A stretch of DNA of 64,000 bases from a virus. Under the pieces are notes generated by a model that made no database searches, was not told the origin of the DNA, and saw only the letters and a program-made list of their open reading frames with translations. The stretch is taken from the IMG/VR virus record IMGVR_UViG_3300024505_000434, positions 1 through 64,000 of that record, one strand, 5' to 3'. The position numbers were made by a program, and so were the translations under genes. Positions 1 through 64,000 of the stretch are shown one piece after another; the first letter of the stretch is position 1, and each line of letters begins with the position of its first letter.

Positions 1-137
1 ACACCATAGGCCAACAGATTGAATTTGTAAGTAGTTGCCCCATCGTTATAGCAACCATTCACCCATGTATATAAAGCCGGCTGGGACTCGGTACGTCACT
101 TGGGATACTAGTCCAGTTAGCAACCAATCTGCAGGGA

Positions 138-235
138 TCTTCCGATCCCCCGGGAGTTGAACCCGTCCCCTTTTACTATTAAGGTAGTTCGAACTTACCT
201 ACAATAGCGTGACATTCTCTTGCTGACACTTACAA
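138..235 (-). other. tRNA-like remnant
   Basis: Read on the minus strand there is a convincing T-arm (ACGGG, loop TTCAACT, CCCGG) preceded by a stem-loop GGTAA/CTACC whose seven-base loop GTTCGAA would carry anticodon TCG (Arg). No matching acceptor stem or D-arm is visible; instead the T-arm runs into a perfect GGGATC-GGAA-GATCCC hairpin. This is either a decayed tRNA at the end of the cluster or an unrelated structured RNA. The first 137 bases of the window hold nothing else that I can identify. Confidence 0.3.
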
Positions 236-239
236 AACT

Positions 240-314
240 TGGTGCCCCAGGATGGAATCGAACCACCACACCCTGCTTACAAAACAGGACCTCTACCACT
301 AAGGATACAAGGGC
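240..314 (-). tRNA. tRNA-Thr (TGT)
   Basis: Complete cloverleaf on the minus strand: acceptor GCCCTTG/CTGGGGC, anticodon stem CCTGT/GCAGG with loop TTTGTAA (anticodon TGT), T-arm GGTGG-TTCGATT-CCATC and an encoded CCA end. It reads ACA threonine codons. A second tRNA-Thr(TGT) lies at 29039. Confidence 0.92.
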
Positions 315-319
315 AAAAT

Positions 320-397
320 TGGTCTCCACGGTACGATTCGAACGTACAGCCTCCTGACTCCAGATCAGGCCGTCTACCAGATTGACATTACGCAGAG
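320..397 (-). tRNA. tRNA-Pro (TGG)
   Basis: Minus-strand cloverleaf with acceptor CTCTGCG/CGTGGAG, anticodon stem CCTGA/TCAGG, loop TCTGGAG (anticodon TGG), T-arm GTACG-TTCGAAT-CGTAC and encoded CCA. It lies 5 nt from the neighbouring tRNA-Thr, as in a processed polycistronic array. Confidence 0.92.
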
Positions 398-407
398 ATA
401 AAAATAA

Positions 408-482
408 TTGCGACCGAAGGACTCGAACCTTCGCGGTAATCTAGAATGCCCCGGCAAGGCCGGTTAACCCACCATTGTCGCA
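408..482 (-). tRNA. aberrant tRNA, possibly Gly (GCC)
   Basis: Acceptor stem TGCGACA/GGTCGCA and T-arm GAAGG-TTCGAGT-CCTTC are good, but the CCA end is not encoded and the D-arm is abnormally short. One anticodon reading is loop TTGCCGG on a three-pair stem (GCC, glycine). That leaves an unusually long variable region. A second possible loop, TTCTAGA, would carry CTA but has almost no stem. It could be a decaying tRNA-Gly or an unconventional tRNA; the identity is uncertain. Confidence 0.5.
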
Positions 483-486
483 AATT

Positions 487-561
487 TGGTGGAGGCCGAG
501 GAAATCGAATCCTTCTAGACATCTTCCTTGCAAGGGAAGACCGTAGCCCACTACTGCCCCC
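487..561 (-). tRNA. tRNA-Ala (TGC)
   Basis: Minus-strand cloverleaf: acceptor GGGGGCA/GGCCTCC, anticodon stem CTTCC/GGAAG with loop CTTGCAA (anticodon TGC), a T-arm with one mismatch and encoded CCA. Confidence 0.9.
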
Positions 562-646
562 AAATTGGTGTTAGTTTCTATACCACCCATTGAAACTAAC
601 AAACATTGAGAGAACATGGATGAACCCACAAGATCTCTATTTGCTC

Positions 647-721
647 TGGTATAGCGTACGGGGATCGAACCCGCCTAGTCACCTTGAAAGGGTGATGACC
701 TCCCCAGAAGTCGAACGCTAT
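647..721 (-). tRNA. tRNA-Glu (TTC)
   Basis: Minus-strand cloverleaf: acceptor ATAGCGT/ACGCTAT fully paired, anticodon stem TCACC/GGTGA, loop CTTTCAA (anticodon TTC), T-arm GCGGG-TTCGATC-CCCGT and encoded CCA. Confidence 0.93.
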
Positions 722-727
722 GTAAAT

Positions 728-801
728 TGGTTCCTGGACCGAGAATTGAACTCAGAATGACCGGTTATCAGCCGATTGTTATACCATTTAACTATCCAGG
801 A
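728..801 (-). tRNA. tRNA-Ile (GAT)
   Basis: Minus-strand cloverleaf: acceptor TCCTGGA/TCCAGGA fully paired, anticodon stem ATCGG/CCGGT, loop CTGATAA (anticodon GAT), T-loop TTCAATT and encoded CCA. Confidence 0.92.
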
Positions 802-819
802 ATAATACTATACAAAAAG

Positions 820-877
820 AAACTAACGACAATGCGCTATGCACCCAGAGTCTATAGTTCCTGGCTGTGGTTAGTTT
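820..877 (-). ncRNA. structured spacer between tRNAs
   Basis: An inverted repeat AAACTAAC (820-827) / GTTAGTTT (870-877) closes a 42-base interior that contains CGCTATGC (835-842). The same octamer recurs in the neighbouring structured spacer at 953-960. The element sits inside the tRNA transcript and could be a small RNA or a processing hairpin. No known family is recognised. Confidence 0.3.
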
Positions 878-890
878 GTTTTTATACACT

Positions 891-987
891 ACCATATGGA
901 AGCACTCTTATGCCTTTTTCGTCATAAGATGGTGGCCCGTCCTTACTACTGACGCTATGCGACCAGTTAAGAATGCTTTCATATGGT
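891..987 (-). ncRNA. long-range hairpin spacer in the tRNA cluster
   Basis: ACCATATGGAAGC (891-903) pairs with GCTTTCATATGGT (975-987) with one mismatch, enclosing about 70 bases. Inside is a nested hairpin CTTATG (907-912) / CATAAG (923-928). The outer right arm overlaps the 3' end of the next tRNA (984-1058), so folding could compete with tRNA maturation. This is a candidate noncoding RNA of unknown type. Confidence 0.35.
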
Positions 988-1058
988 AGGGGCACAGAGA
1001 ATCGAACTCTGATTTACGGGTTAAAAGCCCGCTACTTTAACCATTAAGTTATACCCCC
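984..1058 (-). tRNA. tRNA-Lys (TTT)
   Basis: Minus-strand cloverleaf: acceptor GGGGGTA/TGCCCCT, anticodon stem GCGGG/CCCGT, loop CTTTTAA (anticodon TTT), T-arm CAGAG-TTCGATT-CTCTG and encoded CCA. Confidence 0.92.
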
Positions 1059-1061
1059 ATA

Positions 1062-1137
1062 TGGTCCCTGCTGTGAGATTCGAACTCACACCTCATTGAT
1101 TAAGAGTCAAGTGCGCTACCATTGACGCTAAACAGGG
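1062..1137 (-). tRNA. tRNA-Lys (CTT)
   Basis: Minus-strand cloverleaf with acceptor CCCTGTT/AGCAGGG, anticodon loop CTCTTAA (anticodon CTT) on a four-pair stem, T-arm GTGAG-TTCGAAT-CTCAC and encoded CCA. With the TTT species next to it, the phage can read both lysine codons. Confidence 0.88.
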
Positions 1138-1232
1138 TTGTACGTATTGATTTGATTTTACGTGCCAACCCTAGACCATACGGGAGATCTAGAGTGACAC
1201 TAACGTTTAGCACGTTTCATGCTACTCTCCTT

Positions 1233-1295
1233 TTAATATTTTTTCAAAACTTGATACAACACGAACATTATAACTAACACTACAAGTACTGCCAT
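1233..1295 (-). CDS. 20-residue hydrophobic peptide
   Basis: A 20-codon frame starts with ATG at 1295 behind a strong ribosome-binding site (AAGGAG, 6 nt upstream) and ends in TAA. The peptide is a single run of hydrophobic residues (MAVLVVLVIMF...) with a Lys-Lys-Tyr tail, so it would span or insert into a membrane. It lies between two tRNAs and could act as a tiny membrane effector, but no family is recognisable. Thirteen bases beyond its stop a second perfect AAGGAG precedes the hexapeptide frame MKRAKR (1200-1220). Confidence 0.5.
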   Translation of the reverse strand: MAVLVVLVIMFVLYQVLKKY

Positions 1296-1308
1296 AATAT
1301 TCTCCTTA

Positions 1309-1398
1309 TGGTCCCCCGTTGAGGAATCGAACCTCATCCTGGACCTTATCTAGATTAATCGGTTATAAGCCGACCTGCTCTCCATGAGCTAACGGGGG
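1309..1398 (-). tRNA. tRNA-Ile-like (TAT) with long variable arm
   Basis: The acceptor stem CCCCCGT/ACGGGGG pairs perfectly, the T-arm TGAGG-TTCGATT-CCTCA is good and CCA is encoded. The anticodon stem GTCGG/CCGAT carries loop CTTATAA, giving anticodon TAT (rare Ile AUA codons). Between the anticodon and T stems are about 21 bases that can fold as CTAGA/TCCAG. That is a class II variable arm, normal for Leu, Ser and Tyr but not for Ile. Amino-acid identity is therefore uncertain. Confidence 0.75.
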
Positions 1399-1406
1399 AT
1401 ATAACC

Positions 1407-1484
1407 TGGAGCAACGGGTCAGATTTGAACTGACGGTTTTACGGATTTGCAATCCGTTGCATTGGGCCTCTCTGCCACCGTTGC
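1407..1484 (-). tRNA. tRNA-Cys (GCA)
   Basis: Minus-strand cloverleaf: acceptor GCAACGG/CCGTTGC fully paired, discriminator T, anticodon stem ACGGA/TCCGT, loop TTGCAAA (anticodon GCA), T-loop TTCAAAT and encoded CCA. Confidence 0.93.
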
Positions 1485-1489
1485 ATTAT

Positions 1490-1564
1490 TGGCGTACCCC
1501 CAGGGACTCGAACCCCGACTAGCAGTTTTGGAGACTGTCGTGCTGCCATTAACACTAGGGATAC
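1490..1564 (-). tRNA. tRNA-Trp (CCA)
   Basis: Minus-strand cloverleaf: acceptor GTATCCC/GGGGTAC, discriminator G, anticodon loop CTCCAAA (anticodon CCA) on stem CAGT/ACTG, T-arm CGGGG-TTCGAGT-CCCTG and encoded CCA. It is the first tRNA transcribed in the array. Confidence 0.93.
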
Positions 1565-1587
1565 ATAACACTCTCTTTCGAAAGTGT

Positions 1588-1649
1588 GTATTAAAGCATA
1601 CTACTCATCGGCTACTGCCATTTGATTGTTCGGCAGTATGCTTTAATAC
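1588..1649 (-). ncRNA. 15-bp perfect inverted repeat, structured leader
   Basis: GTATTAAAGCATACT (1588-1602) is exactly repeated in inverse at 1635-1649. The interior can form a competing hairpin TACTGCC/GGCAGTA. It lies just upstream, in transcription order, of tRNA-Trp. There is no T-run, so it is not a classical terminator. It could be a processing site, an RNA switch or a small RNA. The flanking 1565-1587 and 1650-1764 show no gene. Confidence 0.4.
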
Positions 1650-1764
1650 GCTACCTTTTTACACATTCTAGTTATCGCCTAGAACTTACCATCCGGTAGG
1701 CCGCCCACATTAAGCCCATGTTTTACGTGCAGGCAGGGTCGCGTTCCCTATAACACGTTTGAGA

Positions 1765-1935
1765 TTAGTCTTGCTCTACGAGCTCAACTTCTCTCTTGTA
1801 AAGTGCTGTGTGATAAGCACGAGCACGATTAAACTTTTCTTCGATGAGTTTTTCAAAAGCATCGTCGTCCAGTTCATGCTCACTTAGCACTTTGGCACTT
1901 TTCTGTTTTCTAAAATCTTCAAAATTCATTTTCAT
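1765..1935 (-). CDS. small charged protein, unknown
   Basis: A 56-residue frame, ATG at 1935 to TAA, starts about 15 nt downstream of a terminator hairpin. The protein is highly charged and probably helical (a run EFEKLIEEKFNRAR-like in the middle), without membrane segments or cysteines. It is the last protein gene before the tRNA array. No family recognised. Confidence 0.6.
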   Translation of the reverse strand: MKMNFEDFRKQKSAKVLSEHELDDDAFEKLIEEKFNRARAYHTALYKREVELVEQD

Positions 1936-1948
1936 TTCCAAATCTTAC

Positions 1949-1983
1949 AAAACAAAAAACCCTGGGTTTTTAGTCCAGGGTTC
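1949..1983 (-). terminator. rho-independent terminator
   Basis: Stem AACCCTGG (1975-1982 on the complementary strand) / CCAGGGTT with a nine-base loop, followed on the minus strand by TTTTTTGTTTTG. It would attenuate transcription between the 53-residue gene and the tRNA region, so tRNA expression may depend on read-through. Confidence 0.75.
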
Positions 1984-2008
1984 TTAAAAGTTATTGTGTA
2001 TGTTACTG

Positions 2009-2170
2009 TTAACTTACACGATCCTCCAAGAACCCTACGATAATCTCAGGTGTACGATCATTACCTAGACCTAGCCCGACATTACTAAACTGTGACCAAT
2101 AGGCGGACATACATGCCGGCGCTTTGGCTTGTTTAGATATCGTTTGTCTATGTAAACTAATCGTTTGCAT
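2009..2170 (-). CDS. small unknown early protein
   Basis: A 53-residue frame, ATG at 2170 to TAA at 2009, with a purine-rich AAAGAGAAA upstream of the start. It is the first gene behind two tandem sigma70-type promoters and is followed 25 nt later by a terminator hairpin, so it is probably transcribed very early. It contains a short conserved-looking core (AYWSQFSNVGLGLG) but I recognise no family. Confidence 0.6.
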   Translation of the reverse strand: MQTISLHRQTISKQAKAPACMSAYWSQFSNVGLGLGNDRTPEIIVGFLEDRVS

Positions 2171-2228
2171 TTTGTTTCTCTTTTTCTTACCTTCTTAAAA
2201 GTTGTAGCGGAATTGCTACTGTCTTTGT

Positions 2229-2257
2229 ATTGTAATGCCTTTCAACATCTTTGTCAA
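2229..2257 (-). promoter_or_regulatory. sigma70-type promoter
   Basis: On the minus strand TTGACA (2252-2257) and TACAAT (2229-2234) are separated by exactly 17 bp. It is the downstream member of a tandem pair firing into the small genes and the tRNA cluster. Confidence 0.7.
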
Positions 2258-2321
2258 CATCTTTTTGTCTTTTTTGGACAACCTAATGTTTTGTGGAAAG
2301 TGATTGCTTTACAATATTTGT

Positions 2322-2350
2322 ATTATATGAGTATTTATAAAACTTGTCAA
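2322..2350 (-). promoter_or_regulatory. consensus sigma70 promoter
   Basis: On the minus strand a perfect TTGACA (2345-2350) and perfect TATAAT (2322-2327) with a 17-bp spacer. The perfect match suggests a strong immediate-early promoter recognised by unmodified host polymerase. Confidence 0.8.
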
Positions 2351-2407
2351 TACCTATGTTGAAATGTGGCGATTTTGCAACATTTTGAAAACCGCCACAC
2401 TTTTGTA

Positions 2408-2926
2408 TTAACCGTTTAGTACTTTTGCTAGACTATTGATCACTGCGGCAATACGTCCGATGTCACGAAGTTGTTCTACGGTGTAGCCTTCCTTCTTCAA
2501 TGTTTCGTAGTGCGCCTTAACACAGAAATGACACTTGCCAACAATACTTGCGGCAAGACTGTATGCTTCAAAGCGAGCCTTGGTAGTTCCGCCATGGCTT
2601 GCGATAGCGTTCATGCGTAACTGTGCTGGCAAGCCCTTTAGTTGCTCATCGTCTGCCATCTCAACATATGGATACCAAACGTTGTTCTGTGCCATAATTG
2701 AACCAGCGGTCATCGCGGCATCACGTTCTTTTTCGTCTGTGATGTTGCTCATGATGAAACTAATCAATTTTCCATTGCCGGTGCTCATAGCCGCGGCCAA
2801 TGCACAACCTTCTGCTTCTACAACATCTGATAGTGTACTACGCTTGATTACTGCATCCAGATTTAGTTTTGTGTCCTTGGCGTATTCTGGTAAACCTTCT
2901 TTTAATTGATCAACCCATTGTGTCAT
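2408..2926 (-). CDS. ahpD: AhpD-like alkylhydroperoxidase
   Basis: A 172-residue member of the carboxymuconolactone decarboxylase/AhpD family. The redox motif CHFCVKAH places cysteines at 132 and 135 and histidine at 139, almost the positions of Mycobacterium AhpD (130, 133, 137), and the length is typical. AhpD reduces the oxidised AhpC peroxiredoxin or peroxides directly. Its start overlaps the stop of the SGNH gene by 4 nt (ATGA), and AhpC lies two genes upstream, forming a three-gene peroxide-defence operon. The electron donor is not evident in the window. Confidence 0.85.
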   Translation of the reverse strand: MTQWVDQLKEGLPEYAKDTKLNLDAVIKRSTLSDVVEAEGCALAAAMSTGNGKLISFIMSNITDEKERDAAMTAGSIMAQNNVWYPYVEMADDEQLKGLPAQLRMNAIASHGGTTKARFEAYSLAASIVGKCHFCVKAHYETLKKEGYTVEQLRDIGRIAAVINSLAKVLNG

Positions 2927-3360
2927 AGTGTGTCTCCTTTAGTTGCTTTGGCTATGCTTTTATAGCCTTTGTAAGTTGGGTGTACGTGATCCGGGCTAGT
3001 TTCGTGCTTTCTAGCATCTATTACAAAGTCCTTGTATTTTTCTGCTACTGCAAGAACTGCCCGTCTCTTATCGTCCTTGATATTAGGTACAATCCAATAA
3101 ACACGAGTGGCGTCTACTAGTTGTCTTAGACTGTCTAGTTCCTCCACTGTGTTTATTTTTGCTGTATCGTTTGACCCTAGACTAATGATTACATTTTTTG
3201 CCTGTGTAGTGCCCTGAGTGTGTAACACATGACGATTAACATAGTCATAACTGTTAATGCCACTCTTAGCACGAGTAACACATTCTGTACGAACTTGTCC
3301 TACTCCTACTGCTAGGCTATCGCCTAGGATTAAACAATCAAGCATAATTGATCCTATCAA
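2923..3360 (-). CDS. SGNH/GDSL hydrolase-like protein
   Basis: A 145-residue protein with the blocks of the SGNH hydrolase fold: GDSL near the N-terminus (nucleophile Ser), the GSND block (Gly and Asn of the oxyanion hole) and a C-terminal DHVHPT block (catalytic Asp and His). Such enzymes hydrolyse esters of lipids or acetylated sugars. It has no signal peptide and overlaps both neighbours by 4 nt between ahpC and ahpD, so it is expressed with the peroxide-defence genes. The substrate is unknown. A related domain opens the 470-residue protein at 57262. Confidence 0.75.
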   Translation of the reverse strand: MIGSIMLDCLILGDSLAVGVGQVRTECVTRAKSGINSYDYVNRHVLHTQGTTQAKNVIISLGSNDTAKINTVEELDSLRQLVDATRVYWIVPNIKDDKRRAVLAVAEKYKDFVIDARKHETSPDHVHPTYKGYKSIAKATKGDTL

Positions 3361-3896
3361 AGAGTTTCGCCGCCTACTGTACGGTTACAAGCGCACAACT
3401 CACCAGTTTGTAGCGCATCAAGAATACGTAAAGTTTCTTCTGGGCTACGACCAACGTTCAAGTTGTTGACAGTAACGTGCTGGATAACGTTCTCTGGGTC
3501 AACAATAAATGTAGCACGTAGAGCCGCACCTGCTGGAGCATAAAATACACCCAACTGCTCAATCAATGACAACTCGCCACGCTGTGTGTCTGCAAATTGT
3601 GTATGTGTAATTTTCTGTAAGTCTGGGTGTGCTTTTTGCCATGCGATTTTACAAAACTCGTTATCTGTGCTACCTGTTAGCAATACTGCGTCACGGTCAG
3701 CAAAGTCACCTGCTAGTTTATCGTAGGCTACAATCTCTGTAGGGCAAACGAATGTGAAGTCCTTTGGGTAGTAAACGATTACTTTCCACTTGCCAGCAAA
3801 ACTTTCATCTGTAATGTCAAAGAAAGCATCTTCTGGTTGTCCTGGCTTAACACCAGTAATTGCGAATTTTTCTAATTTATGTCCAACTGTTTTCAT
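3357..3896 (-). CDS. ahpC: peroxiredoxin AhpC
   Basis: A 179-residue 2-Cys peroxiredoxin. The peroxidatic cysteine is Cys51 in FTFVCPTE and the resolving cysteine lies in the C-terminal LCACN motif (168/170); the C-terminal tail GGETL matches bacterial AhpC. It reduces hydrogen peroxide and organic peroxides in the cytoplasm. It is the first gene of the ahpC-SGNH-ahpD operon, with a sigma70-type promoter about 55 bp upstream. It probably protects the infected cell, or phage radical enzymes, from oxidative stress. It appears to have been captured from a proteobacterial host. Confidence 0.93.
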   Translation of the reverse strand: MKTVGHKLEKFAITGVKPGQPEDAFFDITDESFAGKWKVIVYYPKDFTFVCPTEIVAYDKLAGDFADRDAVLLTGSTDNEFCKIAWQKAHPDLQKITHTQFADTQRGELSLIEQLGVFYAPAGAALRATFIVDPENVIQHVTVNNLNVGRSPEETLRILDALQTGELCACNRTVGGETL

Positions 3897-3951
3897 TTGT
3901 TTCTCCTTGTGTGTGTTTGAAAACTATAACAACTCTTCGTTGTATGTGTAT

Positions 3952-3981
3952 ATTATATATCCTATTAAAATGCAAAATCAA
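3952..3981 (-). promoter_or_regulatory. sigma70-type promoter of the ahpC operon
   Basis: Minus strand TTGATT (3976-3981), 18-bp spacer, perfect TATAAT (3952-3957). It lies about 55 bp upstream of ahpC. Confidence 0.6.
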
Positions 3982-4033
3982 TAGGTTTTTCCAATAATTA
4001 TTTTAATAACGCTTATAGGTTTTTTCAATAACA

Positions 4034-4053
4034 AAAGGGCCCGAAGGCCCTTT
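4034..4053 (-). terminator. rho-independent terminator
   Basis: Perfect stem AAAGGGCC/GGCCCTTT with a TTCG tetraloop on the minus strand, directly behind the outer-membrane barrel gene. The same stem is reused behind the tmRNA at 12477. Confidence 0.85.
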
Positions 4054-4069
4054 ATTAATTTTGGTTTGA

Positions 4070-4630
4070 TTAGAAACCGTACTTGTAACCAACACTTACT
4101 ACGTTACTGTTGATATCACCTTCCTGGCGATCAAATCCAAGAAAGGCTGTACCATTTTTAGTAACACCGTAGTCAGCACCAATTCTCCAAGTGCGTGTCA
4201 TGTAGTTGTCGCCACTGGAGAAACCAGTACGATAACGATAACCAGCTCTTAGACCAAAACGATCATTAACTGCAATCTTAACACCTGGTTCAACAGAGTA
4301 GTAATCGAAACGATTACCAACTTGCCATTTCTCACCGACTGCACCGCGAACATATCCGCTTAGTTTGTCTGTAATACCAACTGTTGGAGTAACACCAACT
4401 TCTAGTTTACTAGAGTTTGCACCGTTACCATTTGTGTACATGTTTTCACCTTTTAGGTCAACACCAACATTTGATGCGGCTTGTGTACCGATAGTAAACT
4501 CATAACCTTGTTGGTTGGCTCCTGTGCCACGTGGATCTTCGAATTTATATTCCAATCCAACTACGTTACCTGCCGCAGAAGCGACACCGGCAACAGCGGC
4601 AAACAGAGTTGCAATAACAAATTTTTTCAT
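4070..4630 (-). CDS. outer-membrane beta-barrel protein
   Basis: A 186-residue protein with a clear signal peptide (MKKFVIATLFAAVAGVASAAG), alternating short strands with Gly/Tyr/Arg patterns, and a C-terminal YKYGF ending in Phe, the recognition signal for the BAM machinery. It resembles small porin-like or OmpA/OmpX-type barrels. It has its own sigma70-type promoter and terminator, so it is a single-gene early unit. A phage-made outer-membrane protein could mask receptors (superinfection exclusion) or alter permeability; this is inference. Confidence 0.75.
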   Translation of the reverse strand: MKKFVIATLFAAVAGVASAAGNVVGLEYKFEDPRGTGANQQGYEFTIGTQAASNVGVDLKGENMYTNGNGANSSKLEVGVTPTVGITDKLSGYVRGAVGEKWQVGNRFDYYSVEPGVKIAVNDRFGLRAGYRYRTGFSSGDNYMTRTWRIGADYGVTKNGTAFLGFDRQEGDINSNVVSVGYKYGF

Positions 4631-4719
4631 TTTAAATTTTCCTTATGTGTAAACCGTACGGCAAATTTACATACCTTCCGTACGGCAATTAAAAGCGATT
4701 ATACTAAATCACTTTGTAT

Positions 4720-4748
4720 AGTATATATAAGTGTAAATCAGTAGTCAA
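4720..4748 (-). promoter_or_regulatory. sigma70-type promoter
   Basis: Minus strand TTGACT (4743-4748), 17-bp spacer, TATACT (4720-4725), upstream of the outer-membrane barrel gene. Confidence 0.65.
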
Positions 4749-4765
4749 TATATTTTAGTGCCAAA

Positions 4766-5305
4766 TCAACTATATTCAAACGGTGTACTTGGGTGTCCAT
4801 AGTCGACATGTAAATTGGATCCTTTAGTGTCATCGTATTGTGTGTAGTACGACTCGTTTGGTTTAACTTCTCTCCAATCATCATACTTGAGTTGGGCGAA
4901 CGTTACTTGTTTCCTATCCAAAAGATCACAAATAATAAATGTACTAGTACATCTACCTTGAATGTATTTCATAGGACCGTGCTTGTATTCGTTAGCCAAC
5001 AATGCTTTGTGCATTTCGCTATGAGGTCTAAACATAATTCTAGTAATACCTAACTTTTGGTTACGTAGTCTAAATTTATCTATTAACGTGAGTTCGGAGA
5101 TTTGAGCATTGTTTTCATCGTCGACACGTAATAGTACGTTCTTGACTTTAATGCTACCTTTTGTATGACTGTTGTCTGGTGTTTCCTTGGTGCTCCAAGC
5201 AACTGTACAGTCTACGTGATTGACATATAATGTCTCCCCATGAAATTTTAAGACCCACATAGGTATGGTCTGATCTTCTAAGTGTTTTTTGTTAAAATGG
5301 AACAC
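4766..5305 (-). CDS. unknown soluble protein
   Basis: A 179-residue frame ending in TGA. The longest start is GTG at 5305 with AAGGA five bases upstream; the first ATG (5260, MWVLKFHG) has no visible ribosome-binding site, so GTG is preferred. The protein is rich in Tyr, His and Asp, has no membrane segment, and looks like a compact beta-containing fold. No family recognised. Confidence 0.65.
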   Translation of the reverse strand: MFHFNKKHLEDQTIPMWVLKFHGETLYVNHVDCTVAWSTKETPDNSHTKGSIKVKNVLLRVDDENNAQISELTLIDKFRLRNQKLGITRIMFRPHSEMHKALLANEYKHGPMKYIQGRCTSTFIICDLLDRKQVTFAQLKYDDWREVKPNESYYTQYDDTKGSNLHVDYGHPSTPFEYS

Positions 5306-5356
5306 TAGGTCCTTACAAGCATATTCAATCTATTTCATTTTCGTTTCCTTTAGTTA

Positions 5357-5376
5357 AAGGGGGACTTTCACCCCCC
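5357..5376 (-). terminator. hairpin terminator
   Basis: Minus-strand GGGGG-TGAAAGT-CCCCC followed by TTTAAC, directly after the zinc-ribbon gene. The T-run is short, so termination may be partial. Confidence 0.55.
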
Positions 5377-5386
5377 GTGTTTTTAT

Positions 5387-6145
5387 TTACGCAAATATTT
5401 CTAATGCAGTACCGCATTCTGAACAGAACTTAGCGTGAGCTTTATTCTGCTTGCCGCAAGTTACGCATTTTGGTTTGGCTTTAACTGTCACTGCCTTTTC
5501 AACAGGTTTGTTATCTCCCAAGTCGCCTACTAGTCTCAGCACAATATTGTGTACTGTAGATTCTAGTGCGCCAACTGTGACATGTTGGAATGACTGAGTG
5601 GACTTGCTACCTGGAACAGTAATGCCGGTTTCATTTTTAAAACTTGCGGCACTTGCTGTTACATTCATACTGTTAAGACTGGCATTGGTAGAGTAAGTAG
5701 CACCCATCGGGCTTGCCCAATCTCCTGTACTACCACTAATACCCCTAGTAAGAGTAGTTGAGCTCCAAGTAGGAATGTTTAGAATAGGGCGTGGAATTTC
5801 AAATTGATATTCAACACGGATTAACCCGTCTTCTAGTTTGATACCACGTGGACCATCTTCAATTGCACTTGTGCGTTCGATAAACTTAAACTTGTTACCT
5901 TCGGAGAGATTGCCGTTTTTAATGCAACGCTCTAAGTCGACAGTCCGACCCGGGTCAATGACCAATCCGCCAGGGACGACATTCTCTCCGTCGATAAACA
6001 CATTTACGACAGCACGAGTTGTATTAAGATTTTTGAGTAAGATACTATATTCGCTAGCGAACGGAATATAGACTGTGTCCTTGAATTCACGGAGCACTTT
6101 GCCTTTTGATTTGATAGAGGCTACTAGTTTTTGATTATACATCAT
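5387..6145 (-). CDS. zinc-ribbon protein, possibly virion-associated
   Basis: 252 residues. The last 25 contain a zinc ribbon (CVTCGKQ ... CSECG, two CxxC knuckles). The remainder is predicted beta-rich with a Ser/Thr/Gly linker around 120-190. The start ATG at 6145 follows AAGGA. A TATAAATA motif lies about 80 bp upstream (6222-6229), suggesting late expression and a structural or assembly role. I recognise the general type (phage proteins with a C-terminal zinc ribbon) but not a function. Confidence 0.65.
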   Translation of the reverse strand: MMYNQKLVASIKSKGKVLREFKDTVYIPFASEYSILLKNLNTTRAVVNVFIDGENVVPGGLVIDPGRTVDLERCIKNGNLSEGNKFKFIERTSAIEDGPRGIKLEDGLIRVEYQFEIPRPILNIPTWSSTTLTRGISGSTGDWASPMGATYSTNASLNSMNVTASAASFKNETGITVPGSKSTQSFQHVTVGALESTVHNIVLRLVGDLGDNKPVEKAVTVKAKPKCVTCGKQNKAHAKFCSECGTALEIFA

Positions 6146-6221
6146 GGTTCTTCCTTTTTACGGCGTACACTCTAAACGCCTAGTTATTAAAGAGTGTTAG
6201 TGTAGGACCACCCTACAAATT

Positions 6222-6229
6222 TATTTATA
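6222..6229 (-). promoter_or_regulatory. T4-like late promoter motif
   Basis: Exact TATAAATA on the minus strand, the T4 late -10 consensus, with no recognisable -35, upstream of the zinc-ribbon gene at 6145. It overlaps the end of the 74-residue gene. Confidence 0.5.
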
Positions 6230-6449
6230 TCGGCACTTCGATCAGTTGAAAAATTCTCCAATCTCTGCGATCAGCCACTTTTTTCTTCTTGTTCTCTTCC
6301 TGAACATACTTCAAGAAGCTCTGTGCCTGTTCCATAGTACCGTAGAAGATGTCATTACCGTAAGCATAAGTTCCTACCGAGCCGGTTTCGCCTTCCCAGT
6401 AATGTCCTACTGCGTAGTTAAACTGTTTTGCTTGTTTCTTCTTTGCCAT
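6225..6449 (-). CDS. unknown 74-residue protein
   Basis: A small basic protein starting MAKKKQAKQ with an aromatic, glycine-rich middle (HYWEGETGSVGTYAYGND) and a lysine-rich helix. Its start overlaps the preceding membrane-protein gene by 32 nt. No family recognised. Confidence 0.6.
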   Translation of the reverse strand: MAKKKQAKQFNYAVGHYWEGETGSVGTYAYGNDIFYGTMEQAQSFLKYVQEENKKKKVADRRDWRIFQLIEVPI

Positions 6450-6666
6450 GATTGTCTTTCATATATGGCGGAATCTTTTCAGATTCTTCTTGTGTCATAA
6501 ACCGTTGTGGTTCATGTGCCCAATGTGGCATCCATGACCAACCCCACGACTTCCAATATTTGGCAACTAAGTTATTAGCGATAAGAATACCGCCTAGGAT
6601 TATCAAGAATCCTAAAACTGTTAAAACTGATCCGGCTAAAAATACTGCCGCCTGATCCATATCCAT
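6418..6666 (-). CDS. small inner-membrane protein
   Basis: 82 residues with one strong N-terminal membrane segment (about residues 6-31) and a tryptophan-rich amphipathic stretch (KYWKSWGWSWMPHW) followed by a charged cytoplasmic or periplasmic tail. It lies just downstream of the suppressor-like tRNA. Function unknown; a membrane-anchored phage early protein is the simplest reading. Confidence 0.6.
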   Translation of the reverse strand: MDMDQAAVFLAGSVLTVLGFLIILGGILIANNLVAKYWKSWGWSWMPHWAHEPQRFMTQEESEKIPPYMKDNHGKEETSKTV

Positions 6667-6687
6667 ACTACTTCTCTTTCTTAAAAA

Positions 6688-6761
6688 TGGTGCGCTAGAC
6701 AGGAATCGAACCTGCTATCGGGAGTTTAGAAGTCCCTGCCTATCCATTGAGCTTCAAGCGC
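6688..6761 (-). tRNA. probable amber-suppressor tRNA (CTA)
   Basis: Minus-strand cloverleaf: acceptor GCGCTTG/CTAGCGC, D-arm GCTC-AATGGATA-GGC, T-arm GCAGG-TTCGATT-CCTGT and encoded CCA. The best anticodon stem is GGGAC/CTCCC (four Watson-Crick pairs, closing C-C mismatch), giving loop TTCTAAA and anticodon CTA, which reads UAG. Shifting by one base gives loop CTTCTAA and anticodon TCT (Arg), but then only two Watson-Crick pairs and one wobble remain and base 26 is lost. I favour CTA, with Arg(TCT) as the alternative. Confidence 0.7.
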
Positions 6762-6762
6762 A

Positions 6763-6972
6763 TTATCGTTCCCAAATTGTAGTCATGTTGAGCCAACGTG
6801 CTACGGGTTTAACTACCAGCGGAATCATTAAGCAAAGAATCCAAACCATTTGGATGTATTCTGCTTCTGTAAATTTGTAGGCAATGTTAGCAAAGCCAAC
6901 TACTAGATAAATGGCGGACAGCCAAAAGAGGTAATGTCCGCCACTGCGTTGCCAAAGTAAACGTTTTAACAT
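6763..6972 (-). CDS. small two-pass membrane protein
   Basis: 69 residues with two membrane segments (about 14-32 and 40-57) and basic ends. It ends 2 nt from the tRNA above and begins 1 nt after the SPFH lipoprotein stop, so it is co-transcribed with that gene. It may be a partner of the SPFH protein; no family recognised. Confidence 0.6.
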   Translation of the reverse strand: MLKRLLWQRSGGHYLFWLSAIYLVVGFANIAYKFTEAEYIQMVWILCLMIPLVVKPVARWLNMTTIWER

Positions 6973-6973
6973 A

Positions 6974-7774
6974 TTACTTACCGTTGGTAGTAACAGTAGG
7001 AGTTACAACACCGTTGATAACCAAAGTTTGACCTTTGAAGTTGGCAATAGCATCGGGCAACTTACGCATGGCTTCTGCTTCTGCCTCCGCCTTCAACAAT
7101 GGAATTGCCATCGGATTGGCCTGCATCGATTCGTTACGTTTCTTAGCAGTAGCAACTTTGACTTCTTCGGTCTTGTACTCGTTCTTGGCTTTGACCAATT
7201 CGTTGGCGCTGGCTACAACAGAGTCTGCAGGCACAATGTTACGAATAAGAACTTGTCCAATTACAATAGTACCATCCAACTTTTCTTCAGCCAGTGTACG
7301 AGTAACTTGTTCTTTGATTTCAGTTTCCATTGCTTGACGTGCATCACCCATTTCCAATGCTTCATACTTACGTGCGGCTTTGTAGATAGCATTACGTGAA
7401 GCATTAAAGATGTAATTATACATCAAGTAAACATCGCCATTATGACTAGCGTGGAATGATTTATTTTTTGTATTATAAATCTCGGCCACTTGTGCTTGAT
7501 TGATATTATAAGTAACCAACGCATCAAAGTCCTTCATTGTGCTATTATCTTTAGCCAATGGAGTCATGTCTTCAACTTTGACACTAATTTCCTTAGTTGG
7601 GAATGTAAGTACATCGCCGATAATAGTTTGGTTAAACGAACCAGGAAGCAATTCCTCATTCTTGACCTGCTTGTCAAAACCGACACGGAGACCAACTTCA
7701 CCAGTTTCGATACGAGTACAACCCGTTGCCAAAACTGCGGCGGCAAGAATAGAGAGAGTTAAAATACGCTTCAT
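6974..7774 (-). CDS. SPFH/prohibitin-family lipoprotein
   Basis: 266 residues: a lipoprotein signal with lipobox ATGC (Cys19), a prohibitin-like SPFH domain (about 25-190; GEVGLRVGF, then a long helix-rich region typical of band-7 proteins) and an alanine/glutamate-rich coiled helix (about 190-240). In bacteria HflK/HflC-type SPFH proteins ring the FtsH protease. T4-like marine phages often carry a prohibitin-like gene of unknown role. A link to FtsH control here is inference, supported only by the BI-1 homologue at 28327. Confidence 0.8.
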   Translation of the reverse strand: MKRILTLSILAAAVLATGCTRIETGEVGLRVGFDKQVKNEELLPGSFNQTIIGDVLTFPTKEISVKVEDMTPLAKDNSTMKDFDALVTYNINQAQVAEIYNTKNKSFHASHNGDVYLMYNYIFNASRNAIYKAARKYEALEMGDARQAMETEIKEQVTRTLAEEKLDGTIVIGQVLIRNIVPADSVVASANELVKAKNEYKTEEVKVATAKKRNESMQANPMAIPLLKAEAEAEAMRKLPDAIANFKGQTLVINGVVTPTVTTNGK

Positions 7775-7783
7775 TGTTTTTCC

Positions 7784-7960
7784 TTAAAATAAAATTACGA
7801 TTGCTGTCATCACCATTAGTGCTAACAGTGAAACAATTATACTATAGGCCAATGACTTTGTCAATGACCAACGCTCCTTGCCCTCCATTTTCCTCCAGGT
7901 AGTAATACCTAAATGGATCAGGACGGCAAGGATTGCAAAGACTAGCCAAAGTCTAATCAT
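7784..7960 (-). CDS. 58-residue two-pass membrane protein
   Basis: ATG at 7960 overlaps the rIIB stop (ATGA); the frame ends in TAA at 7784. Two hydrophobic segments (about 4-20 and 40-58) flank a charged loop TWRKMEGKERWSLTKS. Its place directly after rIIA-rIIB suggests a role in the same membrane-associated process. No family recognised. Confidence 0.65.
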   Translation of the reverse strand: MIRLWLVFAILAVLIHLGITTWRKMEGKERWSLTKSLAYSIIVSLLALMVMTAIVILF

Positions 7961-8754
7961 TGTGTTACCTTAAGAGCGGCATCGACTGCGGCCTTAACAG
8001 CGGCATCCAACTGCTCTTGTGTGTAGGCTTCATCCTGGACAGGTGCTTTGAAAGCATCGTCTGGATGTACGCCCAATTCACCAATAACTTCGTAGCGGCA
8101 AGCACGACCCTTAGACGCATTGTAGTCAGTAGGAATGCTTACAACATCACGTGGATTGATCTTAAGGATCACTGTACGTTCACCACCAAAGTGGTCCAAG
8201 TACTCACGTGAGCAGAAGTGCAGACCAGAACTACAAGTGTTTTCGGCCTTGTCGTCAACTTGGTTGCGCTCCATTTCAACAATCTGTCCAACAGAGTTAT
8301 CCATTGTACCACTGTGGCAATCCTTATAGTCCTTACGAACTTTCTTGTATGCCAAGAAGTGACCGTCATTGGTAATTGGCAAATTACCCTTTTCCAAAAA
8401 CTTGTACAGTTCTGTAACAGCACGATGACTTGGGTTGCTCATCAAGTTCTCCATAAACTGAACCATAGGCTCAATTGGGAAACCATCTTGGTACATAGAA
8501 ATAATTCTATCTGCCAATGTGTTGTGGAACTCTTGTCCCTTCCAGTAGAACTTGTCTCCTTGGATAGCGATGTTACCAGCACCATATTCGAGCACAATTT
8601 TCTTTGGCTCAATTACTTCCTGTACTGTGTCCCAGTCACCTGTCTTAATTGCTTCTTTGACTTTCTCATAGGCAATATGAGTAGAAGTAATTGTATGTGG
8701 ATTGTTGTTAATTACAACAACAATATTTTTGCCTTGAATCAAATATGGAAACAT
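7957..8754 (-). CDS. rIIB: rIIB-like protein
   Basis: 265 residues from the ATG at 8754 (MFPYLIQG), which sits right after the rIIA stop; a longer frame to 8778 would begin inside rIIA. The central part (YKFLEKGNLPITNDGHFLAYKKV, described here in pieces, then DCHSGTMDNSVG and CSSGLHFCS) is characteristic of T4 rIIB homologues. In T4, rIIA and rIIB are membrane-associated and block lambda-type exclusion; the biochemical role is unsettled. The adjacent rIIA confirms the pair. Confidence 0.88.
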   Translation of the reverse strand: MFPYLIQGKNIVVVINNNPHTITSTHIAYEKVKEAIKTGDWDTVQEVIEPKKIVLEYGAGNIAIQGDKFYWKGQEFHNTLADRIISMYQDGFPIEPMVQFMENLMSNPSHRAVTELYKFLEKGNLPITNDGHFLAYKKVRKDYKDCHSGTMDNSVGQIVEMERNQVDDKAENTCSSGLHFCSREYLDHFGGERTVILKINPRDVVSIPTDYNASKGRACRYEVIGELGVHPDDAFKAPVQDEAYTQEQLDAAVKAAVDAALKVTQ

Positions 8755-8755
8755 T

Positions 8756-10918
8756 TTAAACACCTTTCTGTGTGTCAATCAAATTAACGTACTCAGCAAC
8801 TTCATGATTTGGCGCACTACGCAAGTATGCCAACAACGGATAACGCTTACTAATGGTTGCACATTCATCAGTAAACTTCTGCACTTGAGCTTCTGGACTA
8901 AAGGTTACACCAGGAGCATAACGATTGCACAAACGCTTCAAACTTTGTTCACTGTACTTAATCTTTTCATAGCCCTTGAACTGTTTTACCAATTCAACAT
9001 ACGGACTATTTTTGTTAGTAACATTAAACATGATGCTTTCATTATACTGCAACAGGTTGAAATTGTCAACAGCCTGCAATACCAAACTCATAACAAGTTT
9101 ATTATCAATTGGCTTGCTCAAAACACTAACAATGTGCTCTTCAATGTTGACCCAATTCTTTTGAGTCTTAATAAACTCAATGTCGCCTTTACGCACACCG
9201 TAGATTGTAGTCTTCAAACCAGTTAAACCACAGTCTTTCAAATCGTTGTAAAACTCTTTGACGTTGCTCATACCATACTTACTTTGAACTTCAAAACCGC
9301 TCAAAGGCAAGTAGTAGTAAGTAGTAGCATCATCAAAACTGTCAGCCTTACCAGCATCACGCCAAACCATTTCGCGTTCACGATAGTAGCCACCTGTGCC
9401 ACGTTCTTGCAAACACAAGATTGTAACGTTCTTTGCCAAACCAACTTGACGTTCTTTCTTCGACAACGAACTGGCTTTTACAATACGATCCTCTGGAGGA
9501 TTAGCAATAGCCTTAAAGAACGCCTTAGTGTTCATGACTTTGTCTTTGTTTAATTTATCTAAGACAAAGACTGTAGCACTATTGTCTGGCTTAGTTTCAC
9601 GATAGTGGAACTTGGCACGTTCAAGGGCACCGATATTGGTATCATTAACGATAAACTGTACACGGTCCTCTACAGTAATGCCCCAGTAGGCAAACATATC
9701 GTAATGCCCTTGAGCGTTCTTGTTATCACTGTATTGTGTGTCAGCCTTACGGTTAGGATATGCCTTAGTGTGCTTGGCATAGTTAAAACCTCTGATAACG
9801 ATGTTGTATTTCTTAGCAAGATCTTCAACACCCATTTTGAAAGTCTTAGTACCGCCGTAACGGCTGTCATCGAATGTAGACAGGTTAGTGTCTGCTACAT
9901 ACTTCTTAACCGCCGCTTGCCACAAACCATTATGATACTTCTTAGTCAAGAAGATAGCACGATCCCACAGGTTAGGAATAGCATCTGCTTCTTTGGCTAC
10001 GTGAACAGCCAACTGAGCATTTACTGCCTCTAACTTGCGCTTGATGGCATCTACAGTCTGAGGAATGTATGACAAACCTTCACGGCTTGCTTGGAAGTCT
10101 AATTCGCCAATAGCAAAGTGCATTTCCAAACCACAGTTCAACAACAGGCGCAATTCGCCCATAGCCTGTTCTGTGTTAGGAACATCTATAGGATAGGCAA
10201 TATTGCCCATGATGGCTACAGCACGACGGTGTCCGTCTGTGTATGAGTGAACGCCTGGAATGATATCCTTAGCATCATATTCTACATCACGGAAACGGAA
10301 GTCGCTGACACCGCTGATAACTGGGCGCAGAGCAAAATAAGTGTAGACATATCGTGCTTCTTCTTGGAACTTACTAAAGTCCCAACGGTCACTGACTGAG
10401 AATTTAACTTCGACACCGTCGGGTTCGCTGGTTTGTTCTTCACCCATCTTGGCAATACTAGGCACACCTGCTTCGTTAATAAAAGCAGAGTAAACACCTT
10501 TAACGCCGTCTTTGATTGCGGTTACCGTGAAGTTATCTGTATAACTAAAAGGACTCTTAGAACCCAAACCTAATGCGCCGATAAAATCGTTGCTGTTGGT
10601 CTTAGTACTTTCAAAGTATGTGGTATAGATGTTTGTAACTTGTTCGTGGCTCAAACCAGTACCATAGTCACGAATACTAAACCAAGGTTCCAATTGGTTG
10701 GGCAAGTGTACATCAAAAGGAGTATCTTGTTTGCCTGCGGCAGTATGGCTATCTACTGCGTTACAACTCAGTTCACGGATGATAGCACGGATCTTGTTAG
10801 CATACAAGCCTGAACTCAAAATGTTAAATGCCTTAGCAGAGTTGCGAATACGGAACTCGCCCACTTCACTTACATTACTCAAAATTGCTTCGTTTTGCGG
10901 AGCATTGTTAATAATCAT
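8756..10918 (-). CDS. rIIA: rIIA-like GHKL ATPase protein
   Basis: About 720 residues from ATG at 10918 (MIINNAPQNE), close to T4 rIIA (725). The N-terminal 200 residues carry a GHKL ATPase fold: the N-box IIRELSCNAVDSH with its Glu and Asn, and a G1-type box DYGTGLS. The remainder is helical and poorly conserved. It is transcribed from a perfect sigma70 promoter about 40 bp upstream and followed immediately by rIIB. In T4 the pair provides membrane integrity and resistance to prophage exclusion. Confidence 0.88.
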   Translation of the reverse strand: MIINNAPQNEAILSNVSEVGEFRIRNSAKAFNILSSGLYANKIRAIIRELSCNAVDSHTAAGKQDTPFDVHLPNQLEPWFSIRDYGTGLSHEQVTNIYTTYFESTKTNSNDFIGALGLGSKSPFSYTDNFTVTAIKDGVKGVYSAFINEAGVPSIAKMGEEQTSEPDGVEVKFSVSDRWDFSKFQEEARYVYTYFALRPVISGVSDFRFRDVEYDAKDIIPGVHSYTDGHRRAVAIMGNIAYPIDVPNTEQAMGELRLLLNCGLEMHFAIGELDFQASREGLSYIPQTVDAIKRKLEAVNAQLAVHVAKEADAIPNLWDRAIFLTKKYHNGLWQAAVKKYVADTNLSTFDDSRYGGTKTFKMGVEDLAKKYNIVIRGFNYAKHTKAYPNRKADTQYSDNKNAQGHYDMFAYWGITVEDRVQFIVNDTNIGALERAKFHYRETKPDNSATVFVLDKLNKDKVMNTKAFFKAIANPPEDRIVKASSLSKKERQVGLAKNVTILCLQERGTGGYYREREMVWRDAGKADSFDDATTYYYLPLSGFEVQSKYGMSNVKEFYNDLKDCGLTGLKTTIYGVRKGDIEFIKTQKNWVNIEEHIVSVLSKPIDNKLVMSLVLQAVDNFNLLQYNESIMFNVTNKNSPYVELVKQFKGYEKIKYSEQSLKRLCNRYAPGVTFSPEAQVQKFTDECATISKRYPLLAYLRSAPNHEVAEYVNLIDTQKGV

Positions 10919-10958
10919 CTTTAGCCTTTCTGCGCCTAGTTGTTTACTGTATGTGTAT

Positions 10959-10987
10959 ATTATAGCAAATGAACTGTGGTCTGTCAA
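10959..10987 (-). promoter_or_regulatory. consensus sigma70 promoter of rIIA-rIIB
   Basis: Minus strand TTGACA (10982-10987), 17-bp spacer, TATAAT (10959-10964). Perfect match to consensus, which implies early expression of the rII operon. Confidence 0.8.
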
Positions 10988-11026
10988 CTGTCGATGAGTC
11001 CAAAATATGAACCCATCGACACAAGA

Positions 11027-11218
11027 TTAACCAATTTGATCTATGCGGGCTCTCCAATAGATCTCATAAGTGCCTTGATTACAGGCTTCTGCGTAGGTTT
11101 CGGCCTCTTCGCGGGTAGTGAAGAATTTGGTTTCTTCTGGGCAAGGACGCTGTCCCCATCCTGCTTCGTACTCAGTTACGGTGACTTTGTACAGGGTGCT
11201 AACTCTAACTTCGGACAT
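11027..11218 (-). CDS. unknown 63-residue protein
   Basis: A small acidic protein (MSEVRVSTLYKV...) with a predicted beta hairpin followed by an amphipathic helix (TTREEAETYAEACN). It has its own sigma70-type promoter at 11246-11274 and a good AAGGAG upstream of the ATG. No family recognised. Confidence 0.6.
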   Translation of the reverse strand: MSEVRVSTLYKVTVTEYEAGWGQRPCPEETKFFTTREEAETYAEACNQGTYEIYWRARIDQIG

Positions 11219-11245
11219 TTTGGGCTCCTTTCTTACTAGGCTTTT

Positions 11246-11274
11246 AGTATAAGCGATCTAGTAAGAAATGTCAA
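11246..11274 (-). promoter_or_regulatory. sigma70-type promoter
   Basis: Minus strand TTGACA (11269-11274), 17-bp spacer, TATACT (11246-11251), upstream of the 63-residue gene. Confidence 0.7.
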
Positions 11275-11284
11275 TCGTAAAAAA

Positions 11285-11306
11285 GGTGTTGTATTTCTAC
11301 AACACC
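11285..11306 (-). terminator. rho-independent terminator
   Basis: Perfect nine-base-pair stem GGTGTTGTA/TACAACACC with GAAA loop followed by TTTTTT on the minus strand, just after the AAA ATPase gene. Confidence 0.9.
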
Positions 11307-11313
11307 CTTGCGC

Positions 11314-12393
11314 TTAAAAAGCGTCCCAGTAAGAGTAAGTCTTCTCTTTAACTTTGGTAAGGATAAGGCTTGCACCTTCCTTGTTAGTGAACACGTACTT
11401 GGTACCATTGTCATCAATCTTCTTCAACTCGTCCGGAGTGAATCGGATACCCTGCCAATCCCAATCTTCGTCACCAGTTTCTTCGTCACGTTCAATAACC
11501 TTGTAAGAAATGTTGACATTCTTGTTAAGAGGATTGCCTTCCCATTCCTTGTCTTCAAAATTGTTTTCTTTGACTTCTTCGCCATTGATAACCAACTTGA
11601 TTGCATAACGAGAAGTCGAACCGTATTCTGGTTTGGCATTCAGCATAGTCATTGCTTCCTGCGGAGTTTCGTCGAAACGATTCATTTCTTCAACCAATGC
11701 CTTCAGCATGTCAAAGTTGAATTGGTCAAACGTACCAGCAATACCTACAATCTTTTCAATGTGTTCTTTGTTTTGAAGATTGTCCATGCAGTATTCACGA
11801 ATGAAGTCTGCATCCAAGCCCTTATACTCAAGGCTGTAATAAACACGACCAGGACGATTACGCATATGGCTATTAACACGCCATTTGTCGTTACAAGTAA
11901 GCACAAACAACTTTTTGGTTGGGTACACACCGTCCAGCAGAGTCAGCATCTGTTCTTGCTCGTGTTCATCATAGACTTTTTCAAATTCATCAAACACTAC
12001 AATTACAGGTTGTTCAATACTTTGAATGAACGCATTGAATTGGTCTCCACACCAAGGAGCATTGATTACAATAGTAGGAATACCTTTGTCATATCCCTTG
12101 ACAGAAAGCATCTTAGCCAATAGTGTTTTGCCAGAACCTTTTTCACCAGTAAGCATTACGCCAGTAGTACTGGGACGATCCTCAAACGCATAAAGAATAC
12201 GGTCGGCACGTTTGTTTGTATCGCCGTAAATCTTGCCTTTGATTTCGAACTTGTCAATTGTTTCAAGAAACAACTGCCCAGACATCTCGTCCTTTTTAAC
12301 GACATAGTTACCAGCCGGCAACTTCTCTTGAATATCAAGTGCTTCTTTTTTGGATACTCGGTAAGTGCTACCTTGCTTTAGGAAATAGGTCAT
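11314..12393 (-). CDS. AAA-family ATPase
   Basis: 359 residues. Walker A GEKGSGKTLLAK lies near residue 83 and Walker B VIVVFDEFEKV near 130, followed by a sensor-type asparagine (LTCND) and an arginine-rich region (RNRPGRVYYSL), so the ATPase is intact. The C-terminal third is acidic and probably substrate- or partner-specific. Its own sigma70 promoter (12430-12458) and terminator make it a single-gene early unit. Similar stand-alone AAA proteins occur in T4-like marine phages without a defined role. Confidence 0.8.
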   Translation of the reverse strand: MTYFLKQGSTYRVSKKEALDIQEKLPAGNYVVKKDEMSGQLFLETIDKFEIKGKIYGDTNKRADRILYAFEDRPSTTGVMLTGEKGSGKTLLAKMLSVKGYDKGIPTIVINAPWCGDQFNAFIQSIEQPVIVVFDEFEKVYDEHEQEQMLTLLDGVYPTKKLFVLTCNDKWRVNSHMRNRPGRVYYSLEYKGLDADFIREYCMDNLQNKEHIEKIVGIAGTFDQFNFDMLKALVEEMNRFDETPQEAMTMLNAKPEYGSTSRYAIKLVINGEEVKENNFEDKEWEGNPLNKNVNISYKVIERDEETGDEDWDWQGIRFTPDELKKIDDNGTKYVFTNKEGASLILTKVKEKTYSYWDAF

Positions 12394-12429
12394 GTGATCT
12401 TTCTATGAAATAAAACTGCGATACTGTGT

Positions 12430-12458
12430 ATTATAGGCTCGGACAGGGCATCTGTCAA
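12430..12458 (-). promoter_or_regulatory. consensus sigma70 promoter
   Basis: Minus strand TTGACA (12453-12458), 17-bp spacer, TATAAT (12430-12435), about 40 bp before the AAA ATPase gene. Confidence 0.8.
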
Positions 12459-12476
12459 TGTGTTTGGTAAAATAAA

Positions 12477-12496
12477 AAAGGGCCCGAAGGCCCTTT
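12477..12496 (-). terminator. terminator of the tmRNA gene
   Basis: AAAGGGCC-TTCG-GGCCCTTT followed by TTTATTTT on the minus strand; identical stem to that at 4034-4053. Confidence 0.85.
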
Positions 12497-12499
12497 GGT

Positions 12500-12829
12500 T
12501 GTTTGGGTTACAAGGTAAGTCCTACCCCGGAGTTGCAGTTTCTTAGGCTGCTACTAGACCATTGTCGGCTGTGAAGCCTTCAACAGTGAAGTACTCAAAT
12601 GTAGATGCGTTTGCATTTACTAGTTTTGCTTGATTTACGGTCATCGCCTACCGTGTTGCCGTCTCTACTATCTACCCCTGTCGAAACCATGGCAGGCCCA
12701 TCATAAAAACACAATACCAAAGTAAATTTACAATGAATACCAAAGTAAATTTATGTCCTTATGGTGGACCTGGCGGGAGTCGAACCCGCGTCCAGAAGTC
12801 CTTCGCTTTGAAGGGATTACAACAATTCT
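12500..12829 (-). ncRNA. ssrA: circularly permuted two-piece tmRNA
   Basis: The acceptor piece comes first in transcription (12829 to 12762): GGACGCGGG-TTCGACT-CCCGCC then CAGGTCC, A and CCA, the hallmark tmRNA 3' end. After about 60 AT-rich bases the coding piece begins at 12699 with GGGCCTG and the conserved GGTTTCGACA. Its first seven bases pair with CAGGTCC of the acceptor piece (six Watson-Crick pairs and one G-U), which proves the permutation. The tag frame (12614-12543) begins GCA AAC GC (Ala-Asn-Ala), is 23 codons long and ends Gly-Leu-Val-Ala-Ala-TAA. Known permuted tmRNAs occur in alpha- and some betaproteobacteria and cyanobacteria. The piece ends other than 12762 and 12699 are approximate. 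Confidence 0.9.
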
Positions 12830-13408
12830 TTAAACGCCTGCCTTTGCTAATGTGCCAAATATCCAAGGTTTTGGATCTAAGTCAATTGTCCAAGATGTCG
12901 GTTCATTTCTCATATCTTTTTTGTACACAATATTTATTTGGTCGTGTGTTAGTTTGACTAAGAAGCCGTCTGTTAATTGTTTTAGATTAGCCTTAACTGT
13001 TGCGTAATCTACAAAGGCAACAGCGAATGTTCCTTTAATTTGGACTATCATTAAATGATTAAAAACTTTGTCTAGTGTAGTTCTTTGATTCTTACTTTCG
13101 TAAACATTTTTTAATTTAAGACTGATTGTCTTTTTAGGAGTTCCTGACTTTGCGTAGAACAAAGGTTCGTTGCCAGTTTTAACTTCTACGTCGCCATTGG
13201 TCCAATCGGTAAATTTTATATCGTAATCGCGAACGTCAGTCCACTCGATGTTCTTTTTATGATTAGATAATTGCATTGCCGCAATAATGAATTTTTCTTT
13301 CATCATTCGATTTGTGGATTCATTTAATACTGTCTGATGACAGATGTTATTACAAGCATCTGAAAACTTGTCAATATCTACCCAATCTAAAAATTCATTG
13401 TACTGCAT
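12830..13408 (-). CDS. unknown 192-residue protein
   Basis: A soluble, lysine-rich protein whose stop abuts the tmRNA acceptor piece. Around residues 70-100 it has the pattern DVEVKTGN...ISLKLKN, which could be the acidic and lysine residues of a PD-(D/E)xK nuclease core, but the evidence is thin. ATG at 13408 lies 3 nt after the stop of the 31-residue membrane protein. Confidence 0.6.
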   Translation of the reverse strand: MQYNEFLDWVDIDKFSDACNNICHQTVLNESTNRMMKEKFIIAAMQLSNHKKNIEWTDVRDYDIKFTDWTNGDVEVKTGNEPLFYAKSGTPKKTISLKLKNVYESKNQRTTLDKVFNHLMIVQIKGTFAVAFVDYATVKANLKQLTDGFLVKLTHDQINIVYKKDMRNEPTSWTIDLDPKPWIFGTLAKAGV

Positions 13409-13410
13409 TG

Positions 13411-13506
13411 TTATTCGCCATCTGGAAATTTATCGTGCCAGTCCATGATCCACCAAATGACCCAACCGACCACTGCGGCGATAATTAACCAGAACAGCAA
13501 CGTCAT
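13411..13506 (-). CDS. 31-residue membrane peptide
   Basis: ATG at 13506 overlaps the preceding TGA (ATGA), TAA at 13411. One tryptophan-rich membrane segment (MTLLFWLIIAAVVGWVIWWI) and an acidic tail. It is too tightly coupled to both neighbours to be chance. Function unknown. Confidence 0.6.
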   Translation of the reverse strand: MTLLFWLIIAAVVGWVIWWIMDWHDKFPDGE

Positions 13507-13688
13507 AATAAATCTAAGTCCTTCTTAAATTTTTCAATTTCATCTTTAAGATGTAATTTTTCTTTTTTAAGATTACTTACTGCTTTGTCGTCTTGGTATC
13601 TATTAAACTCTTCTTGAATTAAACGATCCAATTCGTCGTGCTTCTTTTGTAAATGCTTAATGTGGTGTTGAATTTTTTCACGATCCAT
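13503..13688 (-). CDS. DUF465/YdcH-like coiled-coil protein
   Basis: 61 residues, all helical: HLQKKHDELDRLI at the N-terminus and LKKEKLHLKDEIEK at the C-terminus match the DUF465 (YdcH) pattern of small proteobacterial helical-hairpin proteins of unknown function. It overlaps the upstream gene by 11 nt and the downstream one by 4 nt. Confidence 0.65.
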   Translation of the reverse strand: MDREKIQHHIKHLQKKHDELDRLIQEEFNRYQDDKAVSNLKKEKLHLKDEIEKFKKDLDLL

Positions 13689-13887
13689 TGCTACTCCTAT
13701 TCATTGCATTTCTAATTATATCAAGTTCGCTTTTTAAACGACTGCGTTCTCGATTTATATACTCAACGCTTTCCTGTAACAGTCGAACCTGCTCTTGAAG
13801 TTGTCGAACCTGTTGCTCCAGCGGAAGAAGATTTGGATCTTTTTCATGTACATGAATCTTTACTTCTTCACTGTATGCTGGAATCAT
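13678..13887 (-). CDS. short coiled-coil protein
   Basis: 69 residues with heptad-type repeats of Gln/Leu/Arg (LEQQVRQLQEQVRLLQ) through the middle, indicating a dimeric coiled coil. Overlaps the upstream stop as ATGA. No family recognised. Confidence 0.6.
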   Translation of the reverse strand: MIPAYSEEVKIHVHEKDPNLLPLEQQVRQLQEQVRLLQESVEYINRERSRLKSELDIIRNAMNRSSNGS

Positions 13888-14267
13888 TGTGCTACTTCCT
13901 CTTTTGCTGGCTCTTCTGCCGGTGCTTCTGTATTTACTTCAGGCTTAGGAGCTCTTGCTTCAAATCCACTGAGTAAGTTGGCTCTTGCAGTTTGGACTAT
14001 TGTATCTAATTCTGCATCACTAACACGACCTCTAGTAAATTCTTTTAGTACATCAGCAAAGGCCGCCCCAACTACTGCGGCAATATCTGCTACTGTACCA
14101 ATTGGCTTGCCTTCATTATGTTTTACTAATACTGCGGTTCTGCCATAGATGAAATGCTGAATGTCGCGATCCAATGTTACTAGTACATCTGGTGTAGGAT
14201 CGTTCATTAACTCCTTGAGCATATGAGCGAATGTTGCTACATCGCGTTTGATTTCTTTTTTATCCAT
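13884..14267 (-). CDS. unknown helical protein
   Basis: 127 residues, mostly helical, with an acidic Ala/Pro/Glu-rich tail (last 25 residues). The start overlaps the preceding stop as TAATG. Part of a run of five translationally coupled small genes (14467 to 13411). No family recognised. Confidence 0.6.
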   Translation of the reverse strand: MDKKEIKRDVATFAHMLKELMNDPTPDVLVTLDRDIQHFIYGRTAVLVKHNEGKPIGTVADIAAVVGAAFADVLKEFTRGRVSDAELDTIVQTARANLLSGFEARAPKPEVNTEAPAEEPAKEEVAQ

Positions 14268-14467
14268 TACTTACCTGCGGATTCTTTACGTTCGTTCTTT
14301 ACTGCGGTTACATCGTTACGAACTTCTTTACATAGTTTGGCTAACTCTTGTAAGTGCTTGCGAACACGAGTACCTGCGGCATTAACACCCTTGTCATAGA
14401 ACTTTTCAAAGTCACCTTCTGCGGCTTCGATTAGTTTTGAAAAATCTTGAAATCTGTTTGTTGCCAT
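14267..14467 (-). CDS. unknown 66-residue protein
   Basis: Start at ATG 14467 (MATNRFQDFSKL) behind a strong AAGGAG; a longer frame exists upstream but would lie over another gene. The protein is basic and helical, with repeated Lys/Arg/Val heptads. No family recognised. Confidence 0.6.
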   Translation of the reverse strand: MATNRFQDFSKLIEAAEGDFEKFYDKGVNAAGTRVRKHLQELAKLCKEVRNDVTAVKNERKESAGK

Positions 14468-14499
14468 AATGTTTCTCCTTGTTATTATGTTTATTACTT

Positions 14500-14667
14500 T
14501 TAGCCAACTTGGCTGGGCTTTTCTGGCCGTGTAGTACAGAATTGACACTCTGGATCCTTGCACGGTTCTTCTAGCCACTTATTACACAACTCGCAAAAAT
14601 ACGCATCGTACTTGTTGCTATATTGTTTCTCACTTTCACAGACAGGACACTTATAACTTATGTCCAT
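14500..14667 (-). CDS. small zinc-ribbon protein
   Basis: 55 residues from ATG 14667, whose codons overlap the stop of the upstream gene, to TAA 14500. It has three cysteine pairs: CPVC (8-11), CELC (25-28) and CKDPECQFC (36-44), so it can bind one or two zinc ions. Such small ribbons often bind nucleic acid or bridge phage and host proteins. No specific family recognised. Confidence 0.65.
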   Translation of the reverse strand: MDISYKCPVCESEKQYSNKYDAYFCELCNKWLEEPCKDPECQFCTTRPEKPSQVG

Positions 14668-15494
14668 AATCCGTGCCTCACTTTGATTAGGCGAATCATC
14701 ATAGCCTCATCTTCTTTTTCATAGTCTGCTTCGATTTTACGAAGTAACTTGTGTGCTTTATCGCTCATCTTTCTAAGTTCAGGAGTCTTGTCATTACTGA
14801 AACTTAATTTGCCACCGTTGGCTAAACGTGCGGCTTCACAGTAAGCAGTCCAGCCACTTGCTTCCATCGGCTCTGGACGATTACGATATACCTGTGTCCA
14901 CCATGTGTACAAGTCTAAGATTTCCTGCGCTTTGACTGCCTGCGGAGTAAGTTCGCCAAGGTTCTTACTGTCTGGTCCAACTTCGTCTTCTTTCCAACGT
15001 AGATTACGTTGCCATTCAAGGTTGTCAAGTCCGGCTTGAGGACAACGCCAAGTGCGCCATCTGAACCAACCAGTAGCCCAAAACGGTGCTTTGTATTTTT
15101 CTCTTTCACTCTTGTCACTCCATGCTATGTGCCACCAGGCTAGTTCAACCTCGACAAAATCTTGAAGTTCATTAAAGAGACAAGGTAAAAAACGATTACC
15201 AACATCGTGCCAATCACCGGGCTTGATATCACGAGGATGAGCGGTAAGGGCATGAGTTTTAGTAACCCAACGGTTGTTAATGTAATATTTGAGAGCATGT
15301 AGTTTATCCGGAATAAAAAATACAACTGTTTGTAAATGATCCAATCCTTCTTCTGCTAACCACCAACGGATAGGATACGCGGCTTTAGCACGAGATTCCC
15401 ACTCGTCCCACTCTTCGCTAGTCCCACACTTTAGTTTAGTAGTACCACGAAGCCAATCTGCAAATTTTGAACAAGTCCAATAATGATTACGCAT
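14658..15494 (-). CDS. unknown tryptophan-rich phage protein
   Basis: 278 residues with an exceptional tryptophan content (over 20 residues), for example FADWLRG, RWWLAEEG, ELAWWHIAWS. No signal peptide or membrane segment is evident. It resembles hypothetical proteins conserved in large T4-like environmental phages, but no role is known to me. Confidence 0.65.
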   Translation of the reverse strand: MRNHYWTCSKFADWLRGTTKLKCGTSEEWDEWESRAKAAYPIRWWLAEEGLDHLQTVVFFIPDKLHALKYYINNRWVTKTHALTAHPRDIKPGDWHDVGNRFLPCLFNELQDFVEVELAWWHIAWSDKSEREKYKAPFWATGWFRWRTWRCPQAGLDNLEWQRNLRWKEDEVGPDSKNLGELTPQAVKAQEILDLYTWWTQVYRNRPEPMEASGWTAYCEAARLANGGKLSFSNDKTPELRKMSDKAHKLLRKIEADYEKEDEAMMIRLIKVRHGLWT

Positions 15495-15495
15495 T

Positions 15496-15630
15496 TTAAT
15501 CTATCTTATCTATTCCGTAGAGTTGCATGAAGCCGACCTTGTACACCGAAAACTCTATTGCCTCACTTAGTGTAGCAAACGTTCTCGATGAAAGTGTTCC
15601 AGCAGTCATGTAGTATCTTACCTTATACAT
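15496..15630 (-). CDS. unknown 44-residue protein
   Basis: ATG at 15630 starts 2 nt after the clpP-like stop (TAGTGATG) and ends with TAA at 15496, 1 nt before the next ATG. The sequence (MYKVRYYMTAGTLSSRTF) suggests a small beta-strand and helix fold. No family recognised. Confidence 0.55.
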   Translation of the reverse strand: MYKVRYYMTAGTLSSRTFATLSEAIEFSVYKVGFMQLYGIDKID

Positions 15631-15632
15631 CA

Positions 15633-16190
15633 CTATACTATATGATCCGCTACCCCAAAGTCAACCACTTCTTGTGCAGTTAGGTAAACATCGCTGGCTG
15701 GTAGTAGTTTTGCTTTAACTCTACTTTTAACCAAGCCTGTTGTTTCGGTTAGAATTGTTATCATCTTTTCATTTAACAATTCGGTTTCTTTCATTTCTGC
15801 TTTTAGGTCGTGATACTTAGCATCCATTCCGGATGTAAATTGGTGACACATAAAACTAGTATTACTAGCCGCATAACGATGCTTTTTATCACCGCAGGCA
15901 AAAATTAAAAATGCCGCACTCATGACAGCACCAATTCCAATAGTTCTTACAATATGTGGACTGCTACGCATTACATCAATTAACGCTAGAGCCTGATACA
16001 AATCTCCGCCCGTGCTGTTAATATACAAGGTCAAAGTTCTACCTTCGCCTTGTAAATTTTCATAGAGAATCCATTTGATGGCTTCGCCTACTGTATCTTC
16101 ATCTATCTCTCCATTCAAATAAAAAGTAGAATTTTCCAGTAATCTAAGATCAATTCTATCTTCCGCATTGAACTCATCAATTTTTTTCAT
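15633..16190 (-). CDS. clpP: ClpP-like serine protease
   Basis: 185 residues from ATG 16190 (MKKIDEF), with GGAG five bases upstream. Catalytic Ser91 lies in GAVMSAAFLI and His116 in MCHQ; the 25-residue spacing equals that of bacterial ClpP, and STGGD contributes the substrate-groove glycines. Phage ClpP homologues can be capsid-maturation proteases or modify host Clp complexes. It ends with one of the few TAG codons in the window, directly followed in frame by TGA. Confidence 0.85.
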   Translation of the reverse strand: MKKIDEFNAEDRIDLRLLENSTFYLNGEIDEDTVGEAIKWILYENLQGEGRTLTLYINSTGGDLYQALALIDVMRSSPHIVRTIGIGAVMSAAFLIFACGDKKHRYAASNTSFMCHQFTSGMDAKYHDLKAEMKETELLNEKMITILTETTGLVKSRVKAKLLPASDVYLTAQEVVDFGVADHIV

Positions 16191-16192
16191 TT

Positions 16193-16480
16193 TCACTCCG
16201 GTATATATTGTCCAAAGCCGTTCTCTTGGAAGTGTGTGTATACGGCATCTTTATCTATTTCATCTAATGCTTTTACTTCTTGTGCAAATGTATTAATGTT
16301 AATAGTTCCGTTTGAACTTTTAGAACTTTTTAACATTTGGAGTATATCTGCTAAATGGCCTAATCTTTCCAATCCAACATCTACTTCTCCATCTTCAAAT
16401 AACTTGTATGCCCTTTCGGCATGGTCCGAGCAATACTCAAACATAGATGCTTCGAACTTCTGAACGTGTGCTTGTGACAT
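16193..16480 (-). CDS. unknown acidic helical protein
   Basis: 95 residues, acidic, predicted all-helical (FEASMFEYCSDHAERAYKLF). First gene after a sigma70-type promoter; it is translationally close to clpP and may regulate or pair with it. No family recognised. Confidence 0.6.
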   Translation of the reverse strand: MSQAHVQKFEASMFEYCSDHAERAYKLFEDGEVDVGLERLGHLADILQMLKSSKSSNGTININTFAQEVKALDEIDKDAVYTHFQENGFGQYIPE

Positions 16481-16506
16481 GATTCCTTACTTTATTAAGT
16501 GCTACT

Positions 16507-16534
16507 ATTATAACACATTTATTTAACCTGTCAA
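16507..16534 (-). promoter_or_regulatory. sigma70-type promoter
   Basis: Minus strand TTGACA (16529-16534), 16-bp spacer, TATAAT (16507-16512), upstream of the 95-residue gene and clpP. Confidence 0.65.
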
Positions 16535-16554
16535 ATACTTATCTACTCAGTTAA

Positions 16555-16562
16555 CATAAATA
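16555..16562 (+). promoter_or_regulatory. T4-like late promoter motif
   Basis: CATAAATA on the plus strand, 25 bp before the first plus-strand gene (16587). It resembles the T4 late consensus TATAAATA with one change. Divergent from the early promoter at 16507. Confidence 0.45.
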
Positions 16563-16586
16563 CACGTATAAAGAGCGGAGCGTAAA

Positions 16587-16868
16587 ATGGGTGATATATT
16601 CAAAATAATTGGTGATTTGGGTATGCCGGTAGCGGCGGCATTGGCAGGTGGATACTTTGTTTACCTAACAATCAAATTACTACTACAAGGTGTTTTGGGA
16701 AGTATCAAAGGTATGGCCGGTATTATTACTGCGTTAGACAATCGTGTAAAAACAATGAACCACGATGTTGTACGTATTGATACTATTGTGTCCAACGCAT
16801 TAGGTTTACGCCCTGACGTAGATCGTATTGCTAGAGCAGATGGTAAGAACGATGCTAGACGAGACTAA
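16587..16868 (+). CDS. membrane-anchored coiled protein A
   Basis: 93 residues with an N-terminal membrane segment (about 8-40) and a cytosolic or periplasmic helix ending NRVKTMNHDVVRIDTIV. Its layout and helix match the 125-residue protein at 17348, indicating duplicated genes. Holin-like or virion membrane proteins are both possible. GGAG-type site lies upstream. Confidence 0.6.
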   Translation: MGDIFKIIGDLGMPVAAALAGGYFVYLTIKLLLQGVLGSIKGMAGIITALDNRVKTMNHDVVRIDTIVSNALGLRPDVDRIARADGKNDARRD

Positions 16869-17022
16869 TACAAAATTACAAGATGCAATTATAACGTTGC
16901 ATGACATAGCCAGACTAATTGAACAAGAAGTTGGCCGAGGTAACCTTAGTGACGATATTAGAAACTGTGCTAATAGAGTCAATGTATTGATTAAGGAAAG
17001 AGTCGAAAATGCTGTATGTTGA
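16852..17022 (+). CDS. unknown 56-residue helical protein
   Basis: ATG at 16852 (MLDETNTKLQ), overlapping the end of protein A by 17 nt; a longer frame begins at 16828. Predicted amphipathic helices, acidic. Probably expressed by translational coupling. No family recognised. Confidence 0.5.
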   Translation: MLDETNTKLQDAIITLHDIARLIEQEVGRGNLSDDIRNCANRVNVLIKERVENAVC

Positions 17023-17206
17023 TTACAGTTGGGATTTAAATCCTAGCGGTATCATATTCGATGAAGAACTTGATATTGATAAGTTAGGTTGGAAGCACGG
17101 CGATTGCTTTAGAATTACCAACGTTAATGGTAAGGCAATGCTGGTTAAAATGCACCCAGTAGAGCAATTTGTAAAAGGATACCCAGTAAATGTTCAAGAA
17201 GAATAA
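17009..17206 (+). CDS. unknown 65-residue protein
   Basis: MLYVDYSWDLNPSGI...; predicted small beta protein resembling hypothetical proteins of T4-like environmental phages. Overlaps its neighbours on both sides, so it is part of the plus-strand operon 16587-18432. Confidence 0.55.
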   Translation: MLYVDYSWDLNPSGIIFDEELDIDKLGWKHGDCFRITNVNGKAMLVKMHPVEQFVKGYPVNVQEE

Positions 17207-17348
17207 ATGGCAGTTGTGGTATGATGCACAACCCCAACACATCAAAGATTGGATGGATCAGCCAAGAGCAATTTGGTATGACAGCGATATGTGGAAGGCT
17301 GGCATTACTGGATTAGTTGTTGGTTTAATAATAGGGATGATTATATAA
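17190..17348 (+). CDS. 52-residue membrane protein
   Basis: ATG 17190 overlaps the end of the previous gene; the stop TAA overlaps the next start as TAATG. A polar N-terminal half with many Trp/Asp residues and a C-terminal membrane segment (GLVVGLIIGMII). No family recognised. Confidence 0.6.
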   Translation: MFKKNKWQLWYDAQPQHIKDWMDQPRAIWYDSDMWKAGITGLVVGLIIGMII

Positions 17349-17725
17349 TGGATGTCGTAGAGTTAGTCAATAAGTATGGGTTTCCAATCGTTATGGCGGT
17401 TGGTATGGGTTTCATTATCAAATACGTTTGGGAATGGGCCACAAAAGAAGTTAAGCCAGTTATCAGCGATGCTAATACTGTGTTGATTGCTCTTATCGAC
17501 CGTATCCGTATGCTAGACAATGACTTGATTCGTCTTAACCAAAAAGTTAATACAGTCTTACACCTACGTGGTAAGATGATTGAATCGGATCGTGTTATGG
17601 AAACTGCACTTGTAGAAGCACAGGCTAACAAGAAGTTCCACGAAGCAATGGAAGAAGCAGACAAGATTGGCGCAAAGAAAGTTGACCCGGACGATAAAAA
17701 GACTGCGGCCGCTGGCGAGAGTTAA
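17348..17725 (+). CDS. membrane-anchored coiled protein B
   Basis: 125 residues from ATG 17348 (MDVVELVNKYGFP). An N-terminal membrane segment (about 10-28) is followed by a long helix with DRIRMLDNDLIRLNQKV, similar to protein A at 16587, then a charged tail. Paralogous pair; possible holin or envelope-associated virion protein. No family recognised. Confidence 0.6.
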   Translation: MDVVELVNKYGFPIVMAVGMGFIIKYVWEWATKEVKPVISDANTVLIALIDRIRMLDNDLIRLNQKVNTVLHLRGKMIESDRVMETALVEAQANKKFHEAMEEADKIGAKKVDPDDKKTAAAGES

Positions 17726-17727
17726 TA

Positions 17728-18432
17728 ATGTCAACAATTATAGCCACCTTGGTGATGGTTCAAATCACCATAGCCTGTGTTACCCTTTATCTTCATAGAG
17801 GACAAACACACAGAGCAGTAACATTCCATCCAGCAGTAAATCACTTCATGCGTTTTTGGCTTTGGCTTACAACAGGTATGGTTACCAAGCAATGGGTAGC
17901 AATACATCGCAAACATCATCAAGCCAGCGATACAGATTTAGATCCGCACAGTCCACAAGTTTACGGTATTAAAACTGTGCTATTCAAAGGCTGGAGTTTA
18001 TATCACTCTGCCAGTAAAGATACCGCAATGGTTGAAAAGTTAGGAGTAGGTACTCCTGATGATTGGCTAGAGCGTAATGTTTACACCCTACACAGCCGCC
18101 TTGGAATTCTCTTAATGTTAGTCATAGACTTATTGTTCTTTGGTCCTTGGGGTATTCTTGTGTGGGGCATTCAAATGATATGGATTCCATTCTGGGCCGC
18201 TGGTGTTATTAATGGACTGGCACATTGGTGGGGATATCGTAATACTGACACCAAAGACACTAGCCGTAACTTATGGCCTTGGGCTATTTGGATCGGTGGT
18301 GAGGAACTACATAACAATCATCATGCCGATGGGGCCAATGCTAGTTTCCGTCAACGTTGGTTTGAATTAGATATCGGTTGGATCTATATTAAGGTACTAC
18401 GCTTCTTTAACCTTGCACAGGTTAGGAATTAA
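17728..18432 (+). CDS. acyl-CoA/fatty-acid desaturase
   Basis: 234 residues with the three histidine boxes of membrane diiron desaturases: HRGQTH (23-28), HRKHH (60-64) and HNNHH (195-199), with hydrophobic segments between them. It resembles proteobacterial stearoyl-type delta-9 desaturases, somewhat shortened. It would introduce a double bond into membrane acyl chains, changing membrane fluidity during infection. It is the last gene of the plus-strand operon and converges with the peptidase gene (11-nt overlap at the ends). Desaturases are rare in phages. Confidence 0.88.
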   Translation: MSTIIATLVMVQITIACVTLYLHRGQTHRAVTFHPAVNHFMRFWLWLTTGMVTKQWVAIHRKHHQASDTDLDPHSPQVYGIKTVLFKGWSLYHSASKDTAMVEKLGVGTPDDWLERNVYTLHSRLGILLMLVIDLLFFGPWGILVWGIQMIWIPFWAAGVINGLAHWWGYRNTDTKDTSRNLWPWAIWIGGEELHNNHHADGANASFRQRWFELDIGWIYIKVLRFFNLAQVRN

Positions 18433-19171
18433 CAGCAATAAACTCTGCTTCAGGAATACGTGTCTTAGTATTCTTACTTCCTAGTACTACTACAATTCTG
18501 CGTCCTATTTCTGTATCCAACATCATTACTATGCAACCTCCACTGGCTCTTATGTAGCCAGTTTTGCTGACAATAAATTCATGACGCTTGCCAATAATTG
18601 GATTAGTATTATTAAAGATAAACCACTTTTTCTTTATCTTAATTTTAACCTGCGGTGTGCGTGATGCTTCAATAATCTCTGCGTAGTTCTTTGCCGCTAG
18701 AACTAGTTTAATTAAATCAGTGGCTGTGCTTACATTAAACACACTAAGCCCTGTAGGTTCGACATACTTTGTGTCGTGCATACCTAACAGATGTGCTTTA
18801 GTATTCATTGCTCTAACACAGGCATCCTTACCATTAGGATAGTATTGACACAGTAGATCAGCCGCTTTGTTGTCGCTGTGTACTAATGCTAGTTGTATTG
18901 TTTCGGCTCGGGTATACTTACCGATTTGTTCATCTAAGTTTTGATTAGCATCTAACACAACCATTGCCGTCATTAGTTTAGTAATGCTGGCAATACTACG
19001 CTGTTGATCTATGTTTTCGCTTTGAATAATTCTGCCGGATTCATCGGCCACGAGCCAGCTCTGAGCGGTGATAGACAGAGGTTTGGCAGTGGCGGCGCTT
19101 GTTTGCCCATGATGTAAAAAGGCAAAAAATACCAATATAGATATAACTCTACACATCTGTCTATTGTACAC
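18422..19171 (-). CDS. D-alanyl-D-alanine endopeptidase (PBP7 type)
   Basis: 249 residues with an N-terminal signal segment and the three motifs of S11 peptidases: SITK (nucleophile Ser and Lys), HSDN (SxN) and SKTG (KTG). Length and order match PBP7/PbpG, a periplasmic enzyme that cuts peptidoglycan cross-links. The phage version could remodel the wall at entry, at lysis, or to let surface fibres pass. It lies downstream of the cyclase gene on the same strand. Confidence 0.88.
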   Translation of the reverse strand: MYNRQMCRVISILVFFAFLHHGQTSAATAKPLSITAQSWLVADESGRIIQSENIDQQRSIASITKLMTAMVVLDANQNLDEQIGKYTRAETIQLALVHSDNKAADLLCQYYPNGKDACVRAMNTKAHLLGMHDTKYVEPTGLSVFNVSTATDLIKLVLAAKNYAEIIEASRTPQVKIKIKKKWFIFNNTNPIIGKRHEFIVSKTGYIRASGGCIVMMLDTEIGRRIVVVLGSKNTKTRIPEAEFIAVNS

Positions 19172-19192
19172 TCTGCTATAATCTCTGTCAAA

Positions 19193-21244
19193 TTATTTTT
19201 CATGTGCTATGAATTCACCATTCCAATTATCTGGAAGGTTCTGTTCTTTCATAAACTCGCAACGTTCAATCCAGATTTTGTAGTACTTGTCCATTTGTCC
19301 ACCAAAGTTGCCTTTTAGTTTTTTACACATAGCGGCTGCTTCGTCGAACTTCTTTTGTTTATACAAGGCATGCATCAACTCGTGCTGTACTTTATCTTTA
19401 CTGTAATCTTCACCTTTGGTTCTTAATGCTGTATAGATTAAGTCTGCTACAGTTTTGCCTTTAGGTTGTAAGTTATCTAGCATTAGATAGAAGAAGTCAT
19501 CTTTAGTACGGTTGTAAGTTTCAGCACCGATGATACATAACACGCCATAGGCCTTACAACGTGCTTCTAAACGAGCGGCGGTTGAAACCATGTCACCTAA
19601 GATGTCGTAACTATGTCTGTCAGTTGATCCCATCTCACCAATAAAGCCAATACCTGAGTTACAACCCCAACCCATTGCGGCTGGTGGTAAGCCTTGTGCT
19701 TCCATTAGTTTAGTATACTCATCAACAGCATCTAACATCTGTAAACCAACAGCAACAATAGTACGGGCATGATTAGGATCTTCAATCGGAGCACCGTGTA
19801 TGTGCATACTTGCGTCACCTACATACTTTATGACCATACCCTTGTTGTCCATGATAGGCTGACTAATAGCATCCATGTAACCGTTCATATACTTGCCTAA
19901 TCCAGCAACATCATCACCGTAGTGTTCTCCAATGGGTGTAAAGCCACGCAAGTCACTGAACATAACGGATACGTCTTTACGCACACCACGCTTGATTAGG
20001 TCTGGATCTTTTTGTAGCATTTCTACTACTTCCTTACTACAGTATCCAGCGAACTGTTTCTTAATTGCCTGTTTCTGTAAAAACTCGCTTATAAACTTAA
20101 CGCCATAACAATGAAGAGCAACGATAATAAGGCCAAACGCGATCGCAGTCGCGTCTCCCAAGACGAGCCAATTATTGAAAGCGTAGATAGTACCAGGAAC
20201 GATGGCACCAACAATAACCACAGTAGCACCAATGCCAACATAAGTCCACCTCGATAAGAAAATTAATAATATGCCAAGTGATACTAATGCTAAAATTTCA
20301 ACCCCGTCGGCATAGTCGGGACGTTGAATAACAATGCCGTTAACCATTGTACCAATTACTGCGGCCTGCACTTCGTGAGGAAATACAGCACCTTTGCTTG
20401 TCGGTAACGGATTACTAATACCAGCGGCAGTAGGACCTACAATAACGACGGCGCCACCTAAATCTTTTGGAAGTTTAACAGCACTAACGCTATGAGCTTC
20501 TTGGCTCCAATCGATCCAAATTCTTCCTAAACTATCTGTAGCAATAGGACCAAACTTTGGAATACGCATTTTCTCAACGCCGCCTTCAAAAAGTTTTACT
20601 TGGAAGGTAGAGTCTCCTGCGGCGACTCTAAGTGTCTCTAAACTCAATGCTGGATATAATTTGCCGTCTACAGTAACAATTAACGGCATGCGGCGATTAA
20701 CACCATCTACTTCTGGAAGTGTTCCTGTAATGCCAACACCTGCGGCATTTTGTTCTAGTTGAGGAACGTTGGCGATTAGTCCCGGGTATTGAATAATTTG
20801 ATCTAGATGTTCTGGACCTAGTACAGCCGATCCTGGAACACGTGGTGTATTCTTTGTTTTCTGTGCTGGCGCACTTCCTAGTACTACAGGGAACTCTTTT
20901 AGAGTTTGTCCTAGCGCACCATCTCCACCAGTACGATCTGTCTCTGGCATAAGAACATTAAGTACAACAAGTCCTGCATTTCTTTGGTATAGTTCCTTCA
21001 CAAGTTTAGCATATTCTGCTCTTGGTAAGGGCCACTGACCATATTTGTCTAACGTGGCTTCGTCGATATTTACAGTAACTATGTTGTTAACTGTAACTTC
21101 TTTACTTGTAATTAATGTGTCAAAATAACGTAGTCTTACGCTTTCAACAAATGTAGGATCTGCAACTCTGACACCAACAACTAGTGCTAGAGTTAGTAAA
21201 GCAGTCCATGGACTTACTAGTATTTTTTTGAATTGTATTTTCAT
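19193..21244 (-). CDS. CHASE2-domain nucleotidyl cyclase
   Basis: 683 residues: an N-terminal membrane segment (about 12-28), an extracytoplasmic CHASE2 sensor domain (about 30-300), three membrane segments (about 315-385) and a class III adenylate/guanylate cyclase domain (about 420-600). Both metal-binding aspartates are present (Asp431 in MFSDLRGF, Asp477 in KYVGDAS), so it should be active. It would make cAMP or a related nucleotide in response to a periplasmic signal. In bacteria CHASE2 cyclases often sit beside FecR-domain proteins, as here. Highly unusual in a phage. Confidence 0.9.
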   Translation of the reverse strand: MKIQFKKILVSPWTALLTLALVVGVRVADPTFVESVRLRYFDTLITSKEVTVNNIVTVNIDEATLDKYGQWPLPRAEYAKLVKELYQRNAGLVVLNVLMPETDRTGGDGALGQTLKEFPVVLGSAPAQKTKNTPRVPGSAVLGPEHLDQIIQYPGLIANVPQLEQNAAGVGITGTLPEVDGVNRRMPLIVTVDGKLYPALSLETLRVAAGDSTFQVKLFEGGVEKMRIPKFGPIATDSLGRIWIDWSQEAHSVSAVKLPKDLGGAVVIVGPTAAGISNPLPTSKGAVFPHEVQAAVIGTMVNGIVIQRPDYADGVEILALVSLGILLIFLSRWTYVGIGATVVIVGAIVPGTIYAFNNWLVLGDATAIAFGLIIVALHCYGVKFISEFLQKQAIKKQFAGYCSKEVVEMLQKDPDLIKRGVRKDVSVMFSDLRGFTPIGEHYGDDVAGLGKYMNGYMDAISQPIMDNKGMVIKYVGDASMHIHGAPIEDPNHARTIVAVGLQMLDAVDEYTKLMEAQGLPPAAMGWGCNSGIGFIGEMGSTDRHSYDILGDMVSTAARLEARCKAYGVLCIIGAETYNRTKDDFFYLMLDNLQPKGKTVADLIYTALRTKGEDYSKDKVQHELMHALYKQKKFDEAAAMCKKLKGNFGGQMDKYYKIWIERCEFMKEQNLPDNWNGEFIAHEK

Positions 21245-21777
21245 TTTTTAAATCCTGGCTTTGGTAAGTGGTTGCGGCCGTAACTAATTCTACTGCCTAT
21301 AATTTGTTCTAATGCTGTATGTAAGGCTTGTCCTGATAAATGTTTACGCAACCATTTTTCTGCTAAGTTGTTAATAATCTTTTCATTAGCGTGTGCAAAG
21401 CCGCCTTTACTTTTAGCGTGTACATAAGCGTGATATGCTTCGTGGGCCGCAACAGCAACGTCTCGTGCCGCGGTGCTGTCTAGATTTGGTAAGTTGATAC
21501 TGCCAACGCCGTCGCCTGTATCCCTAAACATTGGATCTCCGCTACTCTGGTAGACATAATACATTCCAGGACCTAATTCGTCATCATCGTCAGTTACTCT
21601 ATCTCTACCTAGAATATTTCTAACTACATCATATGCTGTCCAAAGCGTGGCTGCAGGTTCTCTGCTTAATTTTGTAGTTGGAAGCATTATTTTATCTTCA
21701 GGATCGAAGTCACCATATCTTGCTTTTAAATCGGCGTCACTTGCTTCTGCTTCTTTTATAAATTCTTTTGCTCTCAT
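21241..21777 (-). CDS. capsid-targeted zinc metallopeptidase-like protein
   Basis: 178 residues from ATG 21777 (the frame extends upstream, but MRAKEF is the conserved start). The N-terminus MRAKEFIKEAEA resembles the T4 capsid-targeting sequence and contains the prohead-protease site I-K-E before Ala. A HEAYH motif (HExxH) marks a zinc peptidase active site. The protein is probably packaged in the capsid, processed and injected with DNA; the target is unknown. Start overlaps the lipoprotein stop as ATGA. Confidence 0.7.
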   Translation of the reverse strand: MRAKEFIKEAEASDADLKARYGDFDPEDKIMLPTTKLSREPAATLWTAYDVVRNILGRDRVTDDDDELGPGMYYVYQSSGDPMFRDTGDGVGSINLPNLDSTAARDVAVAAHEAYHAYVHAKSKGGFAHANEKIINNLAEKWLRKHLSGQALHTALEQIIGSRISYGRNHLPKPGFKK

Positions 21778-21917
21778 GATCTTGGTGCCGCGCCGTTTCG
21801 AGTAGCAGGATCCCATGAGTGGCAACCCTTGGGTCGTCCGTCTTTGTCGCAAAATGCTATTCCGGCGCAGCCTGCTAAGGTTGTAATAATTGCTAATATT
21901 AAGATGTTTTTCAGCAT
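21774..21917 (-). CDS. small lipoprotein of the curli-like operon
   Basis: 47 residues, ATG 21917 to TGA 21774. The signal sequence ends in lipobox LAGC (Cys17), followed by a short mature part with two more cysteines. It follows the PA14-curlin gene and may help anchor or assemble the fibre at the outer membrane. No family recognised. Confidence 0.6.
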   Translation of the reverse strand: MLKNILILAIITTLAGCAGIAFCDKDGRPKGCHSWDPATRNGAAPRS

Positions 21918-21935
21918 CCAATATTTAGTTAGATT

Positions 21936-24329
21936 TTATTGGCGAACAACTGTGCTACAACCCGCTGGATTTGTACAACTTTGAATGATGCTAAATGATT
22001 TGCCGCCTGTTTGTTGCAGGTCAACACTGGCTGGGCCACCTGCGTTAGTTACATCAATAACTGCTCTGTTAGCAGTATTTCCTGTTTGTGTCACTAGTGC
22101 TGAGTTGTTATTTCCTGTTAGTGTAATATCAGCGAAATGGCCAGCACCGCCAGACTGTGTAGTGTTTACAGTATTAATATCGCCTGTAACTTTACTGAAC
22201 AATATGTGATTACCGGTTTGTGTATGATTTACAGTATTACCATTTCCTTGTATTTTAGTTTCAGCATAATTTGAACCACTAGCATTTGACTGATTAGTAG
22301 TTATGTTATTGCCCCACCCAGGCACTTCTTGCTTTAAGTAGTTACTGCCAGTTTGAGTATTATTAACAATATTGTTGTTTCCTTCTAAGGTAAATTCGAT
22401 TTTGTTCTTAGTACCACTTTGTGTAATAGTTACATTATTGTTAGTACCGTATGTTTGTGTGATGTACAATTCGTTATTGTAGTTTTGTGTACCGTTGTTC
22501 CAAGTATTAATTCTAGTTTGTTTAACATCTATATCTGCTGGAGGAACGTATGAGCCACCGCTACCTATAACTTGATCACCAGGCGCATTTGTTTGTGTAA
22601 TTGTTCCACCTTCAACTACTGGTCCTAATAAAACTGTTGTACCCGACACGTCAACTACTGCGCTGTTAGAATAAACAAATCCACTAGTGTCAATTGTATT
22701 TGTTTCAGTAATCCACCCTGTAGTAAATGCAGAGTTAGGTACGTTCATACGGCCTGCACCGTAGTCCCATTGAAAACGTAGTCCATAGCCGCCGGTGTCG
22801 TTCCAGTACCATGCTTCAAAATTATAAGTCTGTCCTGCTACTATGTCTATCCAGCCAGACGCTGTATAGCCACCTATACTCTGAAGTTGGAATGTAGATC
22901 TATCGTTGATAACTGTTTGTCCGTTTACACTCATAACAAATCCGTCATCGCTGTTGCTATAGAAGTATAATCTATATACAGTACCTGCAGGATAATTTTG
23001 TGTCGTCGGAGCAGTAATCGTTCCGTTGAATCTAACTAAGGTACCAGTGTCCATATTTGGAAAACTGCCGTTAGTCGGAACATAAACTCCGTTACTAGTT
23101 GTACCAATACTAACAGGCTGTCCACCAGGTGGCATATCAGGTACACGATATGGCCCTAACCAGTTTTTAATACAACCTAACCAACCGCAGTTATAAGTGT
23201 AAGGATCGAATTTGTAGACTTTATAGTTTAATCCCTGCTGTATGTTTTGTGTTGTAGTTGTTGCTGTGCCGTTTGCTTCTATGGTGCTGCCATTAACGCC
23301 GGTTGTAGTAACTGTATTAATTGGTGTTGTAGTTGTTGTCAGAACACCGTTTACAATTTTTGTAGTTACTACGTTAGACGCAACCTTAGTTTGATATACT
23401 GCTTCAGTACCATTTGTACTTGTGCTAGTTCCGTCGCTGTAAGTTGTTGTAGTTACAGGTGTGCGATAAACAGTAGTTGTATTACCATTAACCACAGTTC
23501 TAGTTGTATAAGTTACACTAGTTCCTGTTACTGTAGGAGTCGGAGCAGGAGCCGCACCGGCAGTTGCGCCCGTGCCAGCATTGGTCACTGACATTGTGTT
23601 ATTATATCCACCAGCAGTACCACTAGTAGTACCACCAGTAGCACTAGGGCCGCCACCGTTAGCGTTAGCAACTAAGCCAACTGTACTCGAACCAGGCACT
23701 CCATCGCTGTTAACGATACAGGCATTTGATCCGCCCCATGCACCTTGACAAGCACCGAACCCTGGATTTGATACCCAACCTTGTGCTGTTATATTATTAT
23801 AAGGCCCAAACTCCGGGTTATACAATAAGTTGCCGCCGCCATTAAGTTGGAATGTAGGAGCACGATACCAAGGACCATAATCACCTGCCCAGTAACTTCC
23901 ATCAATACCGTACATACTGACTGTGGCATAGGCTACTTGGCTTGCTTGTGCCGCAGTAAGCGTTGCACTGATAGTTACTGTAGTCCAAGGTACCGCAGTA
24001 TCAATACAAGGATTACCACACACAGCATTTGGGTTTGGTAAGTTAGCAGAGTTAGTTGAGTTTACGCTAGTGATTAATCCACCACTGCTGTTATAGAACT
24101 GTATCTTTACGTTAGCCGTATCACTTTGTCCTGCACGGCCGCCGCCGTTGTGTGCTAGTACACTCATTGTAAATGTACCGCCTTGTTGCATATTACTATC
24201 AAACACTACTTGTTGACTAATTGTAGTAGTAACATAAGCAGTAGCAATAGCATTATAAGTCACAGCCTGACTATGTGCGCTAATGCACACAGTTAAAAAC
24301 ACAAGGAACTGTAATAAACGTTTTATCAT
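21936..24329 (-). CDS. secreted PA14-curlin adhesin
   Basis: 797 residues: a signal peptide (ending SAHSQA), a beta-rich N-terminal region, a Thr/Gly/Val-rich linker with many TTT runs, a PA14-like domain (about 390-540, with the YFYSNSDDGFVMSVNG core) and a C-terminal array of curlin-like repeats (N-x-Q-T-G type, about 600-780). PA14 domains bind sugars; curlin repeats form or join amyloid fibres. It would be exported through CsgG and attach a carbohydrate-binding head to the fibre. Start overlaps the FecR gene stop. Confidence 0.8.
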   Translation of the reverse strand: MIKRLLQFLVFLTVCISAHSQAVTYNAIATAYVTTTISQQVVFDSNMQQGGTFTMSVLAHNGGGRAGQSDTANVKIQFYNSSGGLITSVNSTNSANLPNPNAVCGNPCIDTAVPWTTVTISATLTAAQASQVAYATVSMYGIDGSYWAGDYGPWYRAPTFQLNGGGNLLYNPEFGPYNNITAQGWVSNPGFGACQGAWGGSNACIVNSDGVPGSSTVGLVANANGGGPSATGGTTSGTAGGYNNTMSVTNAGTGATAGAAPAPTPTVTGTSVTYTTRTVVNGNTTTVYRTPVTTTTYSDGTSTSTNGTEAVYQTKVASNVVTTKIVNGVLTTTTTPINTVTTTGVNGSTIEANGTATTTTQNIQQGLNYKVYKFDPYTYNCGWLGCIKNWLGPYRVPDMPPGGQPVSIGTTSNGVYVPTNGSFPNMDTGTLVRFNGTITAPTTQNYPAGTVYRLYFYSNSDDGFVMSVNGQTVINDRSTFQLQSIGGYTASGWIDIVAGQTYNFEAWYWNDTGGYGLRFQWDYGAGRMNVPNSAFTTGWITETNTIDTSGFVYSNSAVVDVSGTTVLLGPVVEGGTITQTNAPGDQVIGSGGSYVPPADIDVKQTRINTWNNGTQNYNNELYITQTYGTNNNVTITQSGTKNKIEFTLEGNNNIVNNTQTGSNYLKQEVPGWGNNITTNQSNASGSNYAETKIQGNGNTVNHTQTGNHILFSKVTGDINTVNTTQSGGAGHFADITLTGNNNSALVTQTGNTANRAVIDVTNAGGPASVDLQQTGGKSFSIIQSCTNPAGCSTVVRQ

Positions 24330-25432
24330 TTTTGTATCAAGGTAATAATAGTATTACCTCCCTGATTTATTCTGTTCTTAAATTCTAAATTGCCCTGTGT
24401 TTGTAATATTGTTGAGTTTTGTGTGAGTGGTGTTTTAACACATTGTATGTCAGCACCGTTGTCGCGACAGAGTTCAACACTCATATCATCTTTGTAGGCT
24501 ATAATGCCACTGGACTTTTTATAGTCTGGTAGCACAGGATCTACAGGATCTAAAAACTTTTGATCCAGTATGTTTCCCACAATGTCGAATAAGTTAGCAA
24601 GGAAATCATTAGACAAAAAGTTTTTGGCTAACTTATCTTCATAAATCATATTGGCCTGCATATCTAAATAATTCTCCAAACCTTTCTCTTTTAAAAAGTC
24701 AAAGTCTAAAGCATTAAATGTTCTCTGTTGTTCTTGTTGTGCTTGTTTGACTTCGCGCGGAGGACTGACAATTAACATATTGCCAATGGCCATTTCACTT
24801 AGATTTAATACTTTAGGCGGTGTAGGAGGTTGTGTTCTACTTTGAACTTTAGTTACTTGGAAGGGTTGATTTAGTATTACAGTACCTACATCATTGCTAA
24901 CTTCAATACTGCCAGTCTTACAGTTAGTTTCAATATCTCTAACTGAGCGTGTTGGTCTATCATTAGGACAACTAGGTAAAAGAATAATTGTACTTTCGCC
25001 TAGCTCGTCTACAGTGGCAGTAAAGTCAGTACCGCGTACAGCAACAGTAGCACTAGGAGTAGAAAGGGCCACATTCTGAGGCGAATTCTTAGCAATCTGT
25101 CCAGACGCATAACGAACTGTGCCAAGAGCAATCTTAGCACCTAGTTTACCCGCCTTACTTTTTGGATCATAAACGAAATCATCAATTACAAGTTTAGAAT
25201 TTTCATTGACTTGGACTTTAGTATCGTCCTCAAATGTTATCCCCACCTTGCCCTGCTGGGTCTTGATCGCATCGTTCATTTCCACTCCAGTCCCTTTCGA
25301 CGCCGTTAGTGTCGAATTCTGTCTCTGGATAGTCGGGGGTGTATTGATTTGTTCCGTTACTTTGCCTATCGCGGCGTAGGCCAACGATGTACTCAGCAAC
25401 GGAACGCATAATACTACCATCCATAATTTCAT
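24326..25432 (-). CDS. secreted FecR-domain protein
   Basis: 368 residues: signal peptide (cleaved near YAA), a FecR domain (about 45-165; GVEMNDAIKTQQGKVGITF and TPSATVAVRGTDF) and a helical C-terminal half with four cysteines near the end. FecR domains of this periplasmic type are often found with CHASE2 cyclases and surface-fibre loci. It begins 9 nt downstream of the curlin gene, so it is expressed with the fibre genes and may sense or control fibre export. Confidence 0.85.
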   Translation of the reverse strand: MKLWMVVLCVPLLSTSLAYAAIGKVTEQINTPPTIQRQNSTLTASKGTGVEMNDAIKTQQGKVGITFEDDTKVQVNENSKLVIDDFVYDPKSKAGKLGAKIALGTVRYASGQIAKNSPQNVALSTPSATVAVRGTDFTATVDELGESTIILLPSCPNDRPTRSVRDIETNCKTGSIEVSNDVGTVILNQPFQVTKVQSRTQPPTPPKVLNLSEMAIGNMLIVSPPREVKQAQQEQQRTFNALDFDFLKEKGLENYLDMQANMIYEDKLAKNFLSNDFLANLFDIVGNILDQKFLDPVDPVLPDYKKSSGIIAYKDDMSVELCRDNGADIQCVKTPLTQNSTILQTQGNLEFKNRINQGGNTIITLIQK

Positions 25433-25441
25433 GGAACCCTC

Positions 25442-26416
25442 TTAGTTTTTCTGTAAAATAGTGTAAGTGTTGCCACTTCCTGATATAGCAAGATTAGTTA
25501 GATTGCTAACTGATCCTTGTTGTGTAATACCAATAGTATTAGTACTACCTGTTACAGATAACGTTGTGCTGTGTCCAGTAGCAGATCCACCTGTTTGTGC
25601 AAGTGTAATGCCATTGCTACCGCCTGTTACAGTAATACTAGCATAGTGATCGTACGCACCAGTTTGTGTTACGTCTGTAGTATTACCAGAACCTGTGATG
25701 TTGATAATTGCTTGAGCACCAGTTACACCGTATGCACTCTGTGTTACAGATGTAGTGTTAGTTGCACCAACAGTTGTTAGACTAACTTGACCTTTGTTTC
25801 CGGTCATGTTAAGTGTAGTTGCGTTGCCGCCGCCACCTGTTTGACTAACAGTTGCTACAGTTTCATCAGCGTTGATTGTACCTGTAAATGTGTTGTTAGC
25901 ACCACCACTAGTTCCAACAGTTAATTGGTTACTTGTACCAGTCATGTTAAGTGTTGTAGTTGCACTACCGCCACTTTGAACAAAACTAACAACGTTACCA
26001 CTGGCTGTGCCTGTACCATTATTGTTAATATTAATGTAACCTGTGTTTCCACCACCACTTACTTGGTAATTTAAATTCACACCAATATTAGCATAACCTT
26101 GTACAGTACCACCTTGTGTTGAGTTAACACCTAACGCCAATACGTTAGTTGCTCCTGTTTGCTCAATGTTGATAGTCTGTGCGGCACCAGTTAGTTTAGC
26201 AGGATCAGTTGTTCCACCTGCTGTGCCATTTAATAATATACCCTTTACTTTGTTTCCTGCTCCGTCTTGAGTCATAGTAATAGTACTATTATCGCCGGAC
26301 TGATCAATGTAAATGCTATTGTCAGCCGCATAACCCAATGTTGTCATTGCAGACAACACCAGAATTGTGAGTAATTTTCTCGACAACCCACCAGCGCCTG
26401 TGATTCTCTTATGCAT
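25442..26416 (-). CDS. curlin-repeat amyloid subunit (CsgA/CsgB-like)
   Basis: 324 residues: a basic N-terminus and signal peptide (cleaved near GYAA), then about ten curlin-type repeats of the pattern Q-x-G-x-x-N...(I/V)-x-Q, for example IDQSGDNSTITMTQDG and ITQQGS. CsgA and CsgB build the curli amyloid fibre on the cell surface. At 324 residues it is twice the length of E. coli CsgA. The preceding 83-nt leader contains TGGTCTTAGACCA and lacks a clear ribosome-binding site, suggesting regulated translation. Confidence 0.88.
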   Translation of the reverse strand: MHKRITGAGGLSRKLLTILVLSAMTTLGYAADNSIYIDQSGDNSTITMTQDGAGNKVKGILLNGTAGGTTDPAKLTGAAQTINIEQTGATNVLALGVNSTQGGTVQGYANIGVNLNYQVSGGGNTGYININNNGTGTASGNVVSFVQSGGSATTTLNMTGTSNQLTVGTSGGANNTFTGTINADETVATVSQTGGGGNATTLNMTGNKGQVSLTTVGATNTTSVTQSAYGVTGAQAIINITGSGNTTDVTQTGAYDHYASITVTGGSNGITLAQTGGSATGHSTTLSVTGSTNTIGITQQGSVSNLTNLAISGSGNTYTILQKN

Positions 26417-26499
26417 CGTTTTTACAGAATTAGGTTATCTTCCCTAACTCGCTCCTTGGTCTAAGACCATTAAAAAATTTAAAGTGCTACCTCTCTTTC

Positions 26500-27669
26500 T
26501 TATTTTTGTTTGTTAACTACTTCTTTTTTAACAAACCCTTTACGCTTCTCTACGTCCTGCACTTGTACCCAATCACCTTCGCTCCCGGTTATGAATACTC
26601 GTGTATTTGGCTTAAACTGCCAAGTCCTTTGACTCTTTTCGTTTGGCTCCTTGTATATAAACTGAGCATCCTTTAGAATTGCTTCTGTAGGTAACTTCTC
26701 TAGTTCTTTTGCGGCGGTACTGGGTACGGCCTTGGTTTCGGTTTCGGATTTGGTTTGTGATTGAACCACGACATCTTTCTTCTCCTCTACTTTAACTTCT
26801 TCTTTAATCTCAGAGCTAATTACCGGCTGGGCCGCTGGTGCTGGTACAGGTGCCTTGGCCGCTGGTGCGGATTCTGGTTTAAACTCCCATACACCTTTAC
26901 GTTGTCCTTCCTTAATTAACTCTACGACTGCCATTTCAATAGTTGCCTTTGTAGCGTAAGTGCCAGGTTCATTGATAGTTAAACCTGCTTCTGCTTCAAA
27001 TGCCTTAGTGCCTGCGTCAAAGAATTTTAATGCAGATACGCTGTCTGCTGAACTTAAGATAGTCTTTTGTACTGTCACTGTGGCTAATACCTTACCAGTG
27101 TTTACGCTAACTGCTCGTAAACTTACTGTTACTGTATCAGTGCTCCACTGTGTATTTTTGCCTATGCCAAATATACGTTGACCTACACCACCGCTGGTAG
27201 TGCTTTGATCGTAGCCTACTATTCCGCCTTCTACAATAATTCCAGCGAATTGCATTGGTAGCAATGGTTTAGCATCTTTACCTTCATATGCTTCGCGCAT
27301 TTGCCTAATAATTAAACGTTCTTTAGTTAGGTTATCAATGCCCACACGTTCTACAACGTCGAACCATTGACCGCGTCCTACATTTTGTAATGCCTGTATT
27401 AAGAATGTTTCTGCACCCTGTGTCACTGCTGTTGATAAACTGGCAATGTTTGCCTGCGGTCTACGTTGACCTGTTTTATCAGTAAAACTATAAACGGCCA
27501 CGCTTAGTGGTCTTCCAGCGATTGGACTAGGTATTGTATCAAATTCTTTCTTAACATTAGTCATTTGCCCTGTAACTTCAGGACTCTTGTCTAGTACTCC
27601 AGTTGTCTGCATAACAGCACAACCTGAAAGCATAGTTAAAACTGCTAGGGATAGTATTGTCTTTTTCAT
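26500..27669 (-). CDS. csgG: CsgG-like curli secretion channel with SH3 tail
   Basis: 389 residues: lipoprotein signal with lipobox LSGC (Cys17), a CsgG domain (about 45-270, with VAVYSFTDKTGQ and the long TTSGGVG...LRAVSVNTGKV strand region), a Pro/Ala/Lys linker and a C-terminal SH3-like domain (about 325-385). CsgG forms the nonameric outer-membrane pore that exports curlin. E. coli CsgG has 277 residues and no SH3 domain, so the tail is an addition that might bind peptidoglycan. Confidence 0.9.
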   Translation of the reverse strand: MKKTILSLAVLTMLSGCAVMQTTGVLDKSPEVTGQMTNVKKEFDTIPSPIAGRPLSVAVYSFTDKTGQRRPQANIASLSTAVTQGAETFLIQALQNVGRGQWFDVVERVGIDNLTKERLIIRQMREAYEGKDAKPLLPMQFAGIIVEGGIVGYDQSTTSGGVGQRIFGIGKNTQWSTDTVTVSLRAVSVNTGKVLATVTVQKTILSSADSVSALKFFDAGTKAFEAEAGLTINEPGTYATKATIEMAVVELIKEGQRKGVWEFKPESAPAAKAPVPAPAAQPVISSEIKEEVKVEEKKDVVVQSQTKSETETKAVPSTAAKELEKLPTEAILKDAQFIYKEPNEKSQRTWQFKPNTRVFITGSEGDWVQVQDVEKRKGFVKKEVVNKQK

Positions 27670-27672
27670 GTC

Positions 27673-28212
27673 TTAGTTCCCCGGCATTTGGAATGAACTT
27701 AATGGAACATACACACAACTCATTCCAGTGTCTGTGCATGATGCTGTACTTGGGTTAGTGGCTGTAGGATCTGCAATCTTTAACATAATGCAGTATCCGT
27801 AGGCTGTTGAACAGTTAGCATCGTTAGCACTACTAACTCTGCCCCAACTAATATAGTTGCCCTGGAAGTCAATGTTGCCAGAACAGTTTGTGTTGCTACT
27901 TGCTGTACAGTTGTTATTGGCAAACATAGCGGTTGCTACGTTCTGACTAATCTGTGCATAGATACGTGATTCTAAGTTACTAACAAACTTAGCAAGGTTG
28001 GTGTTTTTCTTATCTGCGGCTGCTTTGTCAATTTCAGCCTGTAGTTTATCTGCACGTTCTTTCTGACGTGTGCGCTCTTGATTCTCAATGGTTAATACAT
28101 GACTGCTGTAACCTACGCCGTTAAAGGCAGGACTCTTAAAGGTGTAATCACCTAAAGGTGCTGCCGATACAATCATAGGCAATAATGCTATAAGTGATAA
28201 TAGTTTTTTCAT
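27673..28212 (-). CDS. csgF: CsgF-like curli assembly factor
   Basis: 179 residues with a signal peptide (ending VSAA). After it comes YTFKSPAFNGVGYSSHVL, which matches the CsgF N-terminus that plugs into the CsgG pore, then a charged helix and a C-terminal region with ISWGR and several cysteines. CsgF anchors the nucleator to CsgG. It starts the operon csgF-csgG-curlin-FecR-PA14/curlin, with csgG 3 nt downstream. CsgE was not seen. Confidence 0.78.
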   Translation of the reverse strand: MKKLLSLIALLPMIVSAAPLGDYTFKSPAFNGVGYSSHVLTIENQERTRQKERADKLQAEIDKAAADKKNTNLAKFVSNLESRIYAQISQNVATAMFANNNCTASSNTNCSGNIDFQGNYISWGRVSSANDANCSTAYGYCIMLKIADPTATNPSTASCTDTGMSCVYVPLSSFQMPGN

Positions 28213-28279
28213 TCGGTTCGCTCCCGGCTATCTCACTATTATTTAATCTAGAGCAAGAAAGATTCTATTACCACATAAT

Positions 28280-28305
28280 AAAAAAGGGCTCCGAAGAGCC
28301 CTTTT
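28280..28305 (-). terminator. rho-independent terminator
   Basis: AAAAGGGCTC-TTCG-GAGCCCTTTT followed by a T-run on the minus strand, directly behind the BI-1 gene. It separates BI-1 from the curli-like operon. Confidence 0.85.
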
Positions 28306-28326
28306 ATTAATTAACATACTAGTTAA

Positions 28327-29016
28327 TTATTTTCTATCACCAAACAACTGTAGTAAATTAATGAACAGATTAATAAAATCCATATATAGTGTTAATGCAC
28401 CTGTTACTTCGGTTGCAGGATCAGAGTCGATTGAAACCATTTCTCGTATTTGCTGTGTATCGTAAGCAGTTAATCCTAGAAAGATAATAATTGCTAATGC
28501 ACTGATAACCATGGCCATTACACTACTACCAATAAAGATGTTAACAATACTGGCAATAACAATAGCAATCAATCCAATGAACATAAACTGTCCAAGACTT
28601 TCCAAACTACGTTTTGTAAAGTATCCATAGAAGCTCATTGTACCAAACAAGATCGCCGCACCCATAAACGCACTAACAATACTGCCCATGGTAAAGATAG
28701 CAAAAATTGTAGCAAAGCTCAAACCCATTAATGCCGCAAAACCATGTAAGCATAGTTGGGCGACTTGTTTACTAGGGTTATTAGATAGTACCATGCTAAC
28801 ACCAAAGATAGCAACCAGTGGTGCAAAAATTACAATCCACTTCATTACACCTGTAAAGAAGAATTGTAACAATTCTGGGCTAGTACCTACAAAGTAACTA
28901 ACAATCATAGACACAAGAACTGCTAGGCTCATGTGTCCATAGACACGACCCATTGCTTCATTGATCTGTGCGGCTGAACGGTAAATTCCAGTACCTGTGT
29001 AACTTGCACCAAACAT
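28327..29016 (-). CDS. Bax-inhibitor-1 family membrane protein
   Basis: 229 residues with seven predicted membrane segments and the BI-1/YbhL-type C-terminus (LTAYDTQQIREMV). The E. coli relative YccA binds and slows the membrane protease FtsH; others conduct calcium. A phage copy could protect new membrane proteins from FtsH; the SPFH lipoprotein at 6974 belongs to the other known class of FtsH partners. It is preceded by tRNA-Thr, with which it shares a promoter. Confidence 0.88.
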   Translation of the reverse strand: MFGASYTGTGIYRSAAQINEAMGRVYGHMSLAVLVSMIVSYFVGTSPELLQFFFTGVMKWIVIFAPLVAIFGVSMVLSNNPSKQVAQLCLHGFAALMGLSFATIFAIFTMGSIVSAFMGAAILFGTMSFYGYFTKRSLESLGQFMFIGLIAIVIASIVNIFIGSSVMAMVISALAIIIFLGLTAYDTQQIREMVSIDSDPATEVTGALTLYMDFINLFINLLQLFGDRK

Positions 29017-29038
29017 AAATTTCTCCTGAAGTTAAAAA

Positions 29039-29114
29039 TGGTGCCCCTTGTCCGACTCGAACAGACCACCTACTGATTACAAATCAGTTGCTCTACCAGA
29101 TGAGCTAAAGGGGC
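29039..29114 (-). tRNA. tRNA-Thr (TGT), second copy
   Basis: Minus-strand cloverleaf: acceptor GCCCCTT/AAGGGGC fully paired, anticodon stem ACTGA/TCAGT with loop TTTGTAA (anticodon TGT), T-arm GTCTG-TTCGAGT-CGGAC, encoded CCA. Sequence differs from the copy at 240, so it was acquired separately. Confidence 0.93.
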
Positions 29115-29123
29115 AATGTTTTT

Positions 29124-29153
29124 ATTATATATGAACTTCGTAAGATTTGTCAA
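29124..29153 (-). promoter_or_regulatory. sigma70-type promoter
   Basis: Minus strand TTGACA (29148-29153), 18-bp spacer, TATAAT (29124-29129), 10 bp upstream of tRNA-Thr and in front of the BI-1 gene. Confidence 0.7.
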
Positions 29154-29164
29154 CTAGATTTGGC

Positions 29165-30718
29165 TTAACGGATTGCGAAACCCATTTTACCAACTGGTCT
29201 TCTTGTAGCGTAGAAGTTACTGCTGGCATCCAATTTAATTGTGCCCGTGAATACTGGAGGATAGATAACTTCAAAATTGGAGAAGTATGCTCCATTTGAT
29301 GGTTTACCTTCAGCGTCCTTAGTAGGCTTCTGTTGTAATGAAGTTTTGACTTGTAACATATTGGAACGTTCCAGAACTGCTTTGAAGAAAGCATCTGTCT
29401 TGTAGTCCTTGTTTACTTTATTTGCTGTGCCAGTTGCTACTGCGGCTAATAAATGCCAACCAATTCTGTAGTCTGGTCTTGTCGAATCGTCTGTGCCTTT
29501 ATAAACTAACAATCCTTTTAAGTCGCCTAGTGTTTCGTCATCAACATGCGGCTGATCGCTGTCAATGATTTCCATAATTTTTTCTGCTTGTGTACCATCG
29601 ATGATGCCTACTTTGACACCTAATTCTAATGCACCAGCAATAGAACCATTTCGTTTCCATTGTGCGCTTTTAGCCACATAACTCATGTCAGGGTCTTTAA
29701 TAATGTTTACAATGTCTAGTAGCTCTTGGAAGCCTGGGTTGACTTTAGGATCAAACAATCCTTCATAACGTTGCGGGTATGCCGCTATATCGTCTACCAC
29801 ACCAGATACAGATGCCTTTGCGCCGCCTTGCTTGTCTTTGGAACTTACACGAATCTTCACATCACCTGAAAACTTCAAATAACTATCGTATAGTTTTTCA
29901 GCAGGATCGTTTGGAAATTCTACACCAACGGCTTCTTCAAACTTCAAACCCATTCCGGCTTCGGCCTGTTGCCATGCACCACTTAAGAACTTTTTCTTAA
30001 TTAATGAAATTGGTGCGGCTGTTTCACCTAAATCAATTTCGTAACTCTTAGCATAGTCGCCGGCGCCGGGGACAGGATTACTGCTACCAGAAGCAACAGC
30101 CTGCAATAGTTGTACTACCTGTTGTTTAATAGCATCTGCTAGATCATCACGCTCTTGAATAGAACCTTGCACTTGTGTAGGAATATCATCTACAGCAATG
30201 GTTGTATTAGTAGGAATAATTCCAACAGGTTTTAAATTAGTTAGAGCACGTTGTTGTACTCCAGAAATTTTATCTTCCTCTCCTGCTTTGCCGCTTAGTT
30301 GTACATAACCAGTTAGGTCTGAAAACTGTTTAGTCTGTAAGAAGATTGGATAAGCACCTGGCTTCTTAGCAGGCTTAAGAGCGATCCATGCTATGTTCTT
30401 TTTAGATTTTTCATCTTTAAAAATCATTACTAATGCGGCACCTGCTTTTTCAGGTATGCTTAGTCCGCCCACTGGCGGAAGTGTTAGTGCGTTAGATACT
30501 GCTACATTGTTAGCCTTCACATAGTCCATAATCTCTGGAACTAGTTCTTGATAATTGTCTCGCTTGTCTACGTCTTGTGGAAACACTTGAGATGCAATCA
30601 TATGAATAACATTTCCATCTGCATTTTTAAATGCTACACGTTTGCCACGGCCGGCTTCTTCTGCACGGCGGGCCATGCCGCCTTCAGATTCAAATAAAAT
30701 AAATTCTTTTGCTCTCAT
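29165..30718 (-). CDS. capsid-targeted protein, possible nuclease
   Basis: 517 residues starting MRAKEFILFESEGG, with an L-F-E site before Ser, so it carries the proposed capsid-targeting signal. Around residues 240-300 the patterns KFEEAVGVEF and GDVKIRVSSKDKQGGAKAS could form an (E)...D...K nuclease-like core, but this is tentative. No membrane segments. Its ATG overlaps the previous stop (ATGA), coupling it to another capsid-targeted gene. It is probably packaged and injected. Confidence 0.65.
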   Translation of the reverse strand: MRAKEFILFESEGGMARRAEEAGRGKRVAFKNADGNVIHMIASQVFPQDVDKRDNYQELVPEIMDYVKANNVAVSNALTLPPVGGLSIPEKAGAALVMIFKDEKSKKNIAWIALKPAKKPGAYPIFLQTKQFSDLTGYVQLSGKAGEEDKISGVQQRALTNLKPVGIIPTNTTIAVDDIPTQVQGSIQERDDLADAIKQQVVQLLQAVASGSSNPVPGAGDYAKSYEIDLGETAAPISLIKKKFLSGAWQQAEAGMGLKFEEAVGVEFPNDPAEKLYDSYLKFSGDVKIRVSSKDKQGGAKASVSGVVDDIAAYPQRYEGLFDPKVNPGFQELLDIVNIIKDPDMSYVAKSAQWKRNGSIAGALELGVKVGIIDGTQAEKIMEIIDSDQPHVDDETLGDLKGLLVYKGTDDSTRPDYRIGWHLLAAVATGTANKVNKDYKTDAFFKAVLERSNMLQVKTSLQQKPTKDAEGKPSNGAYFSNFEVIYPPVFTGTIKLDASSNFYATRRPVGKMGFAIR

Positions 30719-31623
30719 TCACAGTTCCAACGTTTACGTGCTTTGCAGATTGCCTTGTCTGGTGTCTTAGTGCAATCAATATTGTGCATTTTCTTTTGGC
30801 CATCACTTCTAGCACAAAAACTTGATCTACGCTTACTTGCCTTAGATCCTTTCTTTAATTTGCTAGGAGGTGTAGTGACTGCTGTTTTTAATTTACTACC
30901 AGGATGTTCTCTACGATATGCTTTAACGGCTTTACTGCTCATGCCATCGGTTTTGTCTTTCTTATTAACCTTCTGCCAATCTTCTGACATACCTTCTGGG
31001 CCAATTTGAACTAACCATTCTAATTCATCGTCTGCATCTCTAACACTGAAGAATTTAACATTAGGAATCTTCTTAGCCGCAAACCATTTGTTAGCCACTT
31101 TAACCATTAGGGCACGATGTTGACGATCATTAACATCCGGTTCATATCCGCCTGTTAAGTTTGCCCACAATGCACTTGGATTGCCATGGCGATCGTAACC
31201 CAACAATTCACGCCATTGTTGTTGTAAGCGATCTGGCACATACTGATCCAATTCAGTGTCGCTCATCCACTCTCGGCCAATATCGACACCTTCCGCCATG
31301 GCGGCTTCAGTTAAGTCTTCTGGGGCAAAACCAATATAACTCTTACCATGCTCATCGCCAGACTGCACAACAAATGCGCCGCCTTCTTCTGATTCGATTT
31401 CGCCAATTTCCCAACCCATACGATTTAATAGTTTTTCAACTTTTTGTTGTATGTCGTCATCGCCATTGTACCAAATACGAGCGTACTTGAGTAATGTTTC
31501 TTCTTCGTCGCCACTATTATCCGGCGCAAATTCTTTTACATTTTGCTTTTTCTTTTTAGCAATAGCGATAGCGGCTTGTTGTGCGGCATTGGTTGCTTCT
31601 GTGATGAATTCTTTTGCTCTCAT
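30715..31623 (-). CDS. capsid-targeted basic protein
   Basis: 302 residues starting MRAKEFITEATNA, with cleavage motif I-T-E before Ala. The C-terminal 75 residues (AYRREHPGSKLKTAV, then a Lys/Ser-rich stretch and SFCARS...RKRWNCE) form a small cysteine- and lysine-rich module found in many marine and freshwater phage proteins, probably DNA-binding. Likely an internal head protein delivered with the genome. It follows the bilin genes by 23 nt. Confidence 0.7.
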   Translation of the reverse strand: MRAKEFITEATNAAQQAAIAIAKKKKQNVKEFAPDNSGDEEETLLKYARIWYNGDDDIQQKVEKLLNRMGWEIGEIESEEGGAFVVQSGDEHGKSYIGFAPEDLTEAAMAEGVDIGREWMSDTELDQYVPDRLQQQWRELLGYDRHGNPSALWANLTGGYEPDVNDRQHRALMVKVANKWFAAKKIPNVKFFSVRDADDELEWLVQIGPEGMSEDWQKVNKKDKTDGMSSKAVKAYRREHPGSKLKTAVTTPPSKLKKGSKASKRRSSFCARSDGQKKMHNIDCTKTPDKAICKARKRWNCE

Positions 31624-31646
31624 GGTAAAATCCGTCTATTCTGTAT

Positions 31647-32327
31647 TTAGCGAATTTCTGGGAACAAACATTCCTGTATGAATACCCTAACATCCTCTTC
31701 ATCTAAGCCTAAACTAGCCATTACACGTGGAGTATGTGGGTTACATTTTTGATTGATTGCGTAGTAGTTCTGCGCTTCTGTGGTATTTTCAGTAGTATTA
31801 TTAGTTTCTGCTACAGTTTCTAAGTAATGTGCCAGTGTATCTTTAGCCATTTCTATAATCTGCGCTAGTTCTTCTTCGCTCTGCACATTACCTGCGGCTA
31901 CCATGCTAGGGCTGAATATGTTGGTAGCCCATTCTGGTAGTTGGCGTTCTCTGCGCCATTCGAGTCGTTTAACATAATCAGCAAACCATTCCATCATAGG
32001 ATGATTAGAATCTCCTGCTTTGCTGTAATCATGAAAACAGCCAGTAATCTTATTCTTGCCTGCTACAACGTCAAAGCCGTAAATTGGTGCTGGATTGTGT
32101 AAGTGTGGGAAGATGCAACAATGCATCATCCAGAGTCCTTTGGTTTCTCTAGCATCCACAACATCAACGTGAGCACGGCGATAAGACCCACTGGTCCAAA
32201 CACGATTAACCCAACCAGGCTGATTAAAGCGATCCATGCCCGGTTCAAAGATTTCTGTTCCTGTTTCATTAAAACTGCTTTCTAAAAGATGCTGAACTTC
32301 AATCAGCGTGTCCCATACTTTACTCAT
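31647..32327 (-). CDS. ferredoxin-dependent bilin reductase (PcyX/PcyA-like)
   Basis: 226 residues of the HY2/PcyA family. The motif YGFDVVAGKNKITGCF matches the conserved core, and His69 and Asp86 stand 17 residues apart, exactly as the catalytic His88/Asp105 of PcyA. These enzymes reduce biliverdin with ferredoxin to phycobilins. Its start overlaps the heme oxygenase stop by 8 nt. Oceanic phages of non-cyanobacterial hosts carry a PcyX that makes phycoerythrobilin next to a heme oxygenase; this is probably a relative. Product and purpose in this host are unknown. Confidence 0.82.
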   Translation of the reverse strand: MSKVWDTLIEVQHLLESSFNETGTEIFEPGMDRFNQPGWVNRVWTSGSYRRAHVDVVDARETKGLWMMHCCIFPHLHNPAPIYGFDVVAGKNKITGCFHDYSKAGDSNHPMMEWFADYVKRLEWRRERQLPEWATNIFSPSMVAAGNVQSEEELAQIIEMAKDTLAHYLETVAETNNTTENTTEAQNYYAINQKCNPHTPRVMASLGLDEEDVRVFIQECLFPEIR

Positions 32328-32874
32328 AGTGTGGAACTATATCCATCATTTGATCAAAGAATTTTGCCGCAAAATCAAAACATACTCTTGCTTCATCTGC
32401 TAGACTATCATCTAGTTTTGCACGAATTGCTTCTTTGATCTTTTCAGGTTCGTCTCCAAACTGATAGTATTTGCCACTGCCTGGAACTCTTTTAGCAATC
32501 ATTTGACCGCCTGATAAATCTCCCATGTGACGTACATAAATGTGTGCCATCAACTTTTTAGGATCATCTTTGATGCTGAGAATATATTTGATATATTCAT
32601 CCACTACCGGACACATTTTTGGTTCTTCAGGATTGTCTGAGCCCCATAGTTCTATGAAGTCAGATAAAATTGCAGGTGCTCTGCGTATCTCTGGTAGACC
32701 GGAAAGTAATCCATGTGGCATAGCACAGACTTCTAAAATCTCATACATTGGATGTTGATTTTTTAGATATGTTGCGTATAGTTTAGGATTTACATTTCCT
32801 GAAAATAAGACTTTAACAAAAGGCCTTGTTTCTGCTCTGCGATGTTGCTCGTGTGTAAGTTCTTTTAGACTCAT
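32320..32874 (-). CDS. ho1: heme oxygenase
   Basis: 184 residues of the biliverdin-producing heme oxygenase family: an N-terminal helix with the proximal-histidine region (LTHEQHRRAE) and the distal helix signature HMGDLSGGQMI. It opens heme to biliverdin, iron and CO, feeding the bilin reductase encoded immediately downstream. The start overlaps clpS by 4 nt. Iron release may also serve the phage iron-sulfur genes. Confidence 0.92.
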   Translation of the reverse strand: MSLKELTHEQHRRAETRPFVKVLFSGNVNPKLYATYLKNQHPMYEILEVCAMPHGLLSGLPEIRRAPAILSDFIELWGSDNPEEPKMCPVVDEYIKYILSIKDDPKKLMAHIYVRHMGDLSGGQMIAKRVPGSGKYYQFGDEPEKIKEAIRAKLDDSLADEARVCFDFAAKFFDQMMDIVPHYE

Positions 32875-33179
32875 TCGGAATCCACTTTAATTTGTAATGG
32901 GAAGCCTGCTTGACGTGCAAGGTGTGTTGCCTCAACACCTTTCTGCTCGGCGATCTCGTAGGTATAAACACCTACTACTGCTGAACCTTCATTGTGTACA
33001 GTTAATGTAATCTGTTCAGCATTTTCTCTGGAGTGCTTAAACACAGTCATTAGTAATTCAATAACAAAGTCGATTGGAGTTTTGTTATCATTTAAAAACA
33101 ATACCTTGTAACGCTTAGGTTCAGTGATATCGATTTTAATCTTTTCGTCAATTTTAATTTCGGTGTCTACAGTTGGCAT
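32871..33179 (-). CDS. clpS: ClpS adaptor
   Basis: 102 residues with the ClpS core (YKVLFLNDNKTPIDFVIELL ... AVVGVYTYEIAE). ClpS delivers N-degron substrates to ClpA and inhibits delivery of SsrA-tagged ones. A phage ClpS would redirect host proteolysis during infection, in line with the phage tmRNA and ClpP. It is first in an operon with ho1, the bilin reductase and two packaged proteins, and has an AATAAATA late-like motif 23 bp upstream. Confidence 0.92.
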   Translation of the reverse strand: MPTVDTEIKIDEKIKIDITEPKRYKVLFLNDNKTPIDFVIELLMTVFKHSRENAEQITLTVHNEGSAVVGVYTYEIAEQKGVEATHLARQAGFPLQIKVDSE

Positions 33180-33201
33180 ATTGGCCCTCCATTCTTAATG
33201 G

Positions 33202-33209
33202 TATTTATT
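33202..33209 (-). promoter_or_regulatory. late promoter-like motif of the clpS-ho1 operon
   Basis: AATAAATA on the minus strand, one change from TATAAATA, 23 bp before clpS and just after a GGGGGC-TCCG-GCCCCC hairpin that follows hsp20. Confidence 0.4.
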
Positions 33210-33234
33210 AGTGGGGGCCGGAGCCCCCGATTTT

Positions 33235-33681
33235 TTACTTAACTTCTTTCACTTCAATCTTACGTGGCAGAAGTGCTTCAGGAACAATGCGCTCGATTTG
33301 AATTGTAAGCACACCATCCTTAATTTCTGCTGACTTGATTTCCATGTGTTCTGCTAGAGTAAATCTACGTTCGAAATCACGGAAAGCAAGACCTCTGTGT
33401 AAGTACTCAACTTGGTATTCGCCTTCGTTAGCATTGATTGCCTTCTCGCCGCGAATAGTTAATTGATCACCTTCCACTTCTACTGCAACTTCATCTTTAC
33501 CGAATCCTGCTACAGCAACAACTATATTATACTGGTTTTCTCCAGACTTTTCAATATTATATGGAGGATAGTTGTTCGAAATCTGATGTGCAAAGCGTGT
33601 TTCGAAAGTATCGAATAGATTGTCGAAACCGATTAATGCTCTGTTTAGAGCGGCTGTGTCAAAACGTGTTAATTGTGTCAT
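33235..33681 (-). CDS. small heat-shock protein Hsp20
   Basis: 148 residues with an alpha-crystallin domain (about 35-125; the conserved end GVLTIQIERIVPEALLPRKIEV). It resembles bacterial IbpA-type holdases, which keep unfolded proteins soluble for DnaK. Hsp20 genes are common in T4-like marine phages. The leader shares the element CTTGCTTAATTA plus AGGAG with dnaK, located just upstream. Confidence 0.93.
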   Translation of the reverse strand: MTQLTRFDTAALNRALIGFDNLFDTFETRFAHQISNNYPPYNIEKSGENQYNIVVAVAGFGKDEVAVEVEGDQLTIRGEKAINANEGEYQVEYLHRGLAFRDFERRFTLAEHMEIKSAEIKDGVLTIQIERIVPEALLPRKIEVKEVK

Positions 33682-33747
33682 TTTATATCTCCTTTAATTA
33701 AGCAAGAATTTTAGTAGGGCCCCACCCGGGCACCCTACATAACGAGT

Positions 33748-35613
33748 TTAGTTTGTTTCCTTAAACTCGGCATTGATTGCATCTTCCTGAACAGGTTCAA
33801 ATGGCTTGTCCTGTTTGGCCTGTGCAATCGCTTGACTGGCCACTGCTAGTTCGCTAGTCTTTTGTACGATAGCGTCTTTGTCAGAACCTGTCAATTCTGT
33901 TTGAAGTGCTTTAACAGCATCTTCGATCTTTGTTTTATCTGTGTCTGAAAGTGTTGTTTCTTTCATGTCGTTTTCAACATTGTTGATCAACGCCTCGGCT
34001 GTGTTCCTAGCATCGATAAGTTCACGTGCCTTCTTATCTGATTCGGCATTAACTTCTGCATCACGAACCATTTGTTCGATCTGCTCTTTGCTTAGACCAC
34101 TGTCACTCTTAATTGTGATTTGATTTTCTTTGCCGGTGTTTTTATCTTTAGCACTAATTTTCATAATGCCGTTAGCATCGATGTCAAATGTAACTTCAAT
34201 CTGTGGAGTGCCACGACGTGCTGGAGCAATACCGTCTAACTTAAACTCACCCAGGAGTTTGTTGTATTGGAATAGTTCACGCTCGCCTTGTGCTACTTTG
34301 ATATCAACTGCTGGTTGATTATCTTCTGCTGTGCTAAACACTTGGCTAGCCTTAGTAGGTATAGTTGTGTTCTTTTGTACAAGTTTAGTAAACACACCTC
34401 CCATAGTTTCAATGCCTAGTGACAATGGTGTTACGTCTAACAATAGAACGTCTGTACGATCACCTGCTAGTACTGAACCTTGAATAGCCGCACCAACTGC
34501 TACTGCTTCGTCTGGGTTAACGTCTTTGCGTGGAGCCTTACCGAATAGTTTTTCAACTGCTTCTTGTACCTTGGGCATACGTGTTTGCCCACCAACAAGA
34601 ATAACTTCGTCAATTTCTGATGGAGTAACACCTGCATCCTTCATAGCAACCTTACATGGTTCGATACTACGTTGGATTAGTTCTTCTACCAATGCTTCTA
34701 ACTTAGCACGAGTAATCTTAACATTCATGTGCTTAGGACCACTTGCGTCTGCTGTGATGTAAGGTAAGTTAACATCAGTGCTGGCACTGCTAGATAACTC
34801 AATCTTGGCTTTTTCAGCGGCTTCTTTTAGACGTTGTAAGGCCAACATGTCTTTCTTAAGGTTCATGCCTGACTCTTTCTTAAACTCGTCGACCAAGTAG
34901 TCCATAATACGTTGGTCAAAGTCTTCACCACCTAAGAATGTGTCGCCGTTAGTGCTTAGTACTTCGATTTGTTTTTCGCCATCCACGTTGGCAATTTCAA
35001 TGATCGATACATCGAAAGTACCACCACCAAGGTCATAAACAGCAACTTTGCGATCTGCTTTGTCGTTTTTATCAACACCATAAGCAAGAGCTGCCGCAGT
35101 AGGCTCGTTAATAATACGCAATACTTCCAAGCCTGCGATTTTTCCAGCATCCTTAGTTGCCTGTCTTTGGCTGTCATTAAAGTATGCGGGAACTGTGATA
35201 ACTGCTTGAGTAACTTTTTCACCTAAATAATCCTCTGCTGTCTTTTTCATCTTACGCAGAACTTCAGCACTAATCTGCGGAGGTGCTAATTCTTTACCCT
35301 GTGCGCGAACCCATGCATCTCCATTCTTGGATTCCATGATTTCGTAAGGCATTAGGTCAATATCTTTTTGTACAGCCTGTTCTTTGAACTTACGTCCAAT
35401 AAGACGCTTGGCCGCATAGATTGTGTTTTTGGGATTTGTTACTGCTTGACGTTTAGCACTAGCACCTACAAGTACTTCGTCTGTAGAATAGGCAACAATA
35501 CTAGGTGTAGTTCTTGCACCTTCGCTGTTTTCAATAACTTTGGAATTTCCTGACTCGATGACTGCTACGCATGAATTGGTAGTACCCAAGTCGATACCGA
35601 TGACTTTGCTCAT
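33748..35613 (-). CDS. dnaK: chaperone DnaK (Hsp70)
   Basis: 621 residues, full length: ATPase domain (starting [14 protein letters not shown], with [10 protein letters not shown] and [12 protein letters not shown]), linker [13 protein letters not shown], substrate-binding domain and helical lid, ending AEFKETN. All signature motifs are intact, so it should be active with host DnaJ/GrpE. It is about 15-20 residues shorter than bacterial DnaK at the C-terminus. An exact TATAAATA lies 83-90 bp upstream, suggesting late expression for capsid and fibre folding. A complete dnaK is rare in phages. Confidence 0.96.
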
Positions 35614-35695
35614 AACATTTCTCCTTATAATTAAGCAAGATTTTAATTGTGGGCAACTGCCCGTTTCGTAAAACCCTATTGGCGTTCTACAAAAT

Positions 35696-35703
35696 TATTT
35701 ATA
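35696..35703 (-). promoter_or_regulatory. T4-like late promoter of dnaK-hsp20
   Basis: Exact TATAAATA on the minus strand. The transcript leader then contains a GGGCAGTTGCCC hairpin and CTTGCTTAATTA just before the ribosome-binding site. Confidence 0.5.
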
Positions 35704-35988
35704 TCAGATTTTATCTAAATTTGGTATTTTAGACCATTTTTTTAACTTTTCGACTTTTGCCCTTTTTGCTTCGTGCAATTTGCCCCAACTGACTACTTCG
35801 TTGATCATTAGTATATCAATCATAGCCAGCATATCCCCTAGTTCTTCTTCTAGGTGCTGTCGATTGGTCTGCTCTGTTCCGTGTTTAGCATTGTCTATGC
35901 CAAAACGCCTAATTTTACTTACTGCTTGAATAACTTCTGCACACTCTTCCTGCAGAATGTCCATAACTTCGTTATTTTGTTCGTCCAT
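35704..35988 (-). CDS. MazG-like nucleotide pyrophosphohydrolase
   Basis: 94 residues with the all-alpha NTP pyrophosphatase pattern: EECAEVIQA on the first helix and EEELGDMLAMID on the second supply the magnesium-binding acidic residues. Such enzymes hydrolyse NTPs or ppGpp-type nucleotides. Phage MazG homologues are thought to adjust nucleotide pools. Starts 2 nt after the bS21 gene. Confidence 0.8.
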   Translation of the reverse strand: MDEQNNEVMDILQEECAEVIQAVSKIRRFGIDNAKHGTEQTNRQHLEEELGDMLAMIDILMINEVVSWGKLHEAKRAKVEKLKKWSKIPNLDKI

Positions 35989-35990
35989 TT

Positions 35991-36224
35991 TTAATACATT
36001 TTTTTAGGTAGTTGTTGTTTACGCAGTTCTTTTTGCCAACGATTCTTAGCCGCAGACTTTGCTCGCTTACGAGCAGTTGTTGGCTTTTCATAGAACTCGC
36101 GATCTCTTAGTTCCTGCAATAATCCGCTATCCTGTATTTTCTTTTTGAAACGGCGTAGAGCTCTTTCAACGGGTTCACCGTCTTTTACAGTAACTCCACT
36201 ACCACGTAGTTGTTTATCCCTCAT
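35991..36224 (-). CDS. rpsU: ribosomal protein bS21
   Basis: 77 residues: GVTVKDGEPVERALRRFKKK is the conserved bS21 core, followed by the basic tail RKRAKSAAKNRW. bS21 sits near the anti-Shine-Dalgarno end of 16S rRNA. Phage copies are known in uncultivated and pelagic phages and could bias ribosomes to phage messages. The start overlaps the upstream gene by 11 nt. Confidence 0.9.
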   Translation of the reverse strand: MRDKQLRGSGVTVKDGEPVERALRRFKKKIQDSGLLQELRDREFYEKPTTARKRAKSAAKNRWQKELRKQQLPKKMY

Positions 36225-36606
36225 TATCTTCCTCTGTTAATTTTGGAAAGTCGTAAAAACGATTTTTATTTATTAAATCCCAAGGTGCTTGCATATTCGT
36301 GCATCTATAGTATGTAGTAGGAATACTCAAAATGTAAGCAAAGAACTGGCTTATACTTACAGGACTATTATCCATATCTATAAGAATAGTGTCGACGGAA
36401 TTGGCTACGCTGAGTAACCATGCTATGTTGTCTTCGTCGCCTGTGTACAGATATATGTTTAAGTGTTCACTACAGTCTAAAGCATATTCCTGTACAGCGT
36501 CTTTGAGTGTGTCGCTAGGAGTAATAACTAGCATTGTTTGACTTTGATCGTATATACGATCCGGAGCGGTTATGATTTTGATTTTCTTCTTTGTATTCTC
36601 TGCCAT
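36214..36606 (-). CDS. unknown 130-residue protein
   Basis: Predicted alternating alpha/beta protein (IKIITAPDRIYD, MLVITPS, LNIYLYTG, DTILIDMDN), reminiscent of a receiver- or Rossmann-like fold, but with no diagnostic residues. Encoded directly upstream of bS21. Confidence 0.6.
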   Translation of the reverse strand: MAENTKKKIKIITAPDRIYDQSQTMLVITPSDTLKDAVQEYALDCSEHLNIYLYTGDEDNIAWLLSVANSVDTILIDMDNSPVSISQFFAYILSIPTTYYRCTNMQAPWDLINKNRFYDFPKLTEEDNEG

Positions 36607-36643
36607 AATGTCTCTGTGTCTTGTTCAGCGTTTTGGACGTAGG

Positions 36644-38011
36644 TTACTCCTTGGTCTTGGTCACTTGTTGATTCTGTTCCTTCACTATGTAGGTTGTCTT
36701 TTTTTTTGAACTGTCAGGTTCTATGACTTCTGTAAGATCGGGCTTGTATCTGTCTCCTGTTACTTCGGATATATAATCCCCAGGACGCTCGTCCAAAGTT
36801 TCCTTCCAAGGTAACTCTTCAATTACACCAGATTCTTTTAATTTTTCCTGATGCTTAATAGTGTCATCTGGATTCTGTTCCTTCCAAATGCGCTTGGCTT
36901 CTTTTTCTTTTTCAAGTTCGCGTTCTGCTTCTTCAATCATTTTATTCCATTGCTCTAGTCCAATGTCTTCAACAATGTCCTTTTCTTCTTCTGGAATATA
37001 AGATCTAGCATGTTCTACTATTTCAGCATCTTCATCGTCGGCATCTTCTACTTGATAGTTTTGGATGTCTGCGTGTTTAGGATACATCCAACCAATTGGA
37101 TGCGGATCAGCACTTTCTTTAATCTGTTCGACTTGCTCTTCGACTAATGGACCATCGTCTGCTTCGTATTTAGGTTCATTCTGTGCATCAATTGGAGTTG
37201 GCACAATTGGCGCTGGCTCAGGTTCTTCCTCTTCTTGTTTCCTAAACCATTGGAAACTATATTGGCTAGCCAGCAACAAAATAACAGCCAATGGGTCAAA
37301 TACTATAACAATAATAATGATTACCCAGGTAACTGCTTTTTCTAAAATCGTTTCATTTGTCTCGCCATAGACAAACGATGCGATATACTTAATTGGACCA
37401 ACTTCGGCTTCGACCTTGCGTACCTCGGCGGCAATAGGCGCACGGGCATCATTAAGTTCCGCGATAGACTTCTGCGACTGTGATATTTCTGCTTGAAGTC
37501 TAGCACGTTCTTTCTGCTGGGACTTACGCAAAGCCACAGCCTTGTCGGCACCTTTTTCATCTGCTGAGCGACCCAATACTTGGTCCACTCCTTCATCCAT
37601 CTGTTTAAGTGCTTTACGGTTTGCTTCAATATTTTCTTTTTCGGTTTTGATCTTTTCATCATAGATAGCAATCTTACTTTGAACATCGCCGCTTACTAGA
37701 CTTTGGTCACTGTGTGCTTTGGATAAGAAACCAAAAATACCCATAGAGGTAATAAGCATTAGTATAGCAATAGCGGATAATAGATAACCTCTAATAAAGT
37801 TAGGTGCCCTGGACCAATTTTGTTTTAGCCAAACAGTTGCGGCTAACTTACTAACTTCTAGGGCTACACCCATAACAATGATAGGAATAACAGCCGCAGA
37901 GAAAATGGCCATTAGGCCCGCTACGCTGTAATAAATGGCTACAGCGGATATGGTTAATCCGCTGAACAATGTTAGCCAAGCAATTAGTTTGTCACTAGTT
38001 TGATATCGCAT
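36644..38011 (-). CDS. large membrane protein with coiled coil
   Basis: 455 residues: membrane segments at about 10-35, 35-60, 75-95 and 225-250, a periplasmic-type coiled coil between the third and fourth (about 105-215, rich in Lys/Glu/Gln) and a long acidic, disordered C-terminal tail (about 260-455). Similar proteins recur in large T4-like marine phages. Possible role at the envelope during assembly or lysis; unproven. Confidence 0.7.
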   Translation of the reverse strand: MRYQTSDKLIAWLTLFSGLTISAVAIYYSVAGLMAIFSAAVIPIIVMGVALEVSKLAATVWLKQNWSRAPNFIRGYLLSAIAILMLITSMGIFGFLSKAHSDQSLVSGDVQSKIAIYDEKIKTEKENIEANRKALKQMDEGVDQVLGRSADEKGADKAVALRKSQQKERARLQAEISQSQKSIAELNDARAPIAAEVRKVEAEVGPIKYIASFVYGETNETILEKAVTWVIIIIVIVFDPLAVILLLASQYSFQWFRKQEEEEPEPAPIVPTPIDAQNEPKYEADDGPLVEEQVEQIKESADPHPIGWMYPKHADIQNYQVEDADDEDAEIVEHARSYIPEEEKDIVEDIGLEQWNKMIEEAERELEKEKEAKRIWKEQNPDDTIKHQEKLKESGVIEELPWKETLDERPGDYISEVTGDRYKPDLTEVIEPDSSKKKTTYIVKEQNQQVTKTKE

Positions 38012-38021
38012 AATCTATTAT

Positions 38022-38468
38022 TTATTGGCGAGCAAAAGTCCAAAACTGACTATCTAATGTATAGCAACCAACTTCTTCATATTCTCTACTTTTGCCTTGT
38101 TTATAAACTAGAGTAATTAATTTACGGCATACACCGCCTTGAACATGCCAAGACAATACCGGTTTAATTTTACCCCACGATTCTTCTGTGTTGTTATACC
38201 ACTCCATAACCTGTCCATCTGGTACAGATTCTAATGTTAGTATAACAGCATTTGTGTGTCTACGTCTATCTTCTTTACTCAATGCGCCATCCCAACTTTT
38301 AATTAGGTTGGCAAAAACACTAACAGCACTTCCAGGATAATCGTAATCATTTCTCACACCTCCGGTTGCACTTAATGGAACACGGAGATCTGAAGCCTGA
38401 CTAGTTTGACAGATTAGCAGGGTCAGAAATGTAAACGTAATGACCTTGACGATGTGTTTCGCAAACAT
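38022..38468 (-). CDS. secreted surface-antigen-like protein
   Basis: 148 residues from ATG 38468 (MFAKHIVKV; a slightly longer frame starts at 38480). A signal peptide ends near SQAS. The mature part (SKEDRRRHTNAVILTLES, EWYNNTEESWGKI, GGVCRKL) resembles the C-terminal domain of 17-kDa-type rickettsial surface antigens, with moderate certainty. Overlaps the lipoprotein gene by about 68 nt in another frame. Confidence 0.6.
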   Translation of the reverse strand: MFAKHIVKVITFTFLTLLICQTSQASDLRVPLSATGGVRNDYDYPGSAVSVFANLIKSWDGALSKEDRRRHTNAVILTLESVPDGQVMEWYNNTEESWGKIKPVLSWHVQGGVCRKLITLVYKQGKSREYEEVGCYTLDSQFWTFARQ

Positions 38469-38739
38469 AGTTTCTTCCATATTGTGTAACTACAGGACGA
38501 CAATTTTGATCTACGCCAATTCTTGCAGGAACATGACGTTCAATAAAATCATCGGAGCATCTTACAGTAGTTTTGCTAGACACATTGGCTCCATCGACTA
38601 CTTCGATAGTTTTTGATGTGTTACAAAACTGTGCCGTTTTAGTAGGAGCAGAACTACAGCCCGAGAGTAGAGCAATAATCACAAACATTACAATTATTGC
38701 TAACCACAGATAGTTCTTAACTGTATAAGGGTGTGTCAT
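38401..38739 (-). CDS. lipoprotein, possible spanin component
   Basis: 112 residues with a membrane signal and lipobox LSGC, then a short cysteine-containing mature part. It ends with TAG; the next in-frame stop is TGA 17 codons later, so suppression would add an 18-residue tail. It lies in a block with another lipoprotein, a SleB-type hydrolase and small membrane proteins, as in a lysis cassette. Confidence 0.65.
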   Translation of the reverse strand: MTHPYTVKNYLWLAIIVMFVIIALLSGCSSAPTKTAQFCNTSKTIEVVDGANVSSKTTVRCSDDFIERHVPARIGVDQNCRPVVTQYGRNYVCETHRQGHYVYISDPANLSN

Positions 38740-39203
38740 TACTGAGCCTTTGCCTTAAGACGATTGAAAGTATCTTCAGTCATTTTCAAACGAACATAAG
38801 TGTAATATTGTCCGTTTAACGAGTACTGATGTTTCTTAGACTCTAATTGATCTTGTATCAATTGGTTACCAGTAGATGTTTCTACTCGGGTCTGAGTAGC
38901 CTTTCGTTCGTCGATAATTTCTACTTTAGTCAAAGAATTGACTCGACTACCTAAGCGTTTGGCAAAGCCGTCTAATGCAAAGGCATCTGCTTGTGCTTCT
39001 GATGCTTGCTGGTAACGACTTTCGCCCATACCGCAAGAATAGACATAACCCTCACGTGCCCAAAACCAGCCTTCTTTGCCTCGTTGTTCGCAATCAGCAT
39101 ACCAACTTGGGTGTGCCGCAGTTTTACGGACTTCAATTTCCTTCATGCTTGAACAAGCAGAAAGAATACTTACCATAGATATTGCCAAAAGTGCCTTTTT
39201 CAT
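38739..39203 (-). CDS. LPP20-like lipoprotein
   Basis: 154 residues with lipobox LSAC (Cys16). The mature sequence, with WYADCEQ and a helix AQADAFALDGFAKRLGSRV, matches the LPP20/FlgP-type lipoprotein pattern of outer-membrane proteins. First gene behind the promoter-hairpin at 39245. Could be an outer-membrane spanin partner or an envelope modifier. Confidence 0.65.
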   Translation of the reverse strand: MKKALLAISMVSILSACSSMKEIEVRKTAAHPSWYADCEQRGKEGWFWAREGYVYSCGMGESRYQQASEAQADAFALDGFAKRLGSRVNSLTKVEIIDERKATQTRVETSTGNQLIQDQLESKKHQYSLNGQYYTYVRLKMTEDTFNRLKAKAQ

Positions 39204-39244
39204 AATGTGCCTTTCTGTGTGTGAAACAATTTACGACAGTTAAA

Positions 39245-39273
39245 AGTATAACACCACCCGAAGGTGGTGTCAA
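39245..39273 (-). promoter_or_regulatory. promoter whose spacer is a hairpin
   Basis: Minus strand TTGACA (39268-39273), 17-bp spacer, TATACT (39245-39250). The spacer plus flanks read ACACCACC-TTCG-GGTGGTGT, a perfect eight-base-pair stem. The DNA could serve as terminator hairpin for the upstream gene and as an operator or promoter for the lipoprotein operon. Confidence 0.7.
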
Positions 39274-39290
39274 CTGGTTTGGTAATCGAA

Positions 39291-39593
39291 TTACTTAAAG
39301 AATATCAATGCCATTAAAACGGCTTGAACAATAAAACCAAAGCCAATTGTAACTACATTTAGCATATCCTTTTGGACAGCGGCTTTGACAAACAACAGCG
39401 CAAGTCCGGACCAAACTAACAGTACCAAATCAACTGCTGGTAGTCTATCTGTAAGTCCACTCATTACTGCTAACAAACTTGGAATGGTACTAGCGTGTAA
39501 TACAATGACTGCTAACCAACCAAATGTTTCTGCGGAAATTTGAGATACTTTGGTAGTAACAAACTCTTTGAGTTGATCAATATTATTAATCAT
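39291..39593 (-). CDS. three-pass membrane protein, holin candidate
   Basis: 100 residues with hydrophobic segments at about 23-42, 50-68 and 76-99. It begins 4 nt overlapping the stop of the SleB-type hydrolase gene, the usual place for a holin or antiholin. No sequence family recognised. Confidence 0.6.
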   Translation of the reverse strand: MINNIDQLKEFVTTKVSQISAETFGWLAVIVLHASTIPSLLAVMSGLTDRLPAVDLVLLVWSGLALLFVKAAVQKDMLNVVTIGFGFIVQAVLMALIFFK

Positions 39594-40159
39594 ATTTTGG
39601 TTTCCTTGCCTTTATAAAAAATGTGTTGTCCAATTTTGCCTATTTTTTCCAAATTCCATCTTGGGTTGACGTAGGAGGCATGATAGTATAAAGCATCTTT
39701 GAGAACGTCCAATCTGAAATTCTCAAGTAAAACCTTCTTAGCAACTTCGTAACTTTCATTATAAGCCTCCTTGTTTACAGGTTTAGTTTTTGCCGCAGAG
39801 TCACATGCCCATGAAAATTGGCACACAACTTTTTCCATAATTACGTTCTTTTGGTAAACGACACCGCAGACATCTTGTCCAAATTTGCCTGATGCAACAC
39901 GGTTCATTGTTACTTGGGCAACAGCAACCTTACCTTCGAATGGCTCATAACCTGCTTCGCGATAAATGTTGATTGCCAAACAATCTAATTGACGCTCTCG
40001 TGTCTTGATAGACACTACGTCCTGTGAGTATAGCCCGCCTCGTTCACGCAACGACTGAAACTTTGTAGTCGTTACAGTTTGAACCAAAACGGCAACCATA
40101 ACTAATCCTAAAAAATAGGATACTAATCTAAATGACTTTTCCATAAGTCCTCCTTTCAC
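39590..40159 (-). CDS. SleB-type cell wall hydrolase (endolysin)
   Basis: About 185 residues; the preferred start is MEKSFRLV (ATG 40144) with GGAGGA upstream. An N-terminal membrane or signal-anchor segment is followed by a Hydrolase_2/SleB domain: NIYREAGYEP with its catalytic Glu, VAQVTMNRV and VCQFSWACD. This family cleaves the peptidoglycan glycan strand. With the adjacent membrane protein and two lipoproteins it forms the probable lysis module. A second SleB domain is in the packaged protein at 57262. Confidence 0.82.
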   Translation of the reverse strand: MKGGLMEKSFRLVSYFLGLVMVAVLVQTVTTTKFQSLRERGGLYSQDVVSIKTRERQLDCLAINIYREAGYEPFEGKVAVAQVTMNRVASGKFGQDVCGVVYQKNVIMEKVVCQFSWACDSAAKTKPVNKEAYNESYEVAKKVLLENFRLDVLKDALYYHASYVNPRWNLEKIGKIGQHIFYKGKETKI

Positions 40160-40453
40160 TTAGTGTTATTTTGGGCATAATATTGCACCGCAACAACATT
40201 ACATTAAGGGAGTTAACTTCACGAGGCTCAATTAAAGAACCCTGGGTTCGTGTAGTTGTCTCCATTGGACGCACAATCTCATAACTTGTGTGCCTTTGGC
40301 GAACTTGACCGCCCGAATCTCACGGGTTTCCAATTGGCCAAGACTCGCAGGATTGTTTCTGCTTGTGACATACTTTAATCCAACTATCTTAGTTTCTTTG
40401 CGAAACGTACAAATATATAGTTCATAATTCCAAAATCACTAGTTAAATAGGCC
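40160..40453. other. non-coding gap with an orphan open frame
   Basis: No convincing gene. On the minus strand an open stretch of 67 codons (40435-40232) lacks a good start and ribosome-binding site. It lies in the same frame as the upstream 127-residue gene, separated by TAG, three codons, TAG and TGA. It may be a decayed C-terminal extension. A 30-codon ATG frame (MSQAET) overlaps it. Confidence 0.35.
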
Positions 40454-40837
40454 CTATCTTCTCATTTTGGAGATTTCTACGGCTTCTTCATTACTAAAAA
40501 TTGGAACTGCATTACTCTTGTGCATAGTACCGATGCCTTTGATCATTGTGCCTGTATAAACTTTATCTGGTGCTTTTAAACAAGGACCGCCAGTAAATGG
40601 TAAACTAGCAATCTTTGGTGTTTCTCTAACGAATGGCTTGTTGACTACCGGATTCATCGTCGGTGCCGCTAGTCCACGCTTACGTTTTTTATCTTCGGCT
40701 TCGATGGCCCACTTCTTTTGAAGTGCCTTCCAACTTTCGTCTAACTCTCTAGCCTTTTTGGCATGTTCAGCAGAACGAAACTTTTGTTTGCCTTTCTTTT
40801 TGCCAGTGGTACTAAGCCACGGGCCTTCTAAGTGCAT
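40454..40837 (-). CDS. conserved basic phage protein
   Basis: 127 residues from ATG 40837, with GGAGGT 10 bases upstream. The N-terminal part (STTGKKKGKQKFRSAEHAKKARELD) is lysine-rich and helical, the C-terminal part Pro/Thr-rich. I associate it with conserved T4-like environmental phage proteins of unknown role. It ends in TAG. It has its own sigma70 promoter (40875-40903). Confidence 0.65.
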   Translation of the reverse strand: MHLEGPWLSTTGKKKGKQKFRSAEHAKKARELDESWKALQKKWAIEAEDKKRKRGLAAPTMNPVVNKPFVRETPKIASLPFTGGPCLKAPDKVYTGTMIKGIGTMHKSNAVPIFSNEEAVEISKMRR

Positions 40838-40874
40838 ACTCAAAGTTACCTCCAAATATTGTTACTATAGGATT

Positions 40875-40903
40875 ATTATATAACAACTTTTGGTAACTGT
40901 CAA
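40875..40903 (-). promoter_or_regulatory. consensus sigma70 promoter
   Basis: Minus strand TTGACA (40898-40903), 17-bp spacer, TATAAT (40875-40880), about 40 bp upstream of the 127-residue gene. Confidence 0.8.
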
Positions 40904-40913
40904 GTGTTTTGGT

Positions 40914-41234
40914 TTATACTCGAAATGACTCGCCACAGCCACAACGGTCACGTTCATTTGGATTGGTAAAGTCAAATCCTTCGTTAAGACCTTTCTTTAC
41001 CCATTCAACTTGTACACCGTCCAGGTATGCTAGACTTTTTGGATCAACAAATACGTGTACACCGTGACTAACAAAACTCATATCTTCTTTTGTGGGCTCG
41101 TCAACAAATTCAATCATATAAGCCATTCCACTACAGCCTGTAGTTTTAACACCTAATCGAATGCCTAGCCCTTTGCCCCTACGGTCTAGTGTAATCTTTA
41201 CTCGCTCTGCGGCTTTCTCAGACAGTGATATCAT
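40914..41234 (-). CDS. iscA: A-type Fe-S carrier IscA-like
   Basis: 106 residues with the three conserved cysteines of A-type carriers: Cys34 (TTGCSGMAY) and Cys98/Cys100 (RCGCGESF), one residue from the E. coli IscA positions. It carries Fe-S clusters or iron from IscU to apoproteins. It overlaps iscU by 17 nt and ends the three-gene cluster. Confidence 0.93.
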
Positions 41235-41607
41235 TTTTTGCCTTGTAGTCTGCTACTGCGGCTTTGATAGCATCTTCCGCAAGAATTGAACAATGGATTT
41301 TAACGGGTGGAAGTGCAAGTTCTTCGGCAATCGCGCTGTTCTTAATCTCTCCCGCTTGATCCAACGTTTTTCCTTTGAGCCACTCGGTGACCAACGATGA
41401 ACTAGCAATAGCACTTCCGCATCCGTATGTCTTGAATTTCGCATCCTCAATAATGCCCTCGTTATTAACTTTAATTTGTAACTTCATCACGTCGCCGCAA
41501 GCAGGTGCTCCCACCATGCCTGTGCCAACGCCTTCCTCGTCTTTAGGGAAACTACCTACGTTGCGAGGATTTTCGTAGTGATCTATAACTCTATCGGAAT
41601 AAGCCAT
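41218..41607 (-). CDS. iscU: Fe-S scaffold IscU
   Basis: 129 residues. Cys37 (APACGDV), Asp39, Cys63 (YGCGSA) and Cys106 ([10 protein letters not shown]) are at exactly the E. coli IscU positions, so the scaffold should be functional. It needs the host cysteine desulfurase IscS, which is not encoded here. The usual HscA-binding LPPVK motif is present (LPPVKIHC), so it could use HscA-type chaperones. IscU is uncommon in phages, in contrast to A-type carriers. Confidence 0.95.
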
Positions 41608-41616
41608 TTAATCTCC

Positions 41617-41922
41617 TTAAACTGAAAACGAACTTCCACATCCACAAGTTGTTTGTGCATTTGGATTTTCAATATTAAAACTAGAGCCCATTAAGTCATC
41701 GATAAAGTCGACTTTGGCTCCTTGCAAATAGTTCATGCTCATTGAATCTATTAATATTCTACCAAATTCAAAGTCGTCTTCTTCTTTGTTTTTTGCAAAA
41801 TCGAACACGTAATTAAATCCCGAACATCCTCCACCTTCTATTGCAATTCTAAGGTATTTTTCTTTGCTTTCATCCAGCACCATTTGAATTTCTTTTTCAG
41901 CGGTTTCTGTTATTGTAATCAT
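41617..41922 (-). CDS. erpA: A-type Fe-S carrier ErpA-like
   Basis: 101 residues with Cys33 (GGCSGFNY) and Cys93/Cys95 (TTCGCGSSF). The second A-type carrier of the cluster and the first gene transcribed. Upstream are both a weak sigma70-type signal and GATAAATA (41944-41951). ErpA-like proteins mature essential Fe-S enzymes. Confidence 0.92.
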   Translation of the reverse strand: MITITETAEKEIQMVLDESKEKYLRIAIEGGGCSGFNYVFDFAKNKEEDDFEFGRILIDSMSMNYLQGAKVDFIDDLMGSSFNIENPNAQTTCGCGSSFSV

Positions 41923-42002
41923 GTCGTGTCTCCGTTGTAGTAATATTTATCGCACAATTATCGTAGTTTAGTATTATTTTTGGTAGTTGTCAACCGATAA
42001 AT

Positions 42003-42326
42003 ATGAATATGCCAGCACTAGCAAGATTAACAGATTTGGGAGAAGGAAAATGTCCTTTGCACTCCCCTAGCCCACCGGTAGATTATACTACCACACACAT
42101 TGCCGGATGCAGTACTGTGTTTACAAACAACCTAGCACAACTAGTAGCCACTAGAGATCCTGGCGAACAATCCTGCGGACATACTAGCCAAACACTTACT
42201 GGATCTGCTACTGTGTTTGCAGAAAACTTGCCTGTGCATCGTATTGGAGATACAGGCCTTGGACAAGGCGGAGATACATATACAACTATCACCGGAAGTT
42301 CTAATGTGTTTAATGACGGAGCGTAA
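42003..42326 (+). CDS. PAAR-domain spike-tip protein
   Basis: 107 residues with three repeats ending in V-F-(T/A)-N/E and the metal-binding His/Cys residues (CPLHSP, HIAGCS, CGHTS, VHRIGD) of PAAR proteins. PAAR domains form the sharp cone on the baseplate central spike that punctures the outer membrane. ATGs at 42003 and 42009 are both possible starts. It is the first of two plus-strand genes. Confidence 0.85.
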   Translation: MNMPALARLTDLGEGKCPLHSPSPPVDYTTTHIAGCSTVFTNNLAQLVATRDPGEQSCGHTSQTLTGSATVFAENLPVHRIGDTGLGQGGDTYTTITGSSNVFNDGA

Positions 42327-42328
42327 CA

Positions 42329-43990
42329 ATGCCTTTACTAAATTTACCTAGCCCACCAGATGGGTTTGATTTTGCTACTAATGGATTTGGTCAACAAACC
42401 GGTACATTAATCAAATCTGCGGCTAGTATAGTTAATGATGCGGCAAAGAAGATAGCCAGTTCATTTCCTAAGCCTCCTGCAGATGCAGGCACATTTACTC
42501 CCCCGGCAGATTCTAATGGTCCTAGTTTAAATGCTACTATAGATGCTATTAAAAATGGATCTATTAATAAAAGTATTACCGCTTCGATTAATAAAATCGG
42601 CGACGTTGCTGGATCATTGCCTTCTGATGTCAGCGAAGGACTTGCTTCTGCACAGGCCGCAGTAGCCGCAAAGATGGCCGCGGCGCAGGCGCAACTTCCT
42701 AAATTAATGGCAGTAGCACAGGCTAATATGGATCTAACAACTAAGAAAGCATTAGCAGCCGGTGCACCACCAACTGAAGAACAACTAAAAGCCGCCAGCG
42801 GTGCATTGGCTATATTTCAAGATGGACCTGCCGCTCTAAAAGCACAGGCAGAGGCTGTTAGTAAAACTGTAGCACAGGCAGGAGCAGACTTTGGTGCAAA
42901 ACTTCCTGCGGCATTAAACACCGCATCTAATTTTGCTAAGGCAGGTTTAGATAAAGTATCAAGTCTTGCCACCGGCGCAGGCGCATCAATTACTTCGTTT
43001 GCTAATAGTGTACCTCCGCAGACTATCCCGGATCCACAGAATCCCAGTGGTCCTCCTATTACTAATCCGGCATATACTACATTTGCCGCTAATCCTGATA
43101 ATGCCAGTAAGTTAAGTAGTCTAGCAAATTTAAAAACTGCTATGACTACTGCGGGTGCTGGTCTTACTGCGGCATTTGGTGCAATCGAAACTAAAGCCAA
43201 TACGGCTGTTAGTGCAGGTGTTGCAGATTTAAAGGCATTTGCATTTGCTAATCAATTGGCTCAACCTGCAGGTGGCATTATGGCCACGGCCAGGGCCGCT
43301 ACGATTGATGCTAGTCAAGTTAGTGCCGCACAAATTAATAAAGTTGTTGCACAGGCCGCTGCCAGCAATCCAGCACAACCGCCTAAGTCTCCAGAGTCTG
43401 AGATTAAAGAAACAAAAATTAAAGAACCTGAAACTACTACTACAACTACACCTAAAACAGGAATCTTTGGCAAAGATCCTAATGAAAAAATTTCAGAGGC
43501 ATTTGTTGAAGCCTATGCAATAAAATGGAGACAAATTAGGACTTACTTCGAGACTATTACTGCCAAAGATAATTTTGAAAAAAATCTTAATGCTTGGTAC
43601 CCTGGATATGTTGCTATACGAGATAAAGGAAGACAAGTAGTAAAAGACAAACCAGATCCTGCTACTAGAACAGCCGAAGAAACGTATTACTCAGATAAGC
43701 GTGATAAACTTAACGCAAACTTCCAAGAATATTCTGTTTTTTGGAAAGGTGCTAGTCGTACTCAAGCTCAAACTAATGAGAGAGCACGTCAGTGGCAATT
43801 GCTTAAAAAGTTATTTGACGAAAATAAAACATACGGCGAAGCACCGTTGAGTATTGAAACTGCTATTAAAACATCGGCTGTATTATCCGATGAAGAGGAA
43901 GCAAAATATTTTAAAACGTATGCGGATTTGATAAAGGCAAAGCCTGAAGCGGCCTTGCCTAGTAGTTTAGATCAACCGTTTTCAGCGTAA
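42329..43990 (+). CDS. alanine-rich protein linked to the PAAR spike
   Basis: 553 residues, starting 2 nt after the PAAR gene, so surely co-translated. Residues 20-330 are Ala/Lys/Ser-rich helices with many AQA/AAA runs, 345-390 a Thr/Lys/Pro linker, and 390-540 a charged domain with many Tyr/Trp residues (EAYAIKWRQIRTYFETI). The layout suggests a cargo or tail-tube-associated protein attached to the spike, possibly a delivered effector. No family recognised. Confidence 0.65.
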   Translation: MPLLNLPSPPDGFDFATNGFGQQTGTLIKSAASIVNDAAKKIASSFPKPPADAGTFTPPADSNGPSLNATIDAIKNGSINKSITASINKIGDVAGSLPSDVSEGLASAQAAVAAKMAAAQAQLPKLMAVAQANMDLTTKKALAAGAPPTEEQLKAASGALAIFQDGPAALKAQAEAVSKTVAQAGADFGAKLPAALNTASNFAKAGLDKVSSLATGAGASITSFANSVPPQTIPDPQNPSGPPITNPAYTTFAANPDNASKLSSLANLKTAMTTAGAGLTAAFGAIETKANTAVSAGVADLKAFAFANQLAQPAGGIMATARAATIDASQVSAAQINKVVAQAAASNPAQPPKSPESEIKETKIKEPETTTTTTPKTGIFGKDPNEKISEAFVEAYAIKWRQIRTYFETITAKDNFEKNLNAWYPGYVAIRDKGRQVVKDKPDPATRTAEETYYSDKRDKLNANFQEYSVFWKGASRTQAQTNERARQWQLLKKLFDENKTYGEAPLSIETAIKTSAVLSDEEEAKYFKTYADLIKAKPEAALPSSLDQPFSA

Positions 43991-44284
43991 TTAAGACGCT
44001 AACGTGATCCCAGTTGTTGTTTGAATGAACTGATCTGCAAACTGTTTGTCTGTTGCTTCTGCTACAGTTACAGTAGTCTTAAGTAGTTTAACTTCTTTGT
44101 CGGGACTTACTGTAAACAAATACGGCATAAGTCCTGGTCCTTTTGCACCCATACCAATAACCATTGGCTTACTCAACTTATAGTAAGTTGCTGTTTCCTC
44201 TGTAAGTTTGGCTACTAATTCTTCTCCTGAAGTTAGTTTAAGTGTAATTACTTCGCCTACTGATACGCCTTTGTCAATTAACAT
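43991..44284 (-). CDS. Sm-like (LSM) protein
   Basis: 97 residues; the opening GEVITLKLTSGEELVAKL and the later strand PMVIGMG fit an Sm-like barrel, as in small phage LSM proteins. Sm proteins bind RNA as rings. Next to glutaredoxin and the nrd genes on the same strand. Confidence 0.65.
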   Translation of the reverse strand: MLIDKGVSVGEVITLKLTSGEELVAKLTEETATYYKLSKPMVIGMGAKGPGLMPYLFTVSPDKEVKLLKTTVTVAEATDKQFADQFIQTTTGITLAS

Positions 44285-44285
44285 A

Positions 44286-44528
44286 TTATCCCTTTAATGT
44301 TTCAAAAAATGCTTCGTCTTTACCTGCTAGGCCCTGATAGCCACCAGGAAGGAGAACGCCATCCTTAAAAATTTGTGGAACACTACGCAAGCCTTGATCC
44401 ATAAGGAACTCACGTGCATCTGGTTCATCTTCCATCATAATTGTTTTAAATGGAATACCTTTGCTTTCTAACAATGCTTTTGCTCTGTCACAAAACGGAC
44501 AGTTTTGTTTTGAATATACTGTAATCAT
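44286..44528 (-). CDS. grx: glutaredoxin
   Basis: 80 residues with active site CPFC (10-13) and the cis-proline TVP-type motif SVPQIF. It supplies electrons to the ribonucleotide reductase encoded just upstream (nrdB, nrdA), as in T4 nrdC. Ends GGYQGLAGKDE...LKG, typical of the family. Confidence 0.93.
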   Translation of the reverse strand: MITVYSKQNCPFCDRAKALLESKGIPFKTIMMEDEPDAREFLMDQGLRSVPQIFKDGVLLPGGYQGLAGKDEAFFETLKG

Positions 44529-44537
44529 ACTTCTCTC

Positions 44538-45638
44538 TTATAAATTTGGTAATGCGTCATAATCGATTGCATCGCTCATAACGCCAATAACGTAGTTAGT
44601 GCTTTCATTCTCTTGTAGAGCAGTTTGTTTTTTACTAGTATCGCTGTGCTTGTTAAACCAAGGAATAGGAGTTGTCTTAGGTGCAGGGTTAGTGTACTTA
44701 ATGCCAATCTCCTTGAGTGCGTTATATGCGGTGTAATCTACAAAGTCTTTAAGAATGTTAGCGTTTAATCCAATCACTGGTCCTTTTTGGAACAAGTAGT
44801 CGGCCCATGCTTTTTCTTCACGTATTACATCCATATATAGCGCCAAGACTTCTGCTTCACACTCTGTCTTGATTCGAGCAAAGCGTGGATCTTCTTTGAC
44901 TACTTGATTGATCAAATAGGCAGTCCAACCTTTGTGTAGTAATTCATCTTGTAGAATTAAACTGATAATGTTGCCATTACCAATAAAGATTTTATTTTCT
45001 ACCATTGCTAGACTTGTAGCAAACGATACCATAAAGCGGAATGCTTCTAAGGCATAACTTGCGTTCAACGCTAACCAAATTGACTTGACGTGTTCTACTT
45101 CGGAAATTTCTTCGCCTAGTTCTTTGCGGCAGTTAATTAAGTGTAGGTCGTCATAATACTTGCCTACACTACTAGCCATGTCTACAATCTCTTTAGTGTC
45201 GTGGATAGTATTGAATACTTCTTTAGGCACATTATAGATGTTACGGATGATATGACTGTAACTACGACTATGAATATTTGTTTCAAAGAATGTCCAGTTG
45301 TAAACCAGTGCTTCTAGTTCTGGCAGACTTACGACCGGAGTAAAGATTTGACTTGGGCCACGGCCTTGTAAACTATCTAACGCTGTTTGACGCAACAAGT
45401 TAGATGTAAAGATATGTTTTACGGCATCGCTGGCATCTTTAAAGTCCTGTGCGTCCTTAGTTAAACTAATTTCTTCAGGTACCCAAAAGAAGCCGCGAGC
45501 AGTAGTTTCGAAATTTTGAATTTTAGGATACTTTACTTCCTCAAATCTTTGAATAGTAACAGGACCCTGTGGGTCCAAGAACATCTTACGATTAAGATAG
45601 TCTGTCTTTGTGTTTAAATTGTATTGCGCTTTACTCAT
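44538..45638 (-). CDS. nrdB: ribonucleotide reductase class Ia, small subunit
   Basis: 366 residues of the R2 family. The diiron ligand region includes EALVYNWTFFETNIHSRSYS (Glu, Glu, His), with the later EVEHVKS...LQDELLHKGW supplying the remaining Glu/His, and the C-terminal tail YDALPNL docks onto the large subunit. It generates the tyrosyl radical for deoxynucleotide synthesis. Follows a 57-residue gene behind nrdA. Confidence 0.95.
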   Translation of the reverse strand: MSKAQYNLNTKTDYLNRKMFLDPQGPVTIQRFEEVKYPKIQNFETTARGFFWVPEEISLTKDAQDFKDASDAVKHIFTSNLLRQTALDSLQGRGPSQIFTPVVSLPELEALVYNWTFFETNIHSRSYSHIIRNIYNVPKEVFNTIHDTKEIVDMASSVGKYYDDLHLINCRKELGEEISEVEHVKSIWLALNASYALEAFRFMVSFATSLAMVENKIFIGNGNIISLILQDELLHKGWTAYLINQVVKEDPRFARIKTECEAEVLALYMDVIREEKAWADYLFQKGPVIGLNANILKDFVDYTAYNALKEIGIKYTNPAPKTTPIPWFNKHSDTSKKQTALQENESTNYVIGVMSDAIDYDALPNL

Positions 45639-45808
45639 TTTGTTTCCAATGTTATTTGTCCGTCTACGATTGTTACACGTTTAACTGGACGGCCATCGAC
45701 GTACACAGGAACTTCAGTAAAGTTTTTCTTAATATTCGTAGCATCGGCCTTGTGTGCCAACTGTTGCCACGCTTTAAATATTTCTTGATGTATGTCGTAA
45801 GCGTCCAT
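45635..45808 (-). CDS. 57-residue protein between nrdA and nrdB
   Basis: ATG 45808 overlaps the nrdA stop (TAATG) and TGA overlaps the nrdB start (ATGA). Sequence MDAYDIHQEIFKAWQQLAHK..., then a short beta part (VYVDGRPVKRVTIVDGQI). Double translational coupling indicates a real gene, perhaps a regulator of the reductase. No family recognised. Confidence 0.65.
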   Translation of the reverse strand: MDAYDIHQEIFKAWQQLAHKADATNIKKNFTEVPVYVDGRPVKRVTIVDGQITLETK

Positions 45809-48135
45809 TATAATTTACATGCCTCACAATCGTCTTCTAAATCTACTTCTACATAATTCTGTGCTACAGTTTGTACTAGTTCTTCTTCTTTGGCTTTACT
45901 ACCTGCCTTGTTGATTAGGCTATAATAGAAAGTTTTTAGTCCCCAGTAGTGTGCCTGCATCAAGTTCTTAGCAATCAATGTAGTTGGCACTTTACGATCC
46001 GCAAAGTGTGCTGGATTGTAGAATGTGTTTGTACTAATTGACTGGTCAACATAGGCCGCAAGTACAGCCGCAGTCTTTAAGTAACCATCGCAGTCTTTCT
46101 GTTCCCACATCATTTGATATTTGTTCTTGAGTTTATGATACTCGGGGACAACTTGTACAAAGGAACCTGCTTTGCTTTCCTTAACTGAAATAAGCGACAT
46201 AGGCATTTCAATGCCATTAGTGCTGTTAATGACAACACTAGAACTTTCAACAGGGGCAATGGCCATAAGTGTAGCATTTCTAACTCCGTGTTCTAACATC
46301 TCGCCACGCAAAGTTTCCCAATCAAGTTCCGGAGTAAAGTCTGCTAGTTCATTAACACCTTTAGCACGTAACTCCCAAGGAAACTCTCCCTGACCGTATC
46401 GTGTATGTGCGCTATGCAGACAAGGTCCACGTTCTTTGGCCAATTCAACTGTGGCTTCTGTTAGGTAGTAGGCTTGATGCTCCATCCATGTCTTGACATC
46501 TTGTAGTGCATCTTTTTCGCCATACTTGAGTCCACGCTTGGCGTGCCAGTATGCTAAGTTAGTAACGCCAATACCCAATGGTTGGATTTCGTCGTTGCTT
46601 AGTTTACTTTGAATACTTAGGAAGTCTTGGTAGTCCAGTATGTTGCATAGACTACGCTGAAGGATGCGGCAAGCTCTACGCATATCCTCAGGATTGCGGA
46701 ATGCTCCCCAATTAATGGAGCCCAGAGTACAGAGAGCGATACGACCAGCATCGTCATCGAGACGCTTAAATGGCTTAGTAGGTAATAGTATTTCACAGCA
46801 CAAATTACTTTGATAGATTGTATGATACTCAGGATCAAATGGACCTTGGTTCATTACGTTGTCTACAAACACAAGATAGATACGTCCTGTGTCTGTACGT
46901 TCTTTTAGAATACCGCCTTTAAAAACTTCTTCTGCTGAAATTACTTTCTTGCGAAGATCTTTTTGCTTTTCATATTTGACATATAATTCTTCAAATAGTT
47001 TAGTATCCTGATAAAATGCTTCGTACAAATCTGGTACTTCATTAGGATCAAAGAATGTTATGTTTTCTTTGTTCTTGAATCGGCGCCAAAAGAACGCTGA
47101 GAGGACGACTCCGTAGTCCATGTGGCGGACTCTTGTCTCCTCAGTTCCTTGATTATTCTTGAGAACAATAAGATCATCGAACTGATGATGCCAAATAGGA
47201 TAAAACACAGTAGCACTTGCATTACGAATGCCTCCTTGACTGCAACTCCTTAAATCACCGAACCACTTCTTCAAGAAGGGGATCATGCCAGTGTGCATGA
47301 TTTCTCCACCACGGATCGGGGAGCCCAATGGGCGTAGTCGACCGATTTCCAATCCAATCCCCGCTCTCTTACTGGCGTACTTAGCCATCATCTCTCCAGA
47401 AGCAAATATGCTATCCAGATCGTCGTCACTGCGGATAAGAACACAACTAGAAAACTGCTTAGTTGGAGTGCCAAGCCCTGCCAACACAGGTGTAGCAAGA
47501 GTAAACAAACCATCGGATGCTGCCGCATAGTATTCTTTAATGTAACGCATTCTTGCACTATTCGGTTCTTCCTTATGGAAGACTGTAGCCGCGGCCACCA
47601 TATATCTAACCTGTGGAGTTTCATAAATTTCCTTTGTCGCACGATTGCGTACCAAATACTTCTCTATTAACTGCTCAATAGCCGCATAACTATACTCTTC
47701 ATCTTTAGAATGGTCTAACATATCATCCATTCTATTCCAATCATCTTCGCTATACCAATTCATTAGTTCTGGTGTGTATAGTCCGACTTCAATATTTTTC
47801 TTTACGATCTCGTAGAGGCGAGGAGGCTCGTATTCGCCATATACATCCTTACGTAGCATACTCAAGCGTTGCTTGCCTGCTACATATTGATAATTTACAT
47901 GACCTACATCTGGATTATGTTCAACGTCAATTAAATCTACAATCGCTCGTAGTGTAATTTCATCGATTTCTTGAGTAGTAATGCCATCATAGAAATGAGG
48001 CTGTGCTTTAATTTCAATCATCGACTGACTTACGTCTGCAATACCAGCACATACTTTCGCTACCTGTGCCTGCCACTTTTCAATCGTTAATTTCTCTCTG
48101 TTACCGTTTCTTTTTATTACTGTTATATTTGTCAT
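45808..48135 (-). CDS. nrdA: ribonucleotide reductase class Ia, large subunit
   Basis: 775 residues: an N-terminal ATP-cone (about 1-90), then the ten-stranded barrel with SSCVLI (redox Cys), NLCCEILLPT (active-site Cys) and GIGVTNLAY, and a C-terminal CEACKL redox pair. It reduces ribonucleoside diphosphates. Complete and probably functional with NrdB and glutaredoxin; it increases dNTP supply for the large genome. Confidence 0.96.
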   Translation of the reverse strand: MTNITVIKRNGNREKLTIEKWQAQVAKVCAGIADVSQSMIEIKAQPHFYDGITTQEIDEITLRAIVDLIDVEHNPDVGHVNYQYVAGKQRLSMLRKDVYGEYEPPRLYEIVKKNIEVGLYTPELMNWYSEDDWNRMDDMLDHSKDEEYSYAAIEQLIEKYLVRNRATKEIYETPQVRYMVAAATVFHKEEPNSARMRYIKEYYAAASDGLFTLATPVLAGLGTPTKQFSSCVLIRSDDDLDSIFASGEMMAKYASKRAGIGLEIGRLRPLGSPIRGGEIMHTGMIPFLKKWFGDLRSCSQGGIRNASATVFYPIWHHQFDDLIVLKNNQGTEETRVRHMDYGVVLSAFFWRRFKNKENITFFDPNEVPDLYEAFYQDTKLFEELYVKYEKQKDLRKKVISAEEVFKGGILKERTDTGRIYLVFVDNVMNQGPFDPEYHTIYQSNLCCEILLPTKPFKRLDDDAGRIALCTLGSINWGAFRNPEDMRRACRILQRSLCNILDYQDFLSIQSKLSNDEIQPLGIGVTNLAYWHAKRGLKYGEKDALQDVKTWMEHQAYYLTEATVELAKERGPCLHSAHTRYGQGEFPWELRAKGVNELADFTPELDWETLRGEMLEHGVRNATLMAIAPVESSSVVINSTNGIEMPMSLISVKESKAGSFVQVVPEYHKLKNKYQMMWEQKDCDGYLKTAAVLAAYVDQSISTNTFYNPAHFADRKVPTTLIAKNLMQAHYWGLKTFYYSLINKAGSKAKEEELVQTVAQNYVEVDLEDDCEACKL

Positions 48136-48172
48136 TTACGCCTCGATTGCAAAGTATGATATTTAGTACTGT

Positions 48173-48598
48173 TCAAAACTGTTCGGACAATACATGAGTT
48201 TTTTCTATATGTATGTTCTTTGGAATGTCTTTAATATGCACACTTTTTTCTTGGTCTAGTCCTATTACACGGTCGCCCGCAATTAACATATAATATAACT
48301 TGGACTGTTCTTTGTCAAGGCCAACTTGAATCTCATAATGCCAATCTTTAAATTTTTCAGTTAGCATTAATGTATATCCAATTGCCAGTGTTGCGGTGTA
48401 CTCGCAATAGACATTCTCCTCAATCATCTCCCATGGATCTGGCCATGTTGTTTGGTCATAAGGATCGATGTTACGCACAGATTTTGGAATTGTGTTCCAA
48501 AAGTCTATGGCTGTTTGAATTGGATCAGTGTCAGAGGTTAATTGGTCTCTGAGACCTCTCCAGGCGGCTAGGCGATCTTCGAATCGTTTGAGAACCAT
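48173..48598 (-). CDS. unknown 141-residue phage protein
   Basis: Starts MVLKRFEDRLAAWRGLRDQL, helical N-terminal half and beta-rich C-terminal half. It follows the tailspike gene with a 3-nt gap. The type (short protein with WRxLRDQL-like start) occurs near tail or head genes in T4-like environmental phages. Function unknown. Confidence 0.6.
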   Translation of the reverse strand: MVLKRFEDRLAAWRGLRDQLTSDTDPIQTAIDFWNTIPKSVRNIDPYDQTTWPDPWEMIEENVYCEYTATLAIGYTLMLTEKFKDWHYEIQVGLDKEQSKLYYMLIAGDRVIGLDQEKSVHIKDIPKNIHIEKTHVLSEQF

Positions 48599-48601
48599 GT
48601 A

Positions 48602-50230
48602 TTAACTAATTGTTTCGTACCAATAGTTAATATAACCATCCTCAGAGACTGCTGTATTTGTATATCTAACAAACACAGTTGGATCATTGGTAAATGTTCC
48701 TGCGTTTTCTAAAGTTGCTGAAAAACTTAGGTCTTCAATGTTTGAAGAATTACCAATGGTACTACAGTCGTCTGTAAGGTGTACTAGATCATTTTCTCTA
48801 TCTACATTAACAAAAATAGTTCCTTGTCTTGTAACGGCCTGTGCAGGGCTTGTATAGAAATAATGAATGATGTGAGAAGTGCTGGTATTAGCAGGCAGTT
48901 TAATAAACGGACTACCAGTTGCACCCGAGTCGATATAAATTTCGTTGTTGTATTTGTGTTCCGATTTTACTATGCCTTTTACTTCTGGAATATAAGGAAT
49001 AGAATTCAAGTATGTTGGATTAGAAGTTAATTCGATACTTCTTTCAAAGTAATCGTTAGTAGAAACGTTACCGCCTGAAACAAAATTAACTACTTCATAG
49101 GTTGCAGTTTCTTCAGTACCGCCGTCATTACCAACTTGTACATAGGTATTGCTTTCAGATACGTTGCCTGTACCTGCAATAATTTCGTATCCAGTTTCTG
49201 TAATTCTAGAAAAACGTGAATGTGTAACTTTGTTTTCGTGCGGACCATACTGACGTCCACTGGCTAATGAATCTACGTTGTGGCCAAATCTAATTCCTCT
49301 ACGTAGTTCATAGAATGTACTGTTGGTAAAATGATTAGATTCGATGTCGTATGTACTGTCGATACCATAAGCAAAGTTTGTAATGTCAACATTGTCAAAC
49401 AAATTACCAGTACAAGATACGCTGGCTGATTTTGCCACTAATCTTAATCCAACGCTGTCTGCATTTAAGGCTGTACTTGGGTATGCCCATACACCTTTAA
49501 TCTTTAGATTACTAAATGTAGAATTTTTAGCGGCTATTAATTCTAAGCCAGGCTTATTTGCCACAGTATTTTCTAAGGTCATGTCGGACATGCCTATTAA
49601 CTGTGGTTGATTTAAACTGGTCATAGTAGATGTGTCTGTATAGACACCTGGAGTACTGTCGCTACCAACTGTATATGCTACTGCAAATGCACCTGTCTGG
49701 CGAATCACTGTTTTATCTTTGCCAGCACCTTGTAAGTTTGCATAAGGAGGAATACGTAGTGGAGAAGTAATTTTATAGATACCTGCTTCAAACACTAATT
49801 TAATTCTGCTGGCTGTAGATCCTTTGGTAGCATCGTTTAGATATAATTGATCAATAGCACGTTGAATGGCTAATGTATCGTCTGTAGTACCATTTCCCAC
49901 AGCACCAAATGCTCTAACAGAAACTACATCATCAAGACGTTCTTGAACAGTACGTTGTATCGGTTGCGCGGCGCTTGGACCTGTTTGGATTGTGGCATCA
50001 TTTCTCTTGTACTGATATTGTAATGCTAGGTCAAGAATGTTGTCGTGTTCTGTAATAATTTTAGTGTTGCCCACATACGGAGCACCTTCACTAACACTAC
50101 CATTACCTATGAACAATTCTTGCGTGTCAATTGCCCAACCAATTTCTCCGCTGGCTAACTGCGGTAAACTAGTACCTGAATTTTTACGTCCTCTTCGATG
50201 CTGAATTTTTGATATTTGCACTACAGCCAT
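48602..50230 (-). CDS. tailspike/tail fibre with pectate-lyase fold
   Basis: 542 residues. The N-terminus (RRGRKNSGTSLPQLASGEIG, IGNGSVSEGAP) is the conserved virion-attachment region of many phage fibres. Residues about 105-400 form a right-handed beta-helix starting with VRAFGAVGNGTTDDTLAIQ, the pectate_lyase_3 signature, then a beta C-terminal domain. It probably binds or degrades surface polysaccharide. A CATAAATA late motif lies 23 bp upstream. Confidence 0.85.
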   Translation of the reverse strand: MAVVQISKIQHRRGRKNSGTSLPQLASGEIGWAIDTQELFIGNGSVSEGAPYVGNTKIITEHDNILDLALQYQYKRNDATIQTGPSAAQPIQRTVQERLDDVVSVRAFGAVGNGTTDDTLAIQRAIDQLYLNDATKGSTASRIKLVFEAGIYKITSPLRIPPYANLQGAGKDKTVIRQTGAFAVAYTVGSDSTPGVYTDTSTMTSLNQPQLIGMSDMTLENTVANKPGLELIAAKNSTFSNLKIKGVWAYPSTALNADSVGLRLVAKSASVSCTGNLFDNVDITNFAYGIDSTYDIESNHFTNSTFYELRRGIRFGHNVDSLASGRQYGPHENKVTHSRFSRITETGYEIIAGTGNVSESNTYVQVGNDGGTEETATYEVVNFVSGGNVSTNDYFERSIELTSNPTYLNSIPYIPEVKGIVKSEHKYNNEIYIDSGATGSPFIKLPANTSTSHIIHYFYTSPAQAVTRQGTIFVNVDRENDLVHLTDDCSTIGNSSNIEDLSFSATLENAGTFTNDPTVFVRYTNTAVSEDGYINYWYETIS

Positions 50231-50252
50231 AATCTACACTCCGTTATGACTG

Positions 50253-50260
50253 TATTTATG
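50253..50260 (-). promoter_or_regulatory. late promoter-like motif of the tailspike
   Basis: CATAAATA on the minus strand, 23 bp before the tailspike ATG. Confidence 0.4.
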
Positions 50261-50263
50261 TGT

Positions 50264-50956
50264 TTAGGGTAGTCTATAATATTGTGCCACCCTGTCACAC
50301 CAGCGATTTGTCCAGTAGTCAAAATCTGAAGGTTCTAATATAAACTCTTGATATTCGTAGTCTTTGCTACACATTAAAATAACACCCTTGCGTATATTAG
50401 TGCCGTGTATTTCGTTGTGTGCTAGAGCGTAGGCTGTTAACTGTAAAAAGTAATCCTCGATCCACTCAAGTTTCTTGGGTTTGTTAGTCTGCTTAAAGTC
50501 TAGGATACTTTCGTCGCCTTCGTGTATGCCTACACAGTCTGTGGTTCCTGCATATAATTCTGGGAAATACAAAGGAACTTCACTGCCCCATACTTCCTTA
50601 ATTTTAGGGAATCCTTGTGCAATAACAATCTTAGCCATGTCCAGGCTTTGTTGTGCATAAGGGTTACTCACACTTTCTTTTAGTGGCTCACCTTTAATGT
50701 AGTTTTCTAGGTATGTGTGCATCCTAGTTCCGCGACTGGCGGCTTCGGTGGTAATCTGTTGTGCTTTTTGTTCGCCAACAGCCTTTTTCCAATTAGCCAG
50801 TGCTTCACGGGCTTCTGCTGGTTTAGTTTTATCTAGGATTGTTGTTACACTGGGAACTTTAAACCCATCTGGGCAAGCATATAAACGCTTGCCAGTGGAT
50901 TCATCTCTATTAAGTTTAGTGTAGGTATATTTTGGCTGTAATAATGTCGTAGTCAT
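50264..50956 (-). CDS. PD-(D/E)xK exonuclease (MGME1/Cas4-like)
   Basis: 230 residues with VPSVTTILDKT at the N-terminus and the nuclease core GTTDCVGIHEGDESILDFKQT (described in pieces: Asp in GTTD, Asp and Lys in LDFK), then a QLTAYALAHN helix. This is the architecture of phage MGME1-like single-strand exonucleases used in replication or recombination. It has a perfect sigma70 promoter immediately upstream. Confidence 0.85.
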   Translation of the reverse strand: MTTTLLQPKYTYTKLNRDESTGKRLYACPDGFKVPSVTTILDKTKPAEAREALANWKKAVGEQKAQQITTEAASRGTRMHTYLENYIKGEPLKESVSNPYAQQSLDMAKIVIAQGFPKIKEVWGSEVPLYFPELYAGTTDCVGIHEGDESILDFKQTNKPKKLEWIEDYFLQLTAYALAHNEIHGTNIRKGVILMCSKDYEYQEFILEPSDFDYWTNRWCDRVAQYYRLP

Positions 50957-50962
50957 GACGCA

Positions 50963-50991
50963 ATTATAACATTATGTTTACAGCCTGTCAA
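50963..50991 (-). promoter_or_regulatory. consensus sigma70 promoter of the exonuclease
   Basis: Minus strand TTGACA (50986-50991), 17-bp spacer, TATAAT (50963-50968), only about 7 bp from the ATG at 50956 and inside the end of the preceding gene, so the leader must be very short. Confidence 0.75.
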
Positions 50992-51275
50992 GAGGCCATT
51001 GCTGTATTTGTTGCGTGTTTTGCCATTTGTGCAACAGCGTCACTGCCTGTGTCGCCGTCTACTGGACCTTGTGGTGGTGTTTGATTTTTAGTCTTTAGTT
51101 CAATGCCGTTTTGATCAAATCGTGCTACTAATTTTTGTAGATTAGGATCTGCATCGAAGGTTAATTTAAATGTGTCGTAGTCGAATTCTTCTTGGCCAAT
51201 GTTTGTCATGAAACGATTAATTTCGTCCCATCTAAAATTGCCTGGAATGTTTTTGCTATCGGCTTTACCGATCAA
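50988..51275 (-). CDS. unknown 95-residue protein
   Basis: A conserved-looking globular N-terminal part (NFRWDEINRFMTNIGQEEFDYDTF) and a disordered Gly/Asp tail ending in Ala/Thr. The same type occurs near head genes of pelagic T4-like phages. Function unknown. Confidence 0.6.
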   Translation of the reverse strand: MIGKADSKNIPGNFRWDEINRFMTNIGQEEFDYDTFKLTFDADPNLQKLVARFDQNGIELKTKNQTPPQGPVDGDTGSDAVAQMAKHATNTAMAS

Positions 51276-51316
51276 ACTCCTAAGAATTAGGATTAGGTTT
51301 GGATCGGTTGCCTCAA

Positions 51317-52204
51317 TTACTTTTTTTTTGGTGCTAGTAAACTTGCTAGTTTACGGCTAAACTCGATTGATTCACGAGTAGCACGACCTGCGGGCTCTTC
51401 GCCACCTGCCGCTGGAGCAGCCGCTCCTGCTTCTTCTTCACCGCCAACTACTGTGCCTGATTCAGCACCTGCTTCTGGTTCTTCTGCGCCTGCTTCTGGT
51501 GCTGGCTCTGCGCCCATTGTTGGAGCGGCTCCTTCACCTTCGCCTGTTAAGATAGCAACTGCTTGTGTTAGTTGCTGACGTGAACTTTCTAATGCTGTGT
51601 AGATAGTTGCAAGGGCTGGTTTAACAACTCCCTCGAACTCCATTGATGTATCACTGCCCATTTCGTCTCTTATAGAGTCAATTAATTCTAACATTGATTC
51701 GGCCTGCATATTTGCTGTGTCTTCCATCCAGCCTGTAACGCGGTCAACCATGTCACGAGCGGCCATGATTAACTCGGCCTTTTCTTCTTCGCCTTCACGT
51801 AGTACAGATTCTACTTGTACTACGGCTTTGTTCTTATTAACTTTATTCTGTAATTCTTCTGGAAGATCTTCAAATGCGATAACACCTTGCTCTACTTTTT
51901 CTAATACCATGCTTTCCATTTCAGTATAGCCGCTGTCAGTAGTCATTTCGTTGCTACGCTCTTCGATAGCACGATTTAACACATCTAGGAACAGTTTGTT
52001 CTTAGAATATGTTTCGTCTTCGTAGACAGCATTGTAGCTCTCGCTGGCTTCAAACTGACTAATCTTTGTACGTAACTTGTTACGTGCATCTTCTAACTGT
52101 TCAAGAGTGAAACTCTCTAAATCAATTTTCTGTCCAAATTGCTGGGCTACGCTTTCGTTTAACGCCTTGGCAGTTAATGGTTTGTTAAGTTCTGTAATAC
52201 GCAT
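51317..52204 (-). CDS. probable prohead core or internal head protein
   Basis: 295 residues beginning MRITELNKPLTAKALNESVA, where L-N-E before Ser fits the T4 prohead-protease site. The body is helical and acidic (EQLEDARNKLRTKISQFE), with a Glu/Ala/Gly-rich low-complexity region (about 225-275) and a basic end. The composition resembles scaffold or core proteins. An exact TATAAATA lies 31-38 bp upstream, so it is late. No exact family recalled. Confidence 0.65.
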   Translation of the reverse strand: MRITELNKPLTAKALNESVAQQFGQKIDLESFTLEQLEDARNKLRTKISQFEASESYNAVYEDETYSKNKLFLDVLNRAIEERSNEMTTDSGYTEMESMVLEKVEQGVIAFEDLPEELQNKVNKNKAVVQVESVLREGEEEKAELIMAARDMVDRVTGWMEDTANMQAESMLELIDSIRDEMGSDTSMEFEGVVKPALATIYTALESSRQQLTQAVAILTGEGEGAAPTMGAEPAPEAGAEEPEAGAESGTVVGGEEEAGAAAPAAGGEEPAGRATRESIEFSRKLASLLAPKKK

Positions 52205-52234
52205 GGTTAAAATCTTCCTGTGAAGTTGTTTTAT

Positions 52235-52242
52235 TATTTATA
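52235..52242 (-). promoter_or_regulatory. T4-like late promoter motif
   Basis: Exact TATAAATA on the minus strand, 31 bp upstream of the 295-residue gene, which then has AGGAAG as ribosome-binding site. Confidence 0.5.
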
Positions 52243-52681
52243 CAATCGACGAGTAGAACAGGTTGTCGATTCGAGCCTTGGCTGTCTTAGCATAATCCTT
52301 GACTAACTCAAATCTCCAGTAAGCACTTTCCCTAGTCACAGGGTCCTTTGCGTTCTGGGCTGTTTTTCTGTAAAACTGTGAATCTATATAGTTCTTTCTA
52401 AAAATCTCATCGTTGTTTTTAATATCATCGATGCTGTGTTTTTTGCCTTTTTCGTGCATTTTGCATATAGCAAAAGCACTTACTTTTAAAAATACTGTGG
52501 CCACGTGAATTTTGCGTTTGTCTGCTAAAATTACGTTCCAATTATCGTCTGTACCTTTTACAATGATATACTTCTTGTATCGTATCTGACGTTTGTTTAC
52601 TGCTACAAAGATGCCCTGCTTGACAACTATGTCATAGAGCATGGAATCTAAATCTGCGGCGGCTTGTTTAATATCAAACAT
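52238..52681 (-). CDS. unknown 147-residue protein
   Basis: Basic protein starting MFDIKQAAADLDSMLYDIVV, with beta strands in the middle (IRYKKYIIVKG) and a C-terminal helix (YWRFELVKDYAKTAKARID). Conserved type in T4-like environmental phages near head genes. Overlaps the 66-residue gene upstream by 8 nt. Confidence 0.6.
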   Translation of the reverse strand: MFDIKQAAADLDSMLYDIVVKQGIFVAVNKRQIRYKKYIIVKGTDDNWNVILADKRKIHVATVFLKVSAFAICKMHEKGKKHSIDDIKNNDEIFRKNYIDSQFYRKTAQNAKDPVTRESAYWRFELVKDYAKTAKARIDNLFYSSIV

Positions 52682-52874
52682 TTGGATATACGTAAGAAGA
52701 ATGTTTACCTTGTACTTTAATTAACAGACTCTTACGTATAAGACTTTCGATTATGGATTGCTCTCTTTCATTAAATCCTGCTAAGATGCTGGGCTCAGTG
52801 ATAGTTTCAAGAAGTTCTTGTTCCTCCTTGCTGGTCCATACATCTATTTTTCTTACAAATTCGTTAATTTTCAT
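52674..52874 (-). CDS. unknown 66-residue protein
   Basis: MKINEFVRKIDVWTSKEEQ..., a small helix-turn-helix-like arrangement (EPSILAGFNEREQSIIESLIRKSLL) that could be a winged-helix DNA-binding module. The start resembles the capsid-targeting N-termini but has no clear (I/L)-x-E site. Start overlaps the upstream stop. Confidence 0.6.
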   Translation of the reverse strand: MKINEFVRKIDVWTSKEEQELLETITEPSILAGFNEREQSIIESLIRKSLLIKVQGKHSSYVYPNV

Positions 52875-53134
52875 TTTAATTCAGCCATCTGCTTTTTAAG
52901 GTCAGTTATCTGTTTTGTTAAATCAGCGATTTGATCAGTAATTTCTTTTTTCTTGTCTTGCACTTCTTTTTGATGCTGTGCTATCTGTAACTGCATTTGT
53001 TTTTGCTGTGCGGCAGGATCCTGAGCAACCATTTGATTATTAGGATCCAGTGTGGCTCCTTGCGCTGTGGCTCCTGGAGCGGGCGCGGCACCTGGTGCTG
53101 GGGGTACTGCTTCTAATAAGTCTGATATTTTCAT
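52871..53134 (-). CDS. small core protein with targeting-like N-terminus
   Basis: 87 residues: MKISDLLEAVPP with an L-L-E site before Ala, a Pro/Ala/Gly-rich linker, and a C-terminal coiled coil (QQKQMQLQIAQHQKEVQDKK, then TDLKKQMAELK). The combination of protease site and coiled coil suits a prohead core component. Overlaps both neighbours by 4 nt. Confidence 0.6.
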   Translation of the reverse strand: MKISDLLEAVPPAPGAAPAPGATAQGATLDPNNQMVAQDPAAQQKQMQLQIAQHQKEVQDKKKEITDQIADLTKQITDLKKQMAELK

Positions 53135-53859
53135 AGTTGTCTCTGCTCTATACTTAATTCTTGATCTTGTAGTGTGTTAATATGATCATTGAGTTTTTCG
53201 ATCCATCCCTGACTGCGTAGCATTTTGAATACTAAATTCTCTGTGCCAAATTCTCCATCACGGGCTAGACCTGCCTGTCGCATACGTTTTATGTCTTTCC
53301 ACATATCTTCTGCTAGGGCAATGTCATTGTCGCCTAACACTACAATAATTCTATCTCTGTAGTTCTTGTACTTATCCTTAACATCCTGTGTGTTAATATC
53401 TACATCTTGTCGTGTGGGTTTTTCAATCCAACGACTCCTTAACACGCTGTAAATTCCCAAACTGTGGTGCTCTTGGTTTACGTCCTGGGCATATAGCTCT
53501 ACGTCTATACCTCGCACTTTGATGTCATGTCTAGCATTATATACATTTTTCTTGGCATCCAGCAGTTCGCGGAATTCTGGCTTGTCTGGTACAGCAACAA
53601 CAATGTGCAGATCCAAGTCACTCTGTGGAGTATAACTGAATGCCGCGTTACTGCCGCTGACTGTGATATCTTTAACGTCTAACTCAACTCCTATGAAATC
53701 TTTAAAGTGGCGAGCAATATCAATCAACGCTCTGCGTACTTCCCCGTGCATCATACCCGACTCAGTGAACAATTTAGGGTTCAGTATGTCGTGGAAGACC
53801 ACAGCATTACTAATGCTAAAGTCGGGACTAGGAATACCAGTTAATTCTGTGACGTTCAT
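53131..53859 (-). CDS. nucleotidyltransferase-fold protein
   Basis: 242 residues from ATG 53859 (MNVTELTG; an alternative TTG start lies at 53886). The motif VSGSNAAFSYTPQSDLDLHIVV contains the G-S...D-x-D of the nucleotidyltransferase superfamily, with a further Asp in VELYAQD. It could transfer AMP or another nucleotide to RNA or protein, or be a tRNA-type editor. Phages of the T4 group often carry such a gene; the substrate is unknown. Confidence 0.75.
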   Translation of the reverse strand: MNVTELTGIPSPDFSISNAVVFHDILNPKLFTESGMMHGEVRRALIDIARHFKDFIGVELDVKDITVSGSNAAFSYTPQSDLDLHIVVAVPDKPEFRELLDAKKNVYNARHDIKVRGIDVELYAQDVNQEHHSLGIYSVLRSRWIEKPTRQDVDINTQDVKDKYKNYRDRIIVVLGDNDIALAEDMWKDIKRMRQAGLARDGEFGTENLVFKMLRSQGWIEKLNDHINTLQDQELSIEQRQL

Positions 53860-53866
53860 ACTATAT

Positions 53867-54292
53867 TTATTCGTCGTCCGACGCAAAAATTACTGTGTTC
53901 TTGTGCTGTGGAGATTTAGTATCCAGCAGAGCACGTTCCAAGTCTGCTGTTTCGTTCAAGTCTACAATCATTGGAATGAAGTTTAAATCTTCAATTAACA
54001 GACCTGCATTGTTTCCTTCTGCATCTTTGTATCCGTCAGCATACTCTATGCTAAACTTAAATGTCCAGATATTGTGCTGGCCTTTGTAGGCAGATCCAAA
54101 TCCATAGTCCTTGACATCATCTTCCCTAAGTTTGGGACTGTTGATGTAGTGCGGGTTTACACGCATACCTATGGTTTGAATCAACATTGTAAAGTTTTGA
54201 TTTTGGAAATAGTCTATTTCCTTGCCCGGCTCTTTTCTTCGCTGTCCAGTCTCAGTAATATCTACTAACGTCTGTATGGTAAACTCTTTCAT
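53867..54292 (-). CDS. unknown 141-residue phage protein
   Basis: Preferred start ATG 54292 (MKEFTIQTLVDITETGQ). Contains NFTMLIQTIGMRVNPHY, a pattern I recall from hypothetical proteins of cyanophages and pelagiphages. Acidic, no membrane segment. Ends next to the nucleotidyltransferase gene. Confidence 0.65.
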   Translation of the reverse strand: MKEFTIQTLVDITETGQRRKEPGKEIDYFQNQNFTMLIQTIGMRVNPHYINSPKLREDDVKDYGFGSAYKGQHNIWTFKFSIEYADGYKDAEGNNAGLLIEDLNFIPMIVDLNETADLERALLDTKSPQHKNTVIFASDDE

Positions 54293-54310
54293 GTGAGTAT
54301 TTAACAGCCA

Positions 54311-54337
54311 CAAAAAAAGCCCTAGTTAAACTAGAGC
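54311..54337 (-). terminator. rho-independent terminator
   Basis: AAAGCTCTAGTT/AACTAGGGCTTT (one G-U) followed by TTTTTTG on the minus strand, after the 80-residue gene. Confidence 0.8.
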
Positions 54338-54356
54338 TTTAATGTATCCTGTTGGT

Positions 54357-54599
54357 TCAACCCATCTTTAATAAGATTGCTACTACTAACGAAATAACGC
54401 CTGCAATGATAGTGCCGGCTGTGCCAATAATAACTTTGGTTAAACTCTTTTGACCTTCGATGATATCGTTATGCACTGACTCTACTTTTTCTTCAAGTGC
54501 AGTTAAACGACCTTCAAGTTGTCCATAGCGTAAAGCACAAAGGTCAACGTGTGCTTCTAAACTAGTTTTTTCTAATTCTGTTGTAGGCGCTGTAGCCAT
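54357..54599 (-). CDS. XhlA-like membrane-anchored helix protein
   Basis: 80 residues: a cytoplasmic amphipathic helix (LEGRLTALEEKVESVHNDI) and one C-terminal membrane segment (about 57-79). The arrangement is like hemolysin XhlA-type phage proteins, which assist holins. A GATAAATA motif is upstream at 54652-54659. Confidence 0.6.
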   Translation of the reverse strand: MATAPTTELEKTSLEAHVDLCALRYGQLEGRLTALEEKVESVHNDIIEGQKSLTKVIIGTAGTIIAGVISLVVAILLKMG

Positions 54600-54650
54600 G
54601 TTTTATCTCCAAAATAAAAATACATGCCTAGTTGTGTGCCTTTGTTATAT

Positions 54651-54980
54651 TTATTTATCGGTATTGACCGATTTGCGACCTTTGACAAAGTCTTTGATGT
54701 CTCGAAGTTCCACCAAGACTTCACCAACATTGTCTCTAGTTTTATCCCACTGGTGTACTAGTTTGTTGATAACATATATTGCCCACCACCACCATATCAC
54801 TGCTATGGCAAACATACTAGTCTCACCAAATACCATAGCCCTGGCAAAGAGAGTGTTGTCGCCAAATACCCATATAAAGAAAATGCCTGCAAGAGATACC
54901 AAGGGTAGTACTGCCGCTAACCATGCCCATATTTTAATTTGTTTAAGTGTTTTTATTCTGAAGTTGTTGAAGTCGTTCAT
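54651..54980 (-). CDS. two-pass membrane protein
   Basis: 109 residues with membrane segments at about 17-38 and 50-72, the second ending in a tryptophan cluster (VIWWWWAIYV), then a charged helix. Proteins of this layout recur in T4-like marine phages. Function unknown. Confidence 0.6.
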   Translation of the reverse strand: MNDFNNFRIKTLKQIKIWAWLAAVLPLVSLAGIFFIWVFGDNTLFARAMVFGETSMFAIAVIWWWWAIYVINKLVHQWDKTRDNVGEVLVELRDIKDFVKGRKSVNTDK

Positions 54981-55026
54981 TTTAATTGTGCCTCTATGAA
55001 CAATTATTTAATGTATTTTCCAGTCA

Positions 55027-55052
55027 AAAAAAAGCCCTAGATAAACTAGGGC
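55027..55052 (-). terminator. rho-independent terminator
   Basis: GCCCTAG-TTTAT-CTAGGGC followed by eight T on the minus strand, downstream of the 112-residue gene. Confidence 0.88.
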
Positions 55053-55082
55053 CCTTCCTTCCCATCCCTGGGTTATTTGCTA

Positions 55083-55421
55083 TTAAGCGATTGTTAAACT
55101 AGATGCTAAAGTAACAGTTGCACCGCTTAGGTCGTAACCGTTAACAGTACCCATTGCTTGGATACGTGCTTGTAGTGTTGTTGCATCTACAGCGTGACCA
55201 TCAACGATAACATGGATCTTGTCTGTTGCTGAATAGTACATTAAAGGTTGTACTTCACGAACTACTGCTTCAAGAGCTTGATCTACTTCACCTGCGCCGT
55301 CGCCATCTTGATCTGCTAGTGTTGCACCAGCATCGATAACGAATGCTTTTAATTGATATACTGAGTATACAGTACCTTGCACAAATTTTGTGCTACCATT
55401 ATAACGTGTTGTTGCTGACAT
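55083..55421 (-). CDS. unknown 112-residue structural-type protein
   Basis: Beta-rich protein (GSTKFVQGTVYSVYQLKAF; DKIHVIVDGHAVDATTL) with a Gly/Asp loop. It has a strong GGAG site and its own terminator, as expected for a highly expressed virion protein, perhaps a decoration or tail component. No family recognised. Confidence 0.6.
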   Translation of the reverse strand: MSATTRYNGSTKFVQGTVYSVYQLKAFVIDAGATLADQDGDGAGEVDQALEAVVREVQPLMYYSATDKIHVIVDGHAVDATTLQARIQAMGTVNGYDLSGATVTLASSLTIA

Positions 55422-55509
55422 AATTTTTCTCCTCGTGTCATATGCCTATTACTCTATAGGACTTTTGTAATTTTATTTAGCCAAAAGGAGAAAAACCGGT
55501 GTCTATCGG

Positions 55510-55785
55510 TTAGTTTTCAGGATTATTTTTAGCGGCTCTGCGCTGTTCTTGAATTTTCTGTACTCCACGGCGGAATTTGCGTGGGTCACCTGTGCGTATA
55601 GCATTAAGGAAACGGCGTTCTAGTTCTGCACTTTCTTCCTCATTGAACTGCTGGCGCACTAAACTTAGTAGATTAACTGCGCTGTCAATGATATTTTGAC
55701 CTCTATTTTCTATTAGAAGTTCTGTATTTCTACTATTGCCTAAACTACTAAGTTCTTCTAAAATCGAACGTGTACGTTTTTTCAT
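55510..55785 (-). CDS. unknown helical protein
   Basis: 91 residues, basic, helical (EEESAELERRFLNAIRTGDPRKFRRG). An (Arg)-rich C-terminus suggests nucleic-acid or virion association. Single gene between terminators and the plus-strand block. No family recognised. Confidence 0.6.
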   Translation of the reverse strand: MKKRTRSILEELSSLGNSRNTELLIENRGQNIIDSAVNLLSLVRQQFNEEESAELERRFLNAIRTGDPRKFRRGVQKIQEQRRAAKNNPEN

Positions 55786-55878
55786 AAGCCCTGTTTCCTG
55801 TTATGTATTTACCTATTATACATTAAAGATTTTGGAATTGCAAGAGTCAACGGAAGTATGTGGCACTGCGTTATATTG

Positions 55879-55886
55879 TATAAATA
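55879..55886 (+). promoter_or_regulatory. T4-like late promoter motif
   Basis: Exact TATAAATA on the plus strand, about 50 bp before the 36-residue gene that opens the plus-strand block. Confidence 0.5.
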
Positions 55887-55934
55887 TATCAGTAGAAACC
55901 ATGAGTTACTACACACATACACGGAGAATACAAA

Positions 55935-56045
55935 ATGTTCAAATTTATTGCTGACTTTTTAAAGTCGTTTCAAAAAGCGCGAGTAGCCGCACACTTCGCA
56001 AGAATGGGTGATTACAAAGCCGCACAATCAATCTACAGAGATTAA
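55935..56045 (+). CDS. 36-residue basic peptide
   Basis: ATG 55935 follows CGGAGAATACAAA; TAA at 56043 is 2 nt from the next ATG. Sequence MFKFIADFLKSFQKARVAAH, then RMGDYKAAQSIYRD: an amphipathic, partly hydrophobic helix. Function unknown. Confidence 0.55.
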   Translation: MFKFIADFLKSFQKARVAAHFARMGDYKAAQSIYRD

Positions 56046-56047
56046 TA

Positions 56048-56620
56048 ATGTCTTACACTATCTATAAACTGCCGACTCACGAGTTCTATAGATATAGAAC
56101 TCACTTGTTAAGTCTCGACGACGAAACTAGATATCTACGATTTGGATTTCATATTCCAAATATAACAATTAATGAATTAGTTAATCGTTGGGAATTAAAT
56201 TCGGATAAGCATAAAATATTTGCTATTGAAAACGATAACTTAGAAGTTGTTGCTGTAGCACATATCAGTCTAGAAGACGATCCAGCAGAACTAGCCTTTA
56301 GTGTTTTTAAAGAATGTCAAGGTCAAGGTATGGGCGATGCTCTAATGGCTCGTGCTATTGAATACTGTCAAAATCGTAATATCAAACACGGCTGTATGGT
56401 CTGTTTAGGTATCAATGACAAAATTAAAAGCCTGGCTAGAAAACACAATGTTCTTGTTAAAACAGAATACAGTGACAGCCACGGTGAAATAGAAATTCCA
56501 AACCCTACTCCAGTTAGTCTATGGAAAGAGTACATGGAAGACAATTTTGCTAAGATAGACCATCTAGGCAAAACACAAAGGAAATTTGCTCAAATATTCA
56601 GATTTCCGTTGCTTTTTTAA
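56048..56620 (+). CDS. GNAT acetyltransferase
   Basis: 190 residues with an N-terminal YRTHLLSLDDETRYLRFG pattern seen in bacterial GNAT proteins and the acetyl-CoA loop QGQGMGDALM (Q-x-x-G-x-G/A). It would transfer an acetyl group to an unknown target; phage GNATs can modify host proteins or antibiotics. Follows the 36-residue gene on the plus strand. Confidence 0.85.
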   Translation: MSYTIYKLPTHEFYRYRTHLLSLDDETRYLRFGFHIPNITINELVNRWELNSDKHKIFAIENDNLEVVAVAHISLEDDPAELAFSVFKECQGQGMGDALMARAIEYCQNRNIKHGCMVCLGINDKIKSLARKHNVLVKTEYSDSHGEIEIPNPTPVSLWKEYMEDNFAKIDHLGKTQRKFAQIFRFPLLF

Positions 56621-56693
56621 CAGAAGGCATATATACTATAGATTACTAGCAAGGTGCTAGTTAATCGTAACATACACACACAAGGAGAAAATT

Positions 56694-56900
56694 ATGTTTA
56701 CACCAGACTTTTACATCGACGGCGTTCAAAACGCTAAAAAGCAAATCGTTAATACATTTATCACTAACGATTCATTCAAAAAAGAACTTATCAAACTAGT
56801 TGATGCACAGACTGAGTTTGCCAAGGGTCAAGTTAAAACTACTCTAGCAATCGCAGAAGCATTCGTTAAGAACGCATCAGCCGCTGTTTACACTAAGTAA
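56694..56900 (+). CDS. phasin-like small protein
   Basis: 68 residues with a strong AAGGAG. The sequence (PDFYIDGVQNAKKQIVNTF, then LVDAQTEFAKGQVKTT) is an amphipathic helix pattern like short phasins, which coat polyhydroxyalkanoate granules. The match is weak. An abundant small protein is expected from the ribosome-binding site; a plus-strand TATACT is upstream at 56634. Confidence 0.55.
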   Translation: MFTPDFYIDGVQNAKKQIVNTFITNDSFKKELIKLVDAQTEFAKGQVKTTLAIAEAFVKNASAAVYTK

Positions 56901-56929
56901 TCATTAATTAACACACACAGGAGAAAATT

Positions 56930-57196
56930 ATGAGTGATTTAACACCAAAACTACCAGAAGTAAAATTCAACAAAAACGGTTATGAAATTCGTACTGACAT
57001 ACTAGCAATGGCTAAAGACTTAGTTAGCCAAGACTTCCATGTGAAGTTTCAAGGTTGGGAAATGACTGCTACTCGTGATGAGAAGACAGGTCAGATTGTT
57101 AGCAAAGTAGATATGCCAGAGTTTCCAGGACTTGAGAAAGTTTTAGAAGCCGCTGAAAAGATGTACGCTTTTGTTAATACTGGCGCAAAGAAATAA
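56930..57196 (+). CDS. unknown 88-residue protein
   Basis: Strong AGGAGA site. Sequence with NGYEIRTDILAMAKDLVSQDF and a beta hairpin (VKFQGWEMTATRDEKTGQIV); similar small proteins occur in many T4-like environmental phages, where they are unknown. Last gene of the plus-strand block. Confidence 0.6.
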   Translation: MSDLTPKLPEVKFNKNGYEIRTDILAMAKDLVSQDFHVKFQGWEMTATRDEKTGQIVSKVDMPEFPGLEKVLEAAEKMYAFVNTGAKK

Positions 57197-57235
57197 TAAT
57201 TATTATATTAATCCCATAGGGAAATTATAGAAAAT

Positions 57236-57265
57236 AAAAAAGGACTCTTCGGAGTCCTTTTTTAT
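57236..57265. terminator. bidirectional terminator
   Basis: AAAAAAGGACTC-TTCG-GAGTCCTTTTTT is symmetrical and serves both the plus-strand block ending at 57196 and the converging minus-strand gene ending at 57262. Confidence 0.92.
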
Positions 57266-58674
57266 ACTTGAGCGGCAAATATTGTGCCGCCTATCTTTTC
57301 GCCGCCAGCGGCTATCATCTTATCTCTAAATCCAATGTTAGTGCCTGCACCGTAGGCCGCACTAGAAGCCGCTGTAAAGTATTTGAGATTTGTTGGAACT
57401 TGCGGAAGAATATTAATTGCGCCATCTACAATGTTAGCCAATTGTCTATCAGTTGGGCCACGTGTAAAGTTAGCACTTGGGCCCGGATCAAATCTTGTAC
57501 CAGTAACTGCTTGGAACTGATTTGGAGCTCTTAACACACTGATAACATTGTCGCCCCAATTACCTGTGCGTGTTCTGTTTAGGATAACGCCCATAACATA
57601 GGCTTGTTCTTTACTGTTATTGCTTGCTTCAGCAGTTGTAGCACGTAACAAGTAATTCCATTCTTTGTCGTCCATTGGACGTCCTAGATACTTTTCTGCT
57701 GTTGCTCTTGCCTTTTGCGTACTCTCGGTGCTAGTTAAGGCTGCAACTTCTTCAGCACCTCTGCTATAGTCTAATGACTTAACATCCTTGTTAGTACTCT
57801 TTGTTAAAGTAGCCAATACTTCAGGCTTGGCTTTGAGCATGGCGTTCATTTTATCCGCAGTTTGCTGATTAACAATTCCTGTTGCTTCTAAGCCATTCTT
57901 CTCTTGGAAGGTTTTGATAGCACCTGTTGTTTCTTTACCTTGAATCCCATCAACACCATATTTAGGTAAAGGTACGCCCAATGCTTCTAATGCCTTTTGT
58001 GCATCTGCAATTAATGGGCCACGTTTGCCGTCTGGAACTTCTACACTAAATGGAACTGCCGTAGCATCTTTTTCTTTATTGTCTGCTGTATCTTTACTAG
58101 CAGGTGCGGCAATAGAAGAACCTGCTTGAAATAGTTTACTGTATCCGTTAAACGGGTGTATGCCATCGCCCTTGGCTATGTTTGGATCAAAGGTGTTTAG
58201 TGAACCTAAAAACTTTGCTCCTGCGCCTGCGGCAATGCCGGATAGTTTTTGATTTGCGCCTGTGTAATCTACAGTCCATTGTTTACCATTAGTAAACTTT
58301 GTAGGCTTTTGCAAAGGTGTTTTGCCATCAGCAACACCAACTAGTGCTACCGATGCTCCTGCATCTTTTAACGCTTTAATCTGTTGACTAATTGGACCAA
58401 AGTTTTCCGATTGAATCTGTGTTCCGTCTTCTGTTTCTACTTTACCACTGTTAGCGGCTCCACTACTTAAAATAACAATAGCACCTTTTGCTTTGCCACT
58501 TTTAACAAAGGGCGTTACAAGATTTTGTAGAACAAATGTAGTGTTTTTTCCAGGATTAGTGTATTCTTTGCTAACGCCACCGGCGCCAGCAATGCCATTG
58601 GCAATACTGTCTCCAATTACGTAAACGTTGGATTTTGATTCAAAAAGTTTGGATAAGAATTCTTTGGCTCTCAT
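57262..58674 (-). CDS. capsid-targeted SGNH/PG-binding/SleB hydrolase
   Basis: 470 residues beginning MRAKEFLSKLFESKSN (targeting signal, L-F-E before Ser). Domains: SGNH hydrolase (about 15-190; GDSIANG at 21 and DGIHPF), PG_binding_1 (about 218-285; YGVDGIQGKETTGAIKTFQ) and SleB/Hydrolase_2 (about 345-465; TTAEASNNSKEQAYVMGVIL). All three point to the peptidoglycan or its acetyl groups. If packaged, it would be injected to open the wall or prevent lysis-timing problems. A CATAAATA lies 6 bp upstream, so the leader would be very short. Confidence 0.82.
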   Translation of the reverse strand: MRAKEFLSKLFESKSNVYVIGDSIANGIAGAGGVSKEYTNPGKNTTFVLQNLVTPFVKSGKAKGAIVILSSGAANSGKVETEDGTQIQSENFGPISQQIKALKDAGASVALVGVADGKTPLQKPTKFTNGKQWTVDYTGANQKLSGIAAGAGAKFLGSLNTFDPNIAKGDGIHPFNGYSKLFQAGSSIAAPASKDTADNKEKDATAVPFSVEVPDGKRGPLIADAQKALEALGVPLPKYGVDGIQGKETTGAIKTFQEKNGLEATGIVNQQTADKMNAMLKAKPEVLATLTKSTNKDVKSLDYSRGAEEVAALTSTESTQKARATAEKYLGRPMDDKEWNYLLRATTAEASNNSKEQAYVMGVILNRTRTGNWGDNVISVLRAPNQFQAVTGTRFDPGPSANFTRGPTDRQLANIVDGAINILPQVPTNLKYFTAASSAAYGAGTNIGFRDKMIAAGGEKIGGTIFAAQV

Positions 58675-58765
58675 AGTCTTATTTATGTAAACTTCTCTGT
58701 TGGGTTAGGCGTTATTATATTATAGCACTTAAAAAGGTGGATTACTATGTTGATGAGGACCAATT

Positions 58766-59131
58766 ATGAAACGCTTAGTAGTATTCATTGCGTTGACAAC
58801 AAGTTTGACATTAAGCCTGGCAAATACGAGCTTGAAAAACCCGACCCATTCAGTCTCCGTTGCCCAACACCCGACTGTGATACGAAGCGCACAGGTCCGT
58901 GTAAATCTACCGAAAATCCAAAAACCTAAGATATTTGTTGGACATCCACATAAAATCTTTGTCTCTGATTGGGACGGAGATTTCCTAGAAATTGATGATG
59001 TTATCACCAGTTATCGTCGTAGGGATTTAAACAAGATTGAACACGAAGACGGTATCAGTGATAATGTTCGTTGGCGATTGTTTTTAGCTCGCCAACTAGC
59101 ATTACTCAAATATAGACAAATTTACAGTTAA
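58766..59131 (+). CDS. secreted unknown protein
   Basis: 121 residues with a signal peptide (about 1-19, MKRLVVFIALTTSLTLSLAN). The mature part is basic with DWDGDFLEIDDVITSYRRRD. Ends overlapping the 3' end of the converging nuclease gene by 4 nt. Function unknown. Confidence 0.6.
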   Translation: MKRLVVFIALTTSLTLSLANTSLKNPTHSVSVAQHPTVIRSAQVRVNLPKIQKPKIFVGHPHKIFVSDWDGDFLEIDDVITSYRRRDLNKIEHEDGISDNVRWRLFLARQLALLKYRQIYS

Positions 59132-59937
59132 TCTGCTTTGCCGCACTTAGCACGTTTAGCATTAGTTAACGCACCGTAGTCCACAGGCCATTCTTGTCCA
59201 GGTTGTAGTTCTTTTGCGTTAGCAGGATACTTGAATGTAACGCCTGCTTGTTGTTGTATTTGTGCTACTGGTACACGGAACTTGGTCAAGTCGTTGCCAA
59301 GATTAACATATGGTTTAGTGTGTGGGAAAGCCCAACCAGCAATAGCACCTGTTTGTTGATCAATAACAATCTTGTAGTAGCCATGTGGAACAATAACGCC
59401 ATTGCCAATTACACCGTCACCAGCGCCATAAAATGCTCCAACGTATATTGTAAACGGACGATTCTGCTGTACCGCCCACCCACGTACTGAAGTTTCCAGT
59501 AGTTTCCAAATTCCACGATTTAAACTGCCGTGTTGTGGATACATATTGGTCATTAGGAAACTCTCATACTCCACGATCTGTGACCAACTTAGGTCACCAT
59601 CGGGAGCGGCATGTCCTTTGTCGTAGCCTGTGCCTGCGTAGTCATTAGGAGTAGCACCCCCAGGAACTGACTGATCCGCAACGAATGCGTTCGTACGTGG
59701 AAAGCATCCTAAAGCATTTTGTGGAAGTAATGTGTATGCTACATAAGCAGGAATCTTAACAGGAGCATCGTATGCTACTAGATATGCTTCGCGGCAAATT
59801 GGAGCAACTTGTCGTTGTGTTTGAGCAAAGCCGTAAGGACTGTGTACTTGACAGGCTTGTACTGGTAGTGGAGCACGTTGTTCCCAGGCAAACACTTGGG
59901 TTGAAACAAACGCTAACAATAATAATAACTTCTTCAT
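59128..59937 (-). CDS. secreted DNA/RNA non-specific endonuclease
   Basis: 269 residues with signal peptide (cleaved near VFAW). The beta-beta-alpha-metal nuclease motif YDKGHAAPDGDLS (DxGH with catalytic His) and the metal-binding Asn in SLNRGIWKLLE are present, as in Serratia nuclease and NUC1. It would degrade DNA or RNA in the periplasm or medium, for example competing phage DNA or the matrix. Mature cysteines suggest oxidative folding. Confidence 0.88.
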   Translation of the reverse strand: MKKLLLLLAFVSTQVFAWEQRAPLPVQACQVHSPYGFAQTQRQVAPICREAYLVAYDAPVKIPAYVAYTLLPQNALGCFPRTNAFVADQSVPGGATPNDYAGTGYDKGHAAPDGDLSWSQIVEYESFLMTNMYPQHGSLNRGIWKLLETSVRGWAVQQNRPFTIYVGAFYGAGDGVIGNGVIVPHGYYKIVIDQQTGAIAGWAFPHTKPYVNLGNDLTKFRVPVAQIQQQAGVTFKYPANAKELQPGQEWPVDYGALTNAKRAKCGKAD

Positions 59938-59970
59938 AATAATCCTTAGTAATTAAGTGCTATTATTTAG

Positions 59971-62900
59971 TTATCGAGCGATCTCTGTAATACGAAGTGT
60001 TAGTGCTGTTGATGAATTTGTAACGGTTATGCTATCGTCCGCTGAGTCTCTACGAACACCAACGGTAATAGTCTTTGCTGTGGTACTTGAATTTGTATAT
60101 CTACCCGTTAGCGGAAATAAATTACCTGTTCTACCGCTTTCATTACTTCTTGTCATTTGACGAGCGTAGACTATTTCAGAACCATCTACTTTGATACGAG
60201 AAAAATAACTGTCTGTACCAGCACCACCACTATCTGATGCCGCTCTATAGTCTGCCACGTGAACGTGTATGATCAAGTAACTTGAATTGCTGGTCGGTGT
60301 ATAACTGTAGGTAAGAAGATCTGTGTCGCTGGTGCTAGTAGCCACTGTAGTATTATTAACAGTAAACTCGCTGTTGTTCAACATAGTATCTTTGATGACT
60401 TGTCCAGCTCTCCAAGCACCTGCTTGTATAAATCCAGTAGTGGCCAAGTTACCTGTAGTATCTACAGCCATCTTTACTGCGCCGCCACTTTCATTTAGGT
60501 TGTTAGTCACACGGAACAGTTGTCCGCTTAGGACAGTGAATGACCCGTTGTAACTATCAACAGCCCAGTTATTATTGTTGGCATAATACATCAACACACC
60601 CGGAGTGTCTGTAGTGCCGTTGTCTAGGGCAATATCACCAGTGCCCAGTGTTTTGGTGTATGTACCAGTGCCCGCTTTAACAGCACTGGCAATGTTTGTA
60701 GTGCCACTGCTGTTGCCAATGTTTAGAGTAGTTGCGGCACCTGCAAAGTTAACGGTAGTTGCTGTTGTGTTAAAGATATTAGCACTAGTGTTTCCGGTTA
60801 ATAAATTCTGTGCTGTAACATCGCCGGTACTGGTAGAGAACCCGCCGGCATAGATAGTGCCAACTGAGTTGATACCGCCACCAAGATATATGTTACCAGC
60901 AACACCTACACCACCAGATACTTTCAATGCTCCAGTTGTTGTGTTTGCGCTGTTAGTAGTATCTGTAATGCTAACTGCACCACTAGATGTTAAACCAGTT
61001 AATGTTCCTACACTAGTCAAACTACTGTTTACCACAGTAGATTTTAATGTTACGCCAGTTAGAGTATCTGCGGCTGCTGTAACGGTAATGTTTGCGCTAC
61101 CATTAAAACTTACACCGTTAATATTACGAGCAGTTTGTAGAGTAGTTGCTGTAGTAGCATTACCAGTATAGGCTGTTGTTTGTACAGTACTATCTGGGAA
61201 TGTTATCTGTCCAGCCTTGTCAAATACCCAAGTCTTGATAGACCTTACACTTGCTGTTCCTGATGACACATAAAGAGTAACACCTGAAGTATCAGTTGTT
61301 ACATAACTGTCAAAAGGAAGTCCTGCTCCAATAGTAGTGGCTTTCCAATACAAATTAGAACTAGATGTATCACCACTGCTCTTTACGCCAATACTGTTAG
61401 TGCCGCTGTCAAGAGTATTACTAGGCAGAGTTGTGGTTCCATCGTTGTTAAACTTCCATTCATAGTATGGTGCTGGGCCGCCTGTTTGGATTGTTAAACC
61501 AGTTGCTTGTCTAAATGTATTTGTGTTAGATAAGATTAAACTGCCGGCGCCATCAAAGCCTAACGAACTAGTAAAGCCACTGGCTTTGATACTGTTGACT
61601 TCAATAGTAGCACTAGAGCCTAGACTAATACTTGTACCGTTAACTGTGACTGCGCTGTTGGCTAGTTTGCTGTTGGCTATTGATCCAGCCAACATAGTAT
61701 TAGTTACTGTACCTGTGTCACCAGTTGTTATCACTGTACCAGTTGTTGCTGGCATTGTGATAGTAGTTGTACCAGCAGCCGCACTTGCTTTCAATACAGT
61801 AGTGCCACTTGTTGATCCGTTGAATGTAGCACCAGTACCACCTATGGTTGGTAATGTCAGCGTTTTGTTAGTCAGTGTCTCACTGCCCGCCAGTGTAGCA
61901 AAATCTCCATCAGTCAGTGCTGAGTTAAACTGAGCAGTGGTTCCGCTGACTGTATTAGAACCTAGAGCAATAGTTTTGTTGGTTAGTGTTTGGCTACCAG
62001 TTAGGGTTGCTACTGTTGAATCAATAGCGATAGTAACTGCTGAACTACCGTTATAAGTTGTGCCGCTTAATCCTGTGCCAATAGTTAAGGCATTTAAGTT
62101 ACTGCCCAGACTTACACCAGATATAGTGCTGTTGGCTAGTTTAGCATTGGCGATTGATCCTGCTAACATTGTATTTGTAACAGTACCAGTATCACCTGTA
62201 GTAACTACTGTGCCTGTAGTTGCTGGTAAAGTAATAGTTGTAGTACCTGCGGCTGCTGATGCTTTTACTACTGTAGTACCACTTGAGCTGCCGTTGAACG
62301 TAGCGCCAGTACCACCTATCGTTGGTAGTGTTAATGTCTTGTTGGTTAATGTTTCAGCACCAGTTAGAGTAGCATAGCCACTGTCGTTAGTCAGTTGGCT
62401 AACGTTAGTTGGAACTGTAGGAGCACCAGTTAACTTACTGTAGGCAAGACTTGTTATCCAGGCAGGGTTAGCATACGATCCTGTTGAGTATAATCCGTTG
62501 GTAACTGTTGCCGCATTACCATCAATGCTTACACCAGTTAGTGTTTGGCTAGCACTTAGTCTTGTAAAGTCTAAACTGGTTGTGCCAATATAAGCACTAG
62601 AGTAGATAGTTGGCTTGTTTGTTAAGTCTGTGTAACTGCCACTAAACAATGTAGGTGTACCAGTTAGTTTGCTGTAGGCTAGGCTTGTTATCCACGCAGG
62701 GTTACTGTATGTTCCTGTAGTGTAGACTCCATCAGTTACTGTACCGGCATTGCCATCAATGCTTACACCTGTTAAAGTTTGGCTAGCACTTGTTCTGTTT
62801 AGTGCTATGCTGGTTGTACCAATGTAGTGCGTGTCTGCTCGTAGGGCTACGGTTGAGTCTACAGCGATAGTAACTGCGGTACTACCATCAAAACTTGTAC

Positions 62901-64000
62901 CACTCAATCCACTGCCAATAGTTAGTGCGTTAGTTGTACTGGCTGTAACAGTAATGCCAGCAGAGCCGTCAAAGCTCACATTGTTAATTGTTCTTGCTGT
63001 GCCTAGTTTAGTTGCTGTTGCGGCATTGCCTGTAATGCTACCTACAATGCTGTTAGTTGCTGTTAGACTTGTGATAGTCACAGCACCGTTCATAGTTGTT
63101 GTAGTTGTAGCACTACCTAAGTTAAGTGTAGCAGTACCACTTGTAACACCCGTACCAATGTTAATAGTACTTGTACCGCCTGCTAAGTTTGTGCCAATGT
63201 TTAAATTCTTAACATAGGTAGCACCCGTTGCCGCGGTAAGAATGTTTAGTGTGTGATTAAAAACACTACTACTAGGACCCAATGTTAAAGAAGGTGTTGA
63301 GGCATAAGCATTGGTACTGGTTGTGCTGTCAAGGTTAGTAATGTAAGCAGTACTAATACTTGGACTTGAGTTAGTAACTAATGATGTACCTGTTCCAACC
63401 AATCCACTCACTAACTGTGTATAAGACAAGTTAGCAGTTGCGTTAGATGCTGTGCTGACTACGGTGAATGTAGTTTGTCTTGCTGTCGCTATAGTATTAG
63501 AAACTATTTGTGTGCCGGTACTCAACTGATAAGTTATAGTTGCTGCCGAAGTAAAGAATGTAATCTGTTGCCCAGCAGTTAGCGTAGTCAAGTCTGGCAG
63601 TTTGAATATGTGTGTACCGCTTATTGATCCTGTAACATTGTAATATCTAGTTATAGTTGCGGCATCTAATGTTGTAGTAGCACCTGCTGTTGCCACAACG
63701 GTAGTAGTACTTGTATCCAAACTAACTGTGACTGCGGCACTACCATTGAAGGTGCTGGCTGTGCCTGTTAAGCCTCTACCGATAGTTAGTGCGTTGGCTG
63801 TGTTGACTGTGCCACTGCTACCTAAACTTATACTTGTTCCATTAACTGTGATTGTGCTGTTGGCTAACTTGTTATTGGCAATACTGCCGGCCAACATAGT
63901 ATTAGTAACAGTACCAGTGTCTGTGGTTAGAACAGCATTAGTAACCTTACTACCTGCTAAACTGGTAATCCAACTTGGATTAGCGTAACTTCCTGTAGTG
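59971..64000 (-). CDS. repetitive tail fibre, 5' end outside the window
   Basis: The open frame has no stop up to the window end (63999), so at least 1343 residues and N-terminally incomplete. It consists of repeats such as TLTNKTLTLPTIGGTGATFNG, TMLAGSIANAKLANS and ASQTLTGVSIDGNA, typical of T4-like long tail fibres, followed by a beta-rich C-terminal domain (about the last 130 residues). Repeats predict recombination-driven length variation. Ends close to the nuclease gene. Confidence 0.88.
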   Translation of the reverse strand, partial: TTGSYANPSWITSLAGSKVTNAVLTTDTGTVTNTMLAGSIANNKLANSTITVNGTSISLGSSGTVNTANALTIGRGLTGTASTFNGSAAVTVSLDTSTTTVVATAGATTTLDAATITRYYNVTGSISGTHIFKLPDLTTLTAGQQITFFTSAATITYQLSTGTQIVSNTIATARQTTFTVVSTASNATANLSYTQLVSGLVGTGTSLVTNSSPSISTAYITNLDSTTSTNAYASTPSLTLGPSSSVFNHTLNILTAATGATYVKNLNIGTNLAGGTSTINIGTGVTSGTATLNLGSATTTTTMNGAVTITSLTATNSIVGSITGNAATATKLGTARTINNVSFDGSAGITVTASTTNALTIGSGLSGTSFDGSTAVTIAVDSTVALRADTHYIGTTSIALNRTSASQTLTGVSIDGNAGTVTDGVYTTGTYSNPAWITSLAYSKLTGTPTLFSGSYTDLTNKPTIYSSAYIGTTSLDFTRLSASQTLTGVSIDGNAATVTNGLYSTGSYANPAWITSLAYSKLTGAPTVPTNVSQLTNDSGYATLTGAETLTNKTLTLPTIGGTGATFNGSSSGTTVVKASAAAGTTTITLPATTGTVVTTGDTGTVTNTMLAGSIANAKLANSTISGVSLGSNLNALTIGTGLSGTTYNGSSAVTIAIDSTVATLTGSQTLTNKTIALGSNTVSGTTAQFNSALTDGDFATLAGSETLTNKTLTLPTIGGTGATFNGSTSGTTVLKASAAAGTTTITMPATTGTVITTGDTGTVTNTMLAGSIANSKLANSAVTVNGTSISLGSSATIEVNSIKASGFTSSLGFDGAGSLILSNTNTFRQATGLTIQTGGPAPYYEWKFNNDGTTTLPSNTLDSGTNSIGVKSSGDTSSSNLYWKATTIGAGLPFDSYVTTDTSGVTLYVSSGTASVRSIKTWVFDKAGQITFPDSTVQTTAYTGNATTATTLQTARNINGVSFNGSANITVTAAADTLTGVTLKSTVVNSSLTSVGTLTGLTSSGAVSITDTTNSANTTTGALKVSGGVGVAGNIYLGGGINSVGTIYAGGFSTSTGDVTAQNLLTGNTSANIFNTTATTVNFAGAATTLNIGNSSGTTNIASAVKAGTGTYTKTLGTGDIALDNGTTDTPGVLMYYANNNNWAVDSYNGSFTVLSGQLFRVTNNLNESGGAVKMAVDTTGNLATTGFIQAGAWRAGQVIKDTMLNNSEFTVNNTTVATSTSDTDLLTYSYTPTSNSSYLIIHVHVADYRAASDSGGAGTDSYFSRIKVDGSEIVYARQMTRSNESGRTGNLFPLTGRYTNSSTTAKTITVGVRRDSADDSITVTNSSTALTLRITEIAR

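Follow-up and report, generated by a model that had tools for sequence, protein, structure and literature searches.

Curli genes are typically bacterial, and in E. coli (CsgBAC-CsgDEFG) the secretion channel is capped by CsgE. A phage version of the module has been discussed in one paper of 2020 (PMC7029224) and two of 2022 (PMC9599517, PMC9004378), which are cited here for the parts of their text that were available. Superinfection defence and aggregation of cells ("sibling capture") are already in print as possible roles in these papers. Podoviral pelagiphages of the HTVC023P type, likened here by description, encode CsgF, CsgG, CsgA/B, and FecR, in many cases together with another CsgA/B and an adenylate cyclase, and no CsgE according to the available text; a "histidine kinase", at times two, precedes csgF (PMC9599517). 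Pelagiphage curli genes are expressed in Pacific metatranscriptomes (PMC9599517), and CsgE is described as dispensable for the curli phenotype (PMC7029224). The authors of the Melnitz study report, in the sections at hand, neither clumping of infected cells nor csgA/csgB (PMC9004378); the deposited Melnitz record annotates two curlin-repeat proteins. Apart from this remark on clumping, no experimental test of the effect of the module on infected cells was found in the portions of the literature that were accessible.

The window analysed here (64,000 nucleotides, positions 1 to 64,000 of the 67,826-base IMG/VR record IMGVR_UViG_3300024505_000434) carries what is, judged from its sequence, a phage-borne curli or type VIII secretion gene set (Table 1), and this module is a further member of the curli modules known from marine phages. 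Pelagibacter phage HTVC008M and Methylophilales phage Melnitz have the same core order (CsgF-CsgG-curlin-FecR-curlin-cyclase) and the same small membrane pair as the window, with identities of 44-47% for CsgG and 39-45% for FecR, and the second curlin of HTVC008M also matches the PA14-region profile. The view of the preliminary description that no phage had been described with such a set is contradicted by these two phages and by the three papers that discuss the module. The SH3 tail on CsgG, the 47-aa lipoprotein, and the S11 carboxypeptidase of the window did not appear in the regions retrieved from HTVC008M and Melnitz, and the lipoprotein and a 178-aa gene are placed between the second curlin and the cyclase within the shared order. 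In the window, the membrane pair is encoded past the cyclase and on the other strand, but it lies directly before csgF in HTVC008M and Melnitz, which is the place of the "histidine kinase" in the HTVC023P type. In the window, the protein gene before csgF is BI-1 rather than a histidine kinase, and a terminator-like hairpin lies between the two. The matching relative is a 212-kb contig, as compared to 141-147 kb in HTVC008M and Melnitz.

Homologues of CsgG and CsgF and the curlin repeats are common to the window and the E. coli curli system, whereas the FecR protein, the CHASE2 cyclase, the membrane pair, and the PA14-bearing fibre subunit are additional in the window, where CsgC and CsgE were not found. 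A bacterial counterpart is the metagenome-assembled genome of Hyphomonas sp. TMED17 (L067), which contains a CsgF-CsgG-curlin-FecR-CHASE2 cyclase run on a 705-kb contig with neighbours that look bacterial by eye. Unlike the window, it has a single curlin gene in this run, and no small membrane pair was found in the available genome.

Pore and fibre genes

The minus-strand curli-type operon that had been proposed at 21774-28212 was confirmed, with CsgF, CsgG-SH3, the curlin-repeat protein, and FecR recognized by Pfam and the lipoprotein by an ORF with a lipobox. The module extends on the minus strand down to 18422, and the small membrane pair occupies 16587-17725 on the plus strand. Profile searches, which had been suggested as a check, matched CsgF, CsgG, FecR, and Curlin_rpt, with one Curlin_rpt match just under the cut-off. 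The description as a fibre-plus-channel set without CsgE and CsgC also holds: pore, pore partner, and fibre subunits are present, and neither CsgE nor CsgC was detected in any of 12 records (the window's record, eight related viral contigs, HTVC008M, Melnitz, and one bacterium), the E. coli control being positive for both. Export signals of the module proteins were called by eye.

Table 1. Features of the curli module and adjacent genes, with positions in the window.
Feature	Position	Strand	Evidence
CsgF-like pore partner, 179 aa	27673..28212	-	Pfam CsgF 1.8e-7
Outer-membrane pore lipoprotein CsgG, bacterial SH3 domain at the C-terminus, 389 aa	26500..27669	-	Pfam CsgG 1.2e-46, SH3_4 1e-7
Curlin-repeat fibre subunit (first curlin), 324 aa	25442..26416	-	Curlin_rpt 5.1e-4; repeat pattern compared to shuffles
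Secreted FecR-domain protein, conserved beta region at the C-terminus, 368 aa	24326..25432	-	Pfam FecR 3e-9
Curlin-repeat protein (second curlin), beta region at the N-terminus and candidate PA14, 797 aa	21936..24329	-	Curlin_rpt 2.2e-4; Foldseek PA14
Lipoprotein, 47 aa	21774..21917	-	ORF with LAGC lipobox
178-aa protein, start MRAKEF	21241..21777	-	Very weak Zn-peptidase match, Pfam 0.36
CHASE2 adenylate/guanylate cyclase, 683 aa	19193..21244	-	Pfam CHASE2 7.2e-37, Guanylate_cyc 7.9e-14
D-alanyl-D-alanine carboxypeptidase S11, optional member	18422..19171	-	Pfam Peptidase_S11 1.6e-40
Small single-pass membrane protein A of tandem pair, 93 aa	16587..16868	+	phrog_18771 1.1e-29
Small single-pass membrane protein B of tandem pair, paralogous to A, 125 aa (this start)	17348..17725	+	phrog_18771 9e-29
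Terminator-like hairpin, 10 pairs, T-rich tail	28282..28305	-	Between preceding BI-1 gene and csgF

A profile of 16 phage CsgG sequences aligned with solved CsgG over residues 1-265 of 285 (E 5e-68). The lipobox reads LSGC, with G16 and C17 invariant in 16 sequences, and the SH3_4 match (residues 334-385) follows a linker that is proline-rich by eye. The E. coli constriction residues, which we take to be Y51, N55, and F56, are kept only in part in phage CsgG, as read by eye from the profile alignment. In CsgF, F25, P28, and G32 are invariant and F30 is almost so among 18 phage sequences, and the profile reached solved CsgF structures at an E value of 0.24 at best, over the N-terminal part only. 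The best PDB match of this profile, the repeat protein SAKe6BE-L1 (2.5e-7), was ignored because no single stretch was significant.

The Curlin_rpt score of the first curlin is 20.4 bits at a cut-off of 20.7, and the match of the second curlin lies barely above its cut-off. The pattern G-x(1-2)-N-x5-Q occurs six times in each protein, compared to 0.69 (first) and 0.55 (second) in shuffled sequences, and this count was reached in none of 2000 shuffles for either. Two of the matches in the first curlin overlap, leaving five distinct repeats, and all six of the second lie in its C-terminal 197 residues, with none in residues 21-600. The repeats are spaced 21-25 residues apart; in the second curlin, the repeat columns and Cys784/Cys790 are invariant in eight sequences, down to HTVC008M. 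The PA14 domain ascribed to this protein was not recovered by Pfam at E<=1 but is retained at the structural level: a Foldseek search with its AlphaFold model, which is weak (mean pLDDT 55.7), gave as top hits the sugar-binding PA14 domains of an RTX adhesin (E 1.3e-6, target-based TM 0.55). On this model, the second curlin is a candidate for a fibre-borne adhesin with a PA14 domain.

The AF2 model of the FecR protein (pLDDT 70.9) had its closest match in the PupR signalling domain (Z 15.7) and also matched the cell-surface anchoring domain 5ix9 (Z 6.9); only PupR-type domains and one anchoring domain stood out in this comparison, and other folds may apply. The AF2 alignments comprised 16 rows (A2) and 7 rows (A5). 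The phage protein has a signal-like N-terminal segment and, by eye, no apparent cytoplasmic part; no further Pfam domain scored above the cut-off, and its profile had no match among PDB sequences. FecR matches in the sampled Hyphomonas-order genomes are stand-alone frames of 152-353 aa, and 10 of 30 adjoin a match to the cyclase profile of the module. At the class level, 33 of the 44 among the matches listed are in open frames of at least 500 aa (up to 6913 aa), close to the frame start in the loci fetched. Rather than regulating iron uptake, the FecR protein may serve as an anchor at the cell surface or be linked to the fibre. Its tail contains six regular strands at 310-367 in the AF2 model and ends in a conserved G-G-N-T...Q stretch. 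A curlin-like nature of this tail was considered and is not proposed here: curlin profiles scored near noise (best E 0.1) and hhalign gave probabilities of 0.5-2%. With one profile, the hhalign score was 13.3 versus a maximum of 12.9 over 50 column shuffles; the tail has no copy of the strict repeat pattern.

Related contigs and phage origin

Three contigs with different sample numbers (L002, L003, L004) agree with the window in gene content and gene order, with 100% identical CsgG and protein matches of 100%, the cyclase of L004 being split by a frameshift, and 60 more viral contigs encode relatives of the module. The resulting 64 loci, which include the window's own stretch, were picked by CsgG, so that this gene is present by choice; near-identical contigs were counted separately throughout. 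All 64 encode CsgF, 58 curlin-type ORFs, and 52 FecR, and by reading, the stretches lacking curlin or FecR all stop short of that place. Two curlin genes precede FecR in L010, L011, L022, L024, and L025, and the second curlin is missing in L058, L060, and L061; one gene-set comparison used the 28 of 60 loci (L005-L064) with all six genes. Many viral contigs, of which several are T4-like, largely keep the arrangement. Homologues of the 47-aa lipoprotein occur at the equivalent position in the contigs of L006/L229, L009, and L225, small lipoproteins lie close to the module in several loci, and matches to the S11 carboxypeptidase and the 178-aa protein were obtained in 14/64 and 7/64 loci, respectively.

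In the CsgG tree (70 of 181 sequences after 80% clustering, aligned stretches below 180 aa being left out), 37 rows including HTVC008M and Melnitz form a group with support of 100/99, and 33 bacterial rows fall outside. The Hyphomonas sequence is the sole clearly chromosomal row within this phage group; a phage group that excludes it is disfavoured (p-AU 0.026), on long branches.

The phage nature of the window is indicated by its other phage-type genes and by its relatives. A T4-type portal gene accompanies CsgG in 7 of the 13 contigs inspected for it, and no T4-type capsid or portal was found in the window's record or the matching 212-kb contig. This lack, the bacterial type of curli genes, and the origin of the sequence as a 67.8-kb metagenome contig would be in line with misassembly or bacterial contamination. 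Against this, the three further contigs share the arrangement, 60 additional loci carry relatives, and the isolates HTVC008M and Melnitz possess the module. Chimerism or absence from related phages, named in the preliminary description as what would overturn it, is thus contradicted by these contigs; in practice, the related phages refute misassembly, which we regard as vanishingly improbable.

Small membrane pair and cyclase

The tandem pair consists of small proteins with one hydrophobic segment. It was found in 27 of 31 CsgG-bearing contigs of at least 40 kb, each with two matches, and the other four contigs end at or shortly past the module. Among 50,697 annotated phage records, six encode the pair, and these are the HTVC008M and Melnitz records; hundreds of viral contigs contain relatives. 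These relatives trace to 19 contigs that are 100 kb or longer; 15 of them were taken, the rest (L212, L229, L250, L263) having already been fetched by CsgG. In annotated phages, the duplicated membrane protein so far appears only alongside the curli module. Protein A is the most conserved of seven module genes compared. Both proteins match phrog_18771, a family without known function; Pfam gave nothing above the cut-off for protein A and neither a kinase domain nor a holin family for the pair, and protein B shows a weak match to holin phrog_4898 (E 0.0066 over 20 residues). The "histidine kinase" or CsgA/B-like genes of the earlier papers are probably this pair.

A full-length cyclase (>300 aa) is encoded in 38/64 loci, twice on the opposite strand; it lies near the module in relatives and immediately downstream in HTVC008M and Melnitz. 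A standalone cyclase-tail protein had no match in annotated phages. When ten proteins were submitted to PADLOC, the cyclase alone matched, to Pycsar cyclases (best 1.4e-13), and a defence-system label was not adopted.

The hairpin before csgF has a fold z of -1.66, and nine sites of this kind were counted in the region versus 7.8 expected. The T4 late promoter TATAAATA occurs five times in the window versus 5.6 expected and not at csgF, and 28 sigma-70-like promoters were found versus 27.5 expected.

Possible roles of the module

The reading we favour, with a probability of roughly 0.6, is that curli-type fibres decorated with PA14 leave the infected cell through CsgG-CsgF in the absence of CsgE, by means of a phage-borne type VIII secretion module as predicted from the gene content. 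The exported proteins would cross the inner membrane by their Sec signals, which were assigned by eye, and CsgG and CsgF would form an outer-membrane pore during infection, bound to peptidoglycan by the SH3 tail of CsgG. Secretion would proceed without CsgE; the first curlin would polymerise outside the cell as amyloid, and the second may enter the fibre via its repeats and display the PA14 sugar-binding domain. The FecR protein, with a domain similar to the anchor domains of adhesins, would keep the fibre at the surface, and the membrane pair and the CHASE2 cyclase may represent the inner-membrane side, sensing or timing the process. Points against fibres are the marginal curlin Pfam scores, the low-confidence PA14 model, the variable gene order, the missing CsgE, the partial loss of the constriction residues, and the reports on Melnitz, in the available text, of no clumping and no csgA/csgB (PMC9004378).

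Alternatively, the module might control lysis. The Melnitz authors proposed, in the part of their paper at hand, that CsgG-CsgF works like a gated pore in the outer membrane or like a pinholin and sets the time of lysis (PMC9004378); the further roles, in which the membrane pair would supply holin and antiholin and S11 and the lipoproteins would be wall and outer-membrane partners, are ours. The tandem pair that accompanies the module, the short holin match of protein B, the S11 genes, and the nearby small lipoproteins would fit this function. However, two curlins, PA14, and an anchor-like FecR protein would be roleless in a bare pore and yet are retained, the pair lacks a Pfam holin family, and in the window it lies on the opposite strand from the module. 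The core order of HTVC008M and Melnitz, which includes the fibre subunits, speaks against any pore-only device, and lysis control seems unlikely to us. A CsgG channel left open without CsgE could also admit larger nutrients or cofactors, a function proposed in the available sections of PMC7029224 and PMC9599517, with FecR as an iron-linked regulator. This would agree with the missing CsgE, the PupR-like fold of FecR, and the Hyphomonas-order FecR frames beside cyclase matches, which fit a signalling role. The signal-like start of FecR without a cytoplasmic part and the long class-level frames point away from it, and the curlin and PA14 proteins are left unexplained; we consider uptake quite improbable. 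We tentatively entertain, as rather doubtful in its entirety, that the module is a reworked phage device with its own inner-membrane part instead of plain borrowed curli, in which the pair and the CHASE2 cyclase would couple the state of the outer-membrane fibre or pore to the infected cell and replace CsgE-type gating or time lysis, with FecR as the structural anchor of a PA14-bearing fibre.

The comparison narrows down what the phage could gain from the module: fibre subunits do occur in it, FecR possibly has a structural role, the FecR-cyclase arrangement has a bacterial counterpart, and a single pair of small genes accompanies the module in nearly all contigs checked. According to the available parts of two papers, the hosts of the cultured relatives lack these surface-fibre genes (PMC9004378, PMC9599517). 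A phage with some 10 kb of its genome given to them should benefit, and the likeliest gain would be that coated cells adhere to neighbours or particles, or exclude other phages.

Composition and recurrence of the module

The window carries a real, well-conserved curli-type (type VIII secretion, T8SS) module of a known kind, carried by a large-phage lineage that includes several T4-like members. The CsgF, CsgG-SH3, curlin-repeat, FecR, second curlin and lipoprotein genes claimed in the preliminary description were all located. A profile of 16 phage CsgG sequences aligns with residues 1-265 of 285 of a solved CsgG (E 5e-68). Each curlin protein has six matches to the pattern G-x(1-2)-N-x5-Q, with five distinct repeats in the first; the spacing is 21-25 residues, the match count was attained in 0 of 2000 shuffles, and the repeats are genuine. 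In the second curlin protein the repeat columns are invariant across eight homologues, one of them from Pelagibacter phage HTVC008M. The PA14 domain also ascribed to this protein stands less firmly: Foldseek places sugar-binding PA14 domains from an RTX adhesin at the top, but Pfam gives no match, and because the AlphaFold model is weak (mean pLDDT 55.7) the fold match is support rather than proof.

Constancy was counted in 64 CsgG-chosen loci, the 63 viral ones plus the stretch from the window itself. CsgF occurs in all 64, curlin-type ORFs in 58 and FecR in 52; by our reading, the six loci without curlin and the 12 without FecR are stretches that stop short of the place of those genes. SH3 tails (17/64), the S11 D,D-carboxypeptidase (14/64) and the window's PA14 region (7/64, three of these being near-identical contigs) were also counted. 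A cyclase longer than 300 aa (in the window, of the CHASE2 adenylate/guanylate type) is present in 38 of the 64 by our own count, on the opposite strand in two loci (L029 and L055). Gene order is not rigid, with two curlin genes ahead of FecR in five loci and the second curlin absent in three. CsgE and CsgC were found in none of the 12 records searched. Upstream of csgF, 17 of the 64 loci encode a standalone homologue (about 95-135 aa) of the C-terminal 110 residues of the cyclase, possibly a cyclase regulator; searching annotated phages with the L055 protein gave zero matches. Pattern matching also revealed small lipoprotein-like ORFs in five loci, located between FecR and either the cyclase or the point where the scanned stretch stops; one is proline-rich, and they might be spanin-like.

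Assembly chimerism, named in the preliminary description as what could overturn it, was checked. The module recurs in identical order and with CsgG at 100% identity in three IMG/VR contigs (43, 105 and 212 kb), in one of which (L004) a frameshift splits the cyclase, and 63 viral loci in all encode relatives of the window's CsgG; the module is no chimera. Phage-family matches among the window genes include rIIA, a tail fibre and NrdA. A search of 13 contigs (11 relatives besides the window's record and its 212-kb match) found a T4-type portal in seven of 215 to 364 kb, all of which encode CsgG, and a T4-type capsid gene was present in three of nine contigs searched. Neither gene was found in the window's record or the 212-kb contig, which may be fragments.

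The supposed novelty of such genes in a phage does not hold, because CsgF, CsgG, curlin, FecR, second curlin and cyclase follow the same order in HTVC008M and the Methylophilales phage Melnitz (FecR and second curlin of HTVC008M, annotated as hypothetical, were identified by profile) and the operon is published (PMC7029224, PMC9599517, PMC9004378). The operon was reported in pelagimyophages with "sibling capture" as its proposed role (PMC7029224); the module was described in nine podoviral pelagiphages and subunits in myoviral ones as well, with superinfection defence, capture or import proposed (PMC9599517); and lysis control was suggested for Melnitz (PMC9004378). The functions put forward in the preliminary description are thus already in these papers, as proposals.

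Elsewhere in the window, the phrog_7278 match, which lies next to the heme oxygenase, belongs to a family annotated as ferredoxin oxidoreductase and is possibly a bilin reductase. The MRAKEF N-termini are reminiscent of the capsid-targeting N-termini of T4. The tRNA with a CTA anticodon is a possible amber suppressor; TAG is the stop in three of 62 window ORFs of at least 100 aa. Directly upstream of the module, the Bax inhibitor-1/tRNA-Thr segment is followed by a hairpin and preceded by a perfect sigma-70-type hexamer pair, such patterns occurring at chance frequency in this region. The betaproteobacterial tmRNA family also scores on the permuted tmRNA, a hint at the host; the Melnitz tmRNA is described as likewise two-piece (PMC9004378).

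Features of the window and of related loci
Feature	Position	Strand	Remark
CsgF, CsgG + SH3 tail, curlin-repeat protein, FecR-domain protein, large curlin-repeat protein, 47-aa lipoprotein	21774-28212	-	transcription order
Membrane protein A	16587-16868	+	phrog_18771; paralogue of B; one main hydrophobic segment
Membrane protein B	17348-17725	+	phrog_18771; paralogue of A; one main hydrophobic segment
Bax inhibitor-1 family gene, tRNA-Thr	28282-29153
Heme oxygenase, phrog_7278 match	31647-32874
IscU-like and IscA-like iron-sulphur assembly genes, ClpS, HSP20, ClpP	41218-41922, 32871-33681, 15633-16196		Pfam
Second IscA-like gene, DnaK	40914-41234, 33748-35613		sequence appearance alone
Histone H1-like Hc1 protein	14267-14578		1.6e-20
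Permuted tmRNA	12473-12915
tRNA, CTA anticodon	6688-6761		ARAGORN: tRNA-Pyl
Four MRAKEF proteins	starts 21777, 30718, 31623, 58674	-
Standalone cyclase-tail protein	L055:9133-9483		also L015, L018, L019, L020, L022, L024, L025, L028, L029, L033, L035, L036, L042, L044, L047, L049
Lipoprotein-like ORFs	L021:16116, L023:10414, L027:8728, L034:10548, L038:15203		pattern match

A membrane protein pair linked to the module

Proteins A and B gave nothing above cut-off in Pfam, and their family is annotated as of unknown function. In HTVC008M and Melnitz the pair directly precedes csgF, and at least one member lies inside the fetched stretch of 39 of the 63 viral loci. Among contigs of at least 40 kb picked by CsgG alone, 27 of 31 contain the pair, with two matches apiece; the others (L021, L049, L054, L057) end at the module or soon after. 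Conversely, 13 of 15 long contigs picked by protein A alone encode CsgG. By hand inspection, one of the remaining two (L214) ends about 1 kb past the pair and the other (L252) about 8 kb past its cyclase; in the related L257, the distance from the cyclase to CsgG is about 10 kb. Scanning with protein A yielded at least 583 confirmed relatives. Of 80 of these loci examined, 75 have two copies and 69 encode one or more of CsgF, CsgG, curlin, FecR and cyclase; in the other 11 the contig breaks off no more than about 2.7 kb from the pair, in the direction in which the module lies in most relatives.

In 50,697 phage records, protein A matches the same six as phage FecR. Four of them are Melnitz genomes and two are accessions of HTVC008M, in effect two phages. 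Ten further records have CsgG-like proteins. One, labelled Salmonella phage, is 1,499 bases long (38.5%); the nine others come from Caulobacter and Brevundimonas phages, stay under 30% identity and appear to be different CsgG relatives. Across 28 CsgG-chosen loci, median identity to the window is 89% for A, 73% for B, 67% for CsgG, 56% for the cyclase, 54% for FecR, 50% for CsgF and 42% for the first curlin; A exceeds CsgG in 22 of the 28, with a narrower gap in the two isolates (51-56% versus 45-47%). At 93 and about 125 residues, A and B are below the length needed for a histidine kinase. From the published descriptions, we infer that this pair was named "histidine kinase, sometimes two" ahead of csgF in one paper (PMC9599517) and corresponds to "two hypothetical proteins" of like size in another (PMC7029224). 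The pair is a consistent module partner that deserves attention.

Bacterial relatives and the role of FecR

Among the best 80 of 194 bacterial CsgG relatives, a Hyphomonas sp. TMED17 MAG encodes CsgF-CsgG-curlin-FecR-cyclase in a locus that appears chromosomal by eye; the membrane pair was not found in this MAG. The abstract of PMC9599517 states that the cyclase is not part of bacterial T8SS operons, a statement that the Hyphomonas locus qualifies. Elsewhere among these 80, FecR and cyclase occur only on L128, a contig of 20 kb from a Saprospirales MAG, where the pair adjoins them; L068 (7 kb, from a Pirellulales MAG) stops past the curlin gene, and copies of the pair exist in its MAG. Both appear to be phage contigs that were binned into bacterial genomes. 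They group with the phage and Hyphomonas rows in the CsgG tree (support 100/99), separately from the 33 remaining bacterial rows, and Hyphomonas and L128 are paired there, on long branches.

FecR was read as an iron-linked regulator in PMC9599517. The window's protein has a signal-like segment at its start and, by eye, no apparent cytoplasmic part. Its model (pLDDT 70.9) resembles the cell-surface signalling domain of PupR (Z 15.7, rmsd 2.5, 138 residues), which would suit a sensor, and the cell-surface anchoring domain 5ix9 (Z 6.9, rmsd 2.3, 73 residues, under the tool's "safe" level). Of 385 sampled genomes from the Hyphomonas MAG's class, 30 have a FecR match at 1e-24; 33 among the 44 matches listed lie in open frames of at least 500 aa (maximum 6913 aa), close to the frame start in the loci fetched, as expected for an adhesin anchor. 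Speaking against an anchor, 30 of 398 genomes of its order match at 1e-15 but the frames measure just 152-353 aa, and a cyclase-profile match lies beside FecR in 10 of the 30 stretches fetched, including the Hyphomonas one; FecR and cyclase are thus also a separate bacterial duo. For the phage FecR an anchor role is preferred over sensing, because fibre genes flank it on both sides.

Possible mechanism and benefit

With the gene set, its family and fold matches, the pattern of the repeats and the linkage established, a mechanism can be proposed in which CsgG and CsgF would assemble a pore, secretion would proceed without CsgE, and the fibre would display PA14. FecR would serve as the anchor and the SH3 tail would sit on peptidoglycan, while the inner-membrane pair and the cyclase may form the sensing or timing side. 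In the 28-locus comparison, curlin and CsgF are most variable and membrane protein A least; a simple rule of "fixed inside, variable outside" is not followed by the cyclase at 56%. What the phage gains can only be guessed: adhesion or aggregation, the latter counted against, under those authors' conditions, by the absence of clumping that they noted for Melnitz (PMC9004378), exclusion of other phages, or lysis timing.
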